Under the pieces are notes generated by a model. It saw nothing but the letters and a program-made list of their open reading frames with translations, did not search any database and was not told the origin of the DNA. Made by a program: the position numbers and the translations under genes. From Longimicrobiales bacterium (GTDB lineage Bacteria > Gemmatimonadota > Gemmatimonadetes > Longimicrobiales > Gaopeijiaceae), in NCBI GenBank assembly GCA_028279425.1, contig JANQNV010000172.1, positions 1 to 64,000 of the forward strand: a DNA stretch of 64,000 bases, read 5' to 3'. Numbering within the stretch: the first letter of the stretch is position 1; each line of letters opens with the position of its first letter. Shown in pieces: positions 1-64,000 of this stretch.

Positions 1-95
1 TTGCCGTAGCTATCGCTACGCCGCGTCGTTCCGCCTCGCCCCCGCGGCGCCTCCGCACCCTCGGCGGTCACCAGACTTTGGCGACACTACACTAG

Positions 96-617
96 CGGGG
101 CGACCTGCTGGAGGGGCACGACGACCATTGGATCGCGGGCCCGCGAGAGACCTATCGGCTCCTCCACCAGTCGGCGCTCGCGCAGATCGTCGGGCACGAT
201 CGCTCCGTCGGCGACCTGCGTCGGGCCATCATCCGTGCGAAGGAGTTGATCCGCCGAAACCCCTTTCTCGAACATGTGCACCGGGAGCTCATGCACTGCT
301 ACTGTGCGCTCGGGGATCGGCCGATGGCGGTTCGTCCGTATCGCGACTGTGCCGCCGTGTTGCGCGCCGAACTCGACCTCGAACCGATGGCCGAGACGAG
401 GGCGCTCCTCGACCGGATCCGCGGGGGTGGGGAGGGGGCGAGACCATCGACAGCCGCCCGGTGGCCCCGCATGTCGGGTGGACGATCGCGGGCTGGCGCC
501 CCGGGGTGGGACCGTGAGGCGGCGGGGCCGTGGACGCCCGCGACCACGACACGGGATTCCGTCTACCTCGGGGGCCCGGCCCGTCGTCCGTGCACCCTCC
601 CGACGATTCTGCGATAG
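96..617 (+). pseudogene. BTAD-type transcriptional activator C-terminal remnant
   Basis: The open frame after an in-frame TAG at 93-95 reads as the end of a bacterial transcriptional activator domain (the TPR-like domain of SARP/AfsR regulators). It starts GDLLEGHDDHW and continues with amphipathic helices and the family-typical CYCALGDRPMAV and LRAELDLEPMAETRALLDRI. The domain-like part ends near position 440. The rest, to the stop at 615-617, is low-complexity Arg/Gly/Pro sequence. No DNA-binding domain and no plausible start precede it in this frame, and the stop at 93 blocks extension to the left edge. I read it as a decayed fragment. A programmed or sequencing-error frameshift near position 93 is the alternative, since the rest of the gene would lie outside the window. 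Confidence 0.5.
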
Positions 618-644
618 GAGCTCTACGCATCCCCGCGCGGGCCC

Positions 645-1805
645 TCACTGCGAGGACCGGGGCGTCCCGGTGGCGCGATCGAGGTAGTCCGCGAGGATGT
701 AGGGATCGTAGCCGCCACCCAGGAAGTTCTCCGCCGTGCTGACCACGACCGCGTCGAGGCTCGGGATGATCACGATGAACTGCCCGCCATACCCCCATGC
801 GGAGACGGCTCGCTCCCGTCCGTCGTCTTCGTCGAGCCACCACTGGTACCCATAGCCACCGCCACTGACGAAACGGGTCGCGGCCTCGGCGCTGTCGTGC
901 AGCCATGCCGGAGGGACCAGCGACACGCCGTCCCAGCTGCCGTCGTTCAGCACGAGCTGACCGATCGCGGCCATGTCACGCGGCGTGAGAGCGAGGCCCC
1001 AGCCGCCGTTGCTGAGTCCACCGTTCGTCGTGGACCAGCTCCAGTTCGTGATCCCGAGCGGCGAAAACAGGCGAACGTCCGCGAAGGCTGCCGCCGTGAC
1101 ACCGAGCGCGTGTTGCAGAGCCGACGACAGGAGTACGGAGACGCCGCTGTTGTACGCGAAGCGTGATCCGGGGGCGGAAGCGAGTGGAAGCCCCATCGTG
1201 AACGCCGGCCAGTCGGGGCTCGCCGCGAGTGCGAACACGGGGTTGAGGGTGCTGGAGTAGTCGTTGGAGCGCTCGTCCCATTCGAGGCCGGTGCGCATGG
1301 TCAACACGTGCTCGAGTGTGATGGCGTCCTTCCCTTCCGGGTGCGCGAGTGAGGGGAGGGGCGGCAGCAGATCGAGAATCGGGGTGTCGAGGGGCGGTAG
1401 GTCACCGTCGGCGCGGGCGATCCCGACGAGGAGCGACGTCACCGACTTCGTCACGGAGTTCACCACGTGCAGTCGGTCGGCCGTCTGGTCGTGCCAGTAG
1501 CGTTCGAAGACGAGGCGGCCGTTCCGGACGACGAGGAGGCTGGTGATTCGACCCCAGGTGCCGGTGTCGATCTCATCGGCGAGCTCGAGGAGGACCTCCG
1601 GGTCCAGCCCTTGCGACACCGGGCTCGCGGTGGCCCAACGTCCGGCCTGTCCGCCGTCTTCGAGTGTGCCGTCGAAGACGTCGGGGTGGGTCGACGAGTC
1701 GCTGCACGCCCCCAGCGCCGACACGAGAAGCGCACCGAGAGCGAAGGGCAGGAGGCGCCGCGACCGGGGCGAACCACCCTTCATCCACGACGAGCATCGG
1801 CCCAT
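645..1805 (-). CDS. Serine hydrolase lipoprotein, class C beta-lactamase fold
   Basis: A secreted penicillin-binding-protein-like serine hydrolase of about 386 residues (MEROPS S12/class C beta-lactamase superfamily). The N-terminus carries a lipoprotein signal ending in the lipobox LGAC. The catalytic tetrad SVTK (Ser-x-x-Lys) lies in VNSVTKSVTSLL. The YxN motif appears as FAYNSG, and a GYGGQ segment sits where the third (HxG-like) motif is expected. Start 1805 is preferred because GGAGG lies five bases upstream. ATGs at 1817 and 1784 are also possible. Substrate is unknown: the family includes esterases, D-Ala-D-Ala carboxypeptidases and amidases. It is divergent from yjbQ across a 111-bp intergenic gap. 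Confidence 0.85.
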   Translation of the reverse strand: MGRCSSWMKGGSPRSRRLLPFALGALLVSALGACSDSSTHPDVFDGTLEDGGQAGRWATASPVSQGLDPEVLLELADEIDTGTWGRITSLLVVRNGRLVFERYWHDQTADRLHVVNSVTKSVTSLLVGIARADGDLPPLDTPILDLLPPLPSLAHPEGKDAITLEHVLTMRTGLEWDERSNDYSSTLNPVFALAASPDWPAFTMGLPLASAPGSRFAYNSGVSVLLSSALQHALGVTAAAFADVRLFSPLGITNWSWSTTNGGLSNGGWGLALTPRDMAAIGQLVLNDGSWDGVSLVPPAWLHDSAEAATRFVSGGGYGYQWWLDEDDGRERAVSAWGYGGQFIVIIPSLDAVVVSTAENFLGGGYDPYILADYLDRATGTPRSSQ

Positions 1806-1916
1806 CTTCCCCTCCATGTCTCCGCACTCCGTCCCGTCGGCCCGACTCCACTCGAGCATGCCCGCGCCACCCGATGTGGCGCAAGGTGCCGACGCGCCGC
1901 CAGAGGGTACCGGCGC

Positions 1917-2324
1917 ATGATCGCTCACCTCACGGTGACCACCCGGGGCAAGGGCCTCCACGAGTTCACCCGAGATCTTCAGGAGACCGTCTCGGGGAGT
2001 GGGATCCAGGAGGGTCTGTGCACCGTGATGGTCCAGCACACCTCGGCCAGTCTCACGATCCAGGAGAACGCGGATCCGTCTGCGCGGCGAGATCTCGAAG
2101 CCTGGATGGAGCGTCACGTCCCGGAGGGGGATCCGCACTTCACGCACACCTTCGAGGGTCCCGACGACATGCCGTCGCACATCTGGGCGGCCCTCACGGC
2201 CACCACGCTGTCGATTCCGATCGAGCGAGGCCGGCTGGCTCTCGGCACCTGGCAGGGGGTCTACCTGTGGGAGCACCGTACGCGGGGATCCCGCCGTCGG
2301 TGTGTCGTGCATATCGGGGCTTGA
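1917..2324 (+). CDS. yjbQ: YjbQ family protein (UPF0047)
   Basis: A 135-residue protein of the YjbQ/UPF0047 family, close to the usual family length of about 138. Family signatures are visible: the QHTSASL block, the acidic ENADP block, and the C-terminal GTWQGVYLWEHR block, which holds the conserved metal- or phosphate-binding residues. The E. coli member has weak thiamine-phosphate synthase activity, but the physiological role is unsettled. An AGAGGG sequence lies about ten bases before the ATG. The gene converges on yqgE, and a strong hairpin separates their stops. Confidence 0.9.
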   Translation: MIAHLTVTTRGKGLHEFTRDLQETVSGSGIQEGLCTVMVQHTSASLTIQENADPSARRDLEAWMERHVPEGDPHFTHTFEGPDDMPSHIWAALTATTLSIPIERGRLALGTWQGVYLWEHRTRGSRRRCVVHIGA

Positions 2325-2372
2325 CCCGAGACCGGATCCGGAGGTTGGTACGGTCCTCGTCGAGTGCGGTGT

Positions 2373-2393
2373 CGGGTCGTCGGCGACGACCCG
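2373..2393. terminator. Bidirectional stem-loop between yjbQ and yqgE
   Basis: Perfect 9-bp inverted repeat (CGGGTCGTC and GACGACCCG) around a 3-nt GGC loop. It lies 49 bp after the yjbQ stop and directly abuts the yqgE stop. The position between convergent genes fits a shared terminator, but there is no long T tract on either side. Confidence 0.6.
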
Positions 2394-2936
2394 TCAATTC
2401 ATCCGCAGATCGAAGGGCATCGACGCCATGAACGCGTAGTCGGGCCCTTTGCGCAGAAGGACGCGCTGCCAAAGTGAGGGGGCGTCGTCGCCGAAGACGT
2501 CGTCGGGGTGGGCGGGATCGACGATCCACGAGCCTTCGGCCAACTCCGATTCCAGCTGGCCCGCACCCCATCCGGCGTAGCCGAGGTAGACGCGGGCGCG
2601 CCGGATCGCGTGTTCGACCTCGGAGGGTACGTCGCCGGTGAGGAATCCGATGGAGCCGAACACGTGGAGGTCGGCGAGAGTGGGGTCGAGGAGGTCGGCG
2701 AGGAGGATCGCGCTCCCCGGCTGCACGGGGCCGCCGCGGTAGACGGGAGTGCCGGGATCCACGAGCGGAGCCAGCGACGGAAGCGCCTGCTGCACCCCGA
2801 TCTTGGACGGCCGGTTGAGGACCACCCCCAGGGCGCCCTCTGCTCCGTGCTCGCCGATCAAGACCACGGTGTGGCGGAAGTTCGGGTCGAACAGCCCACC
2901 GCTGGAGATCAGGATACGGCCGCGGAGCGAGTGCAT
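2394..2936 (-). CDS. yqgE: YqgE/AlgH family protein
   Basis: A 180-residue protein matching the YqgE/AlgH (DUF179) family along its full length. It has an N-terminal RGRILISSGGLFDPNF block, the central GALGVVLNRPS motif, then VYRGGPVQPG and YLGYAGWGAGQLESEL. These are the family hallmarks. The biochemical function is unknown, and the AlgH link to alginate regulation in Pseudomonas is not general. The start lies 4 bp after the stop of the upstream alpha/beta hydrolase, so the two are probably cotranscribed. Confidence 0.9.
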   Translation of the reverse strand: MHSLRGRILISSGGLFDPNFRHTVVLIGEHGAEGALGVVLNRPSKIGVQQALPSLAPLVDPGTPVYRGGPVQPGSAILLADLLDPTLADLHVFGSIGFLTGDVPSEVEHAIRRARVYLGYAGWGAGQLESELAEGSWIVDPAHPDDVFGDDAPSLWQRVLLRKGPDYAFMASMPFDLRMN

Positions 2937-2940
2937 GGCG

Positions 2941-4398
2941 TCAGGAATCGAGGGGGTCGAGCGGTGGGGGGAACCGGGTGGCGATCCACTCTCCGACGCG
3001 ACCCAGGGCGAGAGGGCTCATCGTCTGCTCGATCTGCTGGTACTCGGCGGGGGCGCCGGTCTCGGCCTCCTGGAAGAGGTGGTTGAGCCCGGGGAGCACT
3101 TCGACGGTCGCATCGGGGTTGTCGGCCAGAGCGTCTTCGACCGCCTGTGCGCTCTGCTGCGGGGGGACCTGGAGGTCGCGCTCACCGAACAAGGCGAGGA
3201 CCGGCACGCTCACTCGCTCGAGGGCTGGGCGCGGGTCGTGGTGAAGGAAGTAGCGAAACCAGGCCGAATTCATCTGCGTGACATTGGCCTCGATGGCTTC
3301 TTCGGTGAGGCTTCCCTCCACGAGGGCTCGGAGATCCGGTTCGAGTCCCTCGACCTCTTCACGCATCACCGCGCCCATCTGTTCGGCCGCCAGGTCACGG
3401 TCCTCGACGGTACGAACCACTTCGGCCATCCCCGTCTGAATCCGCCCGTTGAACGCGGCGATCGCCGGAGGCACTCCGGCCGCTGCGTTGATCAAGCGCC
3501 CCTGCTCGACGAGTACGTCGATGCCTTGCACGCCCGGGCCTGCGAGCATGACCACGAAGTCGACCTGCTCCGATCGGCTCGCCGCGAGCGGGCCCACGAT
3601 GCCCCCCTCGGAGTGGCCGACGATCCCGACCCCGCTCGCGTCGATGCGCGGGGCGGCCGCGAGAAAGTCGATCGCCGCCAGGGCATCGTCGGCGAAGTCG
3701 GCGGTGGTGGCCGTCGCGAAGTCGCCCTCGGACGCCGCGACACCGCGGTCGTCGTAGCGCAGAACGGCGATGCCCTGCCGCGTGAGATGATCGGCCAACA
3801 CCCAGAACGGCTTGTGGCCGAGCAGCGTTTCGTCGCGATCCTGCGGACCCGATCCGCTCACGAGGACCGCACCGGGGAATGGGCCGGCTCCCCGGGGCGT
3901 GGTGAGGGTGCCGGCGAGAGCGAAATCGCCCCCGCCGGTGAAGGAAACCTCTTCGACGTCGTACGGAAACGGCGGCGAGGGCTCCTGCGGACGCTCGAGC
4001 ACAGGTGCCGCTCCCTCCTGGCGCTCGAGATTCATCGGAGATGACGATCCGGCTTGCGTGAAGGTGCCGGTCAGAGCATCGCCCGAGTCGTCGATCGTGC
4101 CTTCGTAGGCGCCTCCTCCCGGGACCGCGAAGGTCATGGCGAGGGTGCCGTCTTCGAACGTCACGGTCGTCAACGGGATACCCGTGGCCCCCTGCGCCGG
4201 GACGTCCATCGTGCCGGTCAGGGAGCCGTCTTCGGCCTCGGTGATGTTGTAGACGATCTCCAGCTGTTGGGGGCCGGCCACCAGGGTGCCTGCCCAGCGA
4301 CCGACCGCCGGGTTGTCGCTCTGCGCCGCCGCCGGGCCGCCGCCCACGACGGTGAGCGCCAGGGCGAGTGTGGGAAGAGCCAGTGCTCGCGTCTTCAT
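2941..4398 (-). CDS. Secreted alpha/beta hydrolase with N-terminal beta domain
   Basis: About 485 residues. A cleavable signal peptide (cut near GPAAAQ) is followed by an all-beta segment of roughly 100 residues (NPAVGRWAGTL to GSSSPMNLER). The rest is an alpha/beta hydrolase domain. The nucleophile elbow is GHSEGG, the acid is in LFGERDLQVPP, and the His is in GLNHLF. The oxyanion-side segment VSGSGPQDRDE is typical of dienelactone-hydrolase-like or BAAT-like secreted hydrolases. GGAGGG lies six bases before the ATG at 4398. It forms an operon with yqgE downstream. Substrate is not predictable from sequence; an ester or peptide is likely. Confidence 0.85.
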   Translation of the reverse strand: MKTRALALPTLALALTVVGGGPAAAQSDNPAVGRWAGTLVAGPQQLEIVYNITEAEDGSLTGTMDVPAQGATGIPLTTVTFEDGTLAMTFAVPGGGAYEGTIDDSGDALTGTFTQAGSSSPMNLERQEGAAPVLERPQEPSPPFPYDVEEVSFTGGGDFALAGTLTTPRGAGPFPGAVLVSGSGPQDRDETLLGHKPFWVLADHLTRQGIAVLRYDDRGVAASEGDFATATTADFADDALAAIDFLAAAPRIDASGVGIVGHSEGGIVGPLAASRSEQVDFVVMLAGPGVQGIDVLVEQGRLINAAAGVPPAIAAFNGRIQTGMAEVVRTVEDRDLAAEQMGAVMREEVEGLEPDLRALVEGSLTEEAIEANVTQMNSAWFRYFLHHDPRPALERVSVPVLALFGERDLQVPPQQSAQAVEDALADNPDATVEVLPGLNHLFQEAETGAPAEYQQIEQTMSPLALGRVGEWIATRFPPPLDPLDS

Positions 4399-4419
4399 CG
4401 AACCCTCCGTTGGCGAGTG

Positions 4420-4440
4420 GACGGCGCCGAACGCGCCGTC
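4420..4440 (-). terminator. Stem-loop between two secreted hydrolase genes
   Basis: Perfect 8-bp inverted repeat (GACGGCGC and GCGCCGTC) with a 5-nt loop. It lies about 58 bp after the stop of the serine hydrolase ending at 4499 and before the alpha/beta hydrolase start at 4398. There is no T tract, so it is a terminator or attenuator candidate only. Confidence 0.4.
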
Positions 4441-4498
4441 GATCGCTCGGTTACGTTGCTCGGCGAACACGTCTTCACCGGGACGGGTCGCCCGGCTC

Positions 4499-5632
4499 TC
4501 ACATCCCGAGCTTGTGGCGTTCGAAGATCTCGGCCACGCGGTTGGCGATTTGCCCGGCCGGGCCCGACACGTTGACGACGCCGGCCACGATGAGGTCGTG
4601 TTCGGGGACGGTGATGAAGAGGGTGGTGCCGCCGACGGAGCCCCCGGAATGGCCGAGCGTGACGTCGTCGTCGGCCTGAAGATTGGTTCGCCAGCCCACA
4701 CCGTAGTCGGTCGACTCGCCATTGCGCAGCGTCATCGGCGTCTGGAGTTCGGCCAGTGTCCCAGGCCGAAGAAAGCCCCCGTCACCCATGTGGGCGCGCC
4801 CGAACCGGATGAGGTCTTCGGGCGTCGAGAGGAATCCGCCTCCGGCCCACTTGTAGCTGTTGTCGACGTAGGGAGCCGGGACCACCGCCCCGCCCGCCCC
4901 GTTCTCATAGAACGACACCCGGTGCGGAATGATGGAATCCGTATGGTCGGCCACGGTGTGGCGCATGCCGAGGGGCTCGAACACCTCGTCGCGCATGAAG
5001 GTGAGGAACTCCTCGCCCGATGCCTCCTCCACCACGGCGCTCAAGAGATTCCATCCGTAGCTGGAGTACGAATAGTCGGTGCCCGGCTCGAACAGGAGCG
5101 AGTCGGCGGCGAAGATCTCGAGTCCGGCGTCGACCGTCGGGTAGCGACGCATCGAAAAGTTCTCGCGGCCCCGGTAGTGTCGAACGCCTCCGATGTGGCC
5201 CGCGATCTGTCGCACGGTGACGGGCCAGCGCTTCTCCGGGAACTCCGGCACGTACTCCTGGACCGGTGCATCGAGGTCGAGCCGACCCCGTTCGACCAGC
5301 AGGCCGATCGCGGTGGCTGTGACGGTCTTCGATACGCTACCGATCCGGAACTTCGTGAGCGTCGAGACCGGCACGCCGGCTTCGATGTCGGCCCACCCGA
5401 ATCCCTCCGACCAGATCAGGTCGTCGCCGAGACCCACGGCGATCGAAGCACCGGGCACGTTGCTTTCGACCATGATGCGACGCACCTCGGACCGGGCCTC
5501 GGCGATCGCCTCCGACCAGTCGTCGGCCGCGTGCACCTCGGCCAGCGGCAGTGCTTGTGCTAGGGCAGGCGAGGCGGCGGCGGCGATACACAGGGTGCCG
5601 AGGGCAGCGAGAGCGGCGGGGCGAACGATCAT
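4499..5632 (-). CDS. Secreted serine hydrolase, beta-lactamase family
   Basis: A 377-residue exported serine hydrolase of the class C beta-lactamase/DD-peptidase superfamily. The signal peptide MIVRPAALAALG...SPALA precedes the mature protein. All three active-site motifs are present: SVSK (IGSVSKTVTA), YSS in place of YxN (YSYSSYGW), and HSG (LGHSGGSVGG). This set resembles D-aminopeptidase/esterase members such as LACTB-like and EstB-like proteins. ATG 5632 gives a clean signal peptide, but I see no ribosome-binding site. The frame stays open upstream through the tandem repeat array, which I do not consider coding. Only 38 bp separate the start from the repeat. Confidence 0.85.
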   Translation of the reverse strand: MIVRPAALAALGTLCIAAAASPALAQALPLAEVHAADDWSEAIAEARSEVRRIMVESNVPGASIAVGLGDDLIWSEGFGWADIEAGVPVSTLTKFRIGSVSKTVTATAIGLLVERGRLDLDAPVQEYVPEFPEKRWPVTVRQIAGHIGGVRHYRGRENFSMRRYPTVDAGLEIFAADSLLFEPGTDYSYSSYGWNLLSAVVEEASGEEFLTFMRDEVFEPLGMRHTVADHTDSIIPHRVSFYENGAGGAVVPAPYVDNSYKWAGGGFLSTPEDLIRFGRAHMGDGGFLRPGTLAELQTPMTLRNGESTDYGVGWRTNLQADDDVTLGHSGGSVGGTTLFITVPEHDLIVAGVVNVSGPAGQIANRVAEIFERHKLGM

Positions 5633-5670
5633 GGCGGAGTCGGGCGTTGGTGTGGACGCTGGCCCATGAT

Positions 5671-5890
5671 GTCGCATCGGAGCCCGGTTCGCTACGCTGC
5701 ACACGGGCGCGCCGCGCCGGGGCCGTCCACGCCACGCTGCAGACGGCCAAGCCCCGTTGGAGACGGCCACGCCCCGTCGGAGCCTGGCGCGCCGCGCCGG
5801 GGCCGCCCACGCCACGCTGCAGACGGCCACGCCCCGTTGGAGCCTGGCTCGCCACGCTGCAGACGGGCACGCCGCGACGGGGCCTCGCTC
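5671..5890. repeat. 11-unit tandem array with exact 20-bp period
   Basis: Eleven consecutive 20-bp units with no change in period, approximately GCCNCGYYGBRGMCKGSCNC. Three variants recur. A is GCCACGCTGCAGACGGCCAC, B is GCCCCGTTGGAGCCTGGCTC, and C is GCCGCGCCGGGGCCGCCCAC, each with a few differences between copies. The order is B A C A B B C A B A C. The first unit is the most degenerate. Twenty is not a multiple of three, so a protein repeat does not explain it. The array lies between the stop of the outer-membrane barrel gene (5920) and the start of the serine hydrolase (5632). Confidence 0.85.
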
Positions 5891-5919
5891 ACCGTCGCGG
5901 CGACCCACGGGCCGGCGGC

Positions 5920-6513
5920 TCAGAAGGCGTGCGCAACCCCGAACTCGAATGCGTACGTACGCAGCCCGAGGTTGAAGCGGCGATCGTTGACCTCGACGTC
6001 GCGGGAGAGGTAGCGCACCCGCACCCCCGGGGTCAGGCGCCATCCGGCCCAGGGCAGACTCAGGCCGGCTCCCACCTCCCACCCGGGGCCGTAGCCGGAA
6101 TCGGCGATGATCCGCCCGTCGGCGTCTTCGAGCTCGAAGTGGTCGGCCGTCCCTCCGGCGCGCAGCCAGACGCCGGGTCCGGAGTCGCGGCGGCCGGGAA
6201 GGGGGCGGTCGTACCGCAGGCCGAAGGCGAATCCTGTCTCCTCCAGGTCGACACCGGCGCCAGCGAACGCTTCGTCGGCGGCGAACCGCCACCAGTCCCA
6301 CCCGAAGTAGGCGGATAGGCGTGGTTGGAGTCGGTAGCTGACCGAGCCTTCGAACCCGATGCCACGTTGCAGCTGCGAGTCGTCGAGTTCGCCGCTTGGC
6401 GATGCGATCCCGCCTCTCAACTCGAAGCCGAGAGGGCGTTGGGCTCGCAGCTCCGTGCTGGCGGCGGTGATCAGGAGGGCGGTGACGGCGAGTACGACGA
6501 ATCTATTTGTCAT
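5920..6513 (-). CDS. Outer-membrane beta-barrel protein
   Basis: A 197-residue exported protein. The signal peptide MTNRFVVLAVTALLITAAS ends near TELRAQ. The rest alternates short amphipathic strands and Gly-rich turns (FELRGGIASPSGEL, GFEGSVSYRLQPRLSAYFGW, GPGVWLRAGG, GWRLTPGVRVRYLSR) and ends in a C-terminal Phe (GVAHAF), the usual outer-membrane insertion signature. This is the OmpA/OmpW-like small-barrel type common in Gemmatimonadota and Bacteroidota. AAGGGG precedes the ATG by seven bases. Ligand and function are unknown. Confidence 0.75.
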   Translation of the reverse strand: MTNRFVVLAVTALLITAASTELRAQRPLGFELRGGIASPSGELDDSQLQRGIGFEGSVSYRLQPRLSAYFGWDWWRFAADEAFAGAGVDLEETGFAFGLRYDRPLPGRRDSGPGVWLRAGGTADHFELEDADGRIIADSGYGPGWEVGAGLSLPWAGWRLTPGVRVRYLSRDVEVNDRRFNLGLRTYAFEFGVAHAF

Positions 6514-6622
6514 GCGACAACCCCTTCGCGTCGAGGAGGAGGGAGAGTCACCTCGGCTACCCCTTCGCACGGCGGCCGTTTCACGACGGCTGTTACATCG
6601 ATCCACGCACCGCTCGCGGGGT

Positions 6623-9307
6623 TCAGTCCTCGCGCAGGGCCGCGGCGGGGGCGATGGATGAAGCCCGTTGCGCAGGCGCGACCACGGCGAGCACCACCAC
6701 GAGCCCGAGCACCGCGACGACCGTCGCGTAGCTCGTTGCGTCGATCGGGTCTACCCCGACGAAGAGTCGCTTCGCCAGCGTCGCAGAAAGCGCGGCGCAG
6801 ATGAGGCCACCCAGCAGGCCCGGCCAGGTGAGCAACACGGCATCGCGGAGGACGCTCGTCACGACTCCGCGGCGACTCGAACCCAACGCCATGCGGAGGC
6901 CGATCTCCCGGGTCCGCTGCGCTACGGAGAAGGCAACGACTCCGTAGACGCCGAGGGCCGCGAGGAAGAGGGCGAGTGCTCCCAGCGTACCGGCGATCCA
7001 GGATATGAGCCGTTGCGGCAGGAGGCCGAGGTCGGCGAGGTCGGCGAGGTGTTGCGTGCGCCCAAGGCTCAGGGCGGGGTCGTACATCTGAACCTCGCGC
7101 CGAACCCGCGCCGGGAAGTCTGGATCGTGCCCGGTGCGACGAACCCCGAGCATCAGCTCAGGATGGTACTCCTGAGAGAGCAGTGTGAATACCTGAGAAG
7201 ACGGGCCATCCGTGATCAGATCACTCTGTGTGTTCTCCACGACCCCCACCACTTCGTACTCCCGCGGCTCCAGCCCGAACTCGACGGTACGCCCGATGGG
7301 GCTCGACCCCGGCCACGCGACCTCGGCGAAGGTACGGTTGACGACGGCCACGGGTCGCGTCGTCCGGGCGTCACGTCGATCGAAGGTACGTCCCGCCGTG
7401 AGGCCGATCCCCAAGGTGGCGAAGTATCCGTGTGAGACGCGGGCGTAGTAGGCCCGATAGGTGGGGTCGTCGGCGCCGTTTGCGCCGTCGGTCCACACCG
7501 GAGACGAACTCGTCCCGCCGTCCAGCGGGTAGTCGGATGCGACGGCGGCCCCGGCGACTCCCGGGAGCCCCCGCACATGCTCGAGAAGGTCGGAGACGAA
7601 GAGCGCTGCGGCGTCGGCGTCGTGGTATCCCTCGAGAGACAGGTCGAATCCCGTGAGATATACGCCCTCTGGGTCGAAGCCGGTCTCGATGTCGGCCCCG
7701 ACGGCGATGGATCGGAGAAACACCACGGCCGAGGTCAGAAGCAGCACGGCGACGCCGACCTGACCGGCGACGAACCCGCGCCGAAGTCGACTCGTGTGTG
7801 CGGCGATGCTCGTTGTGCGCAAACCGGCTGTCGCGTGTCCACGTGTCGCGCGCAGAGCGGGCATGAGCCCGAAGATCAGCCCGACGGCGAGGGTCAGAAC
7901 GGACCCGAAGGCGATGAAGCGTCCGTCGAGCACGAACTCGAGCTCCACGGGCACGAAGGTGGGAAGGGCGCGACCTTCGGGCCATGCCAGCCCCTGCGCC
8001 ACGATCCAGGCGCCCGCAGCGCCACCGGCGACGAAAACGACCATCGCTTCGGTAACCATGTGCCGCACGATGCGCACCCTGCCCGCCCCGAGCGCGAGTC
8101 GAACGGCGATCTCGGCCTCGCGCGCCGAAGCACGGGCCAGCAACATCCCGCCCACATTGGCGCTCGCCACGGCGAGAACGAGCATCATGAGTGCGCCGAG
8201 AAGCCCGAAGGCGATGGAAGCGGGGAGGCGTCCCTCCGACGGCATGAGCGCTGCGTGTGCGGCGATCGCCCCTCGACCGACATTCTGGGCGTGTTCGCTC
8301 TCCAGACCCTCCATCGTGGTCGCGAGGGCAGCATTGGCGTCGTCGAGGGTCGCTGCTCCCGCCAGGCGCCCGATGGCGTCGGCCCACAGAGTCCCCCGCG
8401 AGCCGAAGAACCGCTCCGCGTCTCGAGCCGCGGGTGGGTATTCCGTGAGCGGGAGGTAGACGTCGGGTCGGATCCCGAACTCGTGCCCCCGGAAGTCGGG
8501 GGGCGCGATCCCGATCACCGTGTAGGGGGTCCGGTTCAGGCGGACCACACGCCCGACGATGTCGGGCTCGAAGTCGAAGAGTCGCTCCCATGCGCGATAC
8601 GAGAGCACCACCTGCGCGTGGGGGCCGGGCAGCCGATCCACCTCCCCCGTGAAGTCGCGCCCCCGGTACATCGGGACACCGACGACGGAGAAGTAGCCGG
8701 AGGTGACGTAGAGCGCGAGGAGTCGTTGTCCCGCGCCATCCCCCGACAAACTGACGGGACCCCGCTCGTAGAGGGCCGTAGACGCGAAGATGGGGATCTG
8801 CCCGAGGGACTCGAAGTCGGGATAGTCCCAGCCACCGCGCGTGTCGCCGGCGAGCGTGAGGCTCAACTCCACGATCTGGTCCGGGTCGGTCGTGCCCGGG
8901 ATCTCGCGCATCATGAGTGTGTCGACGACGGCGAACACCACCCCGTTGGCACCGACGCCTATGGCGAGCGACGCCACGGCTACGAGGGTGAAGCCCGGTC
9001 TCTTCGCTGCGCTCCGGAGGGCGAGCCGGACATCCTGTGTCCAACCCACCCAGAAGCCGGCGCGACCGGTCGCAGGGGTCGTGCTCGGGGTCGGCCATCG
9101 ATCGAGGCGGTTTCCGATCCCGTGGCGCGCGAAGGCGAGGAGATGGGCCGCCCGCGCGCCGAGCCGGTGGAGCGCGGAGCCCTCGACTCCCTGGAGATCG
9201 AGACGAAGGGCGTCGAGCGCCGCGTCGCCGAACTCGTCTCGAAAGGCCCTGGAGTAGAGGCGAAGAAGGAGGCGGTGCAGGAGCGGCGGGCGAGGGGCAC
9301 CGTTCAT
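6623..9307 (-). CDS. ADOP-family duplicated FtsX/MacB permease
   Basis: An 894-residue ABC-transporter-type permease matching the ADOP (acidobacterial duplicated orphan permease) architecture. A family-specific N-terminal region (residues 1-80) is followed by a first TM helix (FTLVAVASLAIGVGANG), a MacB periplasmic-core-like domain and an FtsX three-helix block with ASAREAEIAVRLALGAGR. A second TM helix, a second periplasmic domain and a second FtsX block (SVAQRTREIGLRMALGSS) follow. No ATPase or HlyD partner lies nearby, as is usual for ADOPs. GGAGGGG precedes the ATG. The start overlaps the padR stop as ATGA, so translation is coupled. Likely role: export of an unknown substrate or mechanotransmission under PadR control. 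Confidence 0.9.
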   Translation of the reverse strand: MNGAPRPPLLHRLLLRLYSRAFRDEFGDAALDALRLDLQGVEGSALHRLGARAAHLLAFARHGIGNRLDRWPTPSTTPATGRAGFWVGWTQDVRLALRSAAKRPGFTLVAVASLAIGVGANGVVFAVVDTLMMREIPGTTDPDQIVELSLTLAGDTRGGWDYPDFESLGQIPIFASTALYERGPVSLSGDGAGQRLLALYVTSGYFSVVGVPMYRGRDFTGEVDRLPGPHAQVVLSYRAWERLFDFEPDIVGRVVRLNRTPYTVIGIAPPDFRGHEFGIRPDVYLPLTEYPPAARDAERFFGSRGTLWADAIGRLAGAATLDDANAALATTMEGLESEHAQNVGRGAIAAHAALMPSEGRLPASIAFGLLGALMMLVLAVASANVGGMLLARASAREAEIAVRLALGAGRVRIVRHMVTEAMVVFVAGGAAGAWIVAQGLAWPEGRALPTFVPVELEFVLDGRFIAFGSVLTLAVGLIFGLMPALRATRGHATAGLRTTSIAAHTSRLRRGFVAGQVGVAVLLLTSAVVFLRSIAVGADIETGFDPEGVYLTGFDLSLEGYHDADAAALFVSDLLEHVRGLPGVAGAAVASDYPLDGGTSSSPVWTDGANGADDPTYRAYYARVSHGYFATLGIGLTAGRTFDRRDARTTRPVAVVNRTFAEVAWPGSSPIGRTVEFGLEPREYEVVGVVENTQSDLITDGPSSQVFTLLSQEYHPELMLGVRRTGHDPDFPARVRREVQMYDPALSLGRTQHLADLADLGLLPQRLISWIAGTLGALALFLAALGVYGVVAFSVAQRTREIGLRMALGSSRRGVVTSVLRDAVLLTWPGLLGGLICAALSATLAKRLFVGVDPIDATSYATVVAVLGLVVVLAVVAPAQRASSIAPAAALRED

Positions 9308-9657
9308 AGGGCCCCTCCACCGAGACCCGACGCCCGCGCCTGCCGGAGCACCGCCGTCAGCCGATCGGTTTCCGCGCTGGCCACCCGCCGCCCTCGCGCG
9401 GTCAATCGCATGTAGACCCGTCTCTCGTCGTCGACGCGGGCGTCCGGCCGCCAGTCGGAGGGCGCGATCAGCCCCTGCTCCTGCAGCTGTGCCAGGGAAC
9501 GGTACAGGGACCCGGCACCGAGCCGGACGGTGCCGTCGGTGCTCGAGGCGACCGCCTTCTTGATCGCGTACCCGTGCATGTCGCCTTCCGCCAACGCGAG
9601 GAGGATCAGGTAGTGGGCTGGACGAAGCGGGAGGAGGTCCCGTGGATCGAAGGCCAT
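9304..9657 (-). CDS. PadR family transcriptional regulator
   Basis: A 117-residue PadR winged-helix repressor. The N-terminal LRPAHYLILLALAEGDMHGY is the classical PadR helix 1-2 block, followed by GAGSLYRSLAQLQEQGLI (recognition helix) and the wing strand RRVYMRLTARGRR. The C-terminal dimerisation helix is short, as in the ADOP-linked PadR subgroup. It lies immediately upstream of the ADOP permease and overlaps it by four bases. A perfect inverted repeat 27 bp before its start is the probable autoregulatory site. Confidence 0.92.
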   Translation of the reverse strand: MAFDPRDLLPLRPAHYLILLALAEGDMHGYAIKKAVASSTDGTVRLGAGSLYRSLAQLQEQGLIAPSDWRPDARVDDERRVYMRLTARGRRVASAETDRLTAVLRQARASGLGGGAL

Positions 9658-9684
9658 GGCGTCATCGCTGTCGGGTGGTACGAC

Positions 9685-9702
9685 TAGTACAAACCTGTAC
9701 TA
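9685..9702. promoter_or_regulatory. Candidate PadR operator (palindrome)
   Basis: Perfect inverted repeat TAGTAC-N6-GTACTA in an otherwise GC-rich 116-bp intergenic region. It lies 27 bp upstream of padR and on the same side as the promoter would be. PadR proteins bind AT-containing dyads of about this length (often ATGT-N8-ACAT), so an autoregulatory operator is the simplest reading. Confidence 0.6.
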
Positions 9703-9773
9703 CGAAAGACGCAGCGCCGAGTTTCGTGGGGAGTGCGCCGGTAGAGCGCGACCTGGCGGATTGGAGGTGTGAG

Positions 9774-10217
9774 TTACAGGACCCGTTCCATGACGAGCCG
9801 GTCGAAGCCCGGCCGAAAGCCGTCCGCCTCGCGCTCGACCACGACGAAGCCGAGCCGTTGGTAGAAGCCCTCGGTGTCCTGGCTGGTCTGCAGGCGGATG
9901 CGACGAACTCCGTTCGCCCGCGATGCGTCCGCGATGCGAGCCGATGTGAGTTCGCGGCCCCACCCGCGACGATGGAGGGCGGGGTCGACCATGCCCCAAC
10001 ACAGATCCGCGCTGGAGCCGTCGGACCCCCGTGCCCAGCCTCCGCAGCCGCGTATGGTGCCCTGGTCGTCGACGGCCACCAGATATGGGCCGGGCAGGTC
10101 GTCGAGGTACGCCTCGAACTCGGCCCGTTCCGTGAGGTCGAACGACGCCGGGATGTTGGCATCGAAGACCGCCAGACACGCCGCGCGGTCTTCCGCGTGG
10201 TAGGCGCGCATCTTCAC
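9774..10217 (-). CDS. GNAT family N-acetyltransferase
   Basis: A 147-residue GNAT acetyltransferase. The acetyl-CoA-binding motif A is RRGWGRELTSARIADA (R-x-x-G-x-G/A type). Motif B is RIRLQTSQDTEGFYQRLGF, with the usual N/E-x-x-x-x-x-FY-x-x-x-GF pattern. A GTG at 10217 overlaps the upstream stop as GTGA, which supports it over the internal ATG at 10211. It is the last gene of the polyketide operon. It may acylate a product or intermediate, but GNAT substrates cannot be read from sequence. Confidence 0.85.
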   Translation of the reverse strand: MKMRAYHAEDRAACLAVFDANIPASFDLTERAEFEAYLDDLPGPYLVAVDDQGTIRGCGGWARGSDGSSADLCWGMVDPALHRRGWGRELTSARIADASRANGVRRIRLQTSQDTEGFYQRLGFVVVEREADGFRPGFDRLVMERVL

Positions 10218-11233
10218 GGTCTGCGGGGCTCGTCGAGGTGCTGGAGCAGGGAGGCGAGCGTCCCGACGAGGACCACACCCGCGGTTTCTCGACCGAACTC
10301 CGAAGGATCGAGCGTTTCCGCCGCACGACGCGGCTGCGCGACCTCGATCGCCGGTTGGATCCGTCGGTCTCCGAGATCCAGCCCGTTCCATCCGCTCCGC
10401 GTGCGGTCGGGCGGAGGCGCCACGGCCGCGGTCGTGGGGAGCTGCGGGATCAGGCGATCCACGGGCCATTCGTCCCACTCCTGGGCTGCCTCGCGACGGC
10501 CCTCCTCGGGCGTCGCTCGGACCATGGCCGCCACCGGCTTGCTGTTCGCACGTACCGCCTGAGCCAGCCCGCGGACGAGGGCCGTCAGCGCCTCTCGCCG
10601 GAAGGTCTGCCAACCCACATCCCGATGGTGGGCCGCGAGGGTCATCGGGTCACGACCGCTCAGGTCGATGAATTGCGCACGACATACCTCGCAGAAGCAG
10701 TAGTCTGCGTCGGGCGGCGCCGAGGCGGGAGAGTGTTCGATTCCGGCGAGGACCACGCCGTCTATCTGCGGGTCGGCGGCCACCGCCCCGACATCGTCGA
10801 TCAGCTGCGCCCGCACCTCGGGCCAGCTGGGACACAACCATGCCTCGGTGTCGGAGGCGCTCGCGACCGACGACCGGCCGTCGCGCGCGACGGTGAACCA
10901 CTCGGGGTGTGCGGCGCTCCAGGGCGGGGCGGGCAGATCGCGGAGCACGTTCACGCGGGCGTAGATCGCGATCCCACTCTCGCGGAGGGAGGACGACACC
11001 GTTGGGACGGCCGCGAGGGGCACGATCGCGGCCCGGATGCCCATCGAGCGCAGCGCCTCGGGCTCGGATGCACCCAGAGCGGCGGGATCCGTCGGGGCGA
11101 TCCAGAGGTCGAACCCGCCGGGGGCCGCTCCATCGGCGGCCGGGAGGAGCTCGTCGTCGCCTCGCGTGCACCCGTACCAGAGGCCCACGGCGATCGCGAG
11201 GCCTCCAGTGCGAAGGAAGTCCTCTCGCCTCAT
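10214..11233 (-). CDS. Glycosidase-like lipoprotein
   Basis: 339 residues. The N-terminus MRREDFLRTGGLAIAVGLWYGC looks like a Tat-like or lipoprotein signal ending in Cys. The body resembles TIM-barrel putative glycosidases: strands such as GIRAAIVPLAAVPTV and IAIYARVNVL, the substrate-side APPWSAAHPEWFTV, the IDGVVLAGIEHS strand and the paired-cysteine DYCFCEVCRAQF motif found in several hypothetical glycoside-hydrolase families. A catalytic acid pair cannot be confirmed by eye. The stop overlaps the GNAT start, and the gene begins 6 bp after the upstream hydrolase stop. Sugar processing on a lipid or polyketide product is an inference only. Confidence 0.55.
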   Translation of the reverse strand: MRREDFLRTGGLAIAVGLWYGCTRGDDELLPAADGAAPGGFDLWIAPTDPAALGASEPEALRSMGIRAAIVPLAAVPTVSSSLRESGIAIYARVNVLRDLPAPPWSAAHPEWFTVARDGRSSVASASDTEAWLCPSWPEVRAQLIDDVGAVAADPQIDGVVLAGIEHSPASAPPDADYCFCEVCRAQFIDLSGRDPMTLAAHHRDVGWQTFRREALTALVRGLAQAVRANSKPVAAMVRATPEEGRREAAQEWDEWPVDRLIPQLPTTAAVAPPPDRTRSGWNGLDLGDRRIQPAIEVAQPRRAAETLDPSEFGRETAGVVLVGTLASLLQHLDEPRRP

Positions 11234-11239
11234 CGGCCG

Positions 11240-12091
11240 TCAGGTACCGACCGGCTCCGGCTTGCCCGGCACGATCTGCTTCACCCAGGACAGGATATCG
11301 GAGAGGAGCACCTTCTGGTGGTCCAGCCCCGTGACCATGTGGGTGGACTCCGGTTCGAAACGAAGGGTCGCCCGATGCTCGAGATCGAGCTCGGGAAAGG
11401 TCTCGAAGTGCTGCTCGGCGTAGTTGTACTCTTCGAGGCCGCCGGTGAAGAAGAAGTAGAGCGAAACGCCGCGATCGAGCAGCTTCCCCAACCCCTCGCC
11501 GACTACCTCGCGCGGAGGGAAGACTCGCCGATACTCGGGCTTCACGAACTGCTCTGCGTCGCGGCCTTCGAGTTCCTCGTCGGGCTGGACTCGGACCTTG
11601 ATGGAGTGGGCCCAGGCCTTCGGGTCGACGAGCTTCGGAAGGTACCGCCGTCGGAAGTAGCCGGGGGTGCGGTAGCAGAAGGCGTCGATCTGCCAGAGTC
11701 CCACGATCCGCTCATCGGCCAGCGCCGTGAAGAAGCCGCCGTCGGCGCCGCTGCAGAGACCCCCGATGATGAACGTCGAGGCACCGATGGACGACGCGAG
11801 GTAGTCCATCGCCTCGACGGATTCCTGTACGAATCGCTCTTCGATGGGCATCGAGTCGCGGCGGACCTCGGAATCGCCGATACCCGAGAAATCGAATCGG
11901 AGGCTGGTGAAGCCTTCTTCGGCGAGGGCGCGGGCGAGCTGGACGTGCGTTCGGCTGGCGCCTACGCGGTGCAGGATTCCGGAGTTCAGCATCACGAATG
12001 CCGGCGCGCCCGCTCGGGCCACCTCCGGATCCGGTTGGGTCAGGATCCCGACCAGGTTGGCCGGACCCAGCACCAAGGCTCGCTCTCTCAT
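11240..12091 (-). CDS. Alpha/beta hydrolase, exosortase-A hydrolase 1-like
   Basis: 283 residues with an alpha/beta-hydrolase fold. Strand-turn FVMLNSGILHRVGASR precedes the SLRFDFSGIGDSE segment, and the elbow is GLCSG. Cys113 therefore occupies the position of the usual Ser nucleophile (G-x-S-x-G). A conserved TGGLEEYNY segment follows, then a late His in EPESTHMV. From memory, a Cys nucleophile and this length match the exosortase-A-system-associated hydrolase 1 family (TIGR03100-like). No exosortase or PEP-CTERM gene is visible in the window. ATG 12091 overlaps the upstream gene as ATGA. Likely a thioesterase or acyl-transfer enzyme acting on the polyketide product. Confidence 0.65.
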   Translation of the reverse strand: MRERALVLGPANLVGILTQPDPEVARAGAPAFVMLNSGILHRVGASRTHVQLARALAEEGFTSLRFDFSGIGDSEVRRDSMPIEERFVQESVEAMDYLASSIGASTFIIGGLCSGADGGFFTALADERIVGLWQIDAFCYRTPGYFRRRYLPKLVDPKAWAHSIKVRVQPDEELEGRDAEQFVKPEYRRVFPPREVVGEGLGKLLDRGVSLYFFFTGGLEEYNYAEQHFETFPELDLEHRATLRFEPESTHMVTGLDHQKVLLSDILSWVKQIVPGKPEPVGT

Positions 12092-12858
12092 CCGCCCCTC
12101 GTCGCTAGCCGGTCGACGATCGACCGGATGATGTCCTGTGGAATCAGGGCGTCGCCGAACGGGTCCGCGACGGCCCAACTACCCGGCGACGGCACCACTT
12201 CGTAGTCGACGGCGTCGCCTCTCGACTCCAGCGCCGCGGCGAGCGACGTGAACCGTGGATCGTCTTCGGCGCCGATCACGCTCGTCCGCTGCGGCGACCG
12301 CGTCCCCAACTCGGCACGCAGGTCCACACTCCCCATCCGCTCCCGCAGGGCTGCGCTGAACGGATAACCCTCGATCCCCACGGTGCAGTCGCCCGGGGGA
12401 TCCGGCAAGACCTCGTTAAAATACGCTGAACCATCGACGATGGGGTCCCAGAGGATCATGTGGCGCACCTCGTCGCGCTCCCGGGCGGCGAGGGCGGCGA
12501 GGGTGGCGCCCCAGCGGAGTCCGATCAGGTCGAGTTCCTCGAGGCCGGCGGTGTCCATCAATTCATCGAGCGCCCAGTCGACGTCTTCGATCCACTGATC
12601 GAAGTCGGCCTCGTCGCCGGCGCCTCCCGAATCACCCGTGCACGAGTAATCGAACCGCAAGACGTGAATGCCCGCTCGATTGAGGAGGGTATTGAGCTGG
12701 CGGAAAGCGCGGTGGGCGCGGAGGTACTCCGATCCCACGGGGTAGCACAACAGGACGCCCCGACCCGCGTCGGGGGTCGTCGACGTGCCGTTCGAACGCC
12801 CCTGGGTGTACAGGCCGAAGAGCGGGCGTTCCGAGGGCCCGAAGTAGAACGGGTTCAT
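12088..12858 (-). CDS. Alpha/beta hydrolase, exosortase-A hydrolase 2-like
   Basis: 256 residues with an alpha/beta-hydrolase fold. The N-terminus MNPFYFGPSERPLFGLY, the GVLLCYPVGSEYLRAHRAFRQ strand-turn and HVLRFDYSCTGDSGG match the exosortase-A-associated hydrolase 2 type (TIGR03101-like, from memory). The nucleophile elbow reads GLRWGA, so Arg115 stands where Ser is expected, a feature I recall for that family. It may be non-catalytic or use a different chemistry. The start overlaps the polyketide synthase stop as ATGA, and its stop overlaps the next hydrolase start in the same way. Confidence 0.6.
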   Translation of the reverse strand: MNPFYFGPSERPLFGLYTQGRSNGTSTTPDAGRGVLLCYPVGSEYLRAHRAFRQLNTLLNRAGIHVLRFDYSCTGDSGGAGDEADFDQWIEDVDWALDELMDTAGLEELDLIGLRWGATLAALAARERDEVRHMILWDPIVDGSAYFNEVLPDPPGDCTVGIEGYPFSAALRERMGSVDLRAELGTRSPQRTSVIGAEDDPRFTSLAAALESRGDAVDYEVVPSPGSWAVADPFGDALIPQDIIRSIVDRLATRGG

Positions 12859-15800
12859 GTGGCGGCCCCGGCTCCGCGGGCCCGATCGATTTCGGCGGCG
12901 AGCTGCTCGAGCGTCTGCATCGTGAGTGCATTCGCTTCGACCCGAACCCCGGTGTCGCGCGCGATTCTCGACAATACGCGAATGCCAACGAGCGAGTGCC
13001 CGCCGGCGTCGAGGAAGTTGTCGTGGATACCCACGCGGTCGAGTCCGAGGAGTTCGGTCCAGATCGCGGCGACGACGATTTCGGTTTCGCTGCGGGGTGG
13101 GGTGAAGCTATCGGCCTCGGCGAAGGGATCGCGCAGCTGGTCGGCGGCGACGGCCCCCTCGGTGTCGCGAGGAAGGTTCACCATCTCGACGAAGTTCTGC
13201 GGAACGGCCGCGCGGTCCATACTTTTGCGCAAGTAGCGGCGCAATTCGCTGACCGTGGCCTGTCGGCCCGGATGGAAGACCACGAACGCCACGCGCCGGC
13301 TCGCCGTGGCCTCGACGTCGTCGGTCCCGATGACCGCCGCCTCGGCCACGGCATCGTGTGCTTCCAGCGCTGCGGCCGCCTCGGGCACGAGTACACGCGG
13401 AGGGCCGCTGGGCGACCTCGCGGCGGTGGGCCGCGCACGCACCGAGGGCTGTTCGACCCCGGCGAGGAGCGCCTCGAGGGGGCGTGGAACGATCCAGAGG
13501 TGCGGCGCCGTCGGCTGTGCGAGCACTCGGCGCAACATCTCCGCTCCCTCCTCGGGAAGAATCGCGTCGCGGAGCCAGTCGGGTTCGGAACTCGCGGCCG
13601 CTTCATCGTCGAGCGCCGTGCGCGGCACGCGCATCATCGAGAAGTCTTCGATCTCGGCGAGCACGGCCCCTGCCGCGTCGAAGAGCGTGACGTCGAACGA
13701 CGCGAGCGTCCCGTCGGTCTCGCGGAGGCGCACGTGGCTGGTCAGCGATGCGGGGAGCGGACGGAACAGGCGCACCCGGCCGTAGCCGGCGGGAATCAGG
13801 AAGTCGGAAGCCGGGTCGATATCGGGCACGAGGTCGGGGGCGCCCGCCGTGGCCATGTCGAGCAGCGCCGCGTGGAGTGGCGTCTGGTCGAGGTCGGAAT
13901 CGAATGCGGACGGGAGCTGCTGCGCGAGCAGCGCCTCCCCCTCGCCGACCGATGCGGCGACGATGTTGGCCCAACGCGGCCCGAAGTCCATGACCGGGTG
14001 GTCGGGCCGCGGGGTCGAGCCTGGTGACCCGATACGTGCCACGGCCTCGGTGAGGCGGGCGGCGTGCGGTGGAGCATCGCGGTCGGCGGCGACGACGCGC
14101 GCGGTCGCGTAGGTGGTCCAGCCCACCTCGTCGCGGGCGCGCCCGACCACCTCGACGGTCCACGCCGACCCCGCGGGCTGGAGACGGACTTCGAGATCGA
14201 GCGGCGCGTCTTCGCGCACCCGGCAGGCCCGAAGAAAGGCGAGGTTCTCGAGTTGCCAGGGCGACGGTTCGTCGAGATGCCGCGCGGTGGCCTCGATGAG
14301 CGACACGTAGCCCGAACCCGGAAGAATCCGCTCGCCGTCGCGGGTCTTGTGCTCGTCGAGCATCCAGTGCCGACCCCACTCCAGCGTCACCCGGAAGCGG
14401 TGGCCGTCGCCCGAGGGGATATGGCGGTCGAACGGTGCGAGATCGATGGGGTGTCCCGGGGCCGTGGTCTCGGCTCGTGGCCCGTATTGCGCGGCCTCGG
14501 CGAGTTCCGCCGCCATCCCGACCTGCTTCCAGGCGCCCCAACCGATCGACACGGTCCGCTGCCCGGTGCGGCGCTGCCGGTCGCGCGCGAAGGCGTCGAG
14601 GAAGGCGTTCGCCGCGGCGTAGTCGATCTGACCCGCGGCGCCGAGAAGCGCACTCACCGACGAGAAGACGGCGAAGAGCTTCAGGTCGAGCCCGTCGAGG
14701 ACGCGATCGAGGACCCGCGCGCCTCGCACCTTGGGATCGAGCACGCGAGCCACCTGGGCCGCGTCGCGGGCGAGAATCGGGCCGTCGTCGAGGACGCCGG
14801 CCGCGTGCAGCGCTACATCGATTCGACCGAAGCGGTCGAGGGTGTGCGACACCACACGGCGCATCGCCGCTTCATCCGCCACATCGGCGGCGTGCACGGC
14901 GACCGGACAACCTCGGTCCTCCAGGTCCAGCACGTCGCGGATGGCCCGCGCCACCTTGTCGTCTTCCTCGGAGCCCTCGAGGTGCTCGTGCCACTCCTCC
15001 TTCGGCGGCAGTCCACCCCGACTCGTCAGAACGAACCGAAGCCTCCGGCGACTCGCGAGGCTGCGGGCGAGTTCGAGGCCGATCCCGCCGAGTCCGCCGG
15101 TGATGACGACGACGTCGAGGTCGGCGAGGCCGTCGACCGGTCCGGGGTCCGGCAGGGGTACGTGGGCGGTTCCCGGCGTCAGCCGCTCGTCGCCGCGGTA
15201 CGCCACGAAGCGGACATCCTGATCCGCGCGGATCTCGGCCACGAGACGATCGACCACACGTCGCGCGGCGGGCCCGGACGCGGGGATCAGTCCCGGGTCG
15301 ACGACCCGCGTCGACATCGAGGGGATTTCGCGTGGAGCCACACGCGCCGGCCCGAGGGCGAGGGCGTGTTCGGGGGTCGTCGCTCCCTCTCCGGAGAGGA
15401 TCGACCCCGACGCCAGGACGACGAGATGGAGTGCGTGTCCCGATGCCGCTTCTTCGAGCGTTCGAAGCAGGTGCCAGGTCGATGTGAAGGCGGCTTCGAT
15501 CCCGTCCGACGGGCTGATCGGAGCCCCCTCGACGTCGAGGGCCCAGGCGTGGACGACCGTAGCCGGAAGGCCCGGCCCCCCGTCGGCCACGAGGTAGGAC
15601 CAGAGTCGACTCCAATCCTCGGCCACTCCCGGGCGGAGTTCCACTCGATCCGCGCGTGCCTGGAAGCGAGGACCCGGCACCACCACGGTGACGTCGGCTC
15701 CCGATTCACGCAGTCGACGGGGCAAGGTGGAGGCGGGGCCGTCGATCGGAGCCAGCACCAATGTCGGAGCGGCCGGCGCTTCGGGTCGTGGTCGAACCGG

Positions 15801-18599
15801 GGGGAGCGGCGTCAGCGTGGGCTGATACACCCAGTCCTCCAGCGCTTCGATGCGACTCGCCTCCGACGAGGCCGAGCGGGCGGCTGCGCTGGAATCGCCC
15901 GCGTCCGGAGGCGGCACGAAGTGGGGCTGGCGCTCGAAGGGGTACAGCGGGGCCGGCACCCGATGGCGCCGCTGGTCGGCGTCGTAGGCCGACCAGTCGA
16001 CCTCTACGCCCTGCGTCCAGAGCGCCCCCAGCGCGCCGAGCATGACCGACTGGCCGTCGACCTCGTCGCGCGGACCGGGGAGCGAACGGAGGGTCGGTTG
16101 AGCGGCCGACCACTGCGGGTGCATGCGCGACAGGGTGGTCAACGTGCTCCCGGGTCCCACCTCGAGGAGTACGGGCCCCTCTTCGGCCAGGGTCGTCGCC
16201 ACACCCTCGGCGAACCGGACCGTGTGGCGCAGGTGGCGCACCCAGTAGTCGGGCTCCACGACGTCGTCGCCGGCCGGGGCCCCGGAGAGGTTGGAGACGA
16301 AGGGCTGCTGAGGACGCCCCAGGCTGAGGGTGCGCAGATGGCGCCCGAACGGCTCCAGGATGCCCTCGAGCATGTGGGAGTGCGCAGCGACGTCGATCCG
16401 GATGCGCCGCGTGTCGATTCCGTCGGCCGCGAGCTCCGCCTCGAGTCGGTCGAGGGCCTCGACGGCACCGGCGGCCACCGTGGCCTCCGGTGCGTTGATG
16501 GCAGCGATGGAGAGGTCGTCGCCGAGCCGGGCCCGAAGCTCGGACTCGGCGAGGCCGACGCCCAACATGCCGCCCCTCGGCACCGTTTCGAAGAGTCGGC
16601 CCCGCAAGCTTACGACCGACAAGGCGTCCTCGAGTGTGAACACTCCGGCGAGGCACGCCGCCGTGTACTCGCCCATCGAGTGGCCGACCATCGTGGCCGG
16701 CTCGACGCCCCAGTGCATCCACAGGCGGGCCTGGGCGTACTGGACCGTGAAGAGGGCAGGGAGGGCGCGAGAGGGACGACGCAGTTCGGCAGCGGCGGTG
16801 GTCGGGTCGGCATCCGCCTGCCCCAGCAGCAGGGGCCGAATGTCGAAATCGAGGATCGAGTCGAGCACCGCGAGGCAGCGGTCGACCTCGGCCCGGAATA
16901 CGGGTTCGGTCTGGTAGAGGTCCCGAGCCATGCCCGGGTACTGGGCTCCTCCCCCGGCGAAGAGGAAGGCCACGCCCCTCGGAGAGGAGGCCGCCTGCCC
17001 CGAAACGAGGCCGCTTCCCTTTCCGGTCGCGAGGGCTTCGAGGGCCTCGTCGGCCGAGCGGCAGACGAGAGCCCGTCGGTGACGGAAGGCCCGGCGACCC
17101 CGTCGCAGCGTGAACGAGACGTCGGCGAGCGGCGACGTCGGGTTGGACTCGAGGTGCTCGAGCAGGCCGCGCGCCGCGTCTTCGAGCGAGGCGACCGAGC
17201 GGGTCGACAGCGTCAGGAGATGCCACGGCCGGGCCGGGCCCGAGGGACCGATGTCGGGGGCCTCCTCGAGGATCACGTGAGCGTTGGTGCCGCCCACCCC
17301 GAGCGAGTTCACGCCGGCGCGCCGGGGCTCGGGGCCCGCGGGCCACGGGCGCGCTTCGGCGTTGACGTAGAACGGCGATCCATCCAGCTCGAGCAGGGGG
17401 TTGGGGGCCTCGAAATGGACGGTCGGCGGAATGGTCGCATGGCGGAGCGCGAGGACCGCCTTCGTGAGGCTCGCCACCCCTGCCGCAGTGTCGAGGTGGC
17501 CGATGTTCGACTTGATCGAGCCGAGGGCGCAGAAGTCGACGTCGTCGGTTCCGGTCCGGAAGGCCTGTGTGAGGGCCGCCACTTCGATGGGGTCTCCAAC
17601 GGGCGTCGCCGTCCCGTGCCCCTCGATCAGGCCGATGGTGCGCGGGTGAACGTCGGCGAGCGACAGCGCCTCGGCGACCGCCTTCGACTGCCCGTCGACG
17701 CTCGGTGCGAGGTAGCTGACCTTACCGGCGCCGTCGTTGTTGACGGCCGAGGCCCGGATCACCGCGTGGACCGTGTCGCCGCTCTCGACGGCATCGACGA
17801 GACGCCGGAGCACGACGGTGCCGGCGCCGCTTCCGAAGACCGTCCCGGCGGCCTTGTGGTCGTACGATCGACAGTGCCCGTCCGGAGACAGGATCTCGCC
17901 CTCTTCGAACACGTAGCCGTGCCGGTGGGGCTGCTCGATCGTGACGCCGCCCGCGAGGGCCATGTCGCACTCCCACGAAAGGAGGCTCTGGCAGGCGTAG
18001 TGGATCGCAACGAGCGAGGTGGAGCAGGCCGTCTGGATGCTGACGCTCGGTCCAGTCAGGTCGAATTCGTACGAGGCCCGGGTGGCGAGGAAATCCTTGT
18101 CGTTGCCGGTGTGTCGGAGCAGGAAGTATCCGACGCTCGCCATCAGTTCTGGGTTGGGTACCACGTTCTTCCAGAAGTACTGCCCCGCCCCCGCACCGGC
18201 GAACACACCGATGCTCCCCTCGAAGTATTCGGGCACGTGCCCCGCGTGCTCGAGGGCGTGCCAGCAGCACTCGAGAAAGTGCCGGGTCTGGGGGTCCATG
18301 ACCGCGGCGTCTCGCGGGCTCAGCCCGAAGAAGCCGGCGTCGAACCACTCCATGCGGTCCAGGAAGCCGCCCGAGCCCACGTAGCGACGGTGGTCGAGCA
18401 GCGCGTCGGCGACACCAGCGGCGCGCATCTCCTCTCGATCGAGGTGCGCGATGCTCTCCACACCGTCGCGCAAGTTGCGCCAGAACGTCTCGAGGTCGTC
18501 GGCACCGGGCACGTGAAGCGCCATTCCCACCACGGCGATGGCGCCGTCGAGATGGGTTGGCAGTTCACGTGGACCGAGCTTCGGATCCTGCTGACTCAT
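12855..18599 (-). CDS. Type I polyketide synthase, KS-AT-KR-DH-ACP
   Basis: 1914 residues, one complete partially reducing module. KS spans about 20-445, with active Cys192 (QTACSTSL), His328 (EGHGT) and His368 (KSNIGH). AT spans about 545-850, with Ser641 in GHSMGE and an AAHS specificity segment that does not clearly call malonyl or methylmalonyl. The KR pseudo-half is at about 945-1150. The catalytic KR has TGGLGGIG at 1167, then Ser1314, Tyr1327 and Asn1331. DH spans about 1405-1660, with His1417 and Asp1581. ACP spans about 1835-1905, with phosphopantetheine Ser1869 in DAGGHSL. Residues 1745-1825 look like an adenylation-domain C-terminal lid lacking its catalytic Lys. There is no ER or thioesterase. 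GGAGAG precedes the ATG. First gene of a five-gene coupled operon. Confidence 0.93.
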   Translation of the reverse strand: MSQQDPKLGPRELPTHLDGAIAVVGMALHVPGADDLETFWRNLRDGVESIAHLDREEMRAAGVADALLDHRRYVGSGGFLDRMEWFDAGFFGLSPRDAAVMDPQTRHFLECCWHALEHAGHVPEYFEGSIGVFAGAGAGQYFWKNVVPNPELMASVGYFLLRHTGNDKDFLATRASYEFDLTGPSVSIQTACSTSLVAIHYACQSLLSWECDMALAGGVTIEQPHRHGYVFEEGEILSPDGHCRSYDHKAAGTVFGSGAGTVVLRRLVDAVESGDTVHAVIRASAVNNDGAGKVSYLAPSVDGQSKAVAEALSLADVHPRTIGLIEGHGTATPVGDPIEVAALTQAFRTGTDDVDFCALGSIKSNIGHLDTAAGVASLTKAVLALRHATIPPTVHFEAPNPLLELDGSPFYVNAEARPWPAGPEPRRAGVNSLGVGGTNAHVILEEAPDIGPSGPARPWHLLTLSTRSVASLEDAARGLLEHLESNPTSPLADVSFTLRRGRRAFRHRRALVCRSADEALEALATGKGSGLVSGQAASSPRGVAFLFAGGGAQYPGMARDLYQTEPVFRAEVDRCLAVLDSILDFDIRPLLLGQADADPTTAAAELRRPSRALPALFTVQYAQARLWMHWGVEPATMVGHSMGEYTAACLAGVFTLEDALSVVSLRGRLFETVPRGGMLGVGLAESELRARLGDDLSIAAINAPEATVAAGAVEALDRLEAELAADGIDTRRIRIDVAAHSHMLEGILEPFGRHLRTLSLGRPQQPFVSNLSGAPAGDDVVEPDYWVRHLRHTVRFAEGVATTLAEEGPVLLEVGPGSTLTTLSRMHPQWSAAQPTLRSLPGPRDEVDGQSVMLGALGALWTQGVEVDWSAYDADQRRHRVPAPLYPFERQPHFVPPPDAGDSSAAARSASSEASRIEALEDWVYQPTLTPLPPVRPRPEAPAAPTLVLAPIDGPASTLPRRLRESGADVTVVVPGPRFQARADRVELRPGVAEDWSRLWSYLVADGGPGLPATVVHAWALDVEGAPISPSDGIEAAFTSTWHLLRTLEEAASGHALHLVVLASGSILSGEGATTPEHALALGPARVAPREIPSMSTRVVDPGLIPASGPAARRVVDRLVAEIRADQDVRFVAYRGDERLTPGTAHVPLPDPGPVDGLADLDVVVITGGLGGIGLELARSLASRRRLRFVLTSRGGLPPKEEWHEHLEGSEEDDKVARAIRDVLDLEDRGCPVAVHAADVADEAAMRRVVSHTLDRFGRIDVALHAAGVLDDGPILARDAAQVARVLDPKVRGARVLDRVLDGLDLKLFAVFSSVSALLGAAGQIDYAAANAFLDAFARDRQRRTGQRTVSIGWGAWKQVGMAAELAEAAQYGPRAETTAPGHPIDLAPFDRHIPSGDGHRFRVTLEWGRHWMLDEHKTRDGERILPGSGYVSLIEATARHLDEPSPWQLENLAFLRACRVREDAPLDLEVRLQPAGSAWTVEVVGRARDEVGWTTYATARVVAADRDAPPHAARLTEAVARIGSPGSTPRPDHPVMDFGPRWANIVAASVGEGEALLAQQLPSAFDSDLDQTPLHAALLDMATAGAPDLVPDIDPASDFLIPAGYGRVRLFRPLPASLTSHVRLRETDGTLASFDVTLFDAAGAVLAEIEDFSMMRVPRTALDDEAAASSEPDWLRDAILPEEGAEMLRRVLAQPTAPHLWIVPRPLEALLAGVEQPSVRARPTAARSPSGPPRVLVPEAAAALEAHDAVAEAAVIGTDDVEATASRRVAFVVFHPGRQATVSELRRYLRKSMDRAAVPQNFVEMVNLPRDTEGAVAADQLRDPFAEADSFTPPRSETEIVVAAIWTELLGLDRVGIHDNFLDAGGHSLVGIRVLSRIARDTGVRVEANALTMQTLEQLAAEIDRARGAGAAT

Positions 18600-18631
18600 C
18601 GAGACTCTCCGCGTAGGATCAATCGAATATC

Positions 18632-19987
18632 CTATGGGCCAGTGGGTGGCGCCACGGCCTCGCGCGTGTACACGCGCAGCAAGAGGTCGTCACCCGCTCG
18701 AGGGCCACCGCGCCCGTCGCGATTGCTGGTGCCGACCCACAGACTTCCATCGGGGGCCACCGCCACCATGCGCAGCCGCCCGTACCCACGGTCGAGGATC
18801 GGCTCCTGACACGCGAAGCTGGAGGGATCGCTCGGGTCGAAGTGAACGCGCCGGAGCCGCCCGTCCTTGAGCCCCGTGACGAGCGCCGACGGGCCCCATG
18901 CGACGTCGTCGATCCCCGCGATCGCGAGCCCGGCCGGTGCGATCCCGAAGGTCCACTCGACGGCGGGGGAAAGGAGGTCGCCTCCCCGGCTGGCTCCCGC
19001 CACGACGGGCCATCCCAGATCGTCACCCAGGGACACGACATTCAGTTCGTCGTTGCCGACCTGGCCGTCCTCCTGGAGCATCCCGGTGGGGCCGTGTTCG
19101 AGCACCACCAACTGCTCGGTCATCGGGTGCCAGCCGATCCCCTGACTATTGCGAAGTCCTCGCACCACCCAGGGGACCTGCGCGTCGGGATCCAGGGGCG
19201 CGGGACGGCCGTCGAGGTGATACCGCAACACCTTGCCCGCGATGGTCGTCGTGTCGAAGGCCCGCGGTGGCTCGGCGCCGTCCCCGTTGGTGACGTAGAT
19301 CAGCCCGTCGGGTCCAATGTCGATCGCACCGCCGCCGTGGAGGTGCCCGACGGGTACCAGGCGCACGAGCGAGTCGGGCGCCTGACCGACGTCGACTCCG
19401 GGCTCGACGCCGAAGCGGAGGATGTGCAGGGAGCGGGGCTGCCCGCCTTCGGCCGTGAACGTACGCGCGATGCGTCTGCCCAGACCCTTCAGGAAGGCCT
19501 GCAGCGGGGGGCCTCCGGTGTGGTCGAGGGTAACCGCCGTGTAGACCTCGACCCGACCGTCGGCCCGGGTGTGCGCGGCGATCCCCATGAGGCCGACTTC
19601 CTGGTCGCCCACCCGGTCGAACGTCCAGAAGGGCCGTTCCAGGATGCCCTCGGTGGGCGACCACACCCGAATCCGGCCTGGGCGCTCCGTGATCAGCGCC
19701 CGCCCGTCGGGGAGAAACGCGACGTCCCACGGCACCTCGAGCCCCGTCGCCAGGGTGTCGACGCCCACACGCGCGAGGTCGAACGCAGGCTGGCAGGTGG
19801 CCAACTCCAGGTCGAGCGCCTCGACTCCGAGTTCCTCGGGAGATGGGACCTCCGCCGGGGGAGACCCGCATGCCGCGGCGCAGAGGCCGACGAGGTGGAG
19901 TCCGATGGCGGTCGCTAGCCGGCGACCGCCTCCATGAGCGCGATGAGCTCGGTCTGGATGTGCTCGGTGCGGTCTCGCAGATACCAC
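18632..19987 (-). CDS. PQQ-dependent sugar dehydrogenase-like lipoprotein
   Basis: About 451 residues of the glucose/sorbosone dehydrogenase (GSDH, six-bladed propeller) family. Family landmarks include LATGLEVPWDVAFLPDGRAL, GLMGIAAH, the catalytic-His region HTGGP, VPVGHLHGGGAIDIGPDGLIY, RNSQGIGWHP and DLGWPVVAG. A lipobox-like LCAAAC follows a hydrophobic stretch. The start is uncertain. GTG 19987 has AAGGAG eight bases upstream but lies 73 bp inside the preceding thioredoxin-like gene, and no later ATG, GTG or TTG gives a full signal peptide. The stop is 32 bp before the polyketide synthase start. Oxidation of a sugar or aldehyde in the periplasm is the family role. Confidence 0.8.
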   Translation of the reverse strand: MVSARPHRAHPDRAHRAHGGGRRLATAIGLHLVGLCAAACGSPPAEVPSPEELGVEALDLELATCQPAFDLARVGVDTLATGLEVPWDVAFLPDGRALITERPGRIRVWSPTEGILERPFWTFDRVGDQEVGLMGIAAHTRADGRVEVYTAVTLDHTGGPPLQAFLKGLGRRIARTFTAEGGQPRSLHILRFGVEPGVDVGQAPDSLVRLVPVGHLHGGGAIDIGPDGLIYVTNGDGAEPPRAFDTTTIAGKVLRYHLDGRPAPLDPDAQVPWVVRGLRNSQGIGWHPMTEQLVVLEHGPTGMLQEDGQVGNDELNVVSLGDDLGWPVVAGASRGGDLLSPAVEWTFGIAPAGLAIAGIDDVAWGPSALVTGLKDGRLRRVHFDPSDPSSFACQEPILDRGYGRLRMVAVAPDGSLWVGTSNRDGRGGPRAGDDLLLRVYTREAVAPPTGP

Positions 19988-20532
19988 GTCTGCAGCTCCT
20001 TCTGGTACGTCTCGTAGTCCGTTCCCGACGCACCCGATCGGTAGGCCTCGAAGATGGCCTGCGCCGGACGGGGGCGGGGGCCCCAACTCCCGAAGACGTG
20101 TACGGTCTCGGGATCGAGGGCGATCACCTTGGGAATCGATCGGCTGCCATTGGTCAGGAACGCGTCCATGAGTTCCAGATGCCGATCTCGGTACACGATC
20201 CCAAGTTCGAGAGTATCGAATCGCTGGACCAGAAGGTGAAGTACCGGAAGGACCTGGGCTGCATCGCCACACCAGGCCTCGCTCAGCACGAGAAGTCGCA
20301 CCGGCCGGGAGATCCTCGCCGCCGCCTCCAGAAGACCCTCATTCAGCGTGACCGTCTTCTTCAGGCGCCTCATCCGTTGGTGGTTGAGGCGGGTGTAGAA
20401 GTTGTTCTTCTCCGACGTGTACATGGGGTCGCCGTCGATCGCGGCACCCATCCGGGCGAAGTAGACGTCGTACGAGACCGAGGCGTCGAGGCCCTGGCGA
20501 AGAAGGTCGGAAACGAGAGCGGTCGAGGACAT
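19915..20532 (-). CDS. Thioredoxin family protein, single-Cys
   Basis: 205 residues of the Thioredoxin_9-like family. The thioredoxin-fold core contains LLVLSEAWCGDAAQVLPVL, where the usual CxxC is reduced to one Cys (CGDA). It also has the cis-Pro strand GSRSIPKVIAL and DPETVHVFGSWGPRP. The family is known for a conserved WCGD and lacks the second redox Cys. It is cytoplasmic, with no signal peptide. ATG 20532 has no clear ribosome-binding site. It starts 41 bp after the AAA ATPase stop and overlaps the next gene. Redox chemistry is doubtful; a peptide-binding or mixed-disulfide role is more likely. Confidence 0.8.
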   Translation of the reverse strand: MSSTALVSDLLRQGLDASVSYDVYFARMGAAIDGDPMYTSEKNNFYTRLNHQRMRRLKKTVTLNEGLLEAAARISRPVRLLVLSEAWCGDAAQVLPVLHLLVQRFDTLELGIVYRDRHLELMDAFLTNGSRSIPKVIALDPETVHVFGSWGPRPRPAQAIFEAYRSGASGTDYETYQKELQTWYLRDRTEHIQTELIALMEAVAG

Positions 20533-20573
20533 GCCGAGGGTACGTGAGAAGAGAAGAGGTGTGTGGAGCCGGC

Positions 20574-22061
20574 TCAATTCGCCGGGACCGTGCGGTCGCG
20601 AGCCCAAGCCCGAAGGGCCGAAATCGGTTCCGACATCGTGACGGAGAGGGGTCGCGTGCGTGCGATCTCGGCGGCGAGGGCCTCGGCCTCGATACGGCCT
20701 CCGGTTGCGAACGCCGCATACTGCACGGAGACGATCGCCTGCTCGAGTTCGGACCCCGAGAAGCCGTCGGCCCGGGCCGCCAGCGCACCGAGCGGAAAGC
20801 GCGACGGGTCCTGTCCTCTCGCCTCCAGATGAATGCGCAGAATCTCGGATCGGGTGGCGGGGTCGGGCAGATCGACGAAGAACACTTCGTCGAAGCGTCC
20901 CTTGCGTAGAAACTCCGGCGGAAGCCGCTGGACGTCGTTGGCCGTCGCGACGACGAAGACGTCGCCCCTGCGCTCCTGCATCCACGAGAGAAACGTGCCC
21001 AGCACGCGCTGCGACACCCCTCCGTCTTCCGAGCCACCCGAGGCGAAGGCTTTCTCGAGCTCGTCGATCCAGAGGATGACGGGCGCCATCCGCTCTGCCG
21101 TGTCCATGGCCCGCCGGAAGTTCTTTTCGCTCTCGCCGATGTACTTGTTGTAGAGACCGGAGGGGTCGAGGCGAAGGAGGGGGAGCGTCCATTCGGCCGC
21201 CACCGCCTTGGCCGCGAGGCTCTTCCCGCAACCGGGTACCCCCAACAGCAACACCCCGCGCGGAAAGGGCAGTCCAGCGTCGCGCGCCCGCGCCGGGTTG
21301 CGCACGACGGCGGTCCGGCTGGACAGCCACGTCTTGAACGCGACGAGATCGGCCACCTGCGCCATCGAGGCCTCGACCGGCGTGTACTCCAGCAAGCCGT
21401 CCTGCTCGACGAGTGACTTCTTCGACTCGGCCACCCGGGCGATGTCGTCGAGATTCAGAGTGCCGTCCTCGACCACCGCCCGTGTGAGCGCCTTCTCGGC
21501 CTCCATGAGGGTCAGGCCGGCGAGGTGGTGGATCAGATTCGAGATCCCATCGCCGTCGATGTCGAGGGTGATGTGCTGCCGCTCCGACACGTCGCGTACG
21601 ACCTGGGTCAGGAGATCACGCAGCTCCGATTCCGAGGGCCCGGGGAGGGTCGCGTGGGTCACCACACCGGTGAGTGACGGGGGGACCGACAGCTCCGATC
21701 CCGTCAGCACCAGCGCACCGGCGCGCGACGACAAGGCCTCGGCACAGTCGCGCAGCCAGGCGGCGGCGAGGTCGTCGCGAAGCGTGGCCTCGGATACCCC
21801 CTGGAAGTGGTACAGCGCGTCGATCCTCGCATGCGCCACATGTTCGAGCGCCTTGATCGGTTGGTCGGTGCCGTACACGGAACTGGCCAGCCCCGCGCGC
21901 GACAGTCCACGCGACCGCGTCCACGTGAAGAAGGGGATCTCCAGGCTGTGCGCCACATGGTGAAGGAGACCCCGGGCCCGCTCCTCCTCGGGCGTGTCGA
22001 GGTGCACGACCCCGTGGCGCGAGCGAAAGAGGAGTTCGAGGTCGTGAACGGCGTCGTTCAT
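20574..22061 (-). CDS. AAA ATPase, Ycf46-like
   Basis: 495 residues. The N-terminal half (1-240) is a family-specific domain. It opens with NDAVHDLELLFRSRHGVVHL and later has SELSVPPSL and the AGLTLMEAEKALTRAVVEDG block. The C-terminal half is a CDC48/FtsH-type AAA domain. Walker A is GVPGCGKS (residues 274-281), Walker B is ILWIDELEKAF (about 329-339), sensor-1 Asn is in VATAND (about 375), and arginine-finger candidates lie in RKGRF. The arrangement matches cyanobacterial/chloroplast Ycf46 and its bacterial relatives, whose substrate is poorly defined. The start overlaps the MscS stop as TGATG. Confidence 0.85.
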   Translation of the reverse strand: MNDAVHDLELLFRSRHGVVHLDTPEEERARGLLHHVAHSLEIPFFTWTRSRGLSRAGLASSVYGTDQPIKALEHVAHARIDALYHFQGVSEATLRDDLAAAWLRDCAEALSSRAGALVLTGSELSVPPSLTGVVTHATLPGPSESELRDLLTQVVRDVSERQHITLDIDGDGISNLIHHLAGLTLMEAEKALTRAVVEDGTLNLDDIARVAESKKSLVEQDGLLEYTPVEASMAQVADLVAFKTWLSSRTAVVRNPARARDAGLPFPRGVLLLGVPGCGKSLAAKAVAAEWTLPLLRLDPSGLYNKYIGESEKNFRRAMDTAERMAPVILWIDELEKAFASGGSEDGGVSQRVLGTFLSWMQERRGDVFVVATANDVQRLPPEFLRKGRFDEVFFVDLPDPATRSEILRIHLEARGQDPSRFPLGALAARADGFSGSELEQAIVSVQYAAFATGGRIEAEALAAEIARTRPLSVTMSEPISALRAWARDRTVPAN

Positions 22062-22954
22062 CAAGAGGCCCTGGGGAGCCGGTTCAGCGCCTCCTGCACC
22101 GGCGCGTCGAAATGCACGTCCAGCTGCGGGAAGGCGATGGTGATTCCGGCCTCCGCCAGCGCGAACCAGATCCCTTTCATCAGCTCGGAATGGTAGCGGG
22201 GTGCCTGCCACGGGTCGTCGGTCCAGACGCTGACCTCGAAGTCGACCGACGAGGCGGCGAAGGCCGTCATGAACACCGTCGGTTCACGATGATCGAGGCG
22301 CCAGACGAGCCCCTTGGCCATCGTCTCGAGCACCTCGACGACACGCTTCATGTCGGAGCCGTACTCCACGCCCACGGTGGCCCGAAGGCGGAGCACGGTG
22401 TCGTGGAAGGTGAAGTTCTTCACAGTCGAGTCGACGAGGTGCGAGTTCGGAACGAGGATCTCTTCGTCTTCGCGGTTGCGAGCCAGCGTGGTCCGGATGC
22501 CGAGCCGGAGCACCCGCACGACGTAGCCGTCCACCTCGACGATGTCACCCGGCTTGATCGAGCGTTCGAACATCAGGATCACGCCCGACACGAAGTTCTC
22601 CGACAGGTTGCGGAGCGCGAAGCCCACCCCGACGGCAAACACCGCTCCGGCTGCGAACAGCCCCGAGAGGTTGATGTTGACCTGGGTCAGCGCCGTCATG
22701 AGCCCGATGCCCATGATGGCGTAGTGCAGGATCCGCAGCGTCACGGCCACGGTGCCGGGATCTCCGATGTCGCGCCCGCGCATGAACCGCTGAACGGTCT
22801 TGCGCAGGAGTCTCGAGAAGATCCAGGTCGCGGCGAGGATGCCGATCACGACCAGGAGGTCGGCGATCGTGACCTCCGACCCTCCCACGCTGAAGCTTGC
22901 ATCGAACACGCCGCCGATGCTGCCGATGAGGTCCTGCCAACCGTTGTCCATCAT
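22061..22954 (-). CDS. Small-conductance mechanosensitive channel, MscS family
   Basis: 297 residues. Two N-terminal TM helices (TIADLLVVIGILAATWIFSRLL and ILHYAIMGIGLMTALTQ) precede the pore helix region GLFAAGAVFAVGVGFALRNLSENFVSGVILMFERSIKPGD, which is the MscS TM3a/3b signature. The beta domain (VEVDGYVVRVLRLGIRTTLARN, ILVPNSHLVDSTVKNF) and a C-terminal mixed domain follow, as in the MscS/YggB superfamily. It overlaps both neighbours: ATGA with the amidohydrolase before it and TGATG with the AAA ATPase after it. Its role is inner-membrane pressure release or ion leak control. Confidence 0.9.
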   Translation of the reverse strand: MMDNGWQDLIGSIGGVFDASFSVGGSEVTIADLLVVIGILAATWIFSRLLRKTVQRFMRGRDIGDPGTVAVTLRILHYAIMGIGLMTALTQVNINLSGLFAAGAVFAVGVGFALRNLSENFVSGVILMFERSIKPGDIVEVDGYVVRVLRLGIRTTLARNREDEEILVPNSHLVDSTVKNFTFHDTVLRLRATVGVEYGSDMKRVVEVLETMAKGLVWRLDHREPTVFMTAFAASSVDFEVSVWTDDPWQAPRYHSELMKGIWFALAEAGITIAFPQLDVHFDAPVQEALNRLPRAS

Positions 22955-24672
22955 CCCCCGGGTGTTGAAGACGTGATGACTTCGCCGGGAAGCGCCCAGG
23001 TGAGCTCTCCCGCATCGACCACCGCCTGTCCGTTGACGAAGACGTGCTCGATGCCCGAGGGATACGCGTGAGGTTCGAAGAAGGTCGTTCGGTCTTCCAG
23101 CTCGGCGAGGTCGAAGACCACCAGGTCGGCTCGCGACCCTTCGCGGATGTGGCCACGGTCACGGAAGCCCATCAGCAGGGCCGGGAGCGAGGTCATCGAG
23201 CGGACCGCGGCCTCGACGCTCAACACGCCCCGGTCGCGGGCGTACCAGGCGATCTTGCGGGGAAACGTCCCGTAGAATCTCGGGTGGACCGAGCCGCGGT
23301 CGTCGGGGTGGGCGAGGCCGCCGTCCGACGCGGTGGCGACCCACGGCCGCGCTCCGTACCTCTCCACATCGTCATCCGACATCGAGAATCCGCGCAGCCG
23401 GCCGCCCCCGGGCCTTTCGGGGTCTCCGCGCAGCTGCAACTCGAGGGCCGCCTCGATCTCGTTCGTCTGCCAGCGGTGTGCGACATCGGTGAGCGACAGC
23501 CCCACGATCGCGGAGTCCGGGTACTCGAATACCACCACGCGCGACGGCCCCCCTCGGCGGCGGATCTCGTGCACGATGTCTCCGCGGATGCGGTCGGCCG
23601 CCTCGGGGTCTGCCAGATGCTCCCGCAGCATCGTAGCGGGTGACCGTCCGTCTCCCGGTCGTTCGGCCTCCGGGTCGACGAGGGCCCAGCGGGGTATCAG
23701 GACGGTGTTGCCGTCGGATCCCGACGTCGGGTAGGGATACTGGTCGGCCCACACCCGAACCCCCTCCGCCCGAGCCCGCTCGATCAACTGAATCGCGGTC
23801 GTGCTCGAGCCCCAGTAGTGCGCGCCCTTCGCCTTGATGTGAGAGGCGACGACCCGGGCACCCGAACGCCGCCCGATCTCGATGGTCTCCAGGATCGCGT
23901 CGATGAGGGTCGGGGCGCCCGCCGGGTCCTGACTCGGCCAGAACCACATCGGATCGGCCCCCTCGCTGCGTTGATGCGAGATGTAGACCGCGTCGAAGGG
24001 CGTCAGTTCTTCGGCCAGCGCCGCCACCTCGTCGAGGGTGCTCCAGCGGCCCGGATCGTACTCGAGCCCGGCGCTCATGCCGACCGCCCCCTCCTCGAGC
24101 GCCTGGCGCACGAGTGCCCGCATGCGCTCGATCTCTTCCTCGGTGGCGACGCGACGGGTGTCGCGACCCATGGCCTGACGTCGCACTTCGCCGTGTCCGA
24201 CCATCATCGCGACGTTGGCCCCCGTGCCCTGGCGTTCGAGAATGCCACGCTGTTCGGCGATCGGCCACGGCGACCGGCCGTCGTGGTTGACGACCACCGT
24301 CGTCACACCTTGCGCGACGATGTTGGGCATCGCCTTTCGGTGCAGGGAGTCGGTGCGGATCGTCGCCCCACCGATGCGCGCGCTGCCGTCGTCGGCGTGC
24401 GAATGGGCGTCGATGAAGCCCGGCGCCACGATCTTGCCCGTCGCATCGACCTCGCGGCGCGAAGGGGCGCCCTCCAGGCGGCCGACCGCGACGATACGAC
24501 CGTCGCGGACGGCGACGTCGGCCCGAAACCAGGGATTGCCGGTTCCGTCGATCACGCGTCCGCCGGTGATCAGGAGGTCGTACTCGGTCGGAGTCTGCGC
24601 GCTCGATGGGACGGCCACGGCGCAGGTCATGACGACTGCGACGACCGTCACTCGGGTACTGGAGTGCCACAT
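22951..24672 (-). CDS. Secreted D-aminoacylase/amidohydrolase family 3
   Basis: 573 residues. The signal peptide MWHSSTRVTVVAVVMTCAV is cut near PSSAQ. The enzyme domain is an N-acyl-D-amino-acid deacylase-type amidohydrolase. It has the beta-domain YDLLITGGRVIDGTGNPWF, the first metal motif PGFIDAHSHAD, GVTTVVVNHDGRS, GMSAGLEYDPG, the conserved YISHQRSEG and HIKAKGAHYWG metal-ligand segments and ATASDGG near the end. A late GRADLVVFD strand closes the fold. GAGG lies about 8 bases before the ATG. The gene heads the ten-gene minus-strand run and diverges from gpmI. The substrate is probably a D-amino-acid derivative or dipeptide. Confidence 0.88.
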   Translation of the reverse strand: MWHSSTRVTVVAVVMTCAVAVPSSAQTPTEYDLLITGGRVIDGTGNPWFRADVAVRDGRIVAVGRLEGAPSRREVDATGKIVAPGFIDAHSHADDGSARIGGATIRTDSLHRKAMPNIVAQGVTTVVVNHDGRSPWPIAEQRGILERQGTGANVAMMVGHGEVRRQAMGRDTRRVATEEEIERMRALVRQALEEGAVGMSAGLEYDPGRWSTLDEVAALAEELTPFDAVYISHQRSEGADPMWFWPSQDPAGAPTLIDAILETIEIGRRSGARVVASHIKAKGAHYWGSSTTAIQLIERARAEGVRVWADQYPYPTSGSDGNTVLIPRWALVDPEAERPGDGRSPATMLREHLADPEAADRIRGDIVHEIRRRGGPSRVVVFEYPDSAIVGLSLTDVAHRWQTNEIEAALELQLRGDPERPGGGRLRGFSMSDDDVERYGARPWVATASDGGLAHPDDRGSVHPRFYGTFPRKIAWYARDRGVLSVEAAVRSMTSLPALLMGFRDRGHIREGSRADLVVFDLAELEDRTTFFEPHAYPSGIEHVFVNGQAVVDAGELTWALPGEVITSSTPGG

Positions 24673-24778
24673 GGGCGCCTCGGAGGGTCGGGGGTCGCGG
24701 GGTGCTGCGTTTCGGTTGAAGCGAGGGTACTCCGGGGGGCGGGAGGGGAGCAACCAGTTCGGAGGGGGCTGCATCGGT

Positions 24779-24806
24779 TTGAGCCGGCGACGCGGCCGAT
24801 TAGATT
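24779..24806 (+). promoter_or_regulatory. Predicted sigma-70-type promoter of gpmI
   Basis: TTGAGC (24779-24784), a 16-bp spacer and TAGATT (24801-24806) lie in the 174-bp gap between the divergent amidohydrolase and gpmI. The -10 hexamer ends about 40 bp before the gpmI ATG. It is one of the few AT-richer spots in the gap. No experiment supports it. Confidence 0.4.
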
Positions 24807-24846
24807 CCGGCCCCTCGAAGGAGTCCCTCGGTCCGGAGCACCGGAG

Positions 24847-26385
24847 ATGTCGAAGGTTTTGCTGGTCATTCTCGACGGGTGGGGGCACTCCGATTTCGGG
24901 GATCCTCCCGATCCGGGCAACGCGGTCGAGCAGGCGAGTGTGCCGCGGTTCCGAGCGCTCCTCGACGCGCACCCGAGCACGCGCCTCGCCTGTTCCGGTT
25001 CCGACGTCGGACTCCCCGAGGGCCTGATGGGCAACTCCGAGGTCGGGCACCTGAACCTCGGCGCCGGGCGCATCGTCTTCCAGGACATCGCGCGCATCGA
25101 TCGCGCGATCGACGACGGCACGTTTTCCGAGGCGCTCGACCTGCCCGGGCTGATGGTGCGGCTGCGGGAGCGCGAAGGAACGCTGCACCTGATCGGTCTC
25201 GTATCGGACGGTGGCGTGCACAGTCACATTCGCCACTTCGAGGCGGTGTTCAACCGGCTTCCGCGAGACCTCCCGGTGCACGTGCACTGCATCACGGACG
25301 GGCGTGATACGTCGCCCACCGGAGGCGCCGACTTCGTCGAGCGGATCGCGACGCGATGTGCCCCGGCGCCGGGGTGGCGGATCGCGACGGTGATGGGGCG
25401 CTATTGGGCCATGGATCGCGACAAGCGATGGGATCGCACCGCCAAGGCGTGGCGCGCCATCGCCCTGGGGGAGGCCGACGCGGTGGCCGACGACGCGTCA
25501 TTTCTGCGCGACCGCTATCGGATGCAAGAGACCGACGAGTTCATCGAACCCACACTCTTGCTGGGGGCCGGGGAGGCGGGTATCGGACCCGACGACGCCG
25601 TGGTGTTGATGAACTTCCGGGCCGACCGGATGCGCCAGCTCGGTGCGGCGCTCCTCGCCCCCGACTTCGATGCGTTCCCGCGCCGGGTGGGGCCGGTGCG
25701 CGACGCCGTCACGATGACGCGGTACGTCGACGGACTGCCCGCGCGCGTGGCCTTCGTCCGAGAAGACATCCGCCGCGGCCTGGGCGAGACCGTCGCGGCT
25801 GCGGGTCGCTCGCAGCTGCGGGTGGCCGAGACCGAGAAGTACGCACACGTCACCTACTTCTTCAACGGGGGCGACGAGACCCCGAACGAGGGCGAGGCCC
25901 GGTCTCTCGTGCCCTCGCCCAAGGTGGCCACCTACGACCTGAAGCCCGAGATGAGTGCGCCCGAGGTCGCGGCGGCCGTGTTGGAGGGGCTCGAAGGGGG
26001 GGAGGCCTCCTTCATCCTCGTCAACTTCGCAAACCCCGACATGGTGGGGCATACCGGAGTCATCCCGGCGGCTGTGCGCGCGGTCGAAACGGTCGATGGA
26101 CTGCTGGGCCGTCTGCTCGACCGGATCGCGGAGTCCGACGACTGGGTCGCCCTGGTGACCGCCGACCACGGCAACTGCGAAAAGATGCTCACCGAAGACG
26201 GGCGACCCCACACCGCGCACACCACCGAGCCGGTCGACTTCGTCGTCTTCGACCCCTCGGGCGGGACGCGCGTGCTCCGGGAGGGGGGACGACTGGCCGA
26301 CGTGGCACCCACGGTACTGGACTTCATGGGCATCGAGGTGCCCCGGGAGATGACCGGGACGACGCTCGTGCACCGCAGTGAGTGA
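24847..26385 (+). CDS. gpmI: 2,3-bisphosphoglycerate-independent phosphoglycerate mutase
   Basis: 512 residues, the full family length. It interconverts 3- and 2-phosphoglycerate in glycolysis. The metal-binding N-terminus is LLVILDGWG (Asp10), and the phosphoserine is Ser64 in MGNSEVGH. The phosphoglycerate-binding ITDGRDTSP and MGRYWAMDRDKRW segments and the C-terminal metal ligands NFANPDMVGHTG, TADHGNCE and HTAHTTEPV are intact. GGAG elements lie just before the ATG. The stop overlaps the GTG start of the downstream TPR gene by 8 bp, so the four genes to 29867 form an operon. Confidence 0.97.
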   Translation: MSKVLLVILDGWGHSDFGDPPDPGNAVEQASVPRFRALLDAHPSTRLACSGSDVGLPEGLMGNSEVGHLNLGAGRIVFQDIARIDRAIDDGTFSEALDLPGLMVRLREREGTLHLIGLVSDGGVHSHIRHFEAVFNRLPRDLPVHVHCITDGRDTSPTGGADFVERIATRCAPAPGWRIATVMGRYWAMDRDKRWDRTAKAWRAIALGEADAVADDASFLRDRYRMQETDEFIEPTLLLGAGEAGIGPDDAVVLMNFRADRMRQLGAALLAPDFDAFPRRVGPVRDAVTMTRYVDGLPARVAFVREDIRRGLGETVAAAGRSQLRVAETEKYAHVTYFFNGGDETPNEGEARSLVPSPKVATYDLKPEMSAPEVAAAVLEGLEGGEASFILVNFANPDMVGHTGVIPAAVRAVETVDGLLGRLLDRIAESDDWVALVTADHGNCEKMLTEDGRPHTAHTTEPVDFVVFDPSGGTRVLREGGRLADVAPTVLDFMGIEVPREMTGTTLVHRSE

Positions 26386-27223
26386 CGATCCCGGAGTCCT
26401 CGACGAGGCCCTCGGCCTCGCCGACGAGGGAGATTGGCAGGGAGCGGCCGACCTTCTGCGCGAGGAGTTGTCGGGAGAGGCCTCGCCGAGTGCCGCCGTC
26501 CTCTGCTGGCTGGGTGTGGCAGAACGTGAACTGGGGCTCTCGGGAATCGCCTACGAGCGGTTCAAACAGGCGCTCGCGCTCGACCCGCAGGACCCCTTCA
26601 TCCTTGCGACCGCCGGCAACGCCATCGCGCAGTTCGACGACCCCGATGCCGAGTCGGCGCTGCGCGCAGCCGCGATGCTGGGACGGGACCTGCCGCTGGC
26701 TCGATGGATGTACGGCGCCTACCTGACACGAGAGGGTATGCTGACGGAGGCGAGGGTGGAGTTGGATGCCGCGCTCGAGCTGGACCGGGAAGACGCCATG
26801 ATCCGGTACGAATCGGGGGTGTGGCATCTCGTGTCGGGAGACCGTTCGCAGGGGATTACGGAGCTGTTCCGGGCCCTCGAGTTGGATCCGCACGACGGCT
26901 GGATTCGCGTGGTGCTCGGCCTCGCGCTGGTGGCGGCCGACCGGATCGACGAAGCCGTGACCGAACTCGACGCGGGTGCTCGCCTGCGCGACGACGACGT
27001 GGAGGCCCAGCTCCTCGCCGCGCTGTCGCTCGCCGCCGAAGGACACGAAGACCGCGCGTGGGAGATGCTCGAGCGCGGCCGGCTCCGCGCCGAAGGCACG
27101 GATACCCTCATGGTACACGAAGTGGAGGACCGCATGAACGATACCCCCGCGGCCGCGCTACGGCTGCTCGATACGACGCTCGCCCCCTCCGCGCTGCGCG
27201 AGCGCCTCGCGACGCGGCCATGA
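26378..27223 (+). CDS. Tetratricopeptide repeat protein
   Basis: 281 residues without a signal peptide. Four to six TPR units are visible as paired helices, for example AAVLCWLGVAERELGLSGIA, YERFKQALALDPQDPFI, ARWMYGAYLTREGMLTEA and LDREDAMIRYESGVWHLVSG. The start is GTG 26378, which overlaps the gpmI stop. Its own stop overlaps the next gene as ATGA. It is likely a cytoplasmic scaffold or adaptor. The partner is not known, but cotranscription with the M16 pair suggests a shared process. Confidence 0.8.
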   Translation: MSDDPGVLDEALGLADEGDWQGAADLLREELSGEASPSAAVLCWLGVAERELGLSGIAYERFKQALALDPQDPFILATAGNAIAQFDDPDAESALRAAAMLGRDLPLARWMYGAYLTREGMLTEARVELDAALELDREDAMIRYESGVWHLVSGDRSQGITELFRALELDPHDGWIRVVLGLALVAADRIDEAVTELDAGARLRDDDVEAQLLAALSLAAEGHEDRAWEMLERGRLRAEGTDTLMVHEVEDRMNDTPAAALRLLDTTLAPSALRERLATRP

Positions 27224-28512
27224 GGGGCCGGCACCGACATCTCGGCTTTCCGATCGAGCGTACGACCCTCCAGAACGGCCTGCGGGTCGTCGCCGCCCCG
27301 GATCCCTCGTTCCCCGTGGTGGCGATCAACCTCTGGTACGACGTCGGCTCCAAGGACGAACGCCCAGGTCGGTCGGGATTCGCGCACCTGTTCGAACACA
27401 TGATGTTCCAGGGGTCGGCCAACGTCGACAAGAACGGCCACTTCGAGCACGTCGAGCGGGCGGGGGGATCCGTGAACGGCTCGACCTGGTTCGACCGGAC
27501 CAACTACTACGAGACGCTCCCTTCGCACCACCTCGACCTCGGTCTCTGGCTCGAGTCGGACCGCATGGGGTTCATGCTCGAGGCCATGACCCAGGACAAG
27601 CTCGACAACCAGCGCGACGTCGTGAAGAACGAGAAGCGACAGCGCTACGACAACCAGCCGTACGGCGATTGGGACGAGCACTTGCAGGCGCTGGTGTGGC
27701 CCGAGGATCATCCGTACCACCACACCGTCATCGGCTCGATGGAAGACCTCGATGCGGCATCGCTCGACGATGTGGCCGAGTTCTTCCGCACCTACTACCT
27801 GCCCAACAACGCCGTACTCACGGTGGCGGGAGACGCCGAGCCCGAGCGGGTGTTCGAGTCTGCCGAGCGTTGGTTCGGCGGCCTGCCCCCCGGAGCCGAG
27901 CCGCCGCCGATACCGGGGGTGACCCACGTCGCACCCGTGCTCGGTGAGACCCGTCGGGTGGAGCTCGTTCGCGACGTGCCCCTGCCTCGCCTCATGATGG
28001 CGCTTCGCATCCCACCCTTCACCGATCCTCGCTTCGACGCGATCGATCTCGCGACACAGATCCTGGGTCAGGGCAAGGGCTCCCGGCTCTACCGCTCGCT
28101 GGTGCGCGAGCAGCGGATCGCTCGAAGTGTGGCGACCTTCGCCTTCCCGCTGGTGGCGGGCGGGTCGATGATGGTCGCCTTCGCGACCGGCTTCCCCGGG
28201 GGCGACCTGGCGCGACTCGAAGCGGCCCTCGGAGCCGAGTTGGAGGGGATGGTCGATGTGTCCGATGCGGAGGTCGAGCGCGGCCGCACGCTCGCCGAGG
28301 CTCGCGAGGTGCGAGGGCTCGAGTCGATGGCGCATCGGGCCGATCAGCTCTCGATGTACACGACGATCTTCGACGCCCCGGAGCGGCTCAACGACACCGT
28401 AGCCCGGATTCGGGCCGTCCGGACCGACGACGTGCGTGATGCGGCGAGAACGTTCTTCGGTGCAGACAACCGGGCCGTCGTCGCCTATCGCCCCGAGGGA
28501 GATCGTCGATGA
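27220..28512 (+). CDS. M16 family zinc peptidase, catalytic subunit
   Basis: 430 residues, with the inverted zinc motif HLFEHMMF (HxxEH) near residue 60 and the downstream Glu region NQRDVVKNEKRQR. The fold resembles bacterial insulinase/mitochondrial-processing-peptidase beta-type M16B enzymes: N-terminal catalytic half, GDAEPERVFESAERWFGGLP linker strand, and a C-terminal half with ILGQGKGSRLYRSLV. No signal peptide is present. It overlaps the TPR gene as ATGA and the second M16 subunit in the same way. It would cleave short peptides inside a heterodimer chamber. Confidence 0.92.
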   Translation: MRGRHRHLGFPIERTTLQNGLRVVAAPDPSFPVVAINLWYDVGSKDERPGRSGFAHLFEHMMFQGSANVDKNGHFEHVERAGGSVNGSTWFDRTNYYETLPSHHLDLGLWLESDRMGFMLEAMTQDKLDNQRDVVKNEKRQRYDNQPYGDWDEHLQALVWPEDHPYHHTVIGSMEDLDAASLDDVAEFFRTYYLPNNAVLTVAGDAEPERVFESAERWFGGLPPGAEPPPIPGVTHVAPVLGETRRVELVRDVPLPRLMMALRIPPFTDPRFDAIDLATQILGQGKGSRLYRSLVREQRIARSVATFAFPLVAGGSMMVAFATGFPGGDLARLEAALGAELEGMVDVSDAEVERGRTLAEAREVRGLESMAHRADQLSMYTTIFDAPERLNDTVARIRAVRTDDVRDAARTFFGADNRAVVAYRPEGDRR

Positions 28513-29867
28513 CGGCGCCTGACCGCACACGTCCCCCGGCACCGGGTCCGATCCGTCCCTTCGACGTGCCCCCGATCGTGCGGCGACGCCTCGCCGGGGC
28601 CCTGCCCGTTCAGATCGTGCCGATGCCCCGGCTGCCCGTGGTGTCGGCGGCCTTCGTCTTGCGCGGCGCCGGCGAAACGGCGGTGTCGCCCGAGCAGGCG
28701 GGCCTGGCCTCACTCACCTCCGCCGCTATCGAGGGAGGGACGCGGCGGCGGAGCGGGACGGCGCTGGCCGAAGCGCTCGAGGCCGTCGGGGCCGACGTCT
28801 CGGTCCGGACCGGCTGGGACAGCACCATGGCGTCGATTTCGTGTCTCACCGATCGCTGGGCGGAAGGCCTCGACCTCCTTGCCGAGATGGTGCTGGCCCC
28901 CTCGTTTCCCGACGCCGAGGTCGATCGCGTACGGGAGCAGGCGCTGGCTGGAATCCAGCAGCGCGCGAAGGACCCCGCTGCGCTCGCAGCGGATCGCTCC
29001 GTCGGCCTGTTCTACGCCGAGGGGGAGCCGTACGGACGCGGCGTTCAGGGGACCGAGGCCACGGTGCAGTCCTTCGAGCGGGCCGACCTCGCGCGATTCG
29101 CCGAGCGGGCCTACCGCCCGGAAGGAAGCGGTCTGGTGGTGGTCGGCGACGTGTCGCCCGACGAGGTGCTGCGCGTGCTCGAGGGTCTGCTCGCCGGCTG
29201 GGCGGGTGCGGCGCCGGTGCCGGACGCCCCCGAGGGCCACGCCCGATTCGGCCATCGCTCGGTACATGTGATTCATCGACCGGGTGCGGTCCAGAGCGAA
29301 CTGCGACTGGGGCATCCGGGTGTCCCTCGCACCGTCGCCGACTACCCCGCGCTCGTCGTGGCCAATGCGGTACTCGGGGGGACGTTCGGGTCGCGCCTGA
29401 ACATGAATCTCCGCGAGGCGAAGGGGTACACGTACGGGGTTCGTTCGAGCTTCGCCTTCCGCCGTGGCCCGGGGCCGTTCACCGTGTCGACGGCTGTCGA
29501 CACCGATGTCACCGCCGACGCCATCGGCGAGGCGCTCGGCGAGATCGACCGCTACCTGGCCAACGGTCCGACCCCGGACGAAGTGCGTACCACTCGCGAC
29601 TACATCGCCGGCGTGTTTCCTCTTCGTCTCGAGACGACCGGTCGAGTGGCGGGTCGTGTGGCCGAGCTGATGATCTACGGACTGTCGGACGACGCGTGGG
29701 TGCGCTACCGCGACGACATTCGGTCGGTCGAAGTCGAGGCCGCCCACCGAGCCATTCGCGCGCACGTGTCGCCCGACCGGATCACCGCGGTCGTGGTCGG
29801 CGACGCGGAGGCCGTGACCCCCGGCCTCGAGGCGCTCGATCTGGGGCCGGTGACCGTCCACGAATAG
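28509..29867 (+). CDS. M16 family peptidase-like, inactive subunit
   Basis: 452 residues, homologous in fold to the M16 partner but without the HxxEH motif. The corresponding segment reads AGLASLTSAAIEGG. The C-terminal R/Y substrate-binding segment is retained in NMNLREAKGYTYGVRSSF, which is typical of the alpha-type subunit of M16B heterodimers. The gene starts inside the end of the catalytic-subunit gene. A 114-bp gap with a weak stem-loop (29935-29951) follows before the NUDIX gene. Confidence 0.9.
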   Translation: MTAPDRTRPPAPGPIRPFDVPPIVRRRLAGALPVQIVPMPRLPVVSAAFVLRGAGETAVSPEQAGLASLTSAAIEGGTRRRSGTALAEALEAVGADVSVRTGWDSTMASISCLTDRWAEGLDLLAEMVLAPSFPDAEVDRVREQALAGIQQRAKDPAALAADRSVGLFYAEGEPYGRGVQGTEATVQSFERADLARFAERAYRPEGSGLVVVGDVSPDEVLRVLEGLLAGWAGAAPVPDAPEGHARFGHRSVHVIHRPGAVQSELRLGHPGVPRTVADYPALVVANAVLGGTFGSRLNMNLREAKGYTYGVRSSFAFRRGPGPFTVSTAVDTDVTADAIGEALGEIDRYLANGPTPDEVRTTRDYIAGVFPLRLETTGRVAGRVAELMIYGLSDDAWVRYRDDIRSVEVEAAHRAIRAHVSPDRITAVVVGDAEAVTPGLEALDLGPVTVHE

Positions 29868-29980
29868 AGCGGCGCTTCCACGGGGTCGCCGTGGTCGTGC
29901 AACGCTCGGGCGGGGCGGCCGTATCCAAGCGGGAGTCGGGTGTCGCCCGACGAGCGGGATTCCGAGCAGAGAGGTCGTCG

Positions 29981-30580
29981 ATGAGCAGCGTCGCGGATGC
30001 GGGTCGGGTCAAGCGGGTGCCGGTCTACAGGGGCCGGATCGTCGACCTCTCGGTGGACACCGTGCGGTTTCCCGATGGGTCGGTCGGCGACCTGGAGTTC
30101 ATCGCCCATGCCGGGGCGTCGTGCGTGCTCCCGGTGCTGGGCAGCATCGACGAACCGGACCCCGACGTCGTGCTGCTGAAGCAGTATCGCTACGCCGCGG
30201 GAGGGGTCATGTGGGAGGTCCCAGCCGGTATGCCGGACCGACCCGGCGAGCCCTGGGACGAGTGCGCGCGTAGAGAACTCGAAGAGGAGACCGGCTGGAA
30301 GGCGGGAACTCTGCGGCCGTTGACCCGGATTCATACGACACCGGGATTCACCGACGAAGTCATCCGTCTCTGGGTCGCCTCCGAACTCGTCGAAGGGACG
30401 GGGCAGCTCGACGACGACGAGTTCGTCGAAGTGGTGCAGATGCCCATGTCGCGAGCCGTCGAGATGGTGCGAGACGGGACGATCACCGACTGCAAGAGCA
30501 TCGCGACGCTGCTGTACGCGGCGCATTTCGTGATCGGTCCCGACGCGGCGGCGCGCCGGGATGGCAGCGGCCCGCCATAA
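29981..30580 (+). CDS. NUDIX hydrolase, ADP-ribose pyrophosphatase-like
   Basis: 199 residues. The NUDIX box REL-EEETGW is preceded by GEPWDECAR, giving the RExxxEExGx core. One extra residue sits between the first Gly (GMPDRPGE) and the next conserved Glu compared with the strict 23-residue spacing. Strands VVLLKQYRYAAGG and MWEVPAGM match ADP-ribose pyrophosphatase-type enzymes. AGAGAGG lies about seven bases before ATG 29981. The likely substrate is ADP-ribose or a related nucleoside-diphosphate sugar. Confidence 0.85.
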   Translation: MSSVADAGRVKRVPVYRGRIVDLSVDTVRFPDGSVGDLEFIAHAGASCVLPVLGSIDEPDPDVVLLKQYRYAAGGVMWEVPAGMPDRPGEPWDECARRELEEETGWKAGTLRPLTRIHTTPGFTDEVIRLWVASELVEGTGQLDDDEFVEVVQMPMSRAVEMVRDGTITDCKSIATLLYAAHFVIGPDAAARRDGSGPP

Positions 30581-30627
30581 GGGCGGAGGGAAGAGCAGCA
30601 GCGCAGATCGGGGCGTGTCGCAGCAGT

Positions 30628-30643
30628 GTCCTCCGTAGAGGAC
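30628..30643. terminator. Stem-loop after the NUDIX gene
   Basis: Perfect 6-bp inverted repeat GTCCTC/GAGGAC with a CGTA loop, 47 bp after the NUDIX stop and 157 bp before the sigma gene. There is no T tract. A second 6-bp dyad (CTCCGG/CCGGAG, 30734-30750) lies closer to the sigma start and may instead be a leader structure. Confidence 0.3.
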
Positions 30644-30799
30644 GAACAGCGATCGGGCGCATGGTTGAGCGGCCACATCGCACATGGCACGGAAGCTGCA
30701 CTCCCGGTCGTCGTGTCGGCATGCAGGACACGCCTCCGGACCGACCGGAGACGAACATCGGGATCAGCCGGCGGATCCCTCCTCAAGGAGAGGTGGAAC

Positions 30800-31456
30800 A
30801 TGGGTGCTAAGGCGACGAACAGACCTCTGACGGACCATGCGGCCCGCGAGGGTGGCGCCGTACAGCATCGCAAGCATCTGAGGGAGATGGGCGACAGCCA
30901 GGTCGTCCAGTCGTTCCTCGACGGCGACCAGCGGGCCTTCGGTGAGTTGGTGCGGCGCTACGACAGCCGGCTCCTCAACTTCGTCTACCGTACGGTGGGC
31001 GACCGCGAACGCGCGCAGGACCTCGTCCAGGAGACCTTCGTCCGGGTCTACCGGCACATGGAGCGCTTCGACCAGACGAAGAAATTCTCCACCTGGATCT
31101 ACACCATCGCCAGCAACCTCGCGAAGAACGAGCTCCGCAATCGGTCGCGAAACCCGTTGGTGCTGTTCCAGGCGATCAAGCAGAACTGGGACGCCGACCA
31201 CCGCCCTCTCGAGTGGGAAGACACGCAGTACAAGCCGGACGATCTCTTCCGGAAGCGCCACCTCAAGGAGAAGGTCGACGAGGCGGTGGCCCAGCTACCG
31301 GAGCACCATCGCATCGTCTTCGTGCTCCGCGAACTGCAGGGGAAGACCTACGAGGAGATCTCGGAGATCACCGGGGTCAACCTCGGCACGGTGAAGAGTC
31401 GGCTCAATCGGGCGCGGAACAACTTCGCCCAGATCATCGCCCCGATGATCGGCTGA
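30800..31456 (+). CDS. ECF RNA polymerase sigma factor, RpoE-like
   Basis: 218 residues with a basic N-terminal extension. Region 2 runs from AFGELVRRYDSRLLNFVYR through AQDLVQETFVRVYRHMERF to FSTWIYTIASNLAKNELR. Region 4 runs from VAQLPEHHRIVFVLRELQG through TYEEISEITGVNLGTVKSRL. This is a standard extracytoplasmic-function sigma close to the RpoE/SigW type. AAGGAGAGG lies just before the ATG. The next gene encodes a membrane zinc-finger anti-sigma candidate, so regulated release from the membrane is expected. Confidence 0.94.
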   Translation: MGAKATNRPLTDHAAREGGAVQHRKHLREMGDSQVVQSFLDGDQRAFGELVRRYDSRLLNFVYRTVGDRERAQDLVQETFVRVYRHMERFDQTKKFSTWIYTIASNLAKNELRNRSRNPLVLFQAIKQNWDADHRPLEWEDTQYKPDDLFRKRHLKEKVDEAVAQLPEHHRIVFVLRELQGKTYEEISEITGVNLGTVKSRLNRARNNFAQIIAPMIG

Positions 31457-31613
31457 TCCGGGGTCGAAGGTGCACGAGGCAGGACACGGGGTCCCGGGCC
31501 GGATGGTCCGGGACCCCGCTGCGTTCGGAGACCAGGTGGGCCTCTGCTCCGGGTGGAGTCTCCCGGCCTTCCGAGGGCGGGAACCCGACTCGGAGGGGGC
31601 TGTACAAAGAACC

Positions 31614-32180
31614 ATGGACTGCGATTGCAAGGACTTCATCCGGCATTTCTCCGACCACATCGACGGCACCGGGTCTCCCGAGATTCGCCGGGCCGCGGCC
31701 GCGCATCGAGATGCGTGTCCGAAGTGTCGTCGGTATGAGGAGGTCTACCTCCAGGGCCGGAATTTCCTGACGTCCGCGATCGACGAGGTCTCGGTCGACG
31801 AGAACTTCCACTCCCGGCTGCAGCACCGATTGTTTCATGTCGACGACGAGCGCGCCCTCGCGCGGTCCACCGCCGGATTCAACCCGTCGGCGATGGTGCT
31901 CGGCGCGGTCGCGATGGTAGGGGTGCTCATGGGGATTCCGCTGCTGTTCGAGCCCGATCCGGAGGTCGAGCTGTCGCCGATCGTCGTGAGTGTGCCCGCG
32001 AGTCGTCCGCTCGGTTTGCGCATGCCGCTTCCCTCCCTCATGCCGGCGTCCCTGTCACCTGCGGCGCTGGAGCTCGACGGGGATGATCTCTGGCGCCAGT
32101 CGGCTGCCCTCTTCTACGACTACGCGCCTGCCCGGGCGAGGTACCGCGATGCGGCGGGGACTCGTCTCGGGCTTCAGTAG
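31614..32180 (+). CDS. Anti-sigma factor with zinc-finger domain
   Basis: 188 residues. The N-terminal MDCDCKDFIRHFSDHIDG plus HRDACPKCRRY contains the H-x3-C-x2-C zinc-anti-sigma (ZAS) core. A single TM helix (AMVLGAVAMVGVLMGIPLLF) separates a cytoplasmic N-terminal domain from a short outside tail. It lies directly downstream of the RpoE-like sigma, the usual partner arrangement. GGAGGGGG is 14 bases before the ATG, a little long. It should hold the sigma at the membrane until signal-dependent cleavage. Confidence 0.8.
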   Translation: MDCDCKDFIRHFSDHIDGTGSPEIRRAAAAHRDACPKCRRYEEVYLQGRNFLTSAIDEVSVDENFHSRLQHRLFHVDDERALARSTAGFNPSAMVLGAVAMVGVLMGIPLLFEPDPEVELSPIVVSVPASRPLGLRMPLPSLMPASLSPAALELDGDDLWRQSAALFYDYAPARARYRDAAGTRLGLQ

Positions 32181-32188
32181 GTAGGGGG

Positions 32189-33190
32189 GTGGCGGACCCG
32201 CTGCGGGCCGCGCTCGATCGTCACGGGCTGGGTGGCGTGTTCTTCCTGCACGGCCCCGACGCGTTTCGCCGAGAAGAGAGCGTGCGGACGATCGTCGATG
32301 CCCACCTCGACGAAGGTGTTCGGGATTTCAACCTCGACCAGTTGCGCGGCGCCGATGTCGACGTCGACACTCTGGCTTCGATTCTCGCGACCCCGCCGAT
32401 GATGGCCGAATGGCGGGTGGTGGTGATTCGAGACGCGGACCCCCTGGCCGGAAGTCCGCGCGCCCGGAAGCTCCTCGTCGAATCCGCCCAGGGCGTTCCG
32501 CCGGGCCTCGCCTTCGTGATTTCCGGCGACACGTCGTCGTCATCGGCCAAGCTCTGGAAGGAGTTGCGCAAGACGGCCCGGGCGGTGGGCTTCCCGACCG
32601 TGTCACTCGACGACGTGCCGGGCTGGATCGTGGAGCGTGGGCGAGATGGGTTCGGGCTCGACATCGAGGAGTCCGCGGCGCGCGCGCTGGCGCACGCCGT
32701 GGGCACCGACCTCGGTGTGCTCGCCCAGGAGCTGGCCAAACTCAAGGAGTACACCGAGGGCCAGGCCTCGGTGACCCGCGACGACATCGCCGCGGTGGGC
32801 ACCTACCTCCCGGCCCAGGACCGCTGGGAGTGGTTCGACATGGTGGCGCAGCGGCGCTTCGATTCGGCGGCGGCCGCGCTCCCCGTTCTTCTGAGCCAGG
32901 GCGAATCGGGAGTCGGGCTGACGCTGGCGCTCGGGACCCTCTTTCTGCGGTTGGGTATTGCCGTGGAGCGGGGGGTTCGAGCGCTCGAGTCGAGCTTGCC
33001 ACCCCACCAGCGGTGGCTGGCTCGGAAGTTTGCGGGCCTGGCCGATCGATGGTCGGTCGACGAGGTTCAGATGGCGGTGCTCGGCCTGCTGCGCGTCGAT
33101 CGATTGCTGAAGTCGAGTCCCTTACCCGAGGACGTCGTGCTCGAAGAATGGTTGTTGGGCCTGCAGGCTCGGGGCGCGGCGGCGGCATGA
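32189..33190 (+). CDS. holA: DNA polymerase III delta subunit
   Basis: 333 residues, start GTG with AGGGGG immediately before. Family features: the N-terminal VFFLHGPDAFRREESVRTIV (Walker A-like remnant), the NLDQLRGADVDV strand and VVVIRDADPL in the sensor region. The helical C-terminal clamp-loader domain follows, with LGVLAQELAKLKEYTEG and SVDEVQMAVLGLLRVDRLLKS. This is the clamp-loader wrench subunit that opens the sliding clamp. The stop overlaps the next gene as ATGA. Confidence 0.9.
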   Translation: MADPLRAALDRHGLGGVFFLHGPDAFRREESVRTIVDAHLDEGVRDFNLDQLRGADVDVDTLASILATPPMMAEWRVVVIRDADPLAGSPRARKLLVESAQGVPPGLAFVISGDTSSSSAKLWKELRKTARAVGFPTVSLDDVPGWIVERGRDGFGLDIEESAARALAHAVGTDLGVLAQELAKLKEYTEGQASVTRDDIAAVGTYLPAQDRWEWFDMVAQRRFDSAAAALPVLLSQGESGVGLTLALGTLFLRLGIAVERGVRALESSLPPHQRWLARKFAGLADRWSVDEVQMAVLGLLRVDRLLKSSPLPEDVVLEEWLLGLQARGAAAA

Positions 33191-34452
33191 CCCGCCTCGC
33201 TCGCCTCGTATTGGGCATCGCAGCCGGTGCGACCGCTGCGACGGGCGTCGCGTCCGAGGGCGCTGGGCAGAGCCTCCACCTCGCCGAGTTGTTCGCGGAG
33301 CAGGGGCGCGTCGACGACGCGCGAGCCGAGGTGCTCGCCTGGTTCGAGATCCGGGAGGACGAGGCTTCGCCAGACGAGCTGCAGCACGGTCTCTGGCTTC
33401 GCGCGCGCCTCGCCGAAGACCCGGTCGTGGGCCGTGCCGACCTGGAAGCCTTCGTCGGCGAGTACCCGCAGGGCGCCTACACGCCCCATGCGCTCGCGTG
33501 GCTGGCCGCCGCGGCCGACACCGAGGGTAACGAACGGCGGGCGGTGACGCTCTACCGACGCGTGCTCGACGACCATCCGGAGTCCTTGGTGGCGCCTGAT
33601 GCGCGCGCGTGGCTCCGATCGCGCGGTGTGGCGGTCGAAGAGCCGACCCCGCCGGCTCGGCGTGTGGCTCCCGCGAGAAGACCCGATCCGGTGTCGACAC
33701 GGGATTCGCTGGCATCCGCGGCGCGGGCCGACTCGCTCGCTCGTGCGGATTCGGTCGCGCAGGCCGATTCGGCTGCGCAGGCTTTCGAGCGCTTCGTGGC
33801 GAACGTCGACACCAGCGCCAAACTGTCGATGCCGGCTCGCGAGCCGGTGCGGGCCGACTCCGCGGCCGCCGACGTCTCCCCCGCAACCTCCTCCTCGGCC
33901 GACACCTCCGTCGCGACGCCGCGGCGGCCCGCGGTCGCAGATTCGGCGCTCGCGCCACCTGAAGCCGATCCGCCGACGTCCGCCCCCGAGGTCGTCGACT
34001 CGATCGCCAACGAGGTGACGGAGGTGGTAGACTCCGCCTCGGCCCTGCCCTCCGAGGCGACTCCGCCGCCCGCCGAGGTCGCGGCTGCGGATCCACCGGC
34101 CGCGGATCCACCGGCGCAGGAGACGACCCCGGCCGCCGACCCCGAGCCCGAACCGGAGTTCGAGAGCGTCCCACCCGGGCCTCCCGTGCCAGGAGCGGCG
34201 TCCGCGGGGTCGTTCGCCGTGCAGATCGGCGCCTTCCGCAACCCGGTCGGTGCCGGGGGGCTCGTCGACGAGCTGATCACTGCGGGCTTCGATGCGCGGC
34301 TCGTTCAGGTGCCGATCAACGACCTTCTGCGGGTGCGGATCGGCCGCTACGCCACCCTCGAGGAGGCCCAGGCCGAACTGGCGCGCGTCCAGGCCGGGGG
34401 CTACGACGGGGCGGTCGTCAGCGACGCACGACGCGAGACACAGGTTCGATGA
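33187..34452 (+). CDS. Secreted SPOR-domain protein with TPR-like N-terminus
   Basis: 421 residues. The signal peptide MTRLARLVLGIAAGATAATG is followed by a TPR/Sel1-like helical part (LAELFAEQGRVDDARAEVL to LYRRVLDDHPES). A long low-complexity Ala/Asp/Ser/Pro-rich linker runs over about residues 155-335, with repeats of the type RADSLARADSVAQADS. A C-terminal SPOR domain starts near FAVQIGAFRNPVGAG and ends RVQAGGYDGAVVSD. SPOR binds denuded septal peptidoglycan, so the protein probably sits in the periplasm at division sites. It overlaps holA by four bases. Confidence 0.85.
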   Translation: MTRLARLVLGIAAGATAATGVASEGAGQSLHLAELFAEQGRVDDARAEVLAWFEIREDEASPDELQHGLWLRARLAEDPVVGRADLEAFVGEYPQGAYTPHALAWLAAAADTEGNERRAVTLYRRVLDDHPESLVAPDARAWLRSRGVAVEEPTPPARRVAPARRPDPVSTRDSLASAARADSLARADSVAQADSAAQAFERFVANVDTSAKLSMPAREPVRADSAAADVSPATSSSADTSVATPRRPAVADSALAPPEADPPTSAPEVVDSIANEVTEVVDSASALPSEATPPPAEVAAADPPAADPPAQETTPAADPEPEPEFESVPPGPPVPGAASAGSFAVQIGAFRNPVGAGGLVDELITAGFDARLVQVPINDLLRVRIGRYATLEEAQAELARVQAGGYDGAVVSDARRETQVR

Positions 34453-34458
34453 GCGAAG

Positions 34459-34491
34459 GAGCCCCGCGACCCGACCTCGGGCGCGGGGCTC
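34459..34491. terminator. Bidirectional intrinsic terminator candidate
   Basis: Perfect 10-bp inverted repeat GAGCCCCGCG and CGCGGGGCTC with a 13-nt loop, between convergent stops at 34452 and 34496. It is the best terminator-like structure among the convergent gene pairs. A T tract is missing on both strands. Confidence 0.65.
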
Positions 34492-34495
34492 ATCG

Positions 34496-36847
34496 TCAGG
34501 TGATCGGGCGCTGCTGTTGCCCGAACTGGAACTCCTTCGGTGGCTCCGCCCCCAGCAGGTGCTTCACGAAGTAGTCCCAACGCCGGCGCATCATGTAGGG
34601 CTCGTTGCCGAAGCCGTGGCGGCGGTTCGGCATCATGATCAGATCGAAGTCCTTGTTGGCGGCGATCAGCGCGTCGACCACGAGCATGGTGTTCGAGGGA
34701 GGCACGTTGTTGTCCATCGTGCCGTGCGCCAGGAGGAGCTTGCCCTGTAGGTTGCCCGCGACCAGTTGGTTGGCCTGGTTGTCGTAGTTCGTAGTGCCGT
34801 CGTCGGACTCCACGAGCAGCCCCTGCCACTTCTCGGCCCAATCGTCTTCGTAGTTGCGGTTGTCGTGATTCCCCGCCTGCGACACGGCTACCTTGTAGAA
34901 TTCGGGGTGGCGAAGGATGCCCGATGTGGAGGCGAATCCGCCTCCCGAGTGGCCCCAGATGCCGACCCGGTCGAGATCGAAGTAGGGGTAGCGCTCCCCG
35001 AGCTGCTGAATCGTGGTGATCTGATCCGGCAGTCCGTTGTCGCCCATGTTGCCGTAGTACGTGTCGTGGAAGGCCTTCGACCGTCCCGGCGTCCCCATGG
35101 CGTCGACTTCGACCACGATGAACCCCAGCTCGGCAAGCGCCTGATGGTCGCGCCGGGCCGGATTGAAGCTGCGGCTTCCGACGCTCCCCGACTGGGGCCC
35201 CGGGTACAGATAGTTCACGACCGGGTACTTCCGAGATGGATCCAGGTTCGACGGAGTGTACATGAGGCCGTGAAGATCGGTGTCGCCGTCGCGGGCCTTG
35301 GTCACGAAGGGGATGGGCTCCTTCCACCCCGACGCCACCAGGCGGGTGATGTCGGCTCGTCCGAGGTCGGCCCGTTGGCGTCCCTCACGGTCGCGCAGAG
35401 CGACCTGGGGTGGGGTCAGGGGCGTCGACCAGGTGTCCACGAAGGTCTCGCCCGTCGGCGACAGCTGAATCGTGTGATGAGCGCTGTCGGGGGTCAGCAG
35501 GGTGATGTCGCCCGAGTCGAGGTCGAGCTTGTAGAAGTACTCGAAGTAGGGGTCGCCCGGCTCGCGCCCGCTCCCGGTGAAGAGCAGCTCCCGCTCCCGA
35601 GCGTCGAGGTGATTCACCTGAAGCACGTTCCAGTCGCCCGAGGTCACCTGGCGTTTCAGCTCGCCGGACTCGAGATCGTAGAGGTAGAGGTGGCCCCAGT
35701 TGTCGCGCTGCGACCACCACAGCACCTCGCCCGCGTCGTGCAACACGTGCCAGTTGACCATGTCGACACCCGACTCGAAGAAGGTGGCGACGCGCTCCTC
35801 CATCACGTCGCGCACCTCGCCCGTCTCCGGGTCGGCCACCCTCAGGAGGGCCTCCTTGTGGTCGCGTGAGCTCGACACGAAGGCCAGCGCGGATCCGTCG
35901 GGACTCCACTCGACGTCCGAGAACTGGCCGTTGCACACGATGTGGTCGCAGATCGTCGAGCGGTGCTGGTCGGCGGGCATCTGGAGCGGCACGATGCGCC
36001 CGTCGAGATGCACGACCATGCGCTCGATCCGGAAGATCACCGAGTCCTCGGGGAGGGGGTACCGCCACGACTCGAGCGGGGGCGCCCCCACTTCGGTACC
36101 GATGAGATGCATCATCGAGACCCCCCGGGCGTCGTGTCGGAAGGTGGCGAGCTTTTCGGAATCGGGAGACCAGAGCACGACCGCGCGATCGCTCCGGGTC
36201 CAGCCGGCGTTGTTGGTCGCGTAGCCGTAGTCCTCTTCGCCGTCGTTCGTAAGGCGCGTCTCCTCGCGCGTCTCCAGATCGACGACCCACAGATCGTGGT
36301 CGCGCGTGAACGCCGCCTTCAGGCCGTCGGGAGAGATCACCATCGTTCGCGCCGGGCGCGGGGGAACCGGCCCCTCCGACGTGCATCGCGCGGCTCGACC
36401 TTCGCAGCGGTAGCGCTCGTCGCCCACGTCGAGCAGGAGGCCCCCCTCGTCGTCCCAGGCGAGCCTCTGAATGGGCAGCTCCTCGGAGTCGAGGGTGCGG
36501 CCCAAGGTGGCGCCGAGCGCCCCCGCGATGACGTCGTGGTCGAAGGCGGGCTCGACGCGTTCGTCGTCGACCCGCACGAACTCCCACCCCGACTCCATCC
36601 CCCGCCGAAACCAGAAGGAGTCCCCATCGATCCAGTTGGCCGACACCTGACCACCCACGACGAGCGGCCGCTTGAAGGGGGCGAGTTGCCGCTCCGCACG
36701 TTCATAGTCCTGAGCCGTGAGGGCGTCGGGCGACCACGAGGTCTGGGCCGAGGCCTGGCCGGAGACACCCGGGGCCAGCGTGAGGGCGGCGATCAGGACG
36801 CTGGAGATGGCGCTGGCGGGGCGGAGAGGCCGAATGCGTGGGTTCAT
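34496..36847 (-). CDS. S9 family dipeptidyl-peptidase-like secreted peptidase
   Basis: About 783 residues. The signal peptide MNPRIRPLRPASAIS is cut near GQASAQ. The N-terminal beta-propeller carries DPP-IV_N strands (VVLWSPDSEKLATFRHD, QFSDVEWSPDGSALAFVSSS, DNWGHLYLYDLESGEL). The C-terminal catalytic domain has the nucleophile WGHSGGG, the acid in GTMDNNVPPSN and the His in RRHGFGN. Family S9B/C enzymes release dipeptides from peptide N-termini. ATG 36847 gives a clean signal peptide; an ATG at 36934 is also in frame. Convergent with the SPOR gene. Confidence 0.88.
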   Translation of the reverse strand: MNPRIRPLRPASAISSVLIAALTLAPGVSGQASAQTSWSPDALTAQDYERAERQLAPFKRPLVVGGQVSANWIDGDSFWFRRGMESGWEFVRVDDERVEPAFDHDVIAGALGATLGRTLDSEELPIQRLAWDDEGGLLLDVGDERYRCEGRAARCTSEGPVPPRPARTMVISPDGLKAAFTRDHDLWVVDLETREETRLTNDGEEDYGYATNNAGWTRSDRAVVLWSPDSEKLATFRHDARGVSMMHLIGTEVGAPPLESWRYPLPEDSVIFRIERMVVHLDGRIVPLQMPADQHRSTICDHIVCNGQFSDVEWSPDGSALAFVSSSRDHKEALLRVADPETGEVRDVMEERVATFFESGVDMVNWHVLHDAGEVLWWSQRDNWGHLYLYDLESGELKRQVTSGDWNVLQVNHLDARERELLFTGSGREPGDPYFEYFYKLDLDSGDITLLTPDSAHHTIQLSPTGETFVDTWSTPLTPPQVALRDREGRQRADLGRADITRLVASGWKEPIPFVTKARDGDTDLHGLMYTPSNLDPSRKYPVVNYLYPGPQSGSVGSRSFNPARRDHQALAELGFIVVEVDAMGTPGRSKAFHDTYYGNMGDNGLPDQITTIQQLGERYPYFDLDRVGIWGHSGGGFASTSGILRHPEFYKVAVSQAGNHDNRNYEDDWAEKWQGLLVESDDGTTNYDNQANQLVAGNLQGKLLLAHGTMDNNVPPSNTMLVVDALIAANKDFDLIMMPNRRHGFGNEPYMMRRRWDYFVKHLLGAEPPKEFQFGQQQRPIT

Positions 36848-36917
36848 GACGCGATGGGGTCGGTGTGGATGGAGAGGATCGTGGAACGAGGGGTCACCGG
36901 TGGTACGGGGAACCCGG

Positions 36918-37646
36918 TCAGACGGGTCCGTCACGCCGCGCGATGAGTTCGACGCGGTCGAGCAAGCTCGAGAAGCGTTTACCCAGTACGCGAGAGGCGC
37001 GGCGAGCGAGGAGACTCCCCCCGCCGAGCGTCGCCGCGGCGAGTGCGCCCACGCCGACCGGCACGGCCACGGGGAGGCTGCCGATTCCGAAGGCGGTCAC
37101 TCCTGCCGCGATCACCGCCATCGAGCCGAACATGCCACCGAGCACACCCACGAGCTCGATGGCCGAGCGATTGCCGCGGCGAAGGGTGACCGAGGCCCCG
37201 TCTTCGTTCGCCTCCAGACGAAAGACGATAGGCTGGAGCGAGTTGGAGGTAGACCACCACTCGCGGGTGTCGCCGAACGAGTTCGTGACCCCCTGCATAT
37301 TGAACTCGGAGCGGAATTCGCCCACGACCCGCTCCCACTGCTCTTCACTCAGCGCGCCCGGCACCACGCGGAATTCGGCGATCTCACGCGGAATCCCGAA
37401 CCACGTCTCCTCCGAGATCGGTGCATCGCGTCGCAGCTGCACCTCACGGGCGGCTGCGATCACGTGGCTCGCATCGATCCCCGCGGCCTGGGCCGCCTCC
37501 TGCAGGTCGGCGAGGGTGACGCTCGGCTCGTCGGAGTCGGGCGAAGTGCCGTTGGGCAGCAGGCGGTCGGCCTGGTGTTGGCGGTCGGCGGCCCGGGCGA
37601 GGATGCGGCGGATCTCCTCTTCGTCGAAGCGTGTGGTGGGGTCCAT
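36918..37646 (-). CDS. Hypothetical membrane protein with N-terminal helical domain
   Basis: 242 residues. The N-terminus (MDPTTRFDEEEIRRILARA then SVTLADLQEAAQAAGID) is a helical pair I recall in many uncharacterised Gemmatimonadota and Bacteroidota proteins. A soluble middle part follows, then two close TM helices (LVGVLGGMFGSMAVIAAGVTA and IGSLPVAVPVGVGALAAAT) and a short basic C-terminus. No catalytic motif is recognisable. It is divergent from the downstream SLC12 transporter. No ribosome-binding site is visible for ATG 37646. Function unknown. Confidence 0.7.
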   Translation of the reverse strand: MDPTTRFDEEEIRRILARAADRQHQADRLLPNGTSPDSDEPSVTLADLQEAAQAAGIDASHVIAAAREVQLRRDAPISEETWFGIPREIAEFRVVPGALSEEQWERVVGEFRSEFNMQGVTNSFGDTREWWSTSNSLQPIVFRLEANEDGASVTLRRGNRSAIELVGVLGGMFGSMAVIAAGVTAFGIGSLPVAVPVGVGALAAATLGGGSLLARRASRVLGKRFSSLLDRVELIARRDGPV

Positions 37647-37812
37647 ACGGCGAGAGGGTACGGATCGTGGGAGGGAAGCGGTGCGGTGACGGATGGGCAA
37701 AGGTGGGAGCGGCGCGGGGGTCGGAAAAGGGGCAGGGGCGGGAGGGGCTGGCCCTTTCCGCTGGCGCGCAGCGTACCGAGATTTCCGACTTCCCCTCTCG
37801 TGACACACCTCG

Positions 37813-40038
37813 ATGACCGCTTCCGACGAAGGGCGACAGGGTTACGGGTTCGGTACCGCACCCGTGTTCCTCGCCAGCATCAGCACGATTCTGGGCGCGG
37901 TCATGTTTCTGCGCTTCGGCTATGCCGTAGGGCATGCGGGGATCGTGGGCGCGATCGTCATCGTGATCGTCGGCCACATGGTGACGATCCCGACGGCGCT
38001 GGCCATCGCCGAGATCGCTACGAACCGACGGGTCGAGGGGGGAGGGGAGTACTTCATCATCTCTCGGTCGTTCGGGACCACGATCGGGGGAGCGATCGGG
38101 ATTTCGTTGTACCTCTCGCAGGCGATCTCGGTCGCGTTCTACATGATCGCCTTCGGCGAGGCCTTTTCGCCGCTCGTGCCGACGATCGAGGCGCAGTTCG
38201 GCACGGGGTTCGATCTGCGCTTCATCTCGATGCCCGGGCTGCTTGCGTTGACCGGGTTGGTGGTGCTGCGCGGAGCCGACCTCGGGGTCCGCGCCCTCTA
38301 CGTGGTGGCCAGTATCCTGGCCGTCTCACTCGTCCTCTTCTTCGCCGGGGGGCCCACGGACGGGTTCGACCCGAGCGCCGTGGGGGTGTTCAGCGGGATT
38401 GCCGAGGCCGATCCCTTCATGCTCGTCTTCGCGATCTGTTTTCCCGCCTTCACTGGGATGACGGCCGGAGTTGGGCTCTCGGGCGACCTGGCGAATCCGC
38501 GCCGGTCGATTCCGCTGGGGATCATGTCGGCCACGGTGGCCGGCATGATCGTGTACATCGCACTCATCGTGAAGCTGGGGCTGTCGGCTCCGACCGAAGC
38601 GCTCGCGACCGATCAGCTCATCATGGGTCAGATCGCGGTGTGGGGGCCGATCATCCCGATCGGGCTCGCCATGGCCACACTGTCGTCGGCGATCGGATCG
38701 ATCGTGGTGGCGCCACGCACCCTCCAGGCTCTGGCTGGTGATCGCGTCGTCCCGGCCGAGGGCGTCAATCGTTTCCTCTCCGCGGGCGTCGGGCTGGCCA
38801 ACGACCCCCGCAACGCCACCCTCGTCACGGCGGCGCTGGCCGTGGTGTTCGTGTTCCTCGGTTCGGTCGACCTCGTGGCCCGCGTGGTCTCGATGTTCTT
38901 CATGGTGACCTACGGTGCGCTCTGCGCCATCAGCTTCCTCGAGCACTTCGCCGCGCGACCGTCGTACCGACCCAGCTTCCGGTCGAAGTGGTGGATCAGT
39001 CTGTTCGGAGCCGTGGCGTGTCTGGTGCTCATGCTCCAGATGGACCTGCTCTTCGCGGTGGCGGCGATGGTGTTCATGGTGGCGCTCTACCTGGTGATCC
39101 GCCGCAGTCGCGGAGGGGCGACCGACGACTTGGCCGAGATCTTCCACGGCGTGATGACCCAGGCGACCCGTTGGATGCAGATCCGACTGCAGAAGACCAA
39201 GCCGAGCGACTGGCGGCCGAGTGTGATCCTGATCACCTCGCGCACCTTCGATCGGCACGCCCCGATGGAGTTCCTGGAGTGGCTGTGCCACCGCTTCGGG
39301 TTCGGCACCTACCTGCACTACATCCGGGGGCTGCTCGACGCGAGCACGGTCGAGGAGTCCCGCAGCATCCAGGAGCAGTTGCTCACGTCGTCGAGCGAGC
39401 GAGCCGGAGCGATCTTCGTCGATACCATGATCAGCCCCTCCATGGAGTCGGCGTTGGCCCAGAGCCTCCAGATGCCGGGCATCAGCGGGATGGACAACAA
39501 CACCGTGCTCTTCGAGTTCTCCGTGCACGACGAGCCCGCCGTGGTCGACGAGATCCTGGCCGGCACCAAACTCGCGAATGTGGCGGGGATGAATCGCCTG
39601 GTACTCCGGCATACCGACCACTTCTTCGGGAACCGCCGCTCGATCCACGTCTGGCTGACGTGGCACGACCATGGCAACGCGAACTTGATGATCCTGCTCG
39701 CCTATATCCTTCTCGGACACCCGGACTGGCGGGACGCCGAGATCACCCTGTATGCGGCGTATCCCAAGGGTGAGGTGAAAGAGCGCACGGCACAGCTGCG
39801 TGAAATGATCCGCGATGGGCGGCTGTTGATCACCGACAAGAACCTGCAGGTGTTCGGGACCGACGATCGGATCGACTTCTCTCGTCTGGTCGAGGTGAAG
39901 AGTGCGTCGGCCGACCTGGTCATTCGCGGATTCACGGGAGCGCGGGTGCAGCAGAAGGGCCCCGACTTCTTCCGTAAGCACGCGGGGCTGAGAGACATGC
40001 TGTTCGTATCGGCCGAAGAGAAGATATTCATCGAATAA
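37813..40038 (+). CDS. SLC12-type cation-chloride cotransporter-like permease
   Basis: 741 residues. The N-terminal half is an APC-superfamily permease with about 12 TM helices. It starts with FGTAPVFLASISTILGAVMFLRFGYAVGHAG, whose first-helix pattern is typical of Na-K-Cl/K-Cl cotransporter (SLC12) relatives and bacterial homologues. Later helices include IGLAMATLSSAIGSIVVAPRTLQALAGDRVVPA. The C-terminal 300 residues are cytoplasmic (SVILITSRTFDRHAPMEFL, LRHTDHFFGNRRSIHVWLTW) and match the conserved SLC12 C-terminal domain. No ribosome-binding site is seen at the ATG. Likely an ion or amino-acid/cation symporter. Confidence 0.82.
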   Translation: MTASDEGRQGYGFGTAPVFLASISTILGAVMFLRFGYAVGHAGIVGAIVIVIVGHMVTIPTALAIAEIATNRRVEGGGEYFIISRSFGTTIGGAIGISLYLSQAISVAFYMIAFGEAFSPLVPTIEAQFGTGFDLRFISMPGLLALTGLVVLRGADLGVRALYVVASILAVSLVLFFAGGPTDGFDPSAVGVFSGIAEADPFMLVFAICFPAFTGMTAGVGLSGDLANPRRSIPLGIMSATVAGMIVYIALIVKLGLSAPTEALATDQLIMGQIAVWGPIIPIGLAMATLSSAIGSIVVAPRTLQALAGDRVVPAEGVNRFLSAGVGLANDPRNATLVTAALAVVFVFLGSVDLVARVVSMFFMVTYGALCAISFLEHFAARPSYRPSFRSKWWISLFGAVACLVLMLQMDLLFAVAAMVFMVALYLVIRRSRGGATDDLAEIFHGVMTQATRWMQIRLQKTKPSDWRPSVILITSRTFDRHAPMEFLEWLCHRFGFGTYLHYIRGLLDASTVEESRSIQEQLLTSSSERAGAIFVDTMISPSMESALAQSLQMPGISGMDNNTVLFEFSVHDEPAVVDEILAGTKLANVAGMNRLVLRHTDHFFGNRRSIHVWLTWHDHGNANLMILLAYILLGHPDWRDAEITLYAAYPKGEVKERTAQLREMIRDGRLLITDKNLQVFGTDDRIDFSRLVEVKSASADLVIRGFTGARVQQKGPDFFRKHAGLRDMLFVSAEEKIFIE

Positions 40039-40213
40039 TTCGAGGCTCCCGAGCTGTAACCTTTGCTGCCCCAAGACGTAATCCCGTACGTGGTCCAACG
40101 CGGTGCCGGTCTGGCCGCGGCCCGATCGAGTCGTCGGGGTGTCGGGGGTGGTACGGGAACGACTCGGTCGGGCTAGGACCGCCTCCCTGTGGGGGCCAGT
40201 CAGTGAGGTCGTG

Positions 40214-42037
40214 ATGTACAGATGGTGCGCGATCGTTCTGGTTCCCCTCCTCCTTTCCTGCGAGTCGAGCCGCGAGCCGGCGCGCGAGCTGGCGCGGGAC
40301 GTCCCCGAGGCGCCGACCGACTCGAGCATCGAGTCCTCGTCCCTCGCTCTCCGCGGCGACTCCCTCGCGGTGCGCCCGGAGCTCCAGGCGGTTTTCGAGG
40401 CCGCAGTCGGGGGGCGGGTCGACGAGCTGCTGACCTACTTCGACGCCGCCGACCCCAGCGTGCGTGCCCGCGCGGCCTTCGACGCGGCCAAGGTGGACGA
40501 TCCGCGCGTCGTCGCGCCGCTGGTCGAACTGCTGGCGGACTCCGAGTCGGCGGTGCGGGCCGATGCGGCGTTTGCTCTCGCGCGCGTGCGCGCAGACGCA
40601 GAGACCCTTTCTGAGGCAGCCGGCAATGCAGGAGGCTCTCCCGCGGGAGTGGCGCCGGCCGATGGGTCGCTCCGATCGGTGCTCGCGGCCCTCCTCGGCC
40701 GACTCGCTGTCGAACCGGTCGACGCGGTGCGCCACGAGATCTACTCGACCCTCGGACTCGTCGGCGACTCCAGCGCCTCCCGAGCACTGCTCGGGGCGGG
40801 CGACTCAGCTGGCCGCGACGAGCGGTCGGCGCGCACGCGAGCGCTCGCGCGGATGTGGGGCCGGGGAGTGGTCGTTCAGGAGGTGCGCGACGCACTGGTC
40901 GCCCGCCTCACCGATCCCAACGCCGCCGTGCGCGAGGCGGCGGCACGCGGCTTCGCCTCGGCGCGCGGGCCCGACGTGTGGATTCGGTACCGACGCCCCG
41001 TCGCCGAGGCGATCGACGGTTACGACCTCGACGACGAGGCCGCGCGTCCGATCCTTCTGAGCTTCGGACGCTTGCTCCCGCGTGCGAGCCTCGAGCGCTG
41101 GTGGCGTTCCGCGGTGGACCCGAGAACGCGGCGGGCTGCCGTGCTCGCGGTCACGTCGCACTCCGACGGGATGCTCGGATCGGCCGACCTCATGACCGCC
41201 TTCGCCGACCCCCACCCCTGGGTGCGGCACGCCGCCGCCATCGGGTTGGCTCAGGTCGCGGGCAGTAACGCGGCAGTGGCCGCCCTCGAGGCCGACATCG
41301 GCCCCCGCCCAGACCCGGTGACCGAAGAGGCCTGGCTGCGCGCGCTGGCGGCTTCCGGTCGGCTCGACGAACTCTACGATCGGGTCGAGGGGTACGCGCC
41401 CGACGACGAGGTGGGGTGGTCGGCCGCGGCCGCCCTCGTGGCCGATGCGGCCGACCCCATCTTGCTCGACATCTTTTCGGAGGCGGAGGCAAGCTCCTCT
41501 CGGTATGTCGCCTGGCTTGCGAGCCGCGCGAGGGGGAGCGGCGACGCATCGTCGCCCGAGGATCTCGACGATGGACTCCTCCCGGACTGGTCGGACGACG
41601 ACTGGGCCGAGCTGGCGGCGTTGGGACCCCAGCCCACACTCCGTCTTCCGCTTGCCAACGACACGGTGATCGTGCAGCTCGATCCGGATCAGGCGCCGTC
41701 CGCTGTGCTGTATCTCGCCCGCCGACTTGCGGCCGGTACACTCGAGATGGCCTCGGTTCACCGACTGCTGCCGGGCGTGTTGGCGCAGTGGGGCCCCCCG
41801 GGGGCGACGGCGGACGGTCCGCTTCCCGAGCCCGGCCGGATCCGATTCGAGCAAGGCGTGGTGGGGTGGGCGCTCCGCGAGGGGCGTGGAGACGACGACC
41901 TCTTCGTGGCCCTCGATGATCTGCACGAACTCGACGGAGCCTACACGGCCATCGGGTGGGTCGTGGGCGGGCAAGAGGCGTGGGTAGCCGCCCATGCGGG
42001 GTTGGGGGTCGGCGGCATGCTCATCGCGACGCCCTGA
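40214..42037 (+). CDS. HEAT-repeat lipoprotein with cyclophilin-like C-terminus
   Basis: 607 residues. The lipoprotein signal MYRWCAIVLVPLLLSC has the lipobox LLSC. HEAT/PBS-lyase-like helical repeats span about residues 60-440 (VRARAAFDAAKVDDPRVV, VRADAAFALARVRADA, VREAAARGFASARGP). The C-terminal 130 residues resemble a cyclophilin peptidyl-prolyl isomerase (NDTVIVQLDPDQAPSAVLYL, HRLLPGVLAQWGPP, ELDGAYTAIGWVVGGQEAW). The catalytic FHR is changed to VHR, so isomerase activity is uncertain. GAGG lies before the ATG. It would be an outer-membrane-tethered folding or scaffold factor. Confidence 0.75.
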   Translation: MYRWCAIVLVPLLLSCESSREPARELARDVPEAPTDSSIESSSLALRGDSLAVRPELQAVFEAAVGGRVDELLTYFDAADPSVRARAAFDAAKVDDPRVVAPLVELLADSESAVRADAAFALARVRADAETLSEAAGNAGGSPAGVAPADGSLRSVLAALLGRLAVEPVDAVRHEIYSTLGLVGDSSASRALLGAGDSAGRDERSARTRALARMWGRGVVVQEVRDALVARLTDPNAAVREAAARGFASARGPDVWIRYRRPVAEAIDGYDLDDEAARPILLSFGRLLPRASLERWWRSAVDPRTRRAAVLAVTSHSDGMLGSADLMTAFADPHPWVRHAAAIGLAQVAGSNAAVAALEADIGPRPDPVTEEAWLRALAASGRLDELYDRVEGYAPDDEVGWSAAAALVADAADPILLDIFSEAEASSSRYVAWLASRARGSGDASSPEDLDDGLLPDWSDDDWAELAALGPQPTLRLPLANDTVIVQLDPDQAPSAVLYLARRLAAGTLEMASVHRLLPGVLAQWGPPGATADGPLPEPGRIRFEQGVVGWALREGRGDDDLFVALDDLHELDGAYTAIGWVVGGQEAWVAAHAGLGVGGMLIATP

Positions 42038-42372
42038 CTGGCTTCTTCCAGCGATGTAACTTATCCTCCTCATTGGCGTAAGTTTTTCGTCATCTCGGAT
42101 TCCAATCGGGAATCCGGACGTTGGGGTGAGCGCGGGGTGGGGATTGGCGACGGGAGGGTGGTGGGGATGAGTTCGTGGGTGATTCAGCTGTACTGTGCAC
42201 CTCCCGAGGCGACGTTCGCTCGCCTCGTGTCCTCTGCTCTATCTGCGTGCGCCCCTGCCATTCGGCGAGGAGGTGCCCCCTCAGCGATCTCGAGCGGCGC
42301 GTGACTGCGCGCCGTGAGCCGGCTCGGCCGTTCAGGTCGAGCCCATCGACTACTCGAACTCGAGAGCACACA
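42038..42372. other. Intergenic leader region upstream of susC
   Basis: 335 bp without a supportable gene, between the HEAT lipoprotein stop and the SusC start. The left third is relatively AT-rich (around TAACTTATCC and AAGTTTTTCG) and is the most likely promoter area. An 8-bp perfect dyad is listed separately. The remainder is GC-rich 5' leader of unclear function. Confidence 0.6.
42096..42116. promoter_or_regulatory. Perfect 8-bp dyad upstream of susC
   Basis: CGGATTCC and GGAATCCG flank a 5-nt AATCG. It lies 257 bp before the SusC ATG and 58 bp after the previous stop. Without a T tract it is less likely a terminator than an operator for the SusCD operon. The regulator is unknown. Confidence 0.4.
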
Positions 42373-45300
42373 ATGAAGAGACTTCTGTTCGGACTGTCGC
42401 GGCTGGCTATGGCCGCGGCCTTGCTCCTGCCCGCCGCTGCGGCGGCGCAGGATACCGGGGGTCGGATCATCGGCACGGTGACCGACGCCTCGGGCGAGCC
42501 GCTTTCTGCGGTTCAGATCTATATCGAGAACACCAGCATCGGTGGCCTGTCGCAGGAAAACGGGCGCTTCCTCCTCCTCAATGTGCCGGCCGGCAACTAT
42601 ACGGTCGTGGCACAGCGCATCGGCTATGCGACCGCGCAGGAGACCAACGTGGTCGTCACGGCGGGTCAAGACGCGACGCTCGAGATCCGGATGTCGGTCA
42701 CGGCGCTGTCGATGAACGAAATCGTCGTCACGGGTGTGGTCGATCCGGTGGAGGGCATCAAGCTGCCCTTCACTGTGGGCAAGGTCAGCGCCGAAGACCT
42801 GCAGGTGGCGCCGGTGGTCAACCCGGTCACGGCGCTCGCCGGCAAGGTGGCGGGCGTGAACATCGTACAGGGAAGCGGTCAGCCTGGCGACGGGGCCGAC
42901 GTGCTGCTCCGGACGCCGACCTCGATCTGGGAAGACTCCCATCCGATGTACGTCATTGATGGCGTCATCCTGTCGACTGGCAGCGATGTAGGGTCGACTG
43001 TCGACTTGAATGGTTTGGACATCGAATCGATCGAGGTGGTGAAGGGTGCTGCTGCGGCGTCGCTGTATGGATCGCGGGCCGCGAATGGTGTGATTCAGAT
43101 CCGGACCAAGAGAGGATCGGAACTCGCCCAGGGTCAGACCCGCTTCACGGTGCGATCCGAGTTTGGGCAGAGTTCTCTGCCGACCCGGGTGGACCAGGCG
43201 ATGGCTCACCAGTTCCTTCAGGCGCCCGATGGCACTTGGATCGACGAGACTGGGGCCGCCGTCGACCGGGCGAACCGAGTGGTCGGTCCGACCAACATGG
43301 TCGACCAGCCCTACCAGACGCAGCTCTTCGACAACCTGGGTTCGTTCTTCAACCCCGGGGGGTTCGCCTCGTTAGCGGCTACGATGTCGGCGAACTCGGC
43401 AAGCACGAACTTCTTCGTGTCAGGTGAGCAACGGACGACCGAAGGCGCTCTGGAAAACAATGACGGGTTCCAGCAGACGAGCTTCCGCGTCAACGTTGAC
43501 CATCGCCTTCGAGACAACCTGAGCGTATCCGCGAACGTCTTCCACTCCAGGAGTGTCCAGGACGAACTCTCAGGTGGGCCCTTCCGCCCGATTCTGTCGT
43601 ACGAGCCAGACATCAATCTTGGGCTCCGCGACGCAAGCGGGAACTTCCTTCAGTTGCCCGATCCGACCCAGGTGACGGAGAATCCGATCTGGCGTCAGGG
43701 CTCGCGCGATAACGAGAACAAGCGGAATCGGACCTTGGCCTCGGCCGACGTGCGGTTCAATCCGTTCTCTTGGCTGCGTCTGTCGGGCAACTTCTCCTAC
43801 GATCGATCCCAGGAAGACAACAAGGTCTACGTTCCGCGCGGCGTCATTACCTCGGTCATCAACGAGACGGAGTCGACGGGCCTCCTCGTTTACGAAAACG
43901 AAGACATCGAGGCTTTGAATGGCTCGCTCGACGCGCAGTTCATCTACAACTTCTCCGATCTTACCGCGCGGGCGACCCTGCGTGGGATCTTCGAGCGTGA
44001 GCGTGAACTCTACAACGAGGTAGAGGGGCGTGATTTCGCGGTCCTCGGCGTCGAAGATATCGACGCGGCGGGCTCGCTCTTTGGCACGTCTCAGTTGGAG
44101 GAAATTCGCTCCGACGGGTATTTGGCCGACCTGGCCCTCGACTACAAGGATCGCTACACCGGGTCATTCCTGGTCCGCCGCGACGGGTCATCGCTATTCG
44201 GTCCTGAGGCCCGGTGGAACACCTTCTTCCGGGCCGGCGGAGCTTGGCTCATGGGACGCGAGTCGTGGTTCCCCTTCGACTTCCTGACCGAGTTCAAGCT
44301 TCGCTACGCGTACGGCACAGCGGGGAATCGACCGAACTTCTTCCGTCGTTACGAGACCTGGGATGTAAATGGGCTGACGGGTGCCGTGGGCAAGGGCACG
44401 CTCGGAAACCGCAATCTACTGCCCGAGATTACGCACGAGCAGGACATGGGCTTCGACGCGATCATCAACGATCGCTTTCAGGTCAGGTTCTCGTACATCA
44501 ACACGCGTACGGAGGACCTGATTATCGGTGTGCCGCTCTCGGCCGTGACGGGCTACAGCACTCAGTTCCAGAATACCGGTGCGCAGACCGGAAACACCTT
44601 CGAGCTCGAACTCGAAGCGGCGCTCATAGCGCGACCGGACATGAGTTGGTCGACCACGTTGGTAGCGGACAGGAGCCGATCGACCATCACCGAATGGAAT
44701 CGCTCCTGCTTCTTCGATGGTATCGAGAACCAGCAGAACTACTGCCAGGACGCAGGACTCGCCGAGATGTGGGGTGAGCGGTTCATTGCGTCCACGACCG
44801 ATCTCCCGGAGGAACTCCAGGCCAATGCTGACCAGTTCCAAGTGAACGACGACGGATACCTGGTGTGGGTCGGTTCGGGAGCGTCTTGGCAGGACGGCCT
44901 TACCTCCGACGGCCAGCCGAACCTCTGGGGCACGTCTTCGCCCGATCTGACCTACGGCGGTTCAGCCCTTCGCTGGGGGATTCCGCTGGTCGAACTCGAC
45001 GAAAACGGCCAGCCTCTCGTTCAGCTCCTGGACCAGAGTTTCCCCGACGTTCAGTTGGGATGGGTCAACAATTTCCGATGGAAGGGGCTCTCGGTGTTTT
45101 CGCAGCTCCAGGCCAACGTGGGTGGGGCGATCCTCAACCAGACGCGTCAGCGCGGGTACCAGGACGTTCGCCACGGTGATCTCGACCAGACGGGCAAGGC
45201 CCTCCAGAACCGCAAGACGATCGAGTACTACCAGGCTCTGTACAATTTCAACAACGTAAGCAGCCATTTCATCGAAGATGGTGGCTTCATTCGACTCCGT

Positions 45301-45525
45301 GAGCTCGCGGTCAACTACACCTTGAGCCCCGATCAGATTTCTAGGTTCAAGCTCGACCAGCTGGGTGCGTCGGGGATCACTATCGGGCTGACCGGCCGCA
45401 ACTTGTTCACGATCACCGACTACACGGGCTACGATCCCGAGGTCGGGAACGTGCTGGAGCGAGTGGACGACTTCGCCTATCCGAACATGCGGACCATCAC
45501 GGGTCAGCTCTCCATCGTCTTCTGA
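42373..45525 (+). CDS. SusC/RagA family TonB-linked outer membrane protein
   Basis: 1050 residues. The signal peptide MKRLLFGLSRLAMAAALLL is cut near AAAQD. A carboxypeptidase-regulatory-like beta domain spans about 30-115 (GRIIGTVTDASGEPLSAVQIYI). The TonB plug spans about 130-240, with the SusC-type PMYVIDGV, EVVKGAAAASLYGSRAANGVIQI. A 22-strand barrel follows and ends MRTITGQLSIVF. SusC transports substrate in concert with the SusD lipoprotein downstream, 11 bp away. Only a weak GAG precedes the ATG. Substrate not predictable, although glycans and peptides are usual. Confidence 0.93.
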   Translation: MKRLLFGLSRLAMAAALLLPAAAAAQDTGGRIIGTVTDASGEPLSAVQIYIENTSIGGLSQENGRFLLLNVPAGNYTVVAQRIGYATAQETNVVVTAGQDATLEIRMSVTALSMNEIVVTGVVDPVEGIKLPFTVGKVSAEDLQVAPVVNPVTALAGKVAGVNIVQGSGQPGDGADVLLRTPTSIWEDSHPMYVIDGVILSTGSDVGSTVDLNGLDIESIEVVKGAAAASLYGSRAANGVIQIRTKRGSELAQGQTRFTVRSEFGQSSLPTRVDQAMAHQFLQAPDGTWIDETGAAVDRANRVVGPTNMVDQPYQTQLFDNLGSFFNPGGFASLAATMSANSASTNFFVSGEQRTTEGALENNDGFQQTSFRVNVDHRLRDNLSVSANVFHSRSVQDELSGGPFRPILSYEPDINLGLRDASGNFLQLPDPTQVTENPIWRQGSRDNENKRNRTLASADVRFNPFSWLRLSGNFSYDRSQEDNKVYVPRGVITSVINETESTGLLVYENEDIEALNGSLDAQFIYNFSDLTARATLRGIFERERELYNEVEGRDFAVLGVEDIDAAGSLFGTSQLEEIRSDGYLADLALDYKDRYTGSFLVRRDGSSLFGPEARWNTFFRAGGAWLMGRESWFPFDFLTEFKLRYAYGTAGNRPNFFRRYETWDVNGLTGAVGKGTLGNRNLLPEITHEQDMGFDAIINDRFQVRFSYINTRTEDLIIGVPLSAVTGYSTQFQNTGAQTGNTFELELEAALIARPDMSWSTTLVADRSRSTITEWNRSCFFDGIENQQNYCQDAGLAEMWGERFIASTTDLPEELQANADQFQVNDDGYLVWVGSGASWQDGLTSDGQPNLWGTSSPDLTYGGSALRWGIPLVELDENGQPLVQLLDQSFPDVQLGWVNNFRWKGLSVFSQLQANVGGAILNQTRQRGYQDVRHGDLDQTGKALQNRKTIEYYQALYNFNNVSSHFIEDGGFIRLRELAVNYTLSPDQISRFKLDQLGASGITIGLTGRNLFTITDYTGYDPEVGNVLERVDDFAYPNMRTITGQLSIVF

Positions 45526-45536
45526 GGATAGATCAT

Positions 45537-47099
45537 ATGAAGAAGCCTAGAATGGCCCTGTTTGGGGCTGTCATCCTTGCCGGGCTGGCGGGATGCCAGG
45601 ACCTCGACGTGGTCAACACAAACGATCCAGACGCCGCCCGTGCGCTGTCGAACCCTAGTGATCTGGAATCGCTCGTCATCGGCGCCTGGAATCCGTACTG
45701 GAGTCGGACGCACACCTCCGGCTCGTCGGTCAACGCCATGCCGGTCGTGGCCGACGAGATGACGGCGACATACGCCAACAATGCTGCACTCGACTTGTCT
45801 TCGGAGCCCCGCATTGCGCTGAACAACAATCCTACCGCCACTGCCTCTGGGATTCCGCGGTTTCAATGGGATGACTGGTACGAGGCGCTGTCGAACGCCA
45901 ACGATGGTCTCGTCGCTCTCAATGAGGGGCTGATCATTGATGACGATGGTGTGGCCGGGACTCGCACACATGCGACTCGCGTCTGGGCAAAGCACATGCA
46001 GGGAGTCGCGTTGGGCTACATCAGCCTCATCTTCGACCAGGGCTACATCGTTCTCGAGGACACCGATCTGGGTGCGCTTGAGCTAAGGCCCTACACAGAG
46101 ATCCGCGAAACCGCGATTGCTTCTCTCGAAGAGGCCATCCAGCTGGCTAACTCGCAGGGTGATTTCACCTTGGGGGGCGACGTCCTCAATGGCGTGCCTG
46201 TCACTCGCGATCTGATCGTGCGGCTGTCGAACGCCTACATCGCTCGATTCATGGTGCTGGGTGCGCGCACACCCGCCGAACGCGACGCGGTGGATTGGAA
46301 CCGGGTCATGCAGGCTGCCGACAACGGGATCGTCGAGGACCATGTGACGATCCAGGAGGATGAGGTGCGCCAGAGTAACCTCTACCTCAGGGCGACCAAC
46401 GATGGTTCGTTTCAGCAACGGGCCGACTACAAACACATCGGGTGGTCCGACGTGTCGGGCAATTTCCAGAACTGGCTCAATACTGCCATCCCCGACCGGG
46501 AGAAGTTCCTCATCAGCACGCCGGACCGCCGCATTACGGGCGAGACCCCCGAGTCGGATGGGAAGTACTTCGAGTACCTTGAGGAGGAGCGCTTCCGCCC
46601 CGAGCGCGGCACGTATCACTTCTCGTACTATCAGTGGGACATCGGCCAGACGCCGGACGTTGAGGGGCCGGCGTGGGAGAACGGCCCAGCCGTGCTGTAC
46701 CACCTCGAAGAGCAGCAGCTGTATCGCGCTGAGGCGATGCTCCGCACCGGGAACGCGGGGGGCGCGGCGGCGATCATCAATGAAACTCGCGTGGCCAACG
46801 GCGAGCTTCCGCCGGTCACCGCCGCGGGTGTGCCTGATGCGCCAGATTGTGTGCCCAGGCGCGCGGACGGTTCATGTGGCGATTTGGCGTGGGCGCTGTA
46901 CTACGAGCGCATGATCGAACTCACCGGTACCGACGCATTGCGCGCGTGGATGGACAAGCGCGGATTCGGCCAATTGACGGCCGGTACCTTTTACCACATG
47001 CCGATCCCTGGGCGGGAGCTGGCCAACACCAACCTCCCGATCTACACCTTCGGGGGTGTGGCTGGCGAAGGAGCGGCGGCCGGCGGGGAAGCCGGCTAG
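45537..47099 (+). CDS. SusD/RagB family outer-membrane lipoprotein
   Basis: 520 residues with lipoprotein signal MKKPRMALFGAVILAGLAGC. SusD hallmarks are the N-terminal DLDVVNTNDPDAARALSNP, the TPR-like helices with WAKHMQGVALGYISLIFDQG, and the C-terminal half ending LPIYTFGG. It partners the SusC protein encoded 11 bp upstream and closes the pore as a surface lid. A very strong hairpin begins about 40 bp after the stop, before the next lipoprotein gene. Confidence 0.9.
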   Translation: MKKPRMALFGAVILAGLAGCQDLDVVNTNDPDAARALSNPSDLESLVIGAWNPYWSRTHTSGSSVNAMPVVADEMTATYANNAALDLSSEPRIALNNNPTATASGIPRFQWDDWYEALSNANDGLVALNEGLIIDDDGVAGTRTHATRVWAKHMQGVALGYISLIFDQGYIVLEDTDLGALELRPYTEIRETAIASLEEAIQLANSQGDFTLGGDVLNGVPVTRDLIVRLSNAYIARFMVLGARTPAERDAVDWNRVMQAADNGIVEDHVTIQEDEVRQSNLYLRATNDGSFQQRADYKHIGWSDVSGNFQNWLNTAIPDREKFLISTPDRRITGETPESDGKYFEYLEEERFRPERGTYHFSYYQWDIGQTPDVEGPAWENGPAVLYHLEEQQLYRAEAMLRTGNAGGAAAIINETRVANGELPPVTAAGVPDAPDCVPRRADGSCGDLAWALYYERMIELTGTDALRAWMDKRGFGQLTAGTFYHMPIPGRELANTNLPIYTFGGVAGEGAAAGGEAG

Positions 47100-47139
47100 G
47101 CTCCCGACCGTTCGCGTGAAGCTCGTTGTTTCGTGGCGT

Positions 47140-47164
47140 GCCCCGGGGGAACCGCCCCCGGGGC
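47140..47164 (+). terminator. Strong hairpin with trailing T-rich run after susD
   Basis: Perfect 10-bp arms GCCCCGGGGG and CCCCCGGGGC with a 5-nt loop, followed by CGCATCTTCTTT. It lies 40 bp after the susD stop and 28 bp before the ATG of the next gene, whose GGAGG starts 14 bp after the hairpin. It fits an intrinsic terminator or attenuator that lowers expression of the downstream lipoproteins relative to SusCD. Confidence 0.7.
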
Positions 47165-47192
47165 CGCATCTTCTTTCGGAGGTAGTGTGAAC

Positions 47193-47690
47193 ATGATTCG
47201 CGGTGTACGCGGACTGCTGATGATCGGCTTGGCGGTGAGTGCTGTGGGCTGCGCTGCCGGCGGTGCGGGCGGGGGAGGTGGTCCGTCGGGCTACTCGCAG
47301 AATTTGGGCTCGTTCGAACCGGACCAGATCATCTCGGAGAGTCTCGACTACATTCAGCGCCTGAGCTACGACGTCGAAGTCAACAATGGCGTGCCCGCGA
47401 TCCTGATTCAGACCTTCTGGCGCAACCTTCGCCCCACCGACTTGGAGCGTGAGGCAGGGGTCACGGAGGTGCGGAATCGGATCCGAGTCCTCGGCCGTCA
47501 GAGAATGGGGACGGCGACCTCGACCAACGCGACCGAGTTCTACGTGGCTACGTTCCAAATCGAGCGTCAGGTACGCATGGGCAACGGCGAAGCTTGGCAG
47601 GAGCGTCCAGCGGCCCCCGACTTCCTGGAATGGGCACGTACCTCGGCCCGAGAACTCCAGCTCCAGCTGGAGTCGGGGCGGCGGGACTAG
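47193..47690 (+). CDS. Hypothetical lipoprotein downstream of SusCD
   Basis: 165 residues. The signal MIRGVRGLLMIGLAVSAVGC has the lipobox AVGC. A Gly-rich spacer GGAGGGGGPSG follows. The folded part (ISESLDYIQRLSYDVEVNNG to FQIERQVRMGNGEAW) is unrecognised. GGAGG sits about ten bases before ATG 47193; an in-frame GTG at 47187 is the alternative start. Its position after SusCD suggests an accessory surface lipoprotein of that system. Confidence 0.65.
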   Translation: MIRGVRGLLMIGLAVSAVGCAAGGAGGGGGPSGYSQNLGSFEPDQIISESLDYIQRLSYDVEVNNGVPAILIQTFWRNLRPTDLEREAGVTEVRNRIRVLGRQRMGTATSTNATEFYVATFQIERQVRMGNGEAWQERPAAPDFLEWARTSARELQLQLESGRRD

Positions 47691-47692
47691 GA

Positions 47693-48445
47693 ATGAACCG
47701 CCTACTCGCGGGGATGCTACTTGCCGTCGTGCCCTCGACCGGCTGTTTCGACGACGAAATTACACCGCCGGGCCCGGACGACGATGTTCGGATAACCTAT
47801 GTGGGGGAGGCCGTCACCGACTCTGTCGAGGGGGCCGTCGACGCTGTCCGGTTCTTCGTGTCGGAGGCGGGTTCGGAGGATCGCCCGCTTCCCAACCTCA
47901 CCGCCTTCTTCATTCCCGAGGGAGAGTCCTGTGGGAGCGTGTCGCCGGAGTCAGTTCGCACGAACGAAGAGGGCATTGCCGAAACGCAGTGGCGGCTTGG
48001 GGACCTGGCTGGGCCGTGTACGCTGCGTACGCGGGTCGTCAACTCGGCTGGCCTGTTGCTCGAGTTTCTCGATGTCACTGCCGAGGTGCTCCATGGGCAG
48101 GCCGTTCTGTTGGGCTGGATCAACGAAGGTGAGAGCGTGACAGCCAATGGAACCCTGAGTCCGACTGGGAGTGAGGCCGTAGCATTCGATCGCTTGTCGA
48201 ATGAGGTGCCCTGGCGGTTCCGCGTCATTTCCGGGCCCGTGCAGACGGTTGGGACAGAGTTCGATTCGCAGGGTGCGCGCACCCTGGTTGCCTCTGGCGT
48301 GGTCGGCGCCGGCCGAATCGCGGTCGAGAGTCGCTGGGGCGATGCGGTGGTGCTTGACCTCTGCGTAACCGCGGGGACGCCGGCCGCGGATATTCGACTA
48401 GACCTGACGCCCCCGGGCGGAACACCGCCAGCATGCGACGCGTGA
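47693..48445 (+). CDS. Lipoprotein with Big-1-type Ig-like domain
   Basis: 250 residues. The lipoprotein signal MNRLLAGMLLAVVPSTGC has the lipobox STGC. The middle resembles a bacterial Ig-like (Big-1/intimin-type) domain, with VRFFVSEAGSEDRPLPNLTA, SVSPESVRTNEEGIAETQWRLG and CTLRTRVVNSAG. The remainder is beta-rich and unrecognised. It begins 2 bp after the preceding gene ends and is probably the last gene of the SusCD-associated set. A surface-binding or spacer role is likely. Confidence 0.65.
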   Translation: MNRLLAGMLLAVVPSTGCFDDEITPPGPDDDVRITYVGEAVTDSVEGAVDAVRFFVSEAGSEDRPLPNLTAFFIPEGESCGSVSPESVRTNEEGIAETQWRLGDLAGPCTLRTRVVNSAGLLLEFLDVTAEVLHGQAVLLGWINEGESVTANGTLSPTGSEAVAFDRLSNEVPWRFRVISGPVQTVGTEFDSQGARTLVASGVVGAGRIAVESRWGDAVVLDLCVTAGTPAADIRLDLTPPGGTPPACDA

Positions 48446-48533
48446 CACAGAGATAGGAACGAAGCGGGGCCAGCAGCCTGGCCAGCACCCTCACCGGGCG
48501 AACTGCGCGATTCGGGGGAAGGAGGAACGTGAG

Positions 48534-49328
48534 GTGAGACGGGTCGACGGGGCCGTGGGGTTCCCTGCCACGTGGGCCATGCTTGCGCTGGTGTGTCTCG
48601 CCGCGCCCGCCTGGGGCCAGGCCGTTATGGGTACCGTGGTTGACGTCGACGGCCAGCCGATTTCCGATGTGCTCGTCACGCTCGCCCACGTCGTCGACCA
48701 GGAGTTCCCGGAAGAGAGGCTTCAGCGGACGATCACCTCCGCCTCGGGCCGTTTCGGCTTCAACGTCGAGGCGGACGGCAACTACGTCCTCAAGGCCGAG
48801 CGATTGGGTCTGGCGACCTATACGTCCGACCTGATTCGCCTGCGCCGCGGGGAGCCGGTCGATCTCGAACTCCTACTCGAGGTCGAACCTCTCGACCTTG
48901 AGCCGCTCGTGGTTACGAGCGCCGTGCGCCCCTGGTGGCAGTTGCTCCAGCCCCCTGGCCTATGGCCGTTCTTCGAGCGGATGGAGGTGTACGGTAGGGA
49001 GGGCCGGGGTCGCTTCTTCACGCCGCGCCAAGTCGAGATGTGGAGGGGGCTTCCCGCCCGGAGTGCGCTGATGGCCGCGATTCCAGGCCTGAGCCCGATG
49101 CGTCGCTCGACGATCGGATCGGCGAGGTGCGAACCCCTCGTGTTCATCGACGGTGCCTACTTCGGACCGGGCGCGTTCGAAAACCTCGATCGCCTGATCG
49201 ACGCGCACAGCCTTACCGCGGTCGAGGTGTATCGAGGCGTGAGCCAGACCCCTGTAGAGTTGCAGGTGATCCGCCCCCGCGATGACATCCGCTGCCTGAC
49301 CCTCAGCCTCTGGACCCGCCGGCGCTGA
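48534..49328 (+). CDS. Carboxypeptidase-regulatory-like protein with barrel-less TonB plug
   Basis: 264 residues, start GTG with GGAAGGAGG upstream. After a signal peptide (cut near APAWGQ) comes a carboxypeptidase-regulatory-like domain (VMGTVVDVDGQPISDVLVTL to LEPLVVTS), the same module that starts SusC proteins. Then comes a plug-like segment with the SusC pattern PLVFIDGAYFGPGAF and SLTAVEVYRGVSQTPVELQV, and the protein ends LSLWTRRR. No barrel follows. It is either a truncated receptor relative or a distinct plug-only protein. A decayed copy follows immediately. Confidence 0.7.
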   Translation: MRRVDGAVGFPATWAMLALVCLAAPAWGQAVMGTVVDVDGQPISDVLVTLAHVVDQEFPEERLQRTITSASGRFGFNVEADGNYVLKAERLGLATYTSDLIRLRRGEPVDLELLLEVEPLDLEPLVVTSAVRPWWQLLQPPGLWPFFERMEVYGREGRGRFFTPRQVEMWRGLPARSALMAAIPGLSPMRRSTIGSARCEPLVFIDGAYFGPGAFENLDRLIDAHSLTAVEVYRGVSQTPVELQVIRPRDDIRCLTLSLWTRRR

Positions 49329-50163
49329 TGTGGGTCCGGGTCAAGTCTGTTGCCTTGGTCGTGGGGGTCTTCCTGGTGGGGTATGCGGTGCCCGCCACGC
49401 CTGCGCAGGGACAGCTTCTCATCGGTACTGTGATCGACGTCTAGGGTGAGCCGATCTCCGGTGTGCTCGTCACCCTCGCGCAGCTCGTCGACGGCGAATT
49501 CCCCGAAGACAGCTTGAAGCGCACCGTCACCCCGGCCTCGGGGTGGTTCGGCTTCGACGTTGGGCACACGGGTGACTACGTGGTCCAGGCGCAGCGGTTG
49601 GGACTGGCAACCTTCACCTCCGACCCGATACGGTTGACCCGGGGAGAGCCGGTGGACCTGGCGCTGACCCTCGAAGTCGAGCCCCTTGAGCTGGAGCCTC
49701 TGGTGGTGACGAGTTCCGCCCACCCCTGGTGGGAGCTGTTGCAGCCTCCTGGTCTATGGTCTTCGAACGCAGGGAGTGGTACCGCAAGGAAGGGCGTGGT
49801 CGCTTCTTCACTCCTCGCGAGGTCGAGATGTGGAGGGGGCTCCCTGTAGCCTCCGCTCTCGCCGCGAGCGTCCCTTACCTTAGAGCGGTCCCGGATACTC
49901 TCACGGGAGAGCTGCACCTGAAGGGTCCGCGGGGCTGCCGCCCCAGCGTGTACATCAACGGCGCCCTCGCCAGAACCAGTTTGGTTCGGCGGAGGGGGCG
50001 CGACACCCTCGACATACCGCTGGGCCGCCTCATCGATTCTCACAGCTTGGGGGCCGTCGAGTCGTACCGGGGGCCGAGCCAGCTTCCGGGCGAGCTCATG
50101 TCGCTGTCGCGTGGCGTAGACCGGACATGCTCGGCGGTGGGCCTCTGGACCCGTCGGCGCTCA
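49328..50163 (+). pseudogene. Decayed tandem paralogue of the barrel-less plug protein
   Basis: Begins with an ATG overlapping the stop of the intact copy (TGATG) and encodes a good signal peptide (MWVRVKSVALVVGVFLVGY). Compared with the intact copy it has an in-frame TAG at 49442-49444. It also has a 4-bp deletion near 49759, where the neighbour reads CCGTT and this copy reads T, which shifts the frame. Finally its stop has changed to TCA at 50161-50163, so the shifted frame runs on to 50304. Protein-level similarity is clear across all lesions (GRGRFFTPREVEMWRGLP, SLGAVESYRGPSQLPGEL, GLWTRRR). Recent decay is likely. Confidence 0.85.
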
Positions 50164-50179
50164 CGCCCCACCGTGGGGC

Positions 50180-51769
50180 ATGACGATCCCCGCCTTCTCC
50201 AGATCCCGTCTGCGCCGCCTCGGCGCCCTGGTCCCGGTAGCCCTGGCGGCCGCCGCCGTCTCGACCGCCTGCTCGGCCCCGCCCGTGCCCTTCGACGTGC
50301 GTGAGACGTCGATCGCGCGGCTGCACGCCGCGCTTCGGGCGGGGGAGGTGACTTGTCGCCAAGCCGTCCAGGACCACCTCGACCGCATCGGCGCCTACGA
50401 CGAGGCCACGGTGAACGCCATCACCGTGCTGAACCCGCGCGCTCTCGAGCGCGCCGACTCGCTCGACGCGGCGATGGGGCTGGGCGAGGCGATGGGCGCC
50501 CTGCACTGCGTGCCCATGCTGGTGAAGGACAACTTCGACACGCACGACATGGTGACCACCGGCGGTTCGATCGCCCTATCCGCCAGCGTGCCGCCCGACG
50601 ACGCCTTCATGGTGCGGCGCATCCGCGAGGCCGGGGCCGTCGTGGTGGCCAAGACCAACATGGCCGAGTGGGCCTTCAGCCCCCGCGAGAGTGTGAGCTC
50701 GTCGTTCGATACCACCCGCAACGCCTACGCCCTCGACCGCGTGCCGGCCGGGTCGAGTGGCGGCACCGCGTCGGGGGTGGCGGCGAGTTTCGGGGTGATC
50801 GGGCTGGGGAGCGATACCGGCAACTCGATCCGGGGCCCGTCTTCACACCTTGCGCTGGTCGGCATTCGCTCGACGCTGGGCCTCACAAGTCGCGATGGTG
50901 TGATCCCACTGGCCTTCGACCGCGACATCGCGGGCCCGATGGGGCGTTCGGTCGACGATGTGGCTCGGGTGTTCGAGGTGGTGGCGGGCTATGATCCGGC
51001 CGATCCCTACACCGAGCTCGGGCGAGGGCGGGGGGATGCGGACTACCTGGGTGCCCTGGACGTCGATGGACTGCGGGGGGCCCGGCTCGGCGTGTTGCGT
51101 TCGCTCGTCGACGATCCGGAGGCCGACACGGCGGTGATCCGACTCTTCGACGACGCCATCGAGGACCTCGAGCGGGCCGGGGCCGAGGTCGTCGATATCG
51201 ACTTCGACGTATTCGAGCAGCTCGAGCGGCCGGGCCTCTTCTGCCGTCGCTTTCGCTACGACATGGCGCGCTACCTCGAGACTCTGGGCGATGCCGCGCC
51301 GATTCGCGACGTCATGGAGGTGCTCGAGACGGGGGAGTACCATCCTTCGGTCGAAGGCGGACTGCGCTCGTTCGGTCGGGGGTCGGCCGACGTACACCCC
51401 GCCGATTCGGATCCCCCCTGCCCGGACTTCGCCGACAACCCCTCACGTCAGGCCTACCTGGCCGATCTCGTCGCCGCGATGGACGACGCCGAGGTCGACG
51501 CCCTGATCTACCCCTCCTGGCTGTCGATCCCCGCCCACATCGATCGGGCGAGCGAGGAGTATCGCGGCGACAACAGTCAGCGGGTCGCCCCGGCCACGGG
51601 CACGCCGGCCATCTCCGTACCCATGGGCTTCAGCTACGGCGCGTATCCGGCGGGGCTGCAGATCCTCGGGCGCCCCTACGACGAGGCGGTCCTGTTTCGA
51701 CTGGCGTACGCCTACGAGCAGGCCACCGACCACCGGCGCCCGCCGGCGGGGTTCGATACGCTGCGCTGA
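50180..51769 (+). CDS. Amidase signature family lipoprotein
   Basis: 529 residues. The lipoprotein-like signal MTIPAFSRSRLRRLGALV ends at STAC. The amidase signature is intact: catalytic Lys in VPMLVKDNFDT, cis-Ser in PAGSSGGTASGVAASFG and the nucleophile Ser in GSDTGNSIRGPSSHL. The C-terminal half (LIYPSWLSIPAHI, GTPAISVPMGFSYGAYPAGL) matches secreted glutamyl-tRNA-amidotransferase-A-like amidases. It could hydrolyse amides or peptides in the envelope. The stop is followed by a weak 6-bp stem-loop. Confidence 0.88.
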   Translation: MTIPAFSRSRLRRLGALVPVALAAAAVSTACSAPPVPFDVRETSIARLHAALRAGEVTCRQAVQDHLDRIGAYDEATVNAITVLNPRALERADSLDAAMGLGEAMGALHCVPMLVKDNFDTHDMVTTGGSIALSASVPPDDAFMVRRIREAGAVVVAKTNMAEWAFSPRESVSSSFDTTRNAYALDRVPAGSSGGTASGVAASFGVIGLGSDTGNSIRGPSSHLALVGIRSTLGLTSRDGVIPLAFDRDIAGPMGRSVDDVARVFEVVAGYDPADPYTELGRGRGDADYLGALDVDGLRGARLGVLRSLVDDPEADTAVIRLFDDAIEDLERAGAEVVDIDFDVFEQLERPGLFCRRFRYDMARYLETLGDAAPIRDVMEVLETGEYHPSVEGGLRSFGRGSADVHPADSDPPCPDFADNPSRQAYLADLVAAMDDAEVDALIYPSWLSIPAHIDRASEEYRGDNSQRVAPATGTPAISVPMGFSYGAYPAGLQILGRPYDEAVLFRLAYAYEQATDHRRPPAGFDTLR

Positions 51770-51788
51770 CCTTGGGTGTCGGCAGATT

Positions 51789-51809
51789 GCCCCGCGACGT
51801 AGCCGGGGC
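51789..51809 (+). terminator. Weak stem-loop after the amidase gene
   Basis: GCCCCG and CGGGGC form a 6-bp stem with a 9-nt loop, 20 bp after the amidase stop. There is no T tract. The rest of the 220-bp gap to the next sigma gene has no other feature I can support. Confidence 0.35.
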
Positions 51810-51989
51810 GCTGGTAAGCCGCGCGCCATCGGCGTGAGCGAGGCTCGAGGGGCCGCTTTCGAGTAGATCGATACGCTGGCGTCCTTCGCTGGGTCGGGCA
51901 AACAGTTTAGTAGCCAGGCGCGAGACCACGGTTCGTCGCGTGGCGCCGCAACGTCCGATCCCCTCGCAGCGATCTCGCGCCGGGCAACA

Positions 51990-52517
51990 GTGGTTCAGCT
52001 TGGACGACCTTCAGGCTTCGAGTCGGAGCCTTTCCCAGCGCTGATCAAGCGTCACGGTCCGCTGGTGTGGAGCCTGTGCCTTCGCTTCGCGGAGGATCGT
52101 GACGACGCGGAGGATCTGTTCCAAACCGCGTGGATTCGGATCTGGGAGCGGCGCCGCACCTTTCCCGAGGTGGCCAACGTCGAGGCGTGGCTACATCGCC
52201 TCACCGTCAACAGCTGCCGATCGTTCCTCCGGAGAGAGGCCCGGCACCGCCGGGAGAAGGGCCGGATGCAGTTCGAGGAGCCCGTGGGGAGTGCGGCAAT
52301 CGGCGACCCCCGCACCCGGTTGGATCGGCTGCTGACCGCCGAGTCCGTCGAGTGGGCACTCTCGACCCTCCCGGCCCGCCAAAGCGAGGCGATCCGTCTG
52401 CGGTTCCTCGAGGAGTTGTCTTCAGAGGAGGCCGCCGCCCGCATGGGTGTGTCGACATCCACAGTCCGGTCGCACATCCGGCACGGCTTGAAACGCCTTC
52501 GAGTTCTGCTCAGCTAG
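51990..52517 (+). CDS. ECF RNA polymerase sigma factor
   Basis: 175 residues. Region 2: FPALIKRHGPLVWSLCLRF, DRDDAEDLFQTAWIRIWERR and VEAWLHRLTVNSCRSFLRRE. Region 4: ALSTLPARQSEAIRLRFLEE and SSEEAAARMGVSTSTVRSHI. Compared with the RpoE-like sigma at 30800 it is shorter and of a different subgroup. The GTG start has no visible ribosome-binding site and should be checked. No anti-sigma gene is adjacent. The next gene is a small secreted protein, then propeller lipoproteins and a SusC-type receptor, which makes the region a plausible regulon. Confidence 0.88.
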   Translation: MVQLGRPSGFESEPFPALIKRHGPLVWSLCLRFAEDRDDAEDLFQTAWIRIWERRRTFPEVANVEAWLHRLTVNSCRSFLRREARHRREKGRMQFEEPVGSAAIGDPRTRLDRLLTAESVEWALSTLPARQSEAIRLRFLEELSSEEAAARMGVSTSTVRSHIRHGLKRLRVLLS

Positions 52518-52599
52518 CGACTACCTCGGTGGCCGGCAGAGACTCGCTTTGCACGCTTCAGGTGGCCCGCTGCGTCTATGTTGTGCGCGCATCAAATCC

Positions 52600-52619
52600 G
52601 CGGAGTCGGCCAACTCCGC
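52600..52619. other. 7-bp dyad in the leader of the small secreted gene
   Basis: GCGGAGT and ACTCCGC flank a 6-nt loop, 16 bp before the AAGGAG ribosome-binding site of the gene at 52646. It could be a leader hairpin or an operator. Confidence 0.4.
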
Positions 52620-52645
52620 CGAACTACCGACTACAAGGAGTCACC

Positions 52646-53068
52646 ATGTCATTCTTCGCCAAGACCCGTACCAAACTCTTCACCGGGGCCGCCGCTCTCA
52701 TCGCTGCTGCCGTAGCCCTGGGGGCGAGCCCGTGGGTCGCCCCGGTCGAGGCGGCGCCTGAGGAGGAGGCCGCCTTCTTCGTACACCTCAACTGGCCTGC
52801 GGGCGAGATCGAGGACGGCCAGAATTGCACGGCCTACTTCAACATCACGGGTACGTACACGCCGCCCCTCGACATCACGTGGACCGGGCAGTTTACCAAC
52901 GCGGATGCGTCAACCGGCGCGTACGGCGCGAACTCCATCGTTTCGGGGGTCACGTCCTCGTCCCGCGATGCGTCTCTCGAAGTGTCCATCACCGATGCAA
53001 ACGACGAAAGCGCGGTCGACTTCGTCAGTTGGACCTGGGGCGACGAGAACGAAAGCTGCGGGATCTAG
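52646..53068 (+). CDS. Small secreted protein of unknown function
   Basis: 140 residues with an excellent AAGGAG five bases before the ATG. The signal peptide MSFFAKTRTKLFTGAAALIA runs to about VEAAPEE. The mature part is acidic and beta-rich (AAFFVHLNWPAGEIEDGQNC, GTYTPPLDITWTGQF, ASLEVSITDANDES) and has two Cys, one near the start and one at the end (ESCGI), which could form a disulfide. No family is recognised. It is a candidate immunoglobulin-like secreted effector or binding protein. It may be controlled by the adjacent ECF sigma. Confidence 0.7.
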   Translation: MSFFAKTRTKLFTGAAALIAAAVALGASPWVAPVEAAPEEEAAFFVHLNWPAGEIEDGQNCTAYFNITGTYTPPLDITWTGQFTNADASTGAYGANSIVSGVTSSSRDASLEVSITDANDESAVDFVSWTWGDENESCGI

Positions 53069-53081
53069 CTCGGACGGGGGA

Positions 53082-53110
53082 AGGGAGGGTTGGCTCGGCT
53101 AGCCCTCCCT
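53082..53110 (+). terminator. Stem-loop after the small secreted gene
   Basis: 8-bp arms AGGGAGGG and CCCTCCCT with a 13-nt loop, 14 bp after the stop and 90 bp before the propeller lipoprotein. No T tract follows. An alternative inner hairpin is possible. Confidence 0.5.
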
Positions 53111-53199
53111 GTCCCCTAGTATCGGAACGGTGCTCGCGGCTTACCCGAAGGGGCCGTAGTATGTGTCGAAGCTCTGGTCAAATGTTGGGGGGACTGCGG

Positions 53200-54711
53200 A
53201 TGGGTCGTGGACACTGCTGGATGAGATTGAGTTGCCTCGTTCTGCTCTGCGCCTGCTCGGACGAAACGCCGCCGCCGGTCGCGCCCGAGGGTCCGGATAC
53301 GACGACGGCCGCCACAGCCATTCGGACGCGTCCGCTCCAGCTCTACATGGACAGCCTGGGCTACACTGAGCAGAGCCTCGCCATCGCGATGGACGACGAA
53401 GGGCGGTGGTTGTACGACTCCGCGGACCAGCCAGACCAGTTTCGCTGGACTAGTTCCGACTCCAACGTGGTGAGCATCGATCCGACTGGGGCGATCACGA
53501 GCTTGGCGTGGGGGACCGTGACCGTCACCGCAACTGACAAGGCCGGGCGATCGGCGTCCCTGCGCGTTCGTGTGGACGATGCCATGGACCCGGCCTGGAC
53601 GGTCCCGCTGGCGGACGGAGCCGTCACCGGCGGGGTCACCGTGGGACCGGATGGCACCATTTACGTGGGGTCTACGAGCGCCCCGCTCGATAACACCACC
53701 TGGCACGCGGTTTCTCCCCAGGGGGCGGAGTTGTGGAGCCTCACACTGCCGTATGCGTTCCTTGCGGCTCCTGCCGTGGCCGACGATGGGACGATCTACA
53801 TCGACACCCGGTCGAACCGCCCGTTCGACGGCCGCCTGTATGCGGTCGACCCGTCGGGCTCGATCAAGTGGTCGCTCGAGCGGAGCCCGGGCGACTATGC
53901 CCTCCACCCCGCGATCGCCAAGGACGGCACGATCTACACGGCTGGCGGCGACTACCTGAGCGCGGTGGACCCCGACGGGAACGTGCTGTGGACCTTCGAC
54001 AATCAGGCCAACGCCTTCGCCTCGTCCCCGGCGATCGGCCACGACGGCACGATCTACATGGGCGCAGTGAACGACAGCTTGTACGCGATCACGCCCGATG
54101 GCACTCTGCGGTGGGCCTATCTGGCCGGCGACCGTATCGAGACGTCTCCGATCGTCGGAGTGGACGGCACGATCTACTTCGGATGCCGCGACGGTCGACT
54201 CTACGCCGTGGCTCCCGACGGGACGGAGCGTTGGCGTACTGACATCACAACGTTTCGGCCGGCAGGCGTTTCGGCGACGGCCTCGATGGGACCCGACGGC
54301 ACGATCTATGTGACGAGTTACGATGTCTTCGCCGTCGATCCTTCGGGGTTCATTCGATGGCGTTACCCGGGATACGGTTTTCACGGGACCACGCCGGTCG
54401 TAGGGGCCGACGGGACGATCTACGTCGCGTCATGGCGAGAGGTGCTGGCCCTCGACCCTCAGGGGAACCTGCTGTGGAACACCACGATTACCGAAGCTGA
54501 GGTGCTCCGCTCCCCCGCCATTCGTGCGTCCCCGGCGATCGGGATCGACGGGCGCATCCTCGTTGGCACCTCCTTGCTCGATGGTAGCACCCATTTTGAT
54601 ACCCAACTTCGGGCTTTCACCGAAAACGGGTCGAGCAACGGGGGATTCGAGGGCGCCTACTGGCCCACCCTGCGCGGCAACCGCGCCAACAACGGACGCG
54701 CCGGGGGATGA
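53200..54711 (+). CDS. Eight-bladed PQQ-like propeller lipoprotein, copy 1
   Basis: 503 residues. Signal MGRGHCWMRLSCLVLLCAC has a lipobox-like LCAC. A Big-2-like Ig module (residues about 75-130: RWTSSDSNVVSIDPTGAITS, WGTVTVTATDKAG) precedes eight propeller repeats. Each carries a DG[TR]I[YL] strand and most a W/Y-rich strand such as PDGTLRWAY; the repeat length is about 41 residues. The C-terminus is EGAYWPTLRGNRANNGRAGG. ATG 53200 has GGGGGA seven bases upstream; 53161 is also in frame. PQQ-like eight-bladed fold, but no enzymatic or PQQ-binding residues can be assigned. Its stop overlaps copy 2. Confidence 0.82.
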   Translation: MGRGHCWMRLSCLVLLCACSDETPPPVAPEGPDTTTAATAIRTRPLQLYMDSLGYTEQSLAIAMDDEGRWLYDSADQPDQFRWTSSDSNVVSIDPTGAITSLAWGTVTVTATDKAGRSASLRVRVDDAMDPAWTVPLADGAVTGGVTVGPDGTIYVGSTSAPLDNTTWHAVSPQGAELWSLTLPYAFLAAPAVADDGTIYIDTRSNRPFDGRLYAVDPSGSIKWSLERSPGDYALHPAIAKDGTIYTAGGDYLSAVDPDGNVLWTFDNQANAFASSPAIGHDGTIYMGAVNDSLYAITPDGTLRWAYLAGDRIETSPIVGVDGTIYFGCRDGRLYAVAPDGTERWRTDITTFRPAGVSATASMGPDGTIYVTSYDVFAVDPSGFIRWRYPGYGFHGTTPVVGADGTIYVASWREVLALDPQGNLLWNTTITEAEVLRSPAIRASPAIGIDGRILVGTSLLDGSTHFDTQLRAFTENGSSNGGFEGAYWPTLRGNRANNGRAGG

Positions 54712-56246
54712 GGGTTCGTCCGCGGGGCCTAAGGAAGATGAATCGTCTCCGCCGGGGAGCGGCCCTGGGTTCCTTCGTTCTGCTCTGCGGCTGCGCCGAT
54801 GAGCCGCCCCTCGTCGCACCCGAAGAGCCGGATACGACGTCGGTTGCCACAGCCATCCGGACGTTTCCGCTTCAGCTCTACATGGACAGCCTGGGCTACA
54901 CCGAGCAGACGTACGCCATCGGAATGGACGGCGAAGCTCGTTGGTTGTACAACTCCGCAGACCGGCCAGACCAGTTCAGCTGGACCAGCTCCGACTCGAA
55001 CGTGGTGAGCATCGATCCGACCGGCGCCATCACGAGCCTGGCCTGGGGCACCGTGACGGTGACCGCAACCGACACCGCGGGGCGATCGGCGTCGTTGCGT
55101 GTGCGCGTGGCGGACGCCATGGACCCGGCGTGGAAGGTCCCGCTGGTCGACGGCGGCGTTGGCGGCGGCGTCACCGTGGGTCCGGACGGCACCATCTACG
55201 TGGGGTCTACGAGTCCGCCGCTGGACAGCACAACGTGGCATGCGGTCTCTCCGCAGGGAGGTACGCTCTGGAGCCTCACGTTACCGTCCGCCGCTCGCGT
55301 GGCCCCGGCGATCGGAGCCGACGGCACGCTCTACATCGACACCCGGACCAACGATCCGTTCGACGGCCGCCTGTATGCGGTCGACCCTGCGGGATCGATC
55401 AAATGGTCGATCGAGCGAAGTCCCGGCGACTACGCTCTCCACCCCGCGATCGGCGACGACGGCACGATCTACACGGCGGGCGGCGACTACCTGAGCGCGG
55501 TGGACCCCGACGGCAACGTGCTGTGGACCTTCGACAACCAGGCCAACGCCTTCGCCTCGTCACCGGCGGTCGGTCACGACGGCACGATCTACATGGGCGG
55601 GGTCGACGCGAGCCTCTACGCGATCGCGCCCGATGGCACCCTAAGGTGGACCTACCGGGCCGACGACCGCATCGAGACGTCGCCGATCGTGGGGGTCGAC
55701 GGCACGATCTACTTCGGGTGCCGCGACGGTCGCCTCCACGCGGTGGCCCCCGATGGGACCCAGCGATGGCGTGCCGACCTCAACACGTCGCGACTGGCCG
55801 GGGTGTCGTCGACAGCTTCGATCGGACCCGACGGTACGATCTACGTTACCGCCGGCGACATTTTCGCCGTCGACCCGTCGGGATCCATACGATGGCGGTA
55901 CCCCACGAGCGGGTATGAGCTCACCACTCCGGTCGTCGGGGCCGATGGAGCGGTGTACATCGCGTCGTGGCGAGAGGTGCTGGCCCTCGATCCGGAGGGG
56001 CACCTGCTGTGGAACACGACGATCCCGGAAGGAGAGAGCTTCGGCTCATCTGCCATTTTCGCATCCCCCGCCATCGGGATCGACGGGCGCATCCTGGTCG
56101 GCACCCACATTCTGGAGGGAAGCACCTACTACGGCGCGTACCTCCGGGCCTACACCGAAAACGGGTCGAGCAACGGGGGATTCGAAGGCGCCTACTGGCC
56201 CACCCTGCGCGGCAACCGCGCCAACAACGGACGGGCCGGAGGGTGA
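54708..56246 (+). CDS. Eight-bladed PQQ-like propeller lipoprotein, copy 2
   Basis: 512 residues with the same architecture as copy 1: lipoprotein signal (FVLLCGC), Big-2-like module, eight DG-type propeller repeats, and a C-terminus identical to copy 1 (EGAYWPTLRGNRANNGRAGG). The ATG overlaps the copy 1 stop as ATGA; an in-frame ATG at 54738 is an alternative start. Blades 3 to 5 are almost identical to copy 1, for example TAGGDYLSAVDPDGNVLW and IETSPIVGVDGTIYFGCRDG. It is a recent tandem duplicate and is probably cotranscribed with copy 1 and the receptor that follows. Confidence 0.85.
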   Translation: MRVRPRGLRKMNRLRRGAALGSFVLLCGCADEPPLVAPEEPDTTSVATAIRTFPLQLYMDSLGYTEQTYAIGMDGEARWLYNSADRPDQFSWTSSDSNVVSIDPTGAITSLAWGTVTVTATDTAGRSASLRVRVADAMDPAWKVPLVDGGVGGGVTVGPDGTIYVGSTSPPLDSTTWHAVSPQGGTLWSLTLPSAARVAPAIGADGTLYIDTRTNDPFDGRLYAVDPAGSIKWSIERSPGDYALHPAIGDDGTIYTAGGDYLSAVDPDGNVLWTFDNQANAFASSPAVGHDGTIYMGGVDASLYAIAPDGTLRWTYRADDRIETSPIVGVDGTIYFGCRDGRLHAVAPDGTQRWRADLNTSRLAGVSSTASIGPDGTIYVTAGDIFAVDPSGSIRWRYPTSGYELTTPVVGADGAVYIASWREVLALDPEGHLLWNTTIPEGESFGSSAIFASPAIGIDGRILVGTHILEGSTYYGAYLRAYTENGSSNGGFEGAYWPTLRGNRANNGRAGG

Positions 56247-56266
56247 GGGAGGGTGAGGGGCCAGCC

Positions 56267-59251
56267 ATGAGACTCCGCCCCCCCTCCGAGCGCGGTCTGC
56301 GGGGCCTGGCGCTCTTCTCGCTCACCGCCGCGCTCGCCGCCGCTCTCCCCGCCGCCGCGCAAACGGGTACGATCCGTGGCACGGTGTCCGACGCCTCGGG
56401 TGGATCCGCGGTGTCGCAAGCGACCCTCACCGTCGAGGGCGCCGGTCTCGCTGCTCTTTCGGACACCGACGGCAGCTACGAGCTGGTGAGTGTGCCCGTC
56501 GGTGAACAGGTGATCCGGGTGGAGAGCTTCGGATTCAGACCCCTGAGAGTCGAGGTCACCGTCCTGGCCGGCGGCGTTGCGACCGCCGACATCGTCCTGA
56601 CCCCCTCGCCGTTCTCCCTCGACGGGCTGGTCGTGACGGGCCGTGGCGGAGACCGGCCCGCCCGAGAGGTCGCGAGTTCGGCGGCTCGGCTCGTCATCGA
56701 CGACGTGTCCGACCGGCCTGTATCGGTGTCTGACTTTCTCCAGGGCGCCGCCGTCGGTATCGAGGTGACCGGGGCGAGCGGCGAAGCGGGCCAAGGGCGC
56801 CAGATCCGACTCCGAGGTGCCGGCAGCATGATGCTGTCGAGTCAGCCGCTGATCTTCATCGACGGCATCCGGATGATGGAGGGGGCGTTCCCCGCGGAGG
56901 TGTTCGACGATCCCAGCGCCAACCTCCTCCCGACCGGCGCGAACGTCTCGACCAGTCCGATCGATCTGGTCAGCGTGGGCGACATCGAGCGCATCGAGGT
57001 CGTGCGAGGGGCTGCGGCGAGCACCCTGTTCGGCGCGGGGGCCGCGAACGGAGTGATTCAGGTCTTCACCCGCCGAGGGATCGCGGGTCCCCCCCGCTGG
57101 ACCGCCGACATCTCTCAGGGAACCGGCTGGGTCCAACCCTTCGGAGCCAACGGCGTCGACTACCTGCACGTGGAGCACTTTTTGCGCGACGCCTGGTGGG
57201 GGGGCGGGTATGAAGGCGGGGAGAACTCGCGGGAGTGTGTGACCGACGACCCTCGGTGGGAGGGCGCCAACAGCAGCGCCTCGGGCGGCTGCAGCTGGCC
57301 GGGCGCGCAGTGGTATCAGCGCTACCGGGTGGGAGTCGACGGCGGATCGTCGCGGTTCGACTACTTCGTGTCGGGGGAGTACCAGAACGATCAGTACGCG
57401 TTGCCGCAGGACGCGTTGGAGCGCTACGCGGTACGAGCCAATCTGGGGGCCGTCCTGACCCCACGACTCGAAAGTCGTCTGCACGCTTCGTACACCAACT
57501 TCGCGACCTCCAACACGGCCTCCGGTGCCTCGTGGGAGGGCATTCTGCTGAGTACGATGCGGCAGGAGCGCAACTACATCAGCTCGGGCGACCCGCGCGA
57601 CATCGCCGATCTGCTCGTCAACCAGAACGACCAGTGGATCGATCGGTTCACCGGTGGTCTGACGACCACCTTCAGTCAGAGCCCCGCTGCCTCTCATCGT
57701 CTGACGCTGGGGTACGACTACTCGAGCCAGGATCTTCGCTCCGAACACGCCTTGCCCGCCCTCCAGATCCGGCTGGCGACGGTGCGGGACTGGCACCGGC
57801 ACCTTCTCACTGCCGACTATCGGGGCACGGTCGGGTGGACGCGGGGGTCCGCCCTTCGGTCGACGCTGTCGTTCGGTGCTCAGGTGGTCTCCGATGACCT
57901 CGACTGGACCGTGGTGAGCGGGTCGGGCTTTCCCGATGGGGTGCCTGCGAATCCGCCCGAGGCTGAAACCGCCGATACGGTCTCGACGGGCGCGGGAAGG
58001 TCGACAGCCGGTGTCTTCGCCCAGAATGTGTTGGGGGTTCGGGATCGCTACTTCCTCACGACGGGTTTCCGGCTGGATCGGCACGACTCGGGTCATGAGT
58101 CGTTCCTCCGGCTCGATCCGACGGTGGGTCTGTCGTGGGTGGCCAGCGACGAGTCGTTCTGGCCCCGTTCTCTCGGCACGCTCCGGGTGCGCGCTTCGTA
58201 CGGGCATTCGAGCACTGCGCCGGACCCCTTCCTGCAGGCTGTGCGTTATCGCGGCGACCCACCCGAGGGAGCGGACTTCAGCGGAGTCCTCGAGCCGGAG
58301 TCCATGCGCGAGCTGGAGTTCGGGCTCGATGCCTCCCTCTTCCGGGGGCGCCTCGATCTGGGGGTCACACGCTACAGTCAGGTCACGAGCAGCGCCATCG
58401 TGCCGGTGACCATCGATCCGCAGGCGGTGCCCCAGCGCCAGGAGCTCCGCAACATCGGACGACTCCGGAACGAGGGGTGGGAGGTGGAGCTCGACGCCGC
58501 ACTCTACCGGGGCCCGAGGTGGGGATTCGATCTGGGTCTCGGCGTCGGCACCAATCACTCGGAGGTGCTCGACCTCGGGGTTGCCGACGGGTTCTCCGAA
58601 GCGGGCGCCCATGCCTTGGTCGGATACCCCGTACCCTCCAGCGTCGGGCGCCGAGTGGCCGACCCGGACGCCGTCAGCGGGTCGTTCGGCTACGTCACGG
58701 ACGAAGACGGCAATGACCGCCTGCCCCTGGGGCCGCAACTTCCCACCCACTTCGTGATCCCCTCGCTGACCGCACGTGTGCCCGGTGGGATCGTGATCTC
58801 GGCTCGTGGCGAGTACCGCGGGGGGCACGTGCGCTTCGTGAGCCCCGTGCCTGTGGCCCGCAGCGTGCGGTCGCCGTTGTGCGATCCGTGGTACGCCACC
58901 CCCTTCAACCCGGAAGACCCGTTCGCTCCCGCCGAGCTACGCCCCGAGACCCCGGACTTGTGGCGAGAGCGGTGCACGCCGGAAGCCGCAGACGACTACT
59001 GGTTCGACGCCGACCACTTCCGGCTGCGTGCCGTCAACCTCACGGCTCCGGTGGCCTTTGCCTTTCCCGATGCCGTGAGCGAGGCGCTCTTCACCGTCAC
59101 GCTGGGCAACGCCTTCGTCTGGTTCCGCGACGTTCCCTGGTGGGATGTGGAGATTCCCGACAACGAGGGTGCCAACGGGGACGGCGTCGGGACATCCGAA
59201 CGGGTGCCGCTCCCGGCCACGCTGACCTTCAGCGTGCGGTTGACCTTCTAG
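56267..59251 (+). CDS. SusC/RagA-like TonB-dependent receptor without SusD
   Basis: 994 residues. The signal peptide MRLRPPSERGLRGLALF is cut near AAAQT. A carboxypeptidase-regulatory-like domain (GTIRGTVSDASGGSAVSQAT) precedes a TonB plug with the SusC-type PLIFIDGIRMMEG and IEVVRGAAASTLFGAGAANG. The barrel ends PATLTFSVRLTF with a terminal Phe. GAGGGG precedes the ATG. No susD homologue lies on either side. The upstream neighbours are two propeller lipoproteins, and a third is convergent 30 bp downstream. Substrate unknown. Confidence 0.9.
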   Translation: MRLRPPSERGLRGLALFSLTAALAAALPAAAQTGTIRGTVSDASGGSAVSQATLTVEGAGLAALSDTDGSYELVSVPVGEQVIRVESFGFRPLRVEVTVLAGGVATADIVLTPSPFSLDGLVVTGRGGDRPAREVASSAARLVIDDVSDRPVSVSDFLQGAAVGIEVTGASGEAGQGRQIRLRGAGSMMLSSQPLIFIDGIRMMEGAFPAEVFDDPSANLLPTGANVSTSPIDLVSVGDIERIEVVRGAAASTLFGAGAANGVIQVFTRRGIAGPPRWTADISQGTGWVQPFGANGVDYLHVEHFLRDAWWGGGYEGGENSRECVTDDPRWEGANSSASGGCSWPGAQWYQRYRVGVDGGSSRFDYFVSGEYQNDQYALPQDALERYAVRANLGAVLTPRLESRLHASYTNFATSNTASGASWEGILLSTMRQERNYISSGDPRDIADLLVNQNDQWIDRFTGGLTTTFSQSPAASHRLTLGYDYSSQDLRSEHALPALQIRLATVRDWHRHLLTADYRGTVGWTRGSALRSTLSFGAQVVSDDLDWTVVSGSGFPDGVPANPPEAETADTVSTGAGRSTAGVFAQNVLGVRDRYFLTTGFRLDRHDSGHESFLRLDPTVGLSWVASDESFWPRSLGTLRVRASYGHSSTAPDPFLQAVRYRGDPPEGADFSGVLEPESMRELEFGLDASLFRGRLDLGVTRYSQVTSSAIVPVTIDPQAVPQRQELRNIGRLRNEGWEVELDAALYRGPRWGFDLGLGVGTNHSEVLDLGVADGFSEAGAHALVGYPVPSSVGRRVADPDAVSGSFGYVTDEDGNDRLPLGPQLPTHFVIPSLTARVPGGIVISARGEYRGGHVRFVSPVPVARSVRSPLCDPWYATPFNPEDPFAPAELRPETPDLWRERCTPEAADDYWFDADHFRLRAVNLTAPVAFAFPDAVSEALFTVTLGNAFVWFRDVPWWDVEIPDNEGANGDGVGTSERVPLPATLTFSVRLTF

Positions 59252-59281
59252 GCCTGGGGCCACGCCCTGTTCGTGTCGACT

Positions 59282-60775
59282 TCACCCTCCGGCCGATCCC
59301 GAATTCGAACGACCTCCACGCCCCGTCGGCCAAAAGGCTTCGTCGAAGGTGCCGCTCCGCGCTCCGTTGAGGACGAACGAATGGAGCGTCGTGGTGTGGG
59401 GCGGAGGGGAACTATTCGGGACGAAAGAGCCGAGCACGATATTGCCGTCGGGACTGATCGCCCCGGTCGCGTCGATGTGTTCTCCAGGGAGAACCACTTC
59501 CCACAAAAGGCGTCCCTGAGGATCGACAGCCGTAATCGCTCCGACAGGAGTCGTAGAGAACACCGTGCCATCTGCACCCACAAGTGGCGTCGAATGGAAC
59601 GAACCGGGGTACGACCAGCGGATCGATCCTGCCGGATCAATCGCGTGGATCCCATTGCTCCCCACGTATAGGGTACCATCAGGGCCGATGGCGGGAGCAG
59701 ACTGGACACCGAACTGGAGCGAATGGATCTTCGTGTTCCAACGTCTCGTCCCGTCAGGGGCCACGGCGTAGACCTCGCCATCAGCACAACCGAAGTAGAT
59801 CGTACCATCAGCGCCGATTACAGGGGATGACCCGATCCAATCGTTGGCTTGGAACGTCCAGCGAAGTGAGCCGTCGGGGTTGATCGCATAAAGCAGATCA
59901 TTGTATCCCCCGACGTACACCGTGCCGTCTTGGGCGACAGCCGGTGACGAGTACTGGAAGTGACGGGCTTCGACTTGGAAGGTCCAGAGCACCTCGCCGT
60001 CCGGGCTGATGGCCATTAGGCGGTCGCCCCCGGCGTTGTATATCGTGCCGTCGGGTCCGATGGCCGGGGTGAGGTTGGAGTCGTCGGGGTGCGTGTCGAT
60101 CATCCACCGAATCGTGCCACCAGGAGCAACGGCCACCATGCGCCCACGATAGGGGCGGTTGGTTCGGGACTCGATGTAGAGCGTGCCGTCCGCGCCGATG
60201 GCTGGAATGGTCGGGCTCGAGAGAGGCAGCTTGACACTCCAACCGATCGTGCCCTCCGAAGTGACGGCGTACCACGTGGTCGTATCCGCCGAAAAGTCTG
60301 TCGAACCCACGTACACTAGGCCGTCCTGCCCAACAGTAAGGCCGCCAGTGACCGCGCCGGTCGATAAGGGAAGCGACCAGCCGGGATCGATGGCGTCGGC
60401 CACATTGACGCGTCGAGATCCAACCACCCCGCCCGTTGTCTCTGCCGTCACCGTAGCCACGCCCCAACTGCGCCCGGTGGTAGTGCCGAGCTGGTCCACC
60501 TCGAGCACGGCTGGGTCAGAACTGGTCCAGGAGAAGAGATCGGGATGCGTGGCCGAGCTGAACTGGACGCCCTCCGCCGAGTATCCCCGAGCGTAGGTAC
60601 GAACAGGAACGCTGAGCGTGTCGAGGTACTGCTGGTACGGAACCATCTCGATGGAGACGATCGCAGAGGTGGTGTCTGGCGCTTGCGGACCGGCGACCGG
60701 GGGGGCGCCGTCGGTACACGCCAGGGCGCCGAGGGCGAGTACGCCGGCGAACAGGCGGGAGGGTCGGGCAATCAT
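59282..60775 (-). CDS. Eight-bladed PQQ-like propeller lipoprotein, copy 3
   Basis: 497 residues, minus strand. The signal MIARPSRLFAGVLALGALAC has the lipobox ALAC. A Big-2-like module (LFSWTSSDPAVLEVDQLGTT) precedes eight propeller repeats (TPAIGPDGTIYNAGG, SSPVIGADGTIYFGC). The C-terminus EAFWPTGRGGRSNSGSAGG keeps the pattern of copies 1 and 2. It is clearly more divergent, so the duplication is older or the copy has specialised. It converges on the SusC-type receptor gene. Confidence 0.85.
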   Translation of the reverse strand: MIARPSRLFAGVLALGALACTDGAPPVAGPQAPDTTSAIVSIEMVPYQQYLDTLSVPVRTYARGYSAEGVQFSSATHPDLFSWTSSDPAVLEVDQLGTTTGRSWGVATVTAETTGGVVGSRRVNVADAIDPGWSLPLSTGAVTGGLTVGQDGLVYVGSTDFSADTTTWYAVTSEGTIGWSVKLPLSSPTIPAIGADGTLYIESRTNRPYRGRMVAVAPGGTIRWMIDTHPDDSNLTPAIGPDGTIYNAGGDRLMAISPDGEVLWTFQVEARHFQYSSPAVAQDGTVYVGGYNDLLYAINPDGSLRWTFQANDWIGSSPVIGADGTIYFGCADGEVYAVAPDGTRRWNTKIHSLQFGVQSAPAIGPDGTLYVGSNGIHAIDPAGSIRWSYPGSFHSTPLVGADGTVFSTTPVGAITAVDPQGRLLWEVVLPGEHIDATGAISPDGNIVLGSFVPNSSPPPHTTTLHSFVLNGARSGTFDEAFWPTGRGGRSNSGSAGG

Positions 60776-60911
60776 GAACGCGCAACGGCCTGGAGCAGCG
60801 GGGTGAGCCCGGAGGCGAGACGACCGATGGACCAACGTACGTTGCTGTCCGGTAAGTTGCGAATCCGTATCGCGCACCTCGTGGGGACCCCGGAGGGCCG
60901 CTCCCCCCCGC

Positions 60912-61478
60912 TCAGCGTCCCCCGGACCCCAGGAACCGCTCCGGGATCGGATTGTCGTCGGTTTCGCTGGCCCAGAAGATCGTCATGATCCACCAGCGCG
61001 ACCCGTCGTTCAGCAGCTGAAACGAGTTCACCCCGCGGGCGAACGGCTCGGCATCGTCGGCGTTGCGGCGTGAGTCGTAGGCGCTCATGAGGTGCACGAC
61101 GGGGCCGTACCGCTCCACCACACGCCCGATCTCGGTTTCGAAGAAGCCGTTTGCGACGAGGCCGGGATCCGCCGCCTCGATGTACTCCTCTGGGCTCCAC
61201 ACCTGATGGCCGACCTGCCCGTTCGGGGTCGTGCCGGTGGGAATCAACCGGGCTCCCGGCGCCATCAGCGAACGGAAGCGATCCCAGTCGCGTGCCTGCC
61301 CGGCGGGTCCGGAGATCGATTCGTACACGGCGGCCATGATGCCGTCGATGCTCGACACGTCGGCCGGATCCGGCTCGACCGTCTGTGCCTGGGCGAGCGA
61401 TGGCCCCCCGAACACGAGCGCGACCGCAAGGCCAGCCGCAGCCACCATCCCCCCGACTCCCCACATGCGTCCTCTCAT
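60912..61478 (-). CDS. Secreted SnoaL/NTF2-like protein
   Basis: 188 residues. The signal peptide is cut near SLAQAQ. The mature domain resembles DUF4440/SnoaL-like NTF2-fold proteins (MAAVYESISGPAGQARDWDRF, LMAPGARLIPTGTTPNG, SFQLLNDGSRWWIMTIFWASE). GAGGAG lies eight bases before the ATG. NTF2-like proteins bind small hydrophobic ligands or act as enzymes; no active site is assigned. It diverges from mutS. Confidence 0.75.
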   Translation of the reverse strand: MRGRMWGVGGMVAAAGLAVALVFGGPSLAQAQTVEPDPADVSSIDGIMAAVYESISGPAGQARDWDRFRSLMAPGARLIPTGTTPNGQVGHQVWSPEEYIEAADPGLVANGFFETEIGRVVERYGPVVHLMSAYDSRRNADDAEPFARGVNSFQLLNDGSRWWIMTIFWASETDDNPIPERFLGSGGR

Positions 61479-61668
61479 GGTGCGTCTCCTCGATGCGAAA
61501 GCGATGCAGCGTCATCGTCCCGTCAGTATACGCGGCCGGGCGGCGTGCTGCCCCGGTTGATCCCGCCGTGGCGGGCCGGGTAGCTTCGAGAGCGCCGCCG
61601 CTGCTCCCTCGCGTCGCGACCCTCGCGCGTCGTCACCCTCGCCCTTCGCCGTTCCCGCCTCCGCTGCC

Positions 61669-64000
61669 ATGGCTTCTGCCCAAGACACGCCGCTCATGCA
61701 ACAGTGGCATGAGGTGAAGCGCCGGCACCGCGATGCCCTGGTGTTCTTTCGAGTGGGCGACTTCTACGAGTTGTTCAATCAAGACGCCGAGGAGGGGTCC
61801 AAGATCCTCGGGCTGACGCTCACGAGTCGCAACAACGGGGCGTCGGCGCGCGTCCCGCTCGCGGGGATCCCGGTCAAGGCGCTCGACGACTACCTGCCGC
61901 GCCTCGTGCAGGCGGGGCGTCGGGTCGCGATCTGCGAGCAGGTGGAGGACCCCGCCACGGCCAAGGGCATCGTGCGGCGCGAGGTGACGGAGACGATCAC
62001 CCCCGGCACGGTCTTGCACGACACCCTGCTCGACGCCCGCCGCAACACCTATCTGGTGGCGGTGACCCCGTTGGTCGGCGGCGTGCGGGGGGTGGCCTCG
62101 TTCGACCTGTCGACGGGCGAGTTGACGCTCCAGGAGGTCGACGACCCCATGCTGGGCCACGAGCTCGGGCGGTTGGAGCCGTCCGAGGTGTTGGCTCCGC
62201 GCGACGACGAGCACGAGTCCGGCCTGGCCGACGCGCTCGCGCGGATCGGGAGTGGTCCGGCGGTGACGTGGCGCGATGCCTGGCTGTTCGACTTCGCGCT
62301 CGCGCGCGACGAGCTCACCACCCGCTATCGGGTGCAGAGCCTCGACGGGTTCGGCCTCGAAGGGCGCGACGAACTCCTCGTGCGGGCCGCTGGCGCCGTC
62401 GTCACCTACGTGCACGAAATCCGGCCCTCGGGTGTCGCCCACCTCCGTCCCCCGCGCCTCGTGCGGCGCGGCGCCTCGATGGTGCTCGACGAGATGACCC
62501 GCCGCAATCTCGAGCTCGTCGAGCCGTTGCGCGCCGGCGACGGCGGCGGGACGCTGTTGGAGGTGCTCGACGAACCGGTCACCGCCATGGGGGGACGACT
62601 GCTGCGGCGATGGGTCCTGCGGCCGCTGGTCGATGCGCCGGCCATCTGGGCGCGCCAGGAGGCCGTGGCCGATCTGGTCGACGACGCCGCGTTGCGCCGG
62701 GCCCTGCGCGCCGCACTCCGTCCGATCCACGACCTCGAGCGGGTTGCGGGCAAGCTGGGCGTCGGCCGGGTGAATCCCCGCGAGCTGGCCGGTCTGCGGC
62801 GATCCCTCGCCAGCCTCCCGGCCGTGCGCGACGCCGCCGCCGGGGCGGGCGCCGAGTTGCTCGGGCGGCTTGCCGCCGACTTCGACCTGCTCGAAGACGT
62901 GGCCGCGCTCCTCGATACCGCCCTGGCCGACGATGTCCCCGCCACACTGCAGGACGGCGGGGTGATTCGGTCGGGCTTCAACGCCGAGTTGGACGAGTTG
63001 CGCGAGGTCCGCGATGGGGCCGTCGACTTCATCGCGGCTCTGCAGGTGCGGGAGCGCGAGCGCACGGGGATCGGGTCGCTCAAGGTCGGCTTCAACAAGG
63101 TGTTCGGCTACTACCTGGAGGTCACGAGGGCCAACCTCGATCGGGTGCCCGACACGTACGTGCGCAAGCAGACACTCGCGAACGCCGAACGCTACTTCAC
63201 CCCCGAGCTGAAGGAGTGGGAGCAGAAGGTGTTCGGGGCAGAGGACCGCATGGCCGCGCTCGAGGCGGAGCTGTTCGCCCAGGTGCGAGAGCAGGTTGCC
63301 GGGCAGGTGGCGCGGCTGCAGGAGACCGCCGCCGGTGTGGCCACCCTCGACGTCCTCGCCGCCCTCGCCGAGGTCGCGGTTTCCCGGCGCTACGTGCGTC
63401 CCGAGGTGCACACCGGCTACGAGATGCGCATCGTGGCCGGGCGGCACCCCGTGGTCGAGACGAAGATGCCCCGCGAGGAGTTCATCCCCAACGACCTGCA
63501 CCTCGACGACGAGGGCTTTCTCGTCATCCTGACCGGCCCCAACATGGCCGGAAAGAGCACGGTGCTGAGGCAGGTGGGGCTCATCCAGCTCCTCGCCCAG
63601 ATGGGCAGCTTCGTGCCCGCCGACGCCGCGTGCATCCCCGTCGCCGACCGGCTGTTCACCCGGGTCGGCGCCTCCGACAACCTCGTTCGGGGGCAGTCGA
63701 CCTTCATGGTCGAGATGCACGAGACCGCCGCGATTCTCCACGGGGCGACCCGCCGGTCGCTCGTGCTGCTCGACGAGATCGGGCGGGGCACCAGCACCTA
63801 CGACGGGGTCTCGATCGCCTGGGCGGTGACGGAGCACATTCACGAGCATCTCGGCTGCAAAGCCGTGTTCGCGACGCATTATCACGAGCTCACCCAGTTG
63901 GGCGACCTCCTGCCCGGGGTCCGCAACCTCAACGTGTCGGTGCGAGAAGTCGGAGACGACATCGTGTTCCTGCGACGTCTGGAGCCGGGCGGTGCCGACC
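61669..64000 (+). CDS. mutS: DNA mismatch repair protein MutS (partial, runs off right edge)
   Basis: 777 residues are visible and the reading frame is open at the window edge. The mismatch-recognition domain carries the F-x-E motif (GDFYELF, Phe32 and Glu34). The connector, core and clamp follow. The ATPase domain has Walker A GPNMAGKST at about 622-630, STFMVEM, the Walker B region DEIGRGTST at about 702-710 and ATHYHEL. All hallmarks of MutS1 are intact. A further ~100 residues would be expected after position 64000. No strong ribosome-binding site precedes the ATG. Confidence 0.96.
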   Translation, partial: MASAQDTPLMQQWHEVKRRHRDALVFFRVGDFYELFNQDAEEGSKILGLTLTSRNNGASARVPLAGIPVKALDDYLPRLVQAGRRVAICEQVEDPATAKGIVRREVTETITPGTVLHDTLLDARRNTYLVAVTPLVGGVRGVASFDLSTGELTLQEVDDPMLGHELGRLEPSEVLAPRDDEHESGLADALARIGSGPAVTWRDAWLFDFALARDELTTRYRVQSLDGFGLEGRDELLVRAAGAVVTYVHEIRPSGVAHLRPPRLVRRGASMVLDEMTRRNLELVEPLRAGDGGGTLLEVLDEPVTAMGGRLLRRWVLRPLVDAPAIWARQEAVADLVDDAALRRALRAALRPIHDLERVAGKLGVGRVNPRELAGLRRSLASLPAVRDAAAGAGAELLGRLAADFDLLEDVAALLDTALADDVPATLQDGGVIRSGFNAELDELREVRDGAVDFIAALQVRERERTGIGSLKVGFNKVFGYYLEVTRANLDRVPDTYVRKQTLANAERYFTPELKEWEQKVFGAEDRMAALEAELFAQVREQVAGQVARLQETAAGVATLDVLAALAEVAVSRRYVRPEVHTGYEMRIVAGRHPVVETKMPREEFIPNDLHLDDEGFLVILTGPNMAGKSTVLRQVGLIQLLAQMGSFVPADAACIPVADRLFTRVGASDNLVRGQSTFMVEMHETAAILHGATRRSLVLLDEIGRGTSTYDGVSIAWAVTEHIHEHLGCKAVFATHYHELTQLGDLLPGVRNLNVSVREVGDDIVFLRRLEPGGAD

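Follow-up and report, generated by a model that had tools for sequence, protein, structure and literature searches.

Two adjacent hydrolase-like proteins, here called h2 and h1, probably act in trans as a dedicated two-subunit module that off-loads an assembly line lacking a thioesterase. Their genes directly follow a type I polyketide synthase (PKS) gene in the 64,000-nucleotide stretch of Longimicrobiales DNA analysed here (the window), and the same order, carrier domain then h2 then h1, recurs behind polyketide and non-ribosomal peptide synthetase (NRPS) lines in many phyla. We assign the release step to h1 because of its position, its fold, its conserved residues and the absence of any other release domain. 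Although each part is related to known families, the open-access literature searched yielded no description of such a pair, with its dead partner, standing in for a thioesterase. The locus has the following features.

18632-20272, minus strand: GSDH-family (PF07995) lipoprotein gene, 32 bp upstream of the PKS gene; lipoprotein judged by eye, true start within the open reading frame (ORF)
12855-18599, minus strand: type I PKS, 1914 aa, KS-AT-KR-DH-(A_C remnant)-ACP, without thioesterase (Pfam, active-site motifs)
17409-18542, minus strand: PKS ketosynthase (KS), aa 20-397, with TACSTS, EGHGTAT and NIGHLD (Pfam and motifs)
16125-16967, minus strand: PKS acyltransferase (AT), aa 545-825, with GHSMGE (Pfam and motif)
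14523-15110, minus strand: PKS ketoreductase (KR), aa 1164-1359, ahead of the dehydratase (Pfam and motif)
13611-14414, minus strand: PKS dehydratase (DH), aa 1396-1663, with the H-x4-G-x4-P motif common to its relatives (Pfam)
13158-13373, minus strand: PKS AMP-binding_C (A_C) remnant, aa 1743-1814 (Pfam), A10 lysine gone (TEGAVAAD, against NGKVDR in NRPS)
12891-13073, minus strand: PKS acyl carrier domain (ACP), the C-terminal domain, PP-binding match at aa 1843-1903, with GGHSL (Pfam and motif)
12088-12858, minus strand: h2, TIGR03101-like alpha/beta-hydrolase fold, Arg115 at the nucleophile elbow, without C-terminal His; putative pseudo-enzyme
11240-12091, minus strand: h1, TIGR03100-like alpha/beta hydrolase, Cys113 elbow, His251; putative acyl-release or acyl-transfer enzyme
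10214-11233, minus strand: glycosidase-like lipoprotein, GHL10 match below cut-off, part of the gene chain
9774-10226, minus strand: GNAT acetyltransferase, loosely conserved; coding part about 9774-10226

The five genes from the PKS down to the GNAT acetyltransferase are chained by overlaps or a 6-bp gap, as described in the initial annotation, which was made from the sequence alone. Overlaps of 4 bp (ATGA) join the PKS gene to h2 and h2 to h1, the 6-bp gap separates h1 from the lipoprotein gene, and the GNAT start falls within the end of the lipoprotein gene. The start of h1 is most likely the ATG at 12091 rather than the TTG at 12178, and the codon-position GC of the GNAT ORF appears non-coding above about 10226. 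The synthase had been read as KS-AT-KR-DH-ACP; Pfam recovers all five domains, but the AMP-binding_C match at residues 1743-1814 had been overlooked. KS, AT and ACP, each with active-site motifs, make it a type I modular PKS. The protein ends 11 residues past the PP-binding match, and by Pfam no thioesterase, reductase or condensation domain follows.

The hydrolase pair had also been likened to TIGR03101 and TIGR03100 (hydrolases 2 and 1, exosortase A system-associated). These are indeed its best named matches, with the same two folds in the same order, but membership is rejected: h2 scores 73.7 bits against TIGR03101 (E 1.6e-20; cut-off 202.75), h1 scores 67.5 bits against TIGR03100 (E 1.1e-18; cut-off 168.45), and h1 belongs to a separate clade. 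Among 14 control genomes, one of the two models gives below-cut-off matches in 7 and the other in 8, so a match of this kind means little by itself, and we build the argument on how the proteins are paired, on their elbow residues and on gene order instead.

The Arg elbow of h2 (GLRWGA) and the Cys elbow of h1 (GLCSGA) are both present, as annotated. In an alignment of the window with the genome-contig loci, Cys113 and His251 of h1 are each found in 72/72 sequences; h2 has Arg115 at the nucleophile elbow in 78/79 and no conserved C-terminal His. When all groups are counted, over-cut-off and fused forms included and identical and known duplicate loci removed, h1 has its Cys in 121/121 and its His in 121/121, and h2 has its Arg in 121/125, the other four carrying Gly. 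We regard h1 as probably a cysteine enzyme and h2 as probably a pseudo-enzyme. Judging from the alignment, the likely third catalytic residue of h1 is Asp136, which comes after strand 6 (Asp in 59 of the 72 sequences, Asn in eight and Glu in five).

AlphaFold models of the two proteins are confident (pLDDT 91.0 and 92.4) and have an esterase/lipase fold. Searched by sequence and by fold, the PDB yielded esterases, lipases and further alpha/beta hydrolases of a generic kind among the matches listed; none of these listed matches was recognisable as a Cys/Arg pair. The nearest folds and profile matches are S33 esterases and lipases (PET46, 8b4u; a lipase, 7q4h; a feruloyl esterase, 7xrh), but the aligned elbow in 9pjb and 8b4u is GLSMG. 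Terminal type I thioesterases (PF00975) likewise place an alpha/beta-hydrolase fold at the end of the line. The window differs from them in using two proteins, one without a nucleophile and the other with Cys, and neither h1 nor h2 matches PF00975 at E 0.001 or better.

The window's own genome contains a second pair, on contig C338, directly behind an NRPS without a thioesterase. Both pairs are thus found behind lines that lack a thioesterase, whereas the NRPS line on contig C123, which has a cis thioesterase, has no pair. A PKS on contig C170 has no pair beside it, which counts against the off-loading reading.

Of 249 Gemmatimonadota genomes searched, 46 gave matches at E 0.001; we examined every place with E <=1.2e-11, 27 in total, and left out matches of E 7e-7 and above. 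The 27 places are the window, one truncated place (G101) and 25 pairs. A carrier domain directly precedes 17 of the 25 pairs, an assembly line and then an extra gene or aminotransferase domain precede three more (L075, L077, L081), and the last five (L082-L086) are h2-h1 fusions without a carrier.

A wider survey took 80 loci from GTDB genomes, the best 80 of at least 580 matches to the window h2, and this choice means that the sample favours the window type. Domains were called by script, using home-made profiles built from Gemmatimonadota lines. Within these best 80 of at least 580, a carrier ends no more than 350 nt upstream of h2 in 62 loci, which represent ten named phyla and one unplaced locus, and in 75 of the 80 the h1 gene lies on the same strand as h2, no more than 600 nt behind it. 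Just 4-79 aa come after the carrier in 56 of the 62 carrier-adjacent loci, so a cis thioesterase cannot fit there. In the other six (L119, L129, L139, L140, L146, L160) the carrier ORF continues in frame through h2, which puts h2 at the exact position of a thioesterase. Four loci (L087, L089, L095, L166) share contigs with Gemmatimonadota regions, making the two surveys overlap by four contigs; they were left out of the elbow-residue, A10, NRPS-upstream and internal/terminal carrier counts.

The rule has exceptions. Eighteen of the 80 loci have no carrier within 350 nt, which counts against the off-loading reading. A PPTase gene separates line and pair in L156, and L163 has a PPTase-looking ORF (by reading) in that place. 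The line is downstream of the pair in L141, L150, L164 and L133 and convergent with it in L111; L102 and L163 are close to contig ends; and in L136, L152, L158, L159 and L165 the carrier is 0.8-3.4 kb from h2. In L141 and L150, h1 adjoins h2 on the opposite strand. No assembly line was found next to the pair in L100, L101, L118, L121 and L161, which also counts against off-loading, as does the lack of any carrier found near the fused pairs L082-L086. The two proteins share one ORF in those five loci (genomes G021, G203, G172, G144 and G191; 591-753 codons from stop to stop) and in L235 and L237. Pfam was run on two of the fused loci, L082 and L085, and in both it identifies a GH2-type glycosidase in the ORF immediately before the fusion. 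As a separate observation, around positions 10000-19500 of L114 and L132 there are two convergent Hydrogenophaga NRPS lines, each with its own terminal h2-h1 pair.

The initial annotation had noted that no exosortase accompanies the pair, and the wider search bears this out: PF09721 has no match in the window's own genome bin (G000, 89.8% complete), in G167 or in G069, which belongs to the same genus and is a single contig, 97% complete. PF09721 matches in 46 of the 249 Gemmatimonadota genomes. Fifty of the 80 loci were followed to their genomes, and 31 of these 50, for which completeness is not given, have no exosortase match. In a few loci (L070/L179, L068/L180, L104, L105, L115) an NRPS-type pair does occur near an exosortase gene. 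Exosortase is thus no fixed companion of the pair, even if the two may occur in one neighbourhood. Two PEP-CTERM-like proteins are encoded in the own bin on short contigs (C240:9536-9601 and C270:1079-1147), scoring 28.7 and 19.9 bits (cut-off 16) with a short model that also passes in 2/14 control genomes; exosortase loss, the incompleteness of the bin or contamination (5.76% in this bin) are possible explanations.

In the taxonomic order to which the Hydrogenophaga genome G282 belongs, which we take to be Burkholderiales, 22 of 150 genomes have a TIGR03101 protein over the cut-off. The order of carrier, Arg protein and Cys protein also holds in the over-cut-off loci, of which 20 were retrieved. 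A discrete ACP (a small ORF with the PELDS carrier motif) is just upstream of h2 in 19 of the 20, the sole exception being L245, where no ACP motif was found; in the window, by contrast, the carrier is a domain of the PKS. The Arg elbow is present in 20/20 members from these loci and the Cys elbow in 19/19, one locus ending before h1. A stand-alone adenylating enzyme is encoded in 12 of the 20 regions, with partial matches in two more. Only one region (L230) has an exosortase match, as judged with a home-made profile in regions of 4-18 kb, so the label 'exosortase-type' rests on the TIGR03101 score. In an h1 tree made by a quick method and without a known root, the 19 over-cut-off proteins form one clade (SH-aLRT 100) and the window falls in the other, an NRPS/PKS clade. 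The best reading is that the exosortase-type pair is a sister branch of the NRPS/PKS-type pair. The earlier idea that the pair had been recruited from an exosortase system is not supported, since the association with NRPS and PKS lines is widespread and transfer could have gone in either direction.

At the A10 position of the AMP-binding_C domain, K is found in 2/19 DH-type PKS termini, compared with 50/54 NRPS termini; by sequence, the remnant before the window ACP has kept the fold match and lost the catalytic lysine, and is apparently dead. A full A_C-T stands ahead of h2 in 19/20 terminal PKS carriers, and 12/13 internal PKS carriers, many of them close relatives, match the T part alone. 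The KS domains of DH-type modules form one clade (SH-aLRT 97, in a tree with long-branch warnings elsewhere), so it is enough to suppose that a PKS module once received the 'A_C-T' end of an NRPS. We therefore rejected the remnant as a proven docking platform: one event explains the pattern, and there are deviations from it in L079, which retains A_C in an internal module, and in L146, L152, L157 and L159, whose terminal carriers have no full A_C. The remnant may have a docking role. The usual order in a PKS module is DH before KR; in the window PKS and other DH-type modules, KR comes ahead of DH.

The synthase had been taken for a stand-alone single-module enzyme, which is not supported, because its matching NRPS half is found on another contig (C61). 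Outside the window clade (G000, G069, G167, L088), an NRPS gene is immediately upstream of the DH-type PKS in 12 of 16 non-redundant loci, and in the remaining four the contig ends before the NRPS stretch; L079 has a C-like domain between the two genes. This upstream NRPS gene has a luciferase-like monooxygenase inserted in its A domain and, where its start is covered, often opens with a formyltransferase. The gene of the window's own genome (C61; L256:1960-6756) encodes 1599 aa and shares 46% identity with its L066 counterpart (L066:2406-7070) across 1587 aa. In G069, which is one 4.22-Mb contig, the NRPS gene is about 2.06 Mb from the PKS, and in G167 the two are on different contigs. The 20-kb regions around the unlinked NRPS gene in G000, G069 and G167 have no KS or pair beside it.

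The A-domain insert, searched at E 1e-60, has matches in 17 of 25 genomes: 15 of the 17 genomes that have a DH-type PKS, and two of the eight others (G101, which has the truncated h1 locus, and G252). The two exceptions with a DH-type PKS, G121 and G256, have no insert match at E 1e-60, which counts against the off-loading reading. Within the genus, four of six genomes have the window-type h1; G075, a congener without it, is also without the insert, and the NRPS-gene search covered the genus apart from G448 and G449. The simplest reading is one hybrid line that is now encoded at two places in the window genus, which is a warning against predicting products from single clusters.

Hybrids of NRPS and PKS with a formyltransferase starter or a monooxygenase in an A domain are known from lines of the linear gramicidin and myxothiazol types. 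The present line shares with them a formyltransferase, an A domain with a luciferase-like monooxygenase insert, a T domain and then a KS. It differs in its KR-before-DH module, in the apparently dead A_C before the ACP, in the h2-h1 pair that follows and, in the window genus, in being split over two loci. Luciferase-insert NRPS starter genes occur in Gemmatimonadota, Gammaproteobacteria and Nitrospinaceae, several with an N-terminal formyltransferase; the Nitrospinaceae examples include two genomes (L094, L103) whose lines contain this NRPS gene and end in the pair but have no DH-type PKS.

We propose the following sequence of steps. The NRPS (formyltransferase, A with luciferase-like insert, T), encoded elsewhere, would supply the starter unit. 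The window PKS would then extend it by one ketide with KS and AT and reduce and dehydrate it with KR and DH, leaving the chain on the ACP. As a non-catalytic partner, h2 would dock on the carrier domain and on h1, and the Cys113-His251 pair of h1, with Asp136 as the probable acid, would take the acyl chain from the terminal carrier onto the cysteine. Finally, h1 would hydrolyse the chain or hand it to an acceptor; the present data do not separate hydrolysis from transfer. We infer the thioester cleavage by h1, the docking of h2, the communication between the two synthases and the product, and another thioesterase-less release or proofreading role would give the same map.

Transfer deserves separate mention as a sub-case of the off-loading module. 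Here h1 would be an acyltransferase moving the carrier-bound acyl group to a glycan, lipid, protein or amine, as may happen in exosortase/exopolysaccharide loci, and we hold this as a tentative possibility. The invariant Cys in place of Ser (72/72) is consistent with it, as are the GH2-type glycosidases that adjoin fused pairs in both loci tested by Pfam, and exosortase-A clusters are exopolysaccharide loci. A TIGR03100 gene is located within the Bcam1330-1341 exopolysaccharide cluster of Burkholderia cenocepacia (PMC3584217). However, the loci surveyed, most of which were profiled for assembly-line, pair, exosortase and GSDH genes only, revealed no recognisable acceptor gene that is conserved alongside the pair, and the GSDH gene is confined to six non-redundant PKS loci, the window included. 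An editing function, in which the pair would clear mis-primed or stalled carriers in the manner of a type II thioesterase while the product left by another route, seems unlikely. Type II thioesterases are discrete alpha/beta hydrolases usually encoded in trans beside their line, as the pair is, and editing would account equally well for the association with carriers. But such thioesterases normally accompany lines with a terminal thioesterase of their own, and the window synthase has none; its pseudo-hydrolase is paired with an active-looking one, which is not the type II arrangement. The bare ends of 56 of the 62 carrier-adjacent lines, the six fusions that place h2 at the thioesterase position and the absence of a pair from the one own-genome line with a cis thioesterase also speak against editing.

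Two further rival readings were weighed. A true exosortase-A hydrolase pair that moved into the polyketide operon after exosortase loss would explain the best named matches, the missing exosortase in the own genome, G069 and G167, the two PEP-CTERM-like proteins in the bin and the few other loci where an NRPS-type pair is near an exosortase gene. We nevertheless consider it highly improbable: the scores are far under the cut-offs, the window is in a large NRPS/PKS clade apart from the over-cut-off clade, and most of the pair-holding genomes searched (31/50) lack an exosortase match. A chance neighbourhood of unrelated genes would fit the poor conservation of the lipoprotein and GNAT genes, but it can practically be dismissed, and for PKS-h2-h1 it is refuted by the repetition of that order in congeners and many phyla.

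A broader version of the off-loading proposal is plausible, though we lean slightly against it. The exosortase hydrolases could be one branch of a widespread, so far undescribed carrier-protein off-loading class. Its members would be strictly heterodimeric, with h2 as the dead subunit that docks on the carrier and h1 as a cysteine acyltransferase, and would take the place of the thioesterase in NRPS/PKS lines of at least ten phyla. The exosortase-A locus would then include an ACP-bound biosynthetic step, and the acyl product of that step would be set free or passed on, perhaps to exopolysaccharide or a sorted protein; two unexplained hydrolases of that locus would gain a job in handling a carrier-bound acyl group. 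For genome mining, the assembly lines described here stop at a bare carrier with no evident exit; a pair recognisable by its motifs would supply a testable release mechanism and would mark the ends of clusters.

The genes around the pair are conserved to different degrees. The PKS-h2-h1 order, which the initial annotation had suggested looking for elsewhere, extends beyond its own contig: besides the many phyla surveyed, it is found again in two congeners (G167, G069) and in L088, where identity to the window is 74-75% for h1, 65-69% for h2 and 59-68% for the PKS (67-68% for the PKS in the congeners). The five genes had been seen as one functional operon, and this part of the annotation is not supported. 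Searches of 24 loci at E 1e-4 and of nine loci at E 1e-5 turned up no glycosidase-like lipoprotein next to the PKS, and we rejected it as a member of the system. Homologues of the GNAT occur close to h1 in L088 and roughly 7 kb from it in L087. The neighbour that is kept is the upstream GSDH gene, which has the same place in G167 and G069; three more PKS loci (L066, L068, L070) have a homologue downstream of h1, at most about 1 kb away. The GSDH gene is present in 6 of 20 non-redundant DH-type loci (the window counted) and in none of the remaining loci among 119 searched, and is a better candidate member than the lipoprotein or GNAT downstream.

Two further observations concern the rest of the window. 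A large ORF at 6623-9307, permease-like by eye, adjoins a PadR regulator at 9304-9657, and homologues of both are near the G167 PKS locus in a different arrangement. At 2941-4722 there is a separate 593-aa alpha/beta hydrolase (Hydrolase_4), which matches TIGR03100 and TIGR03101 weakly.
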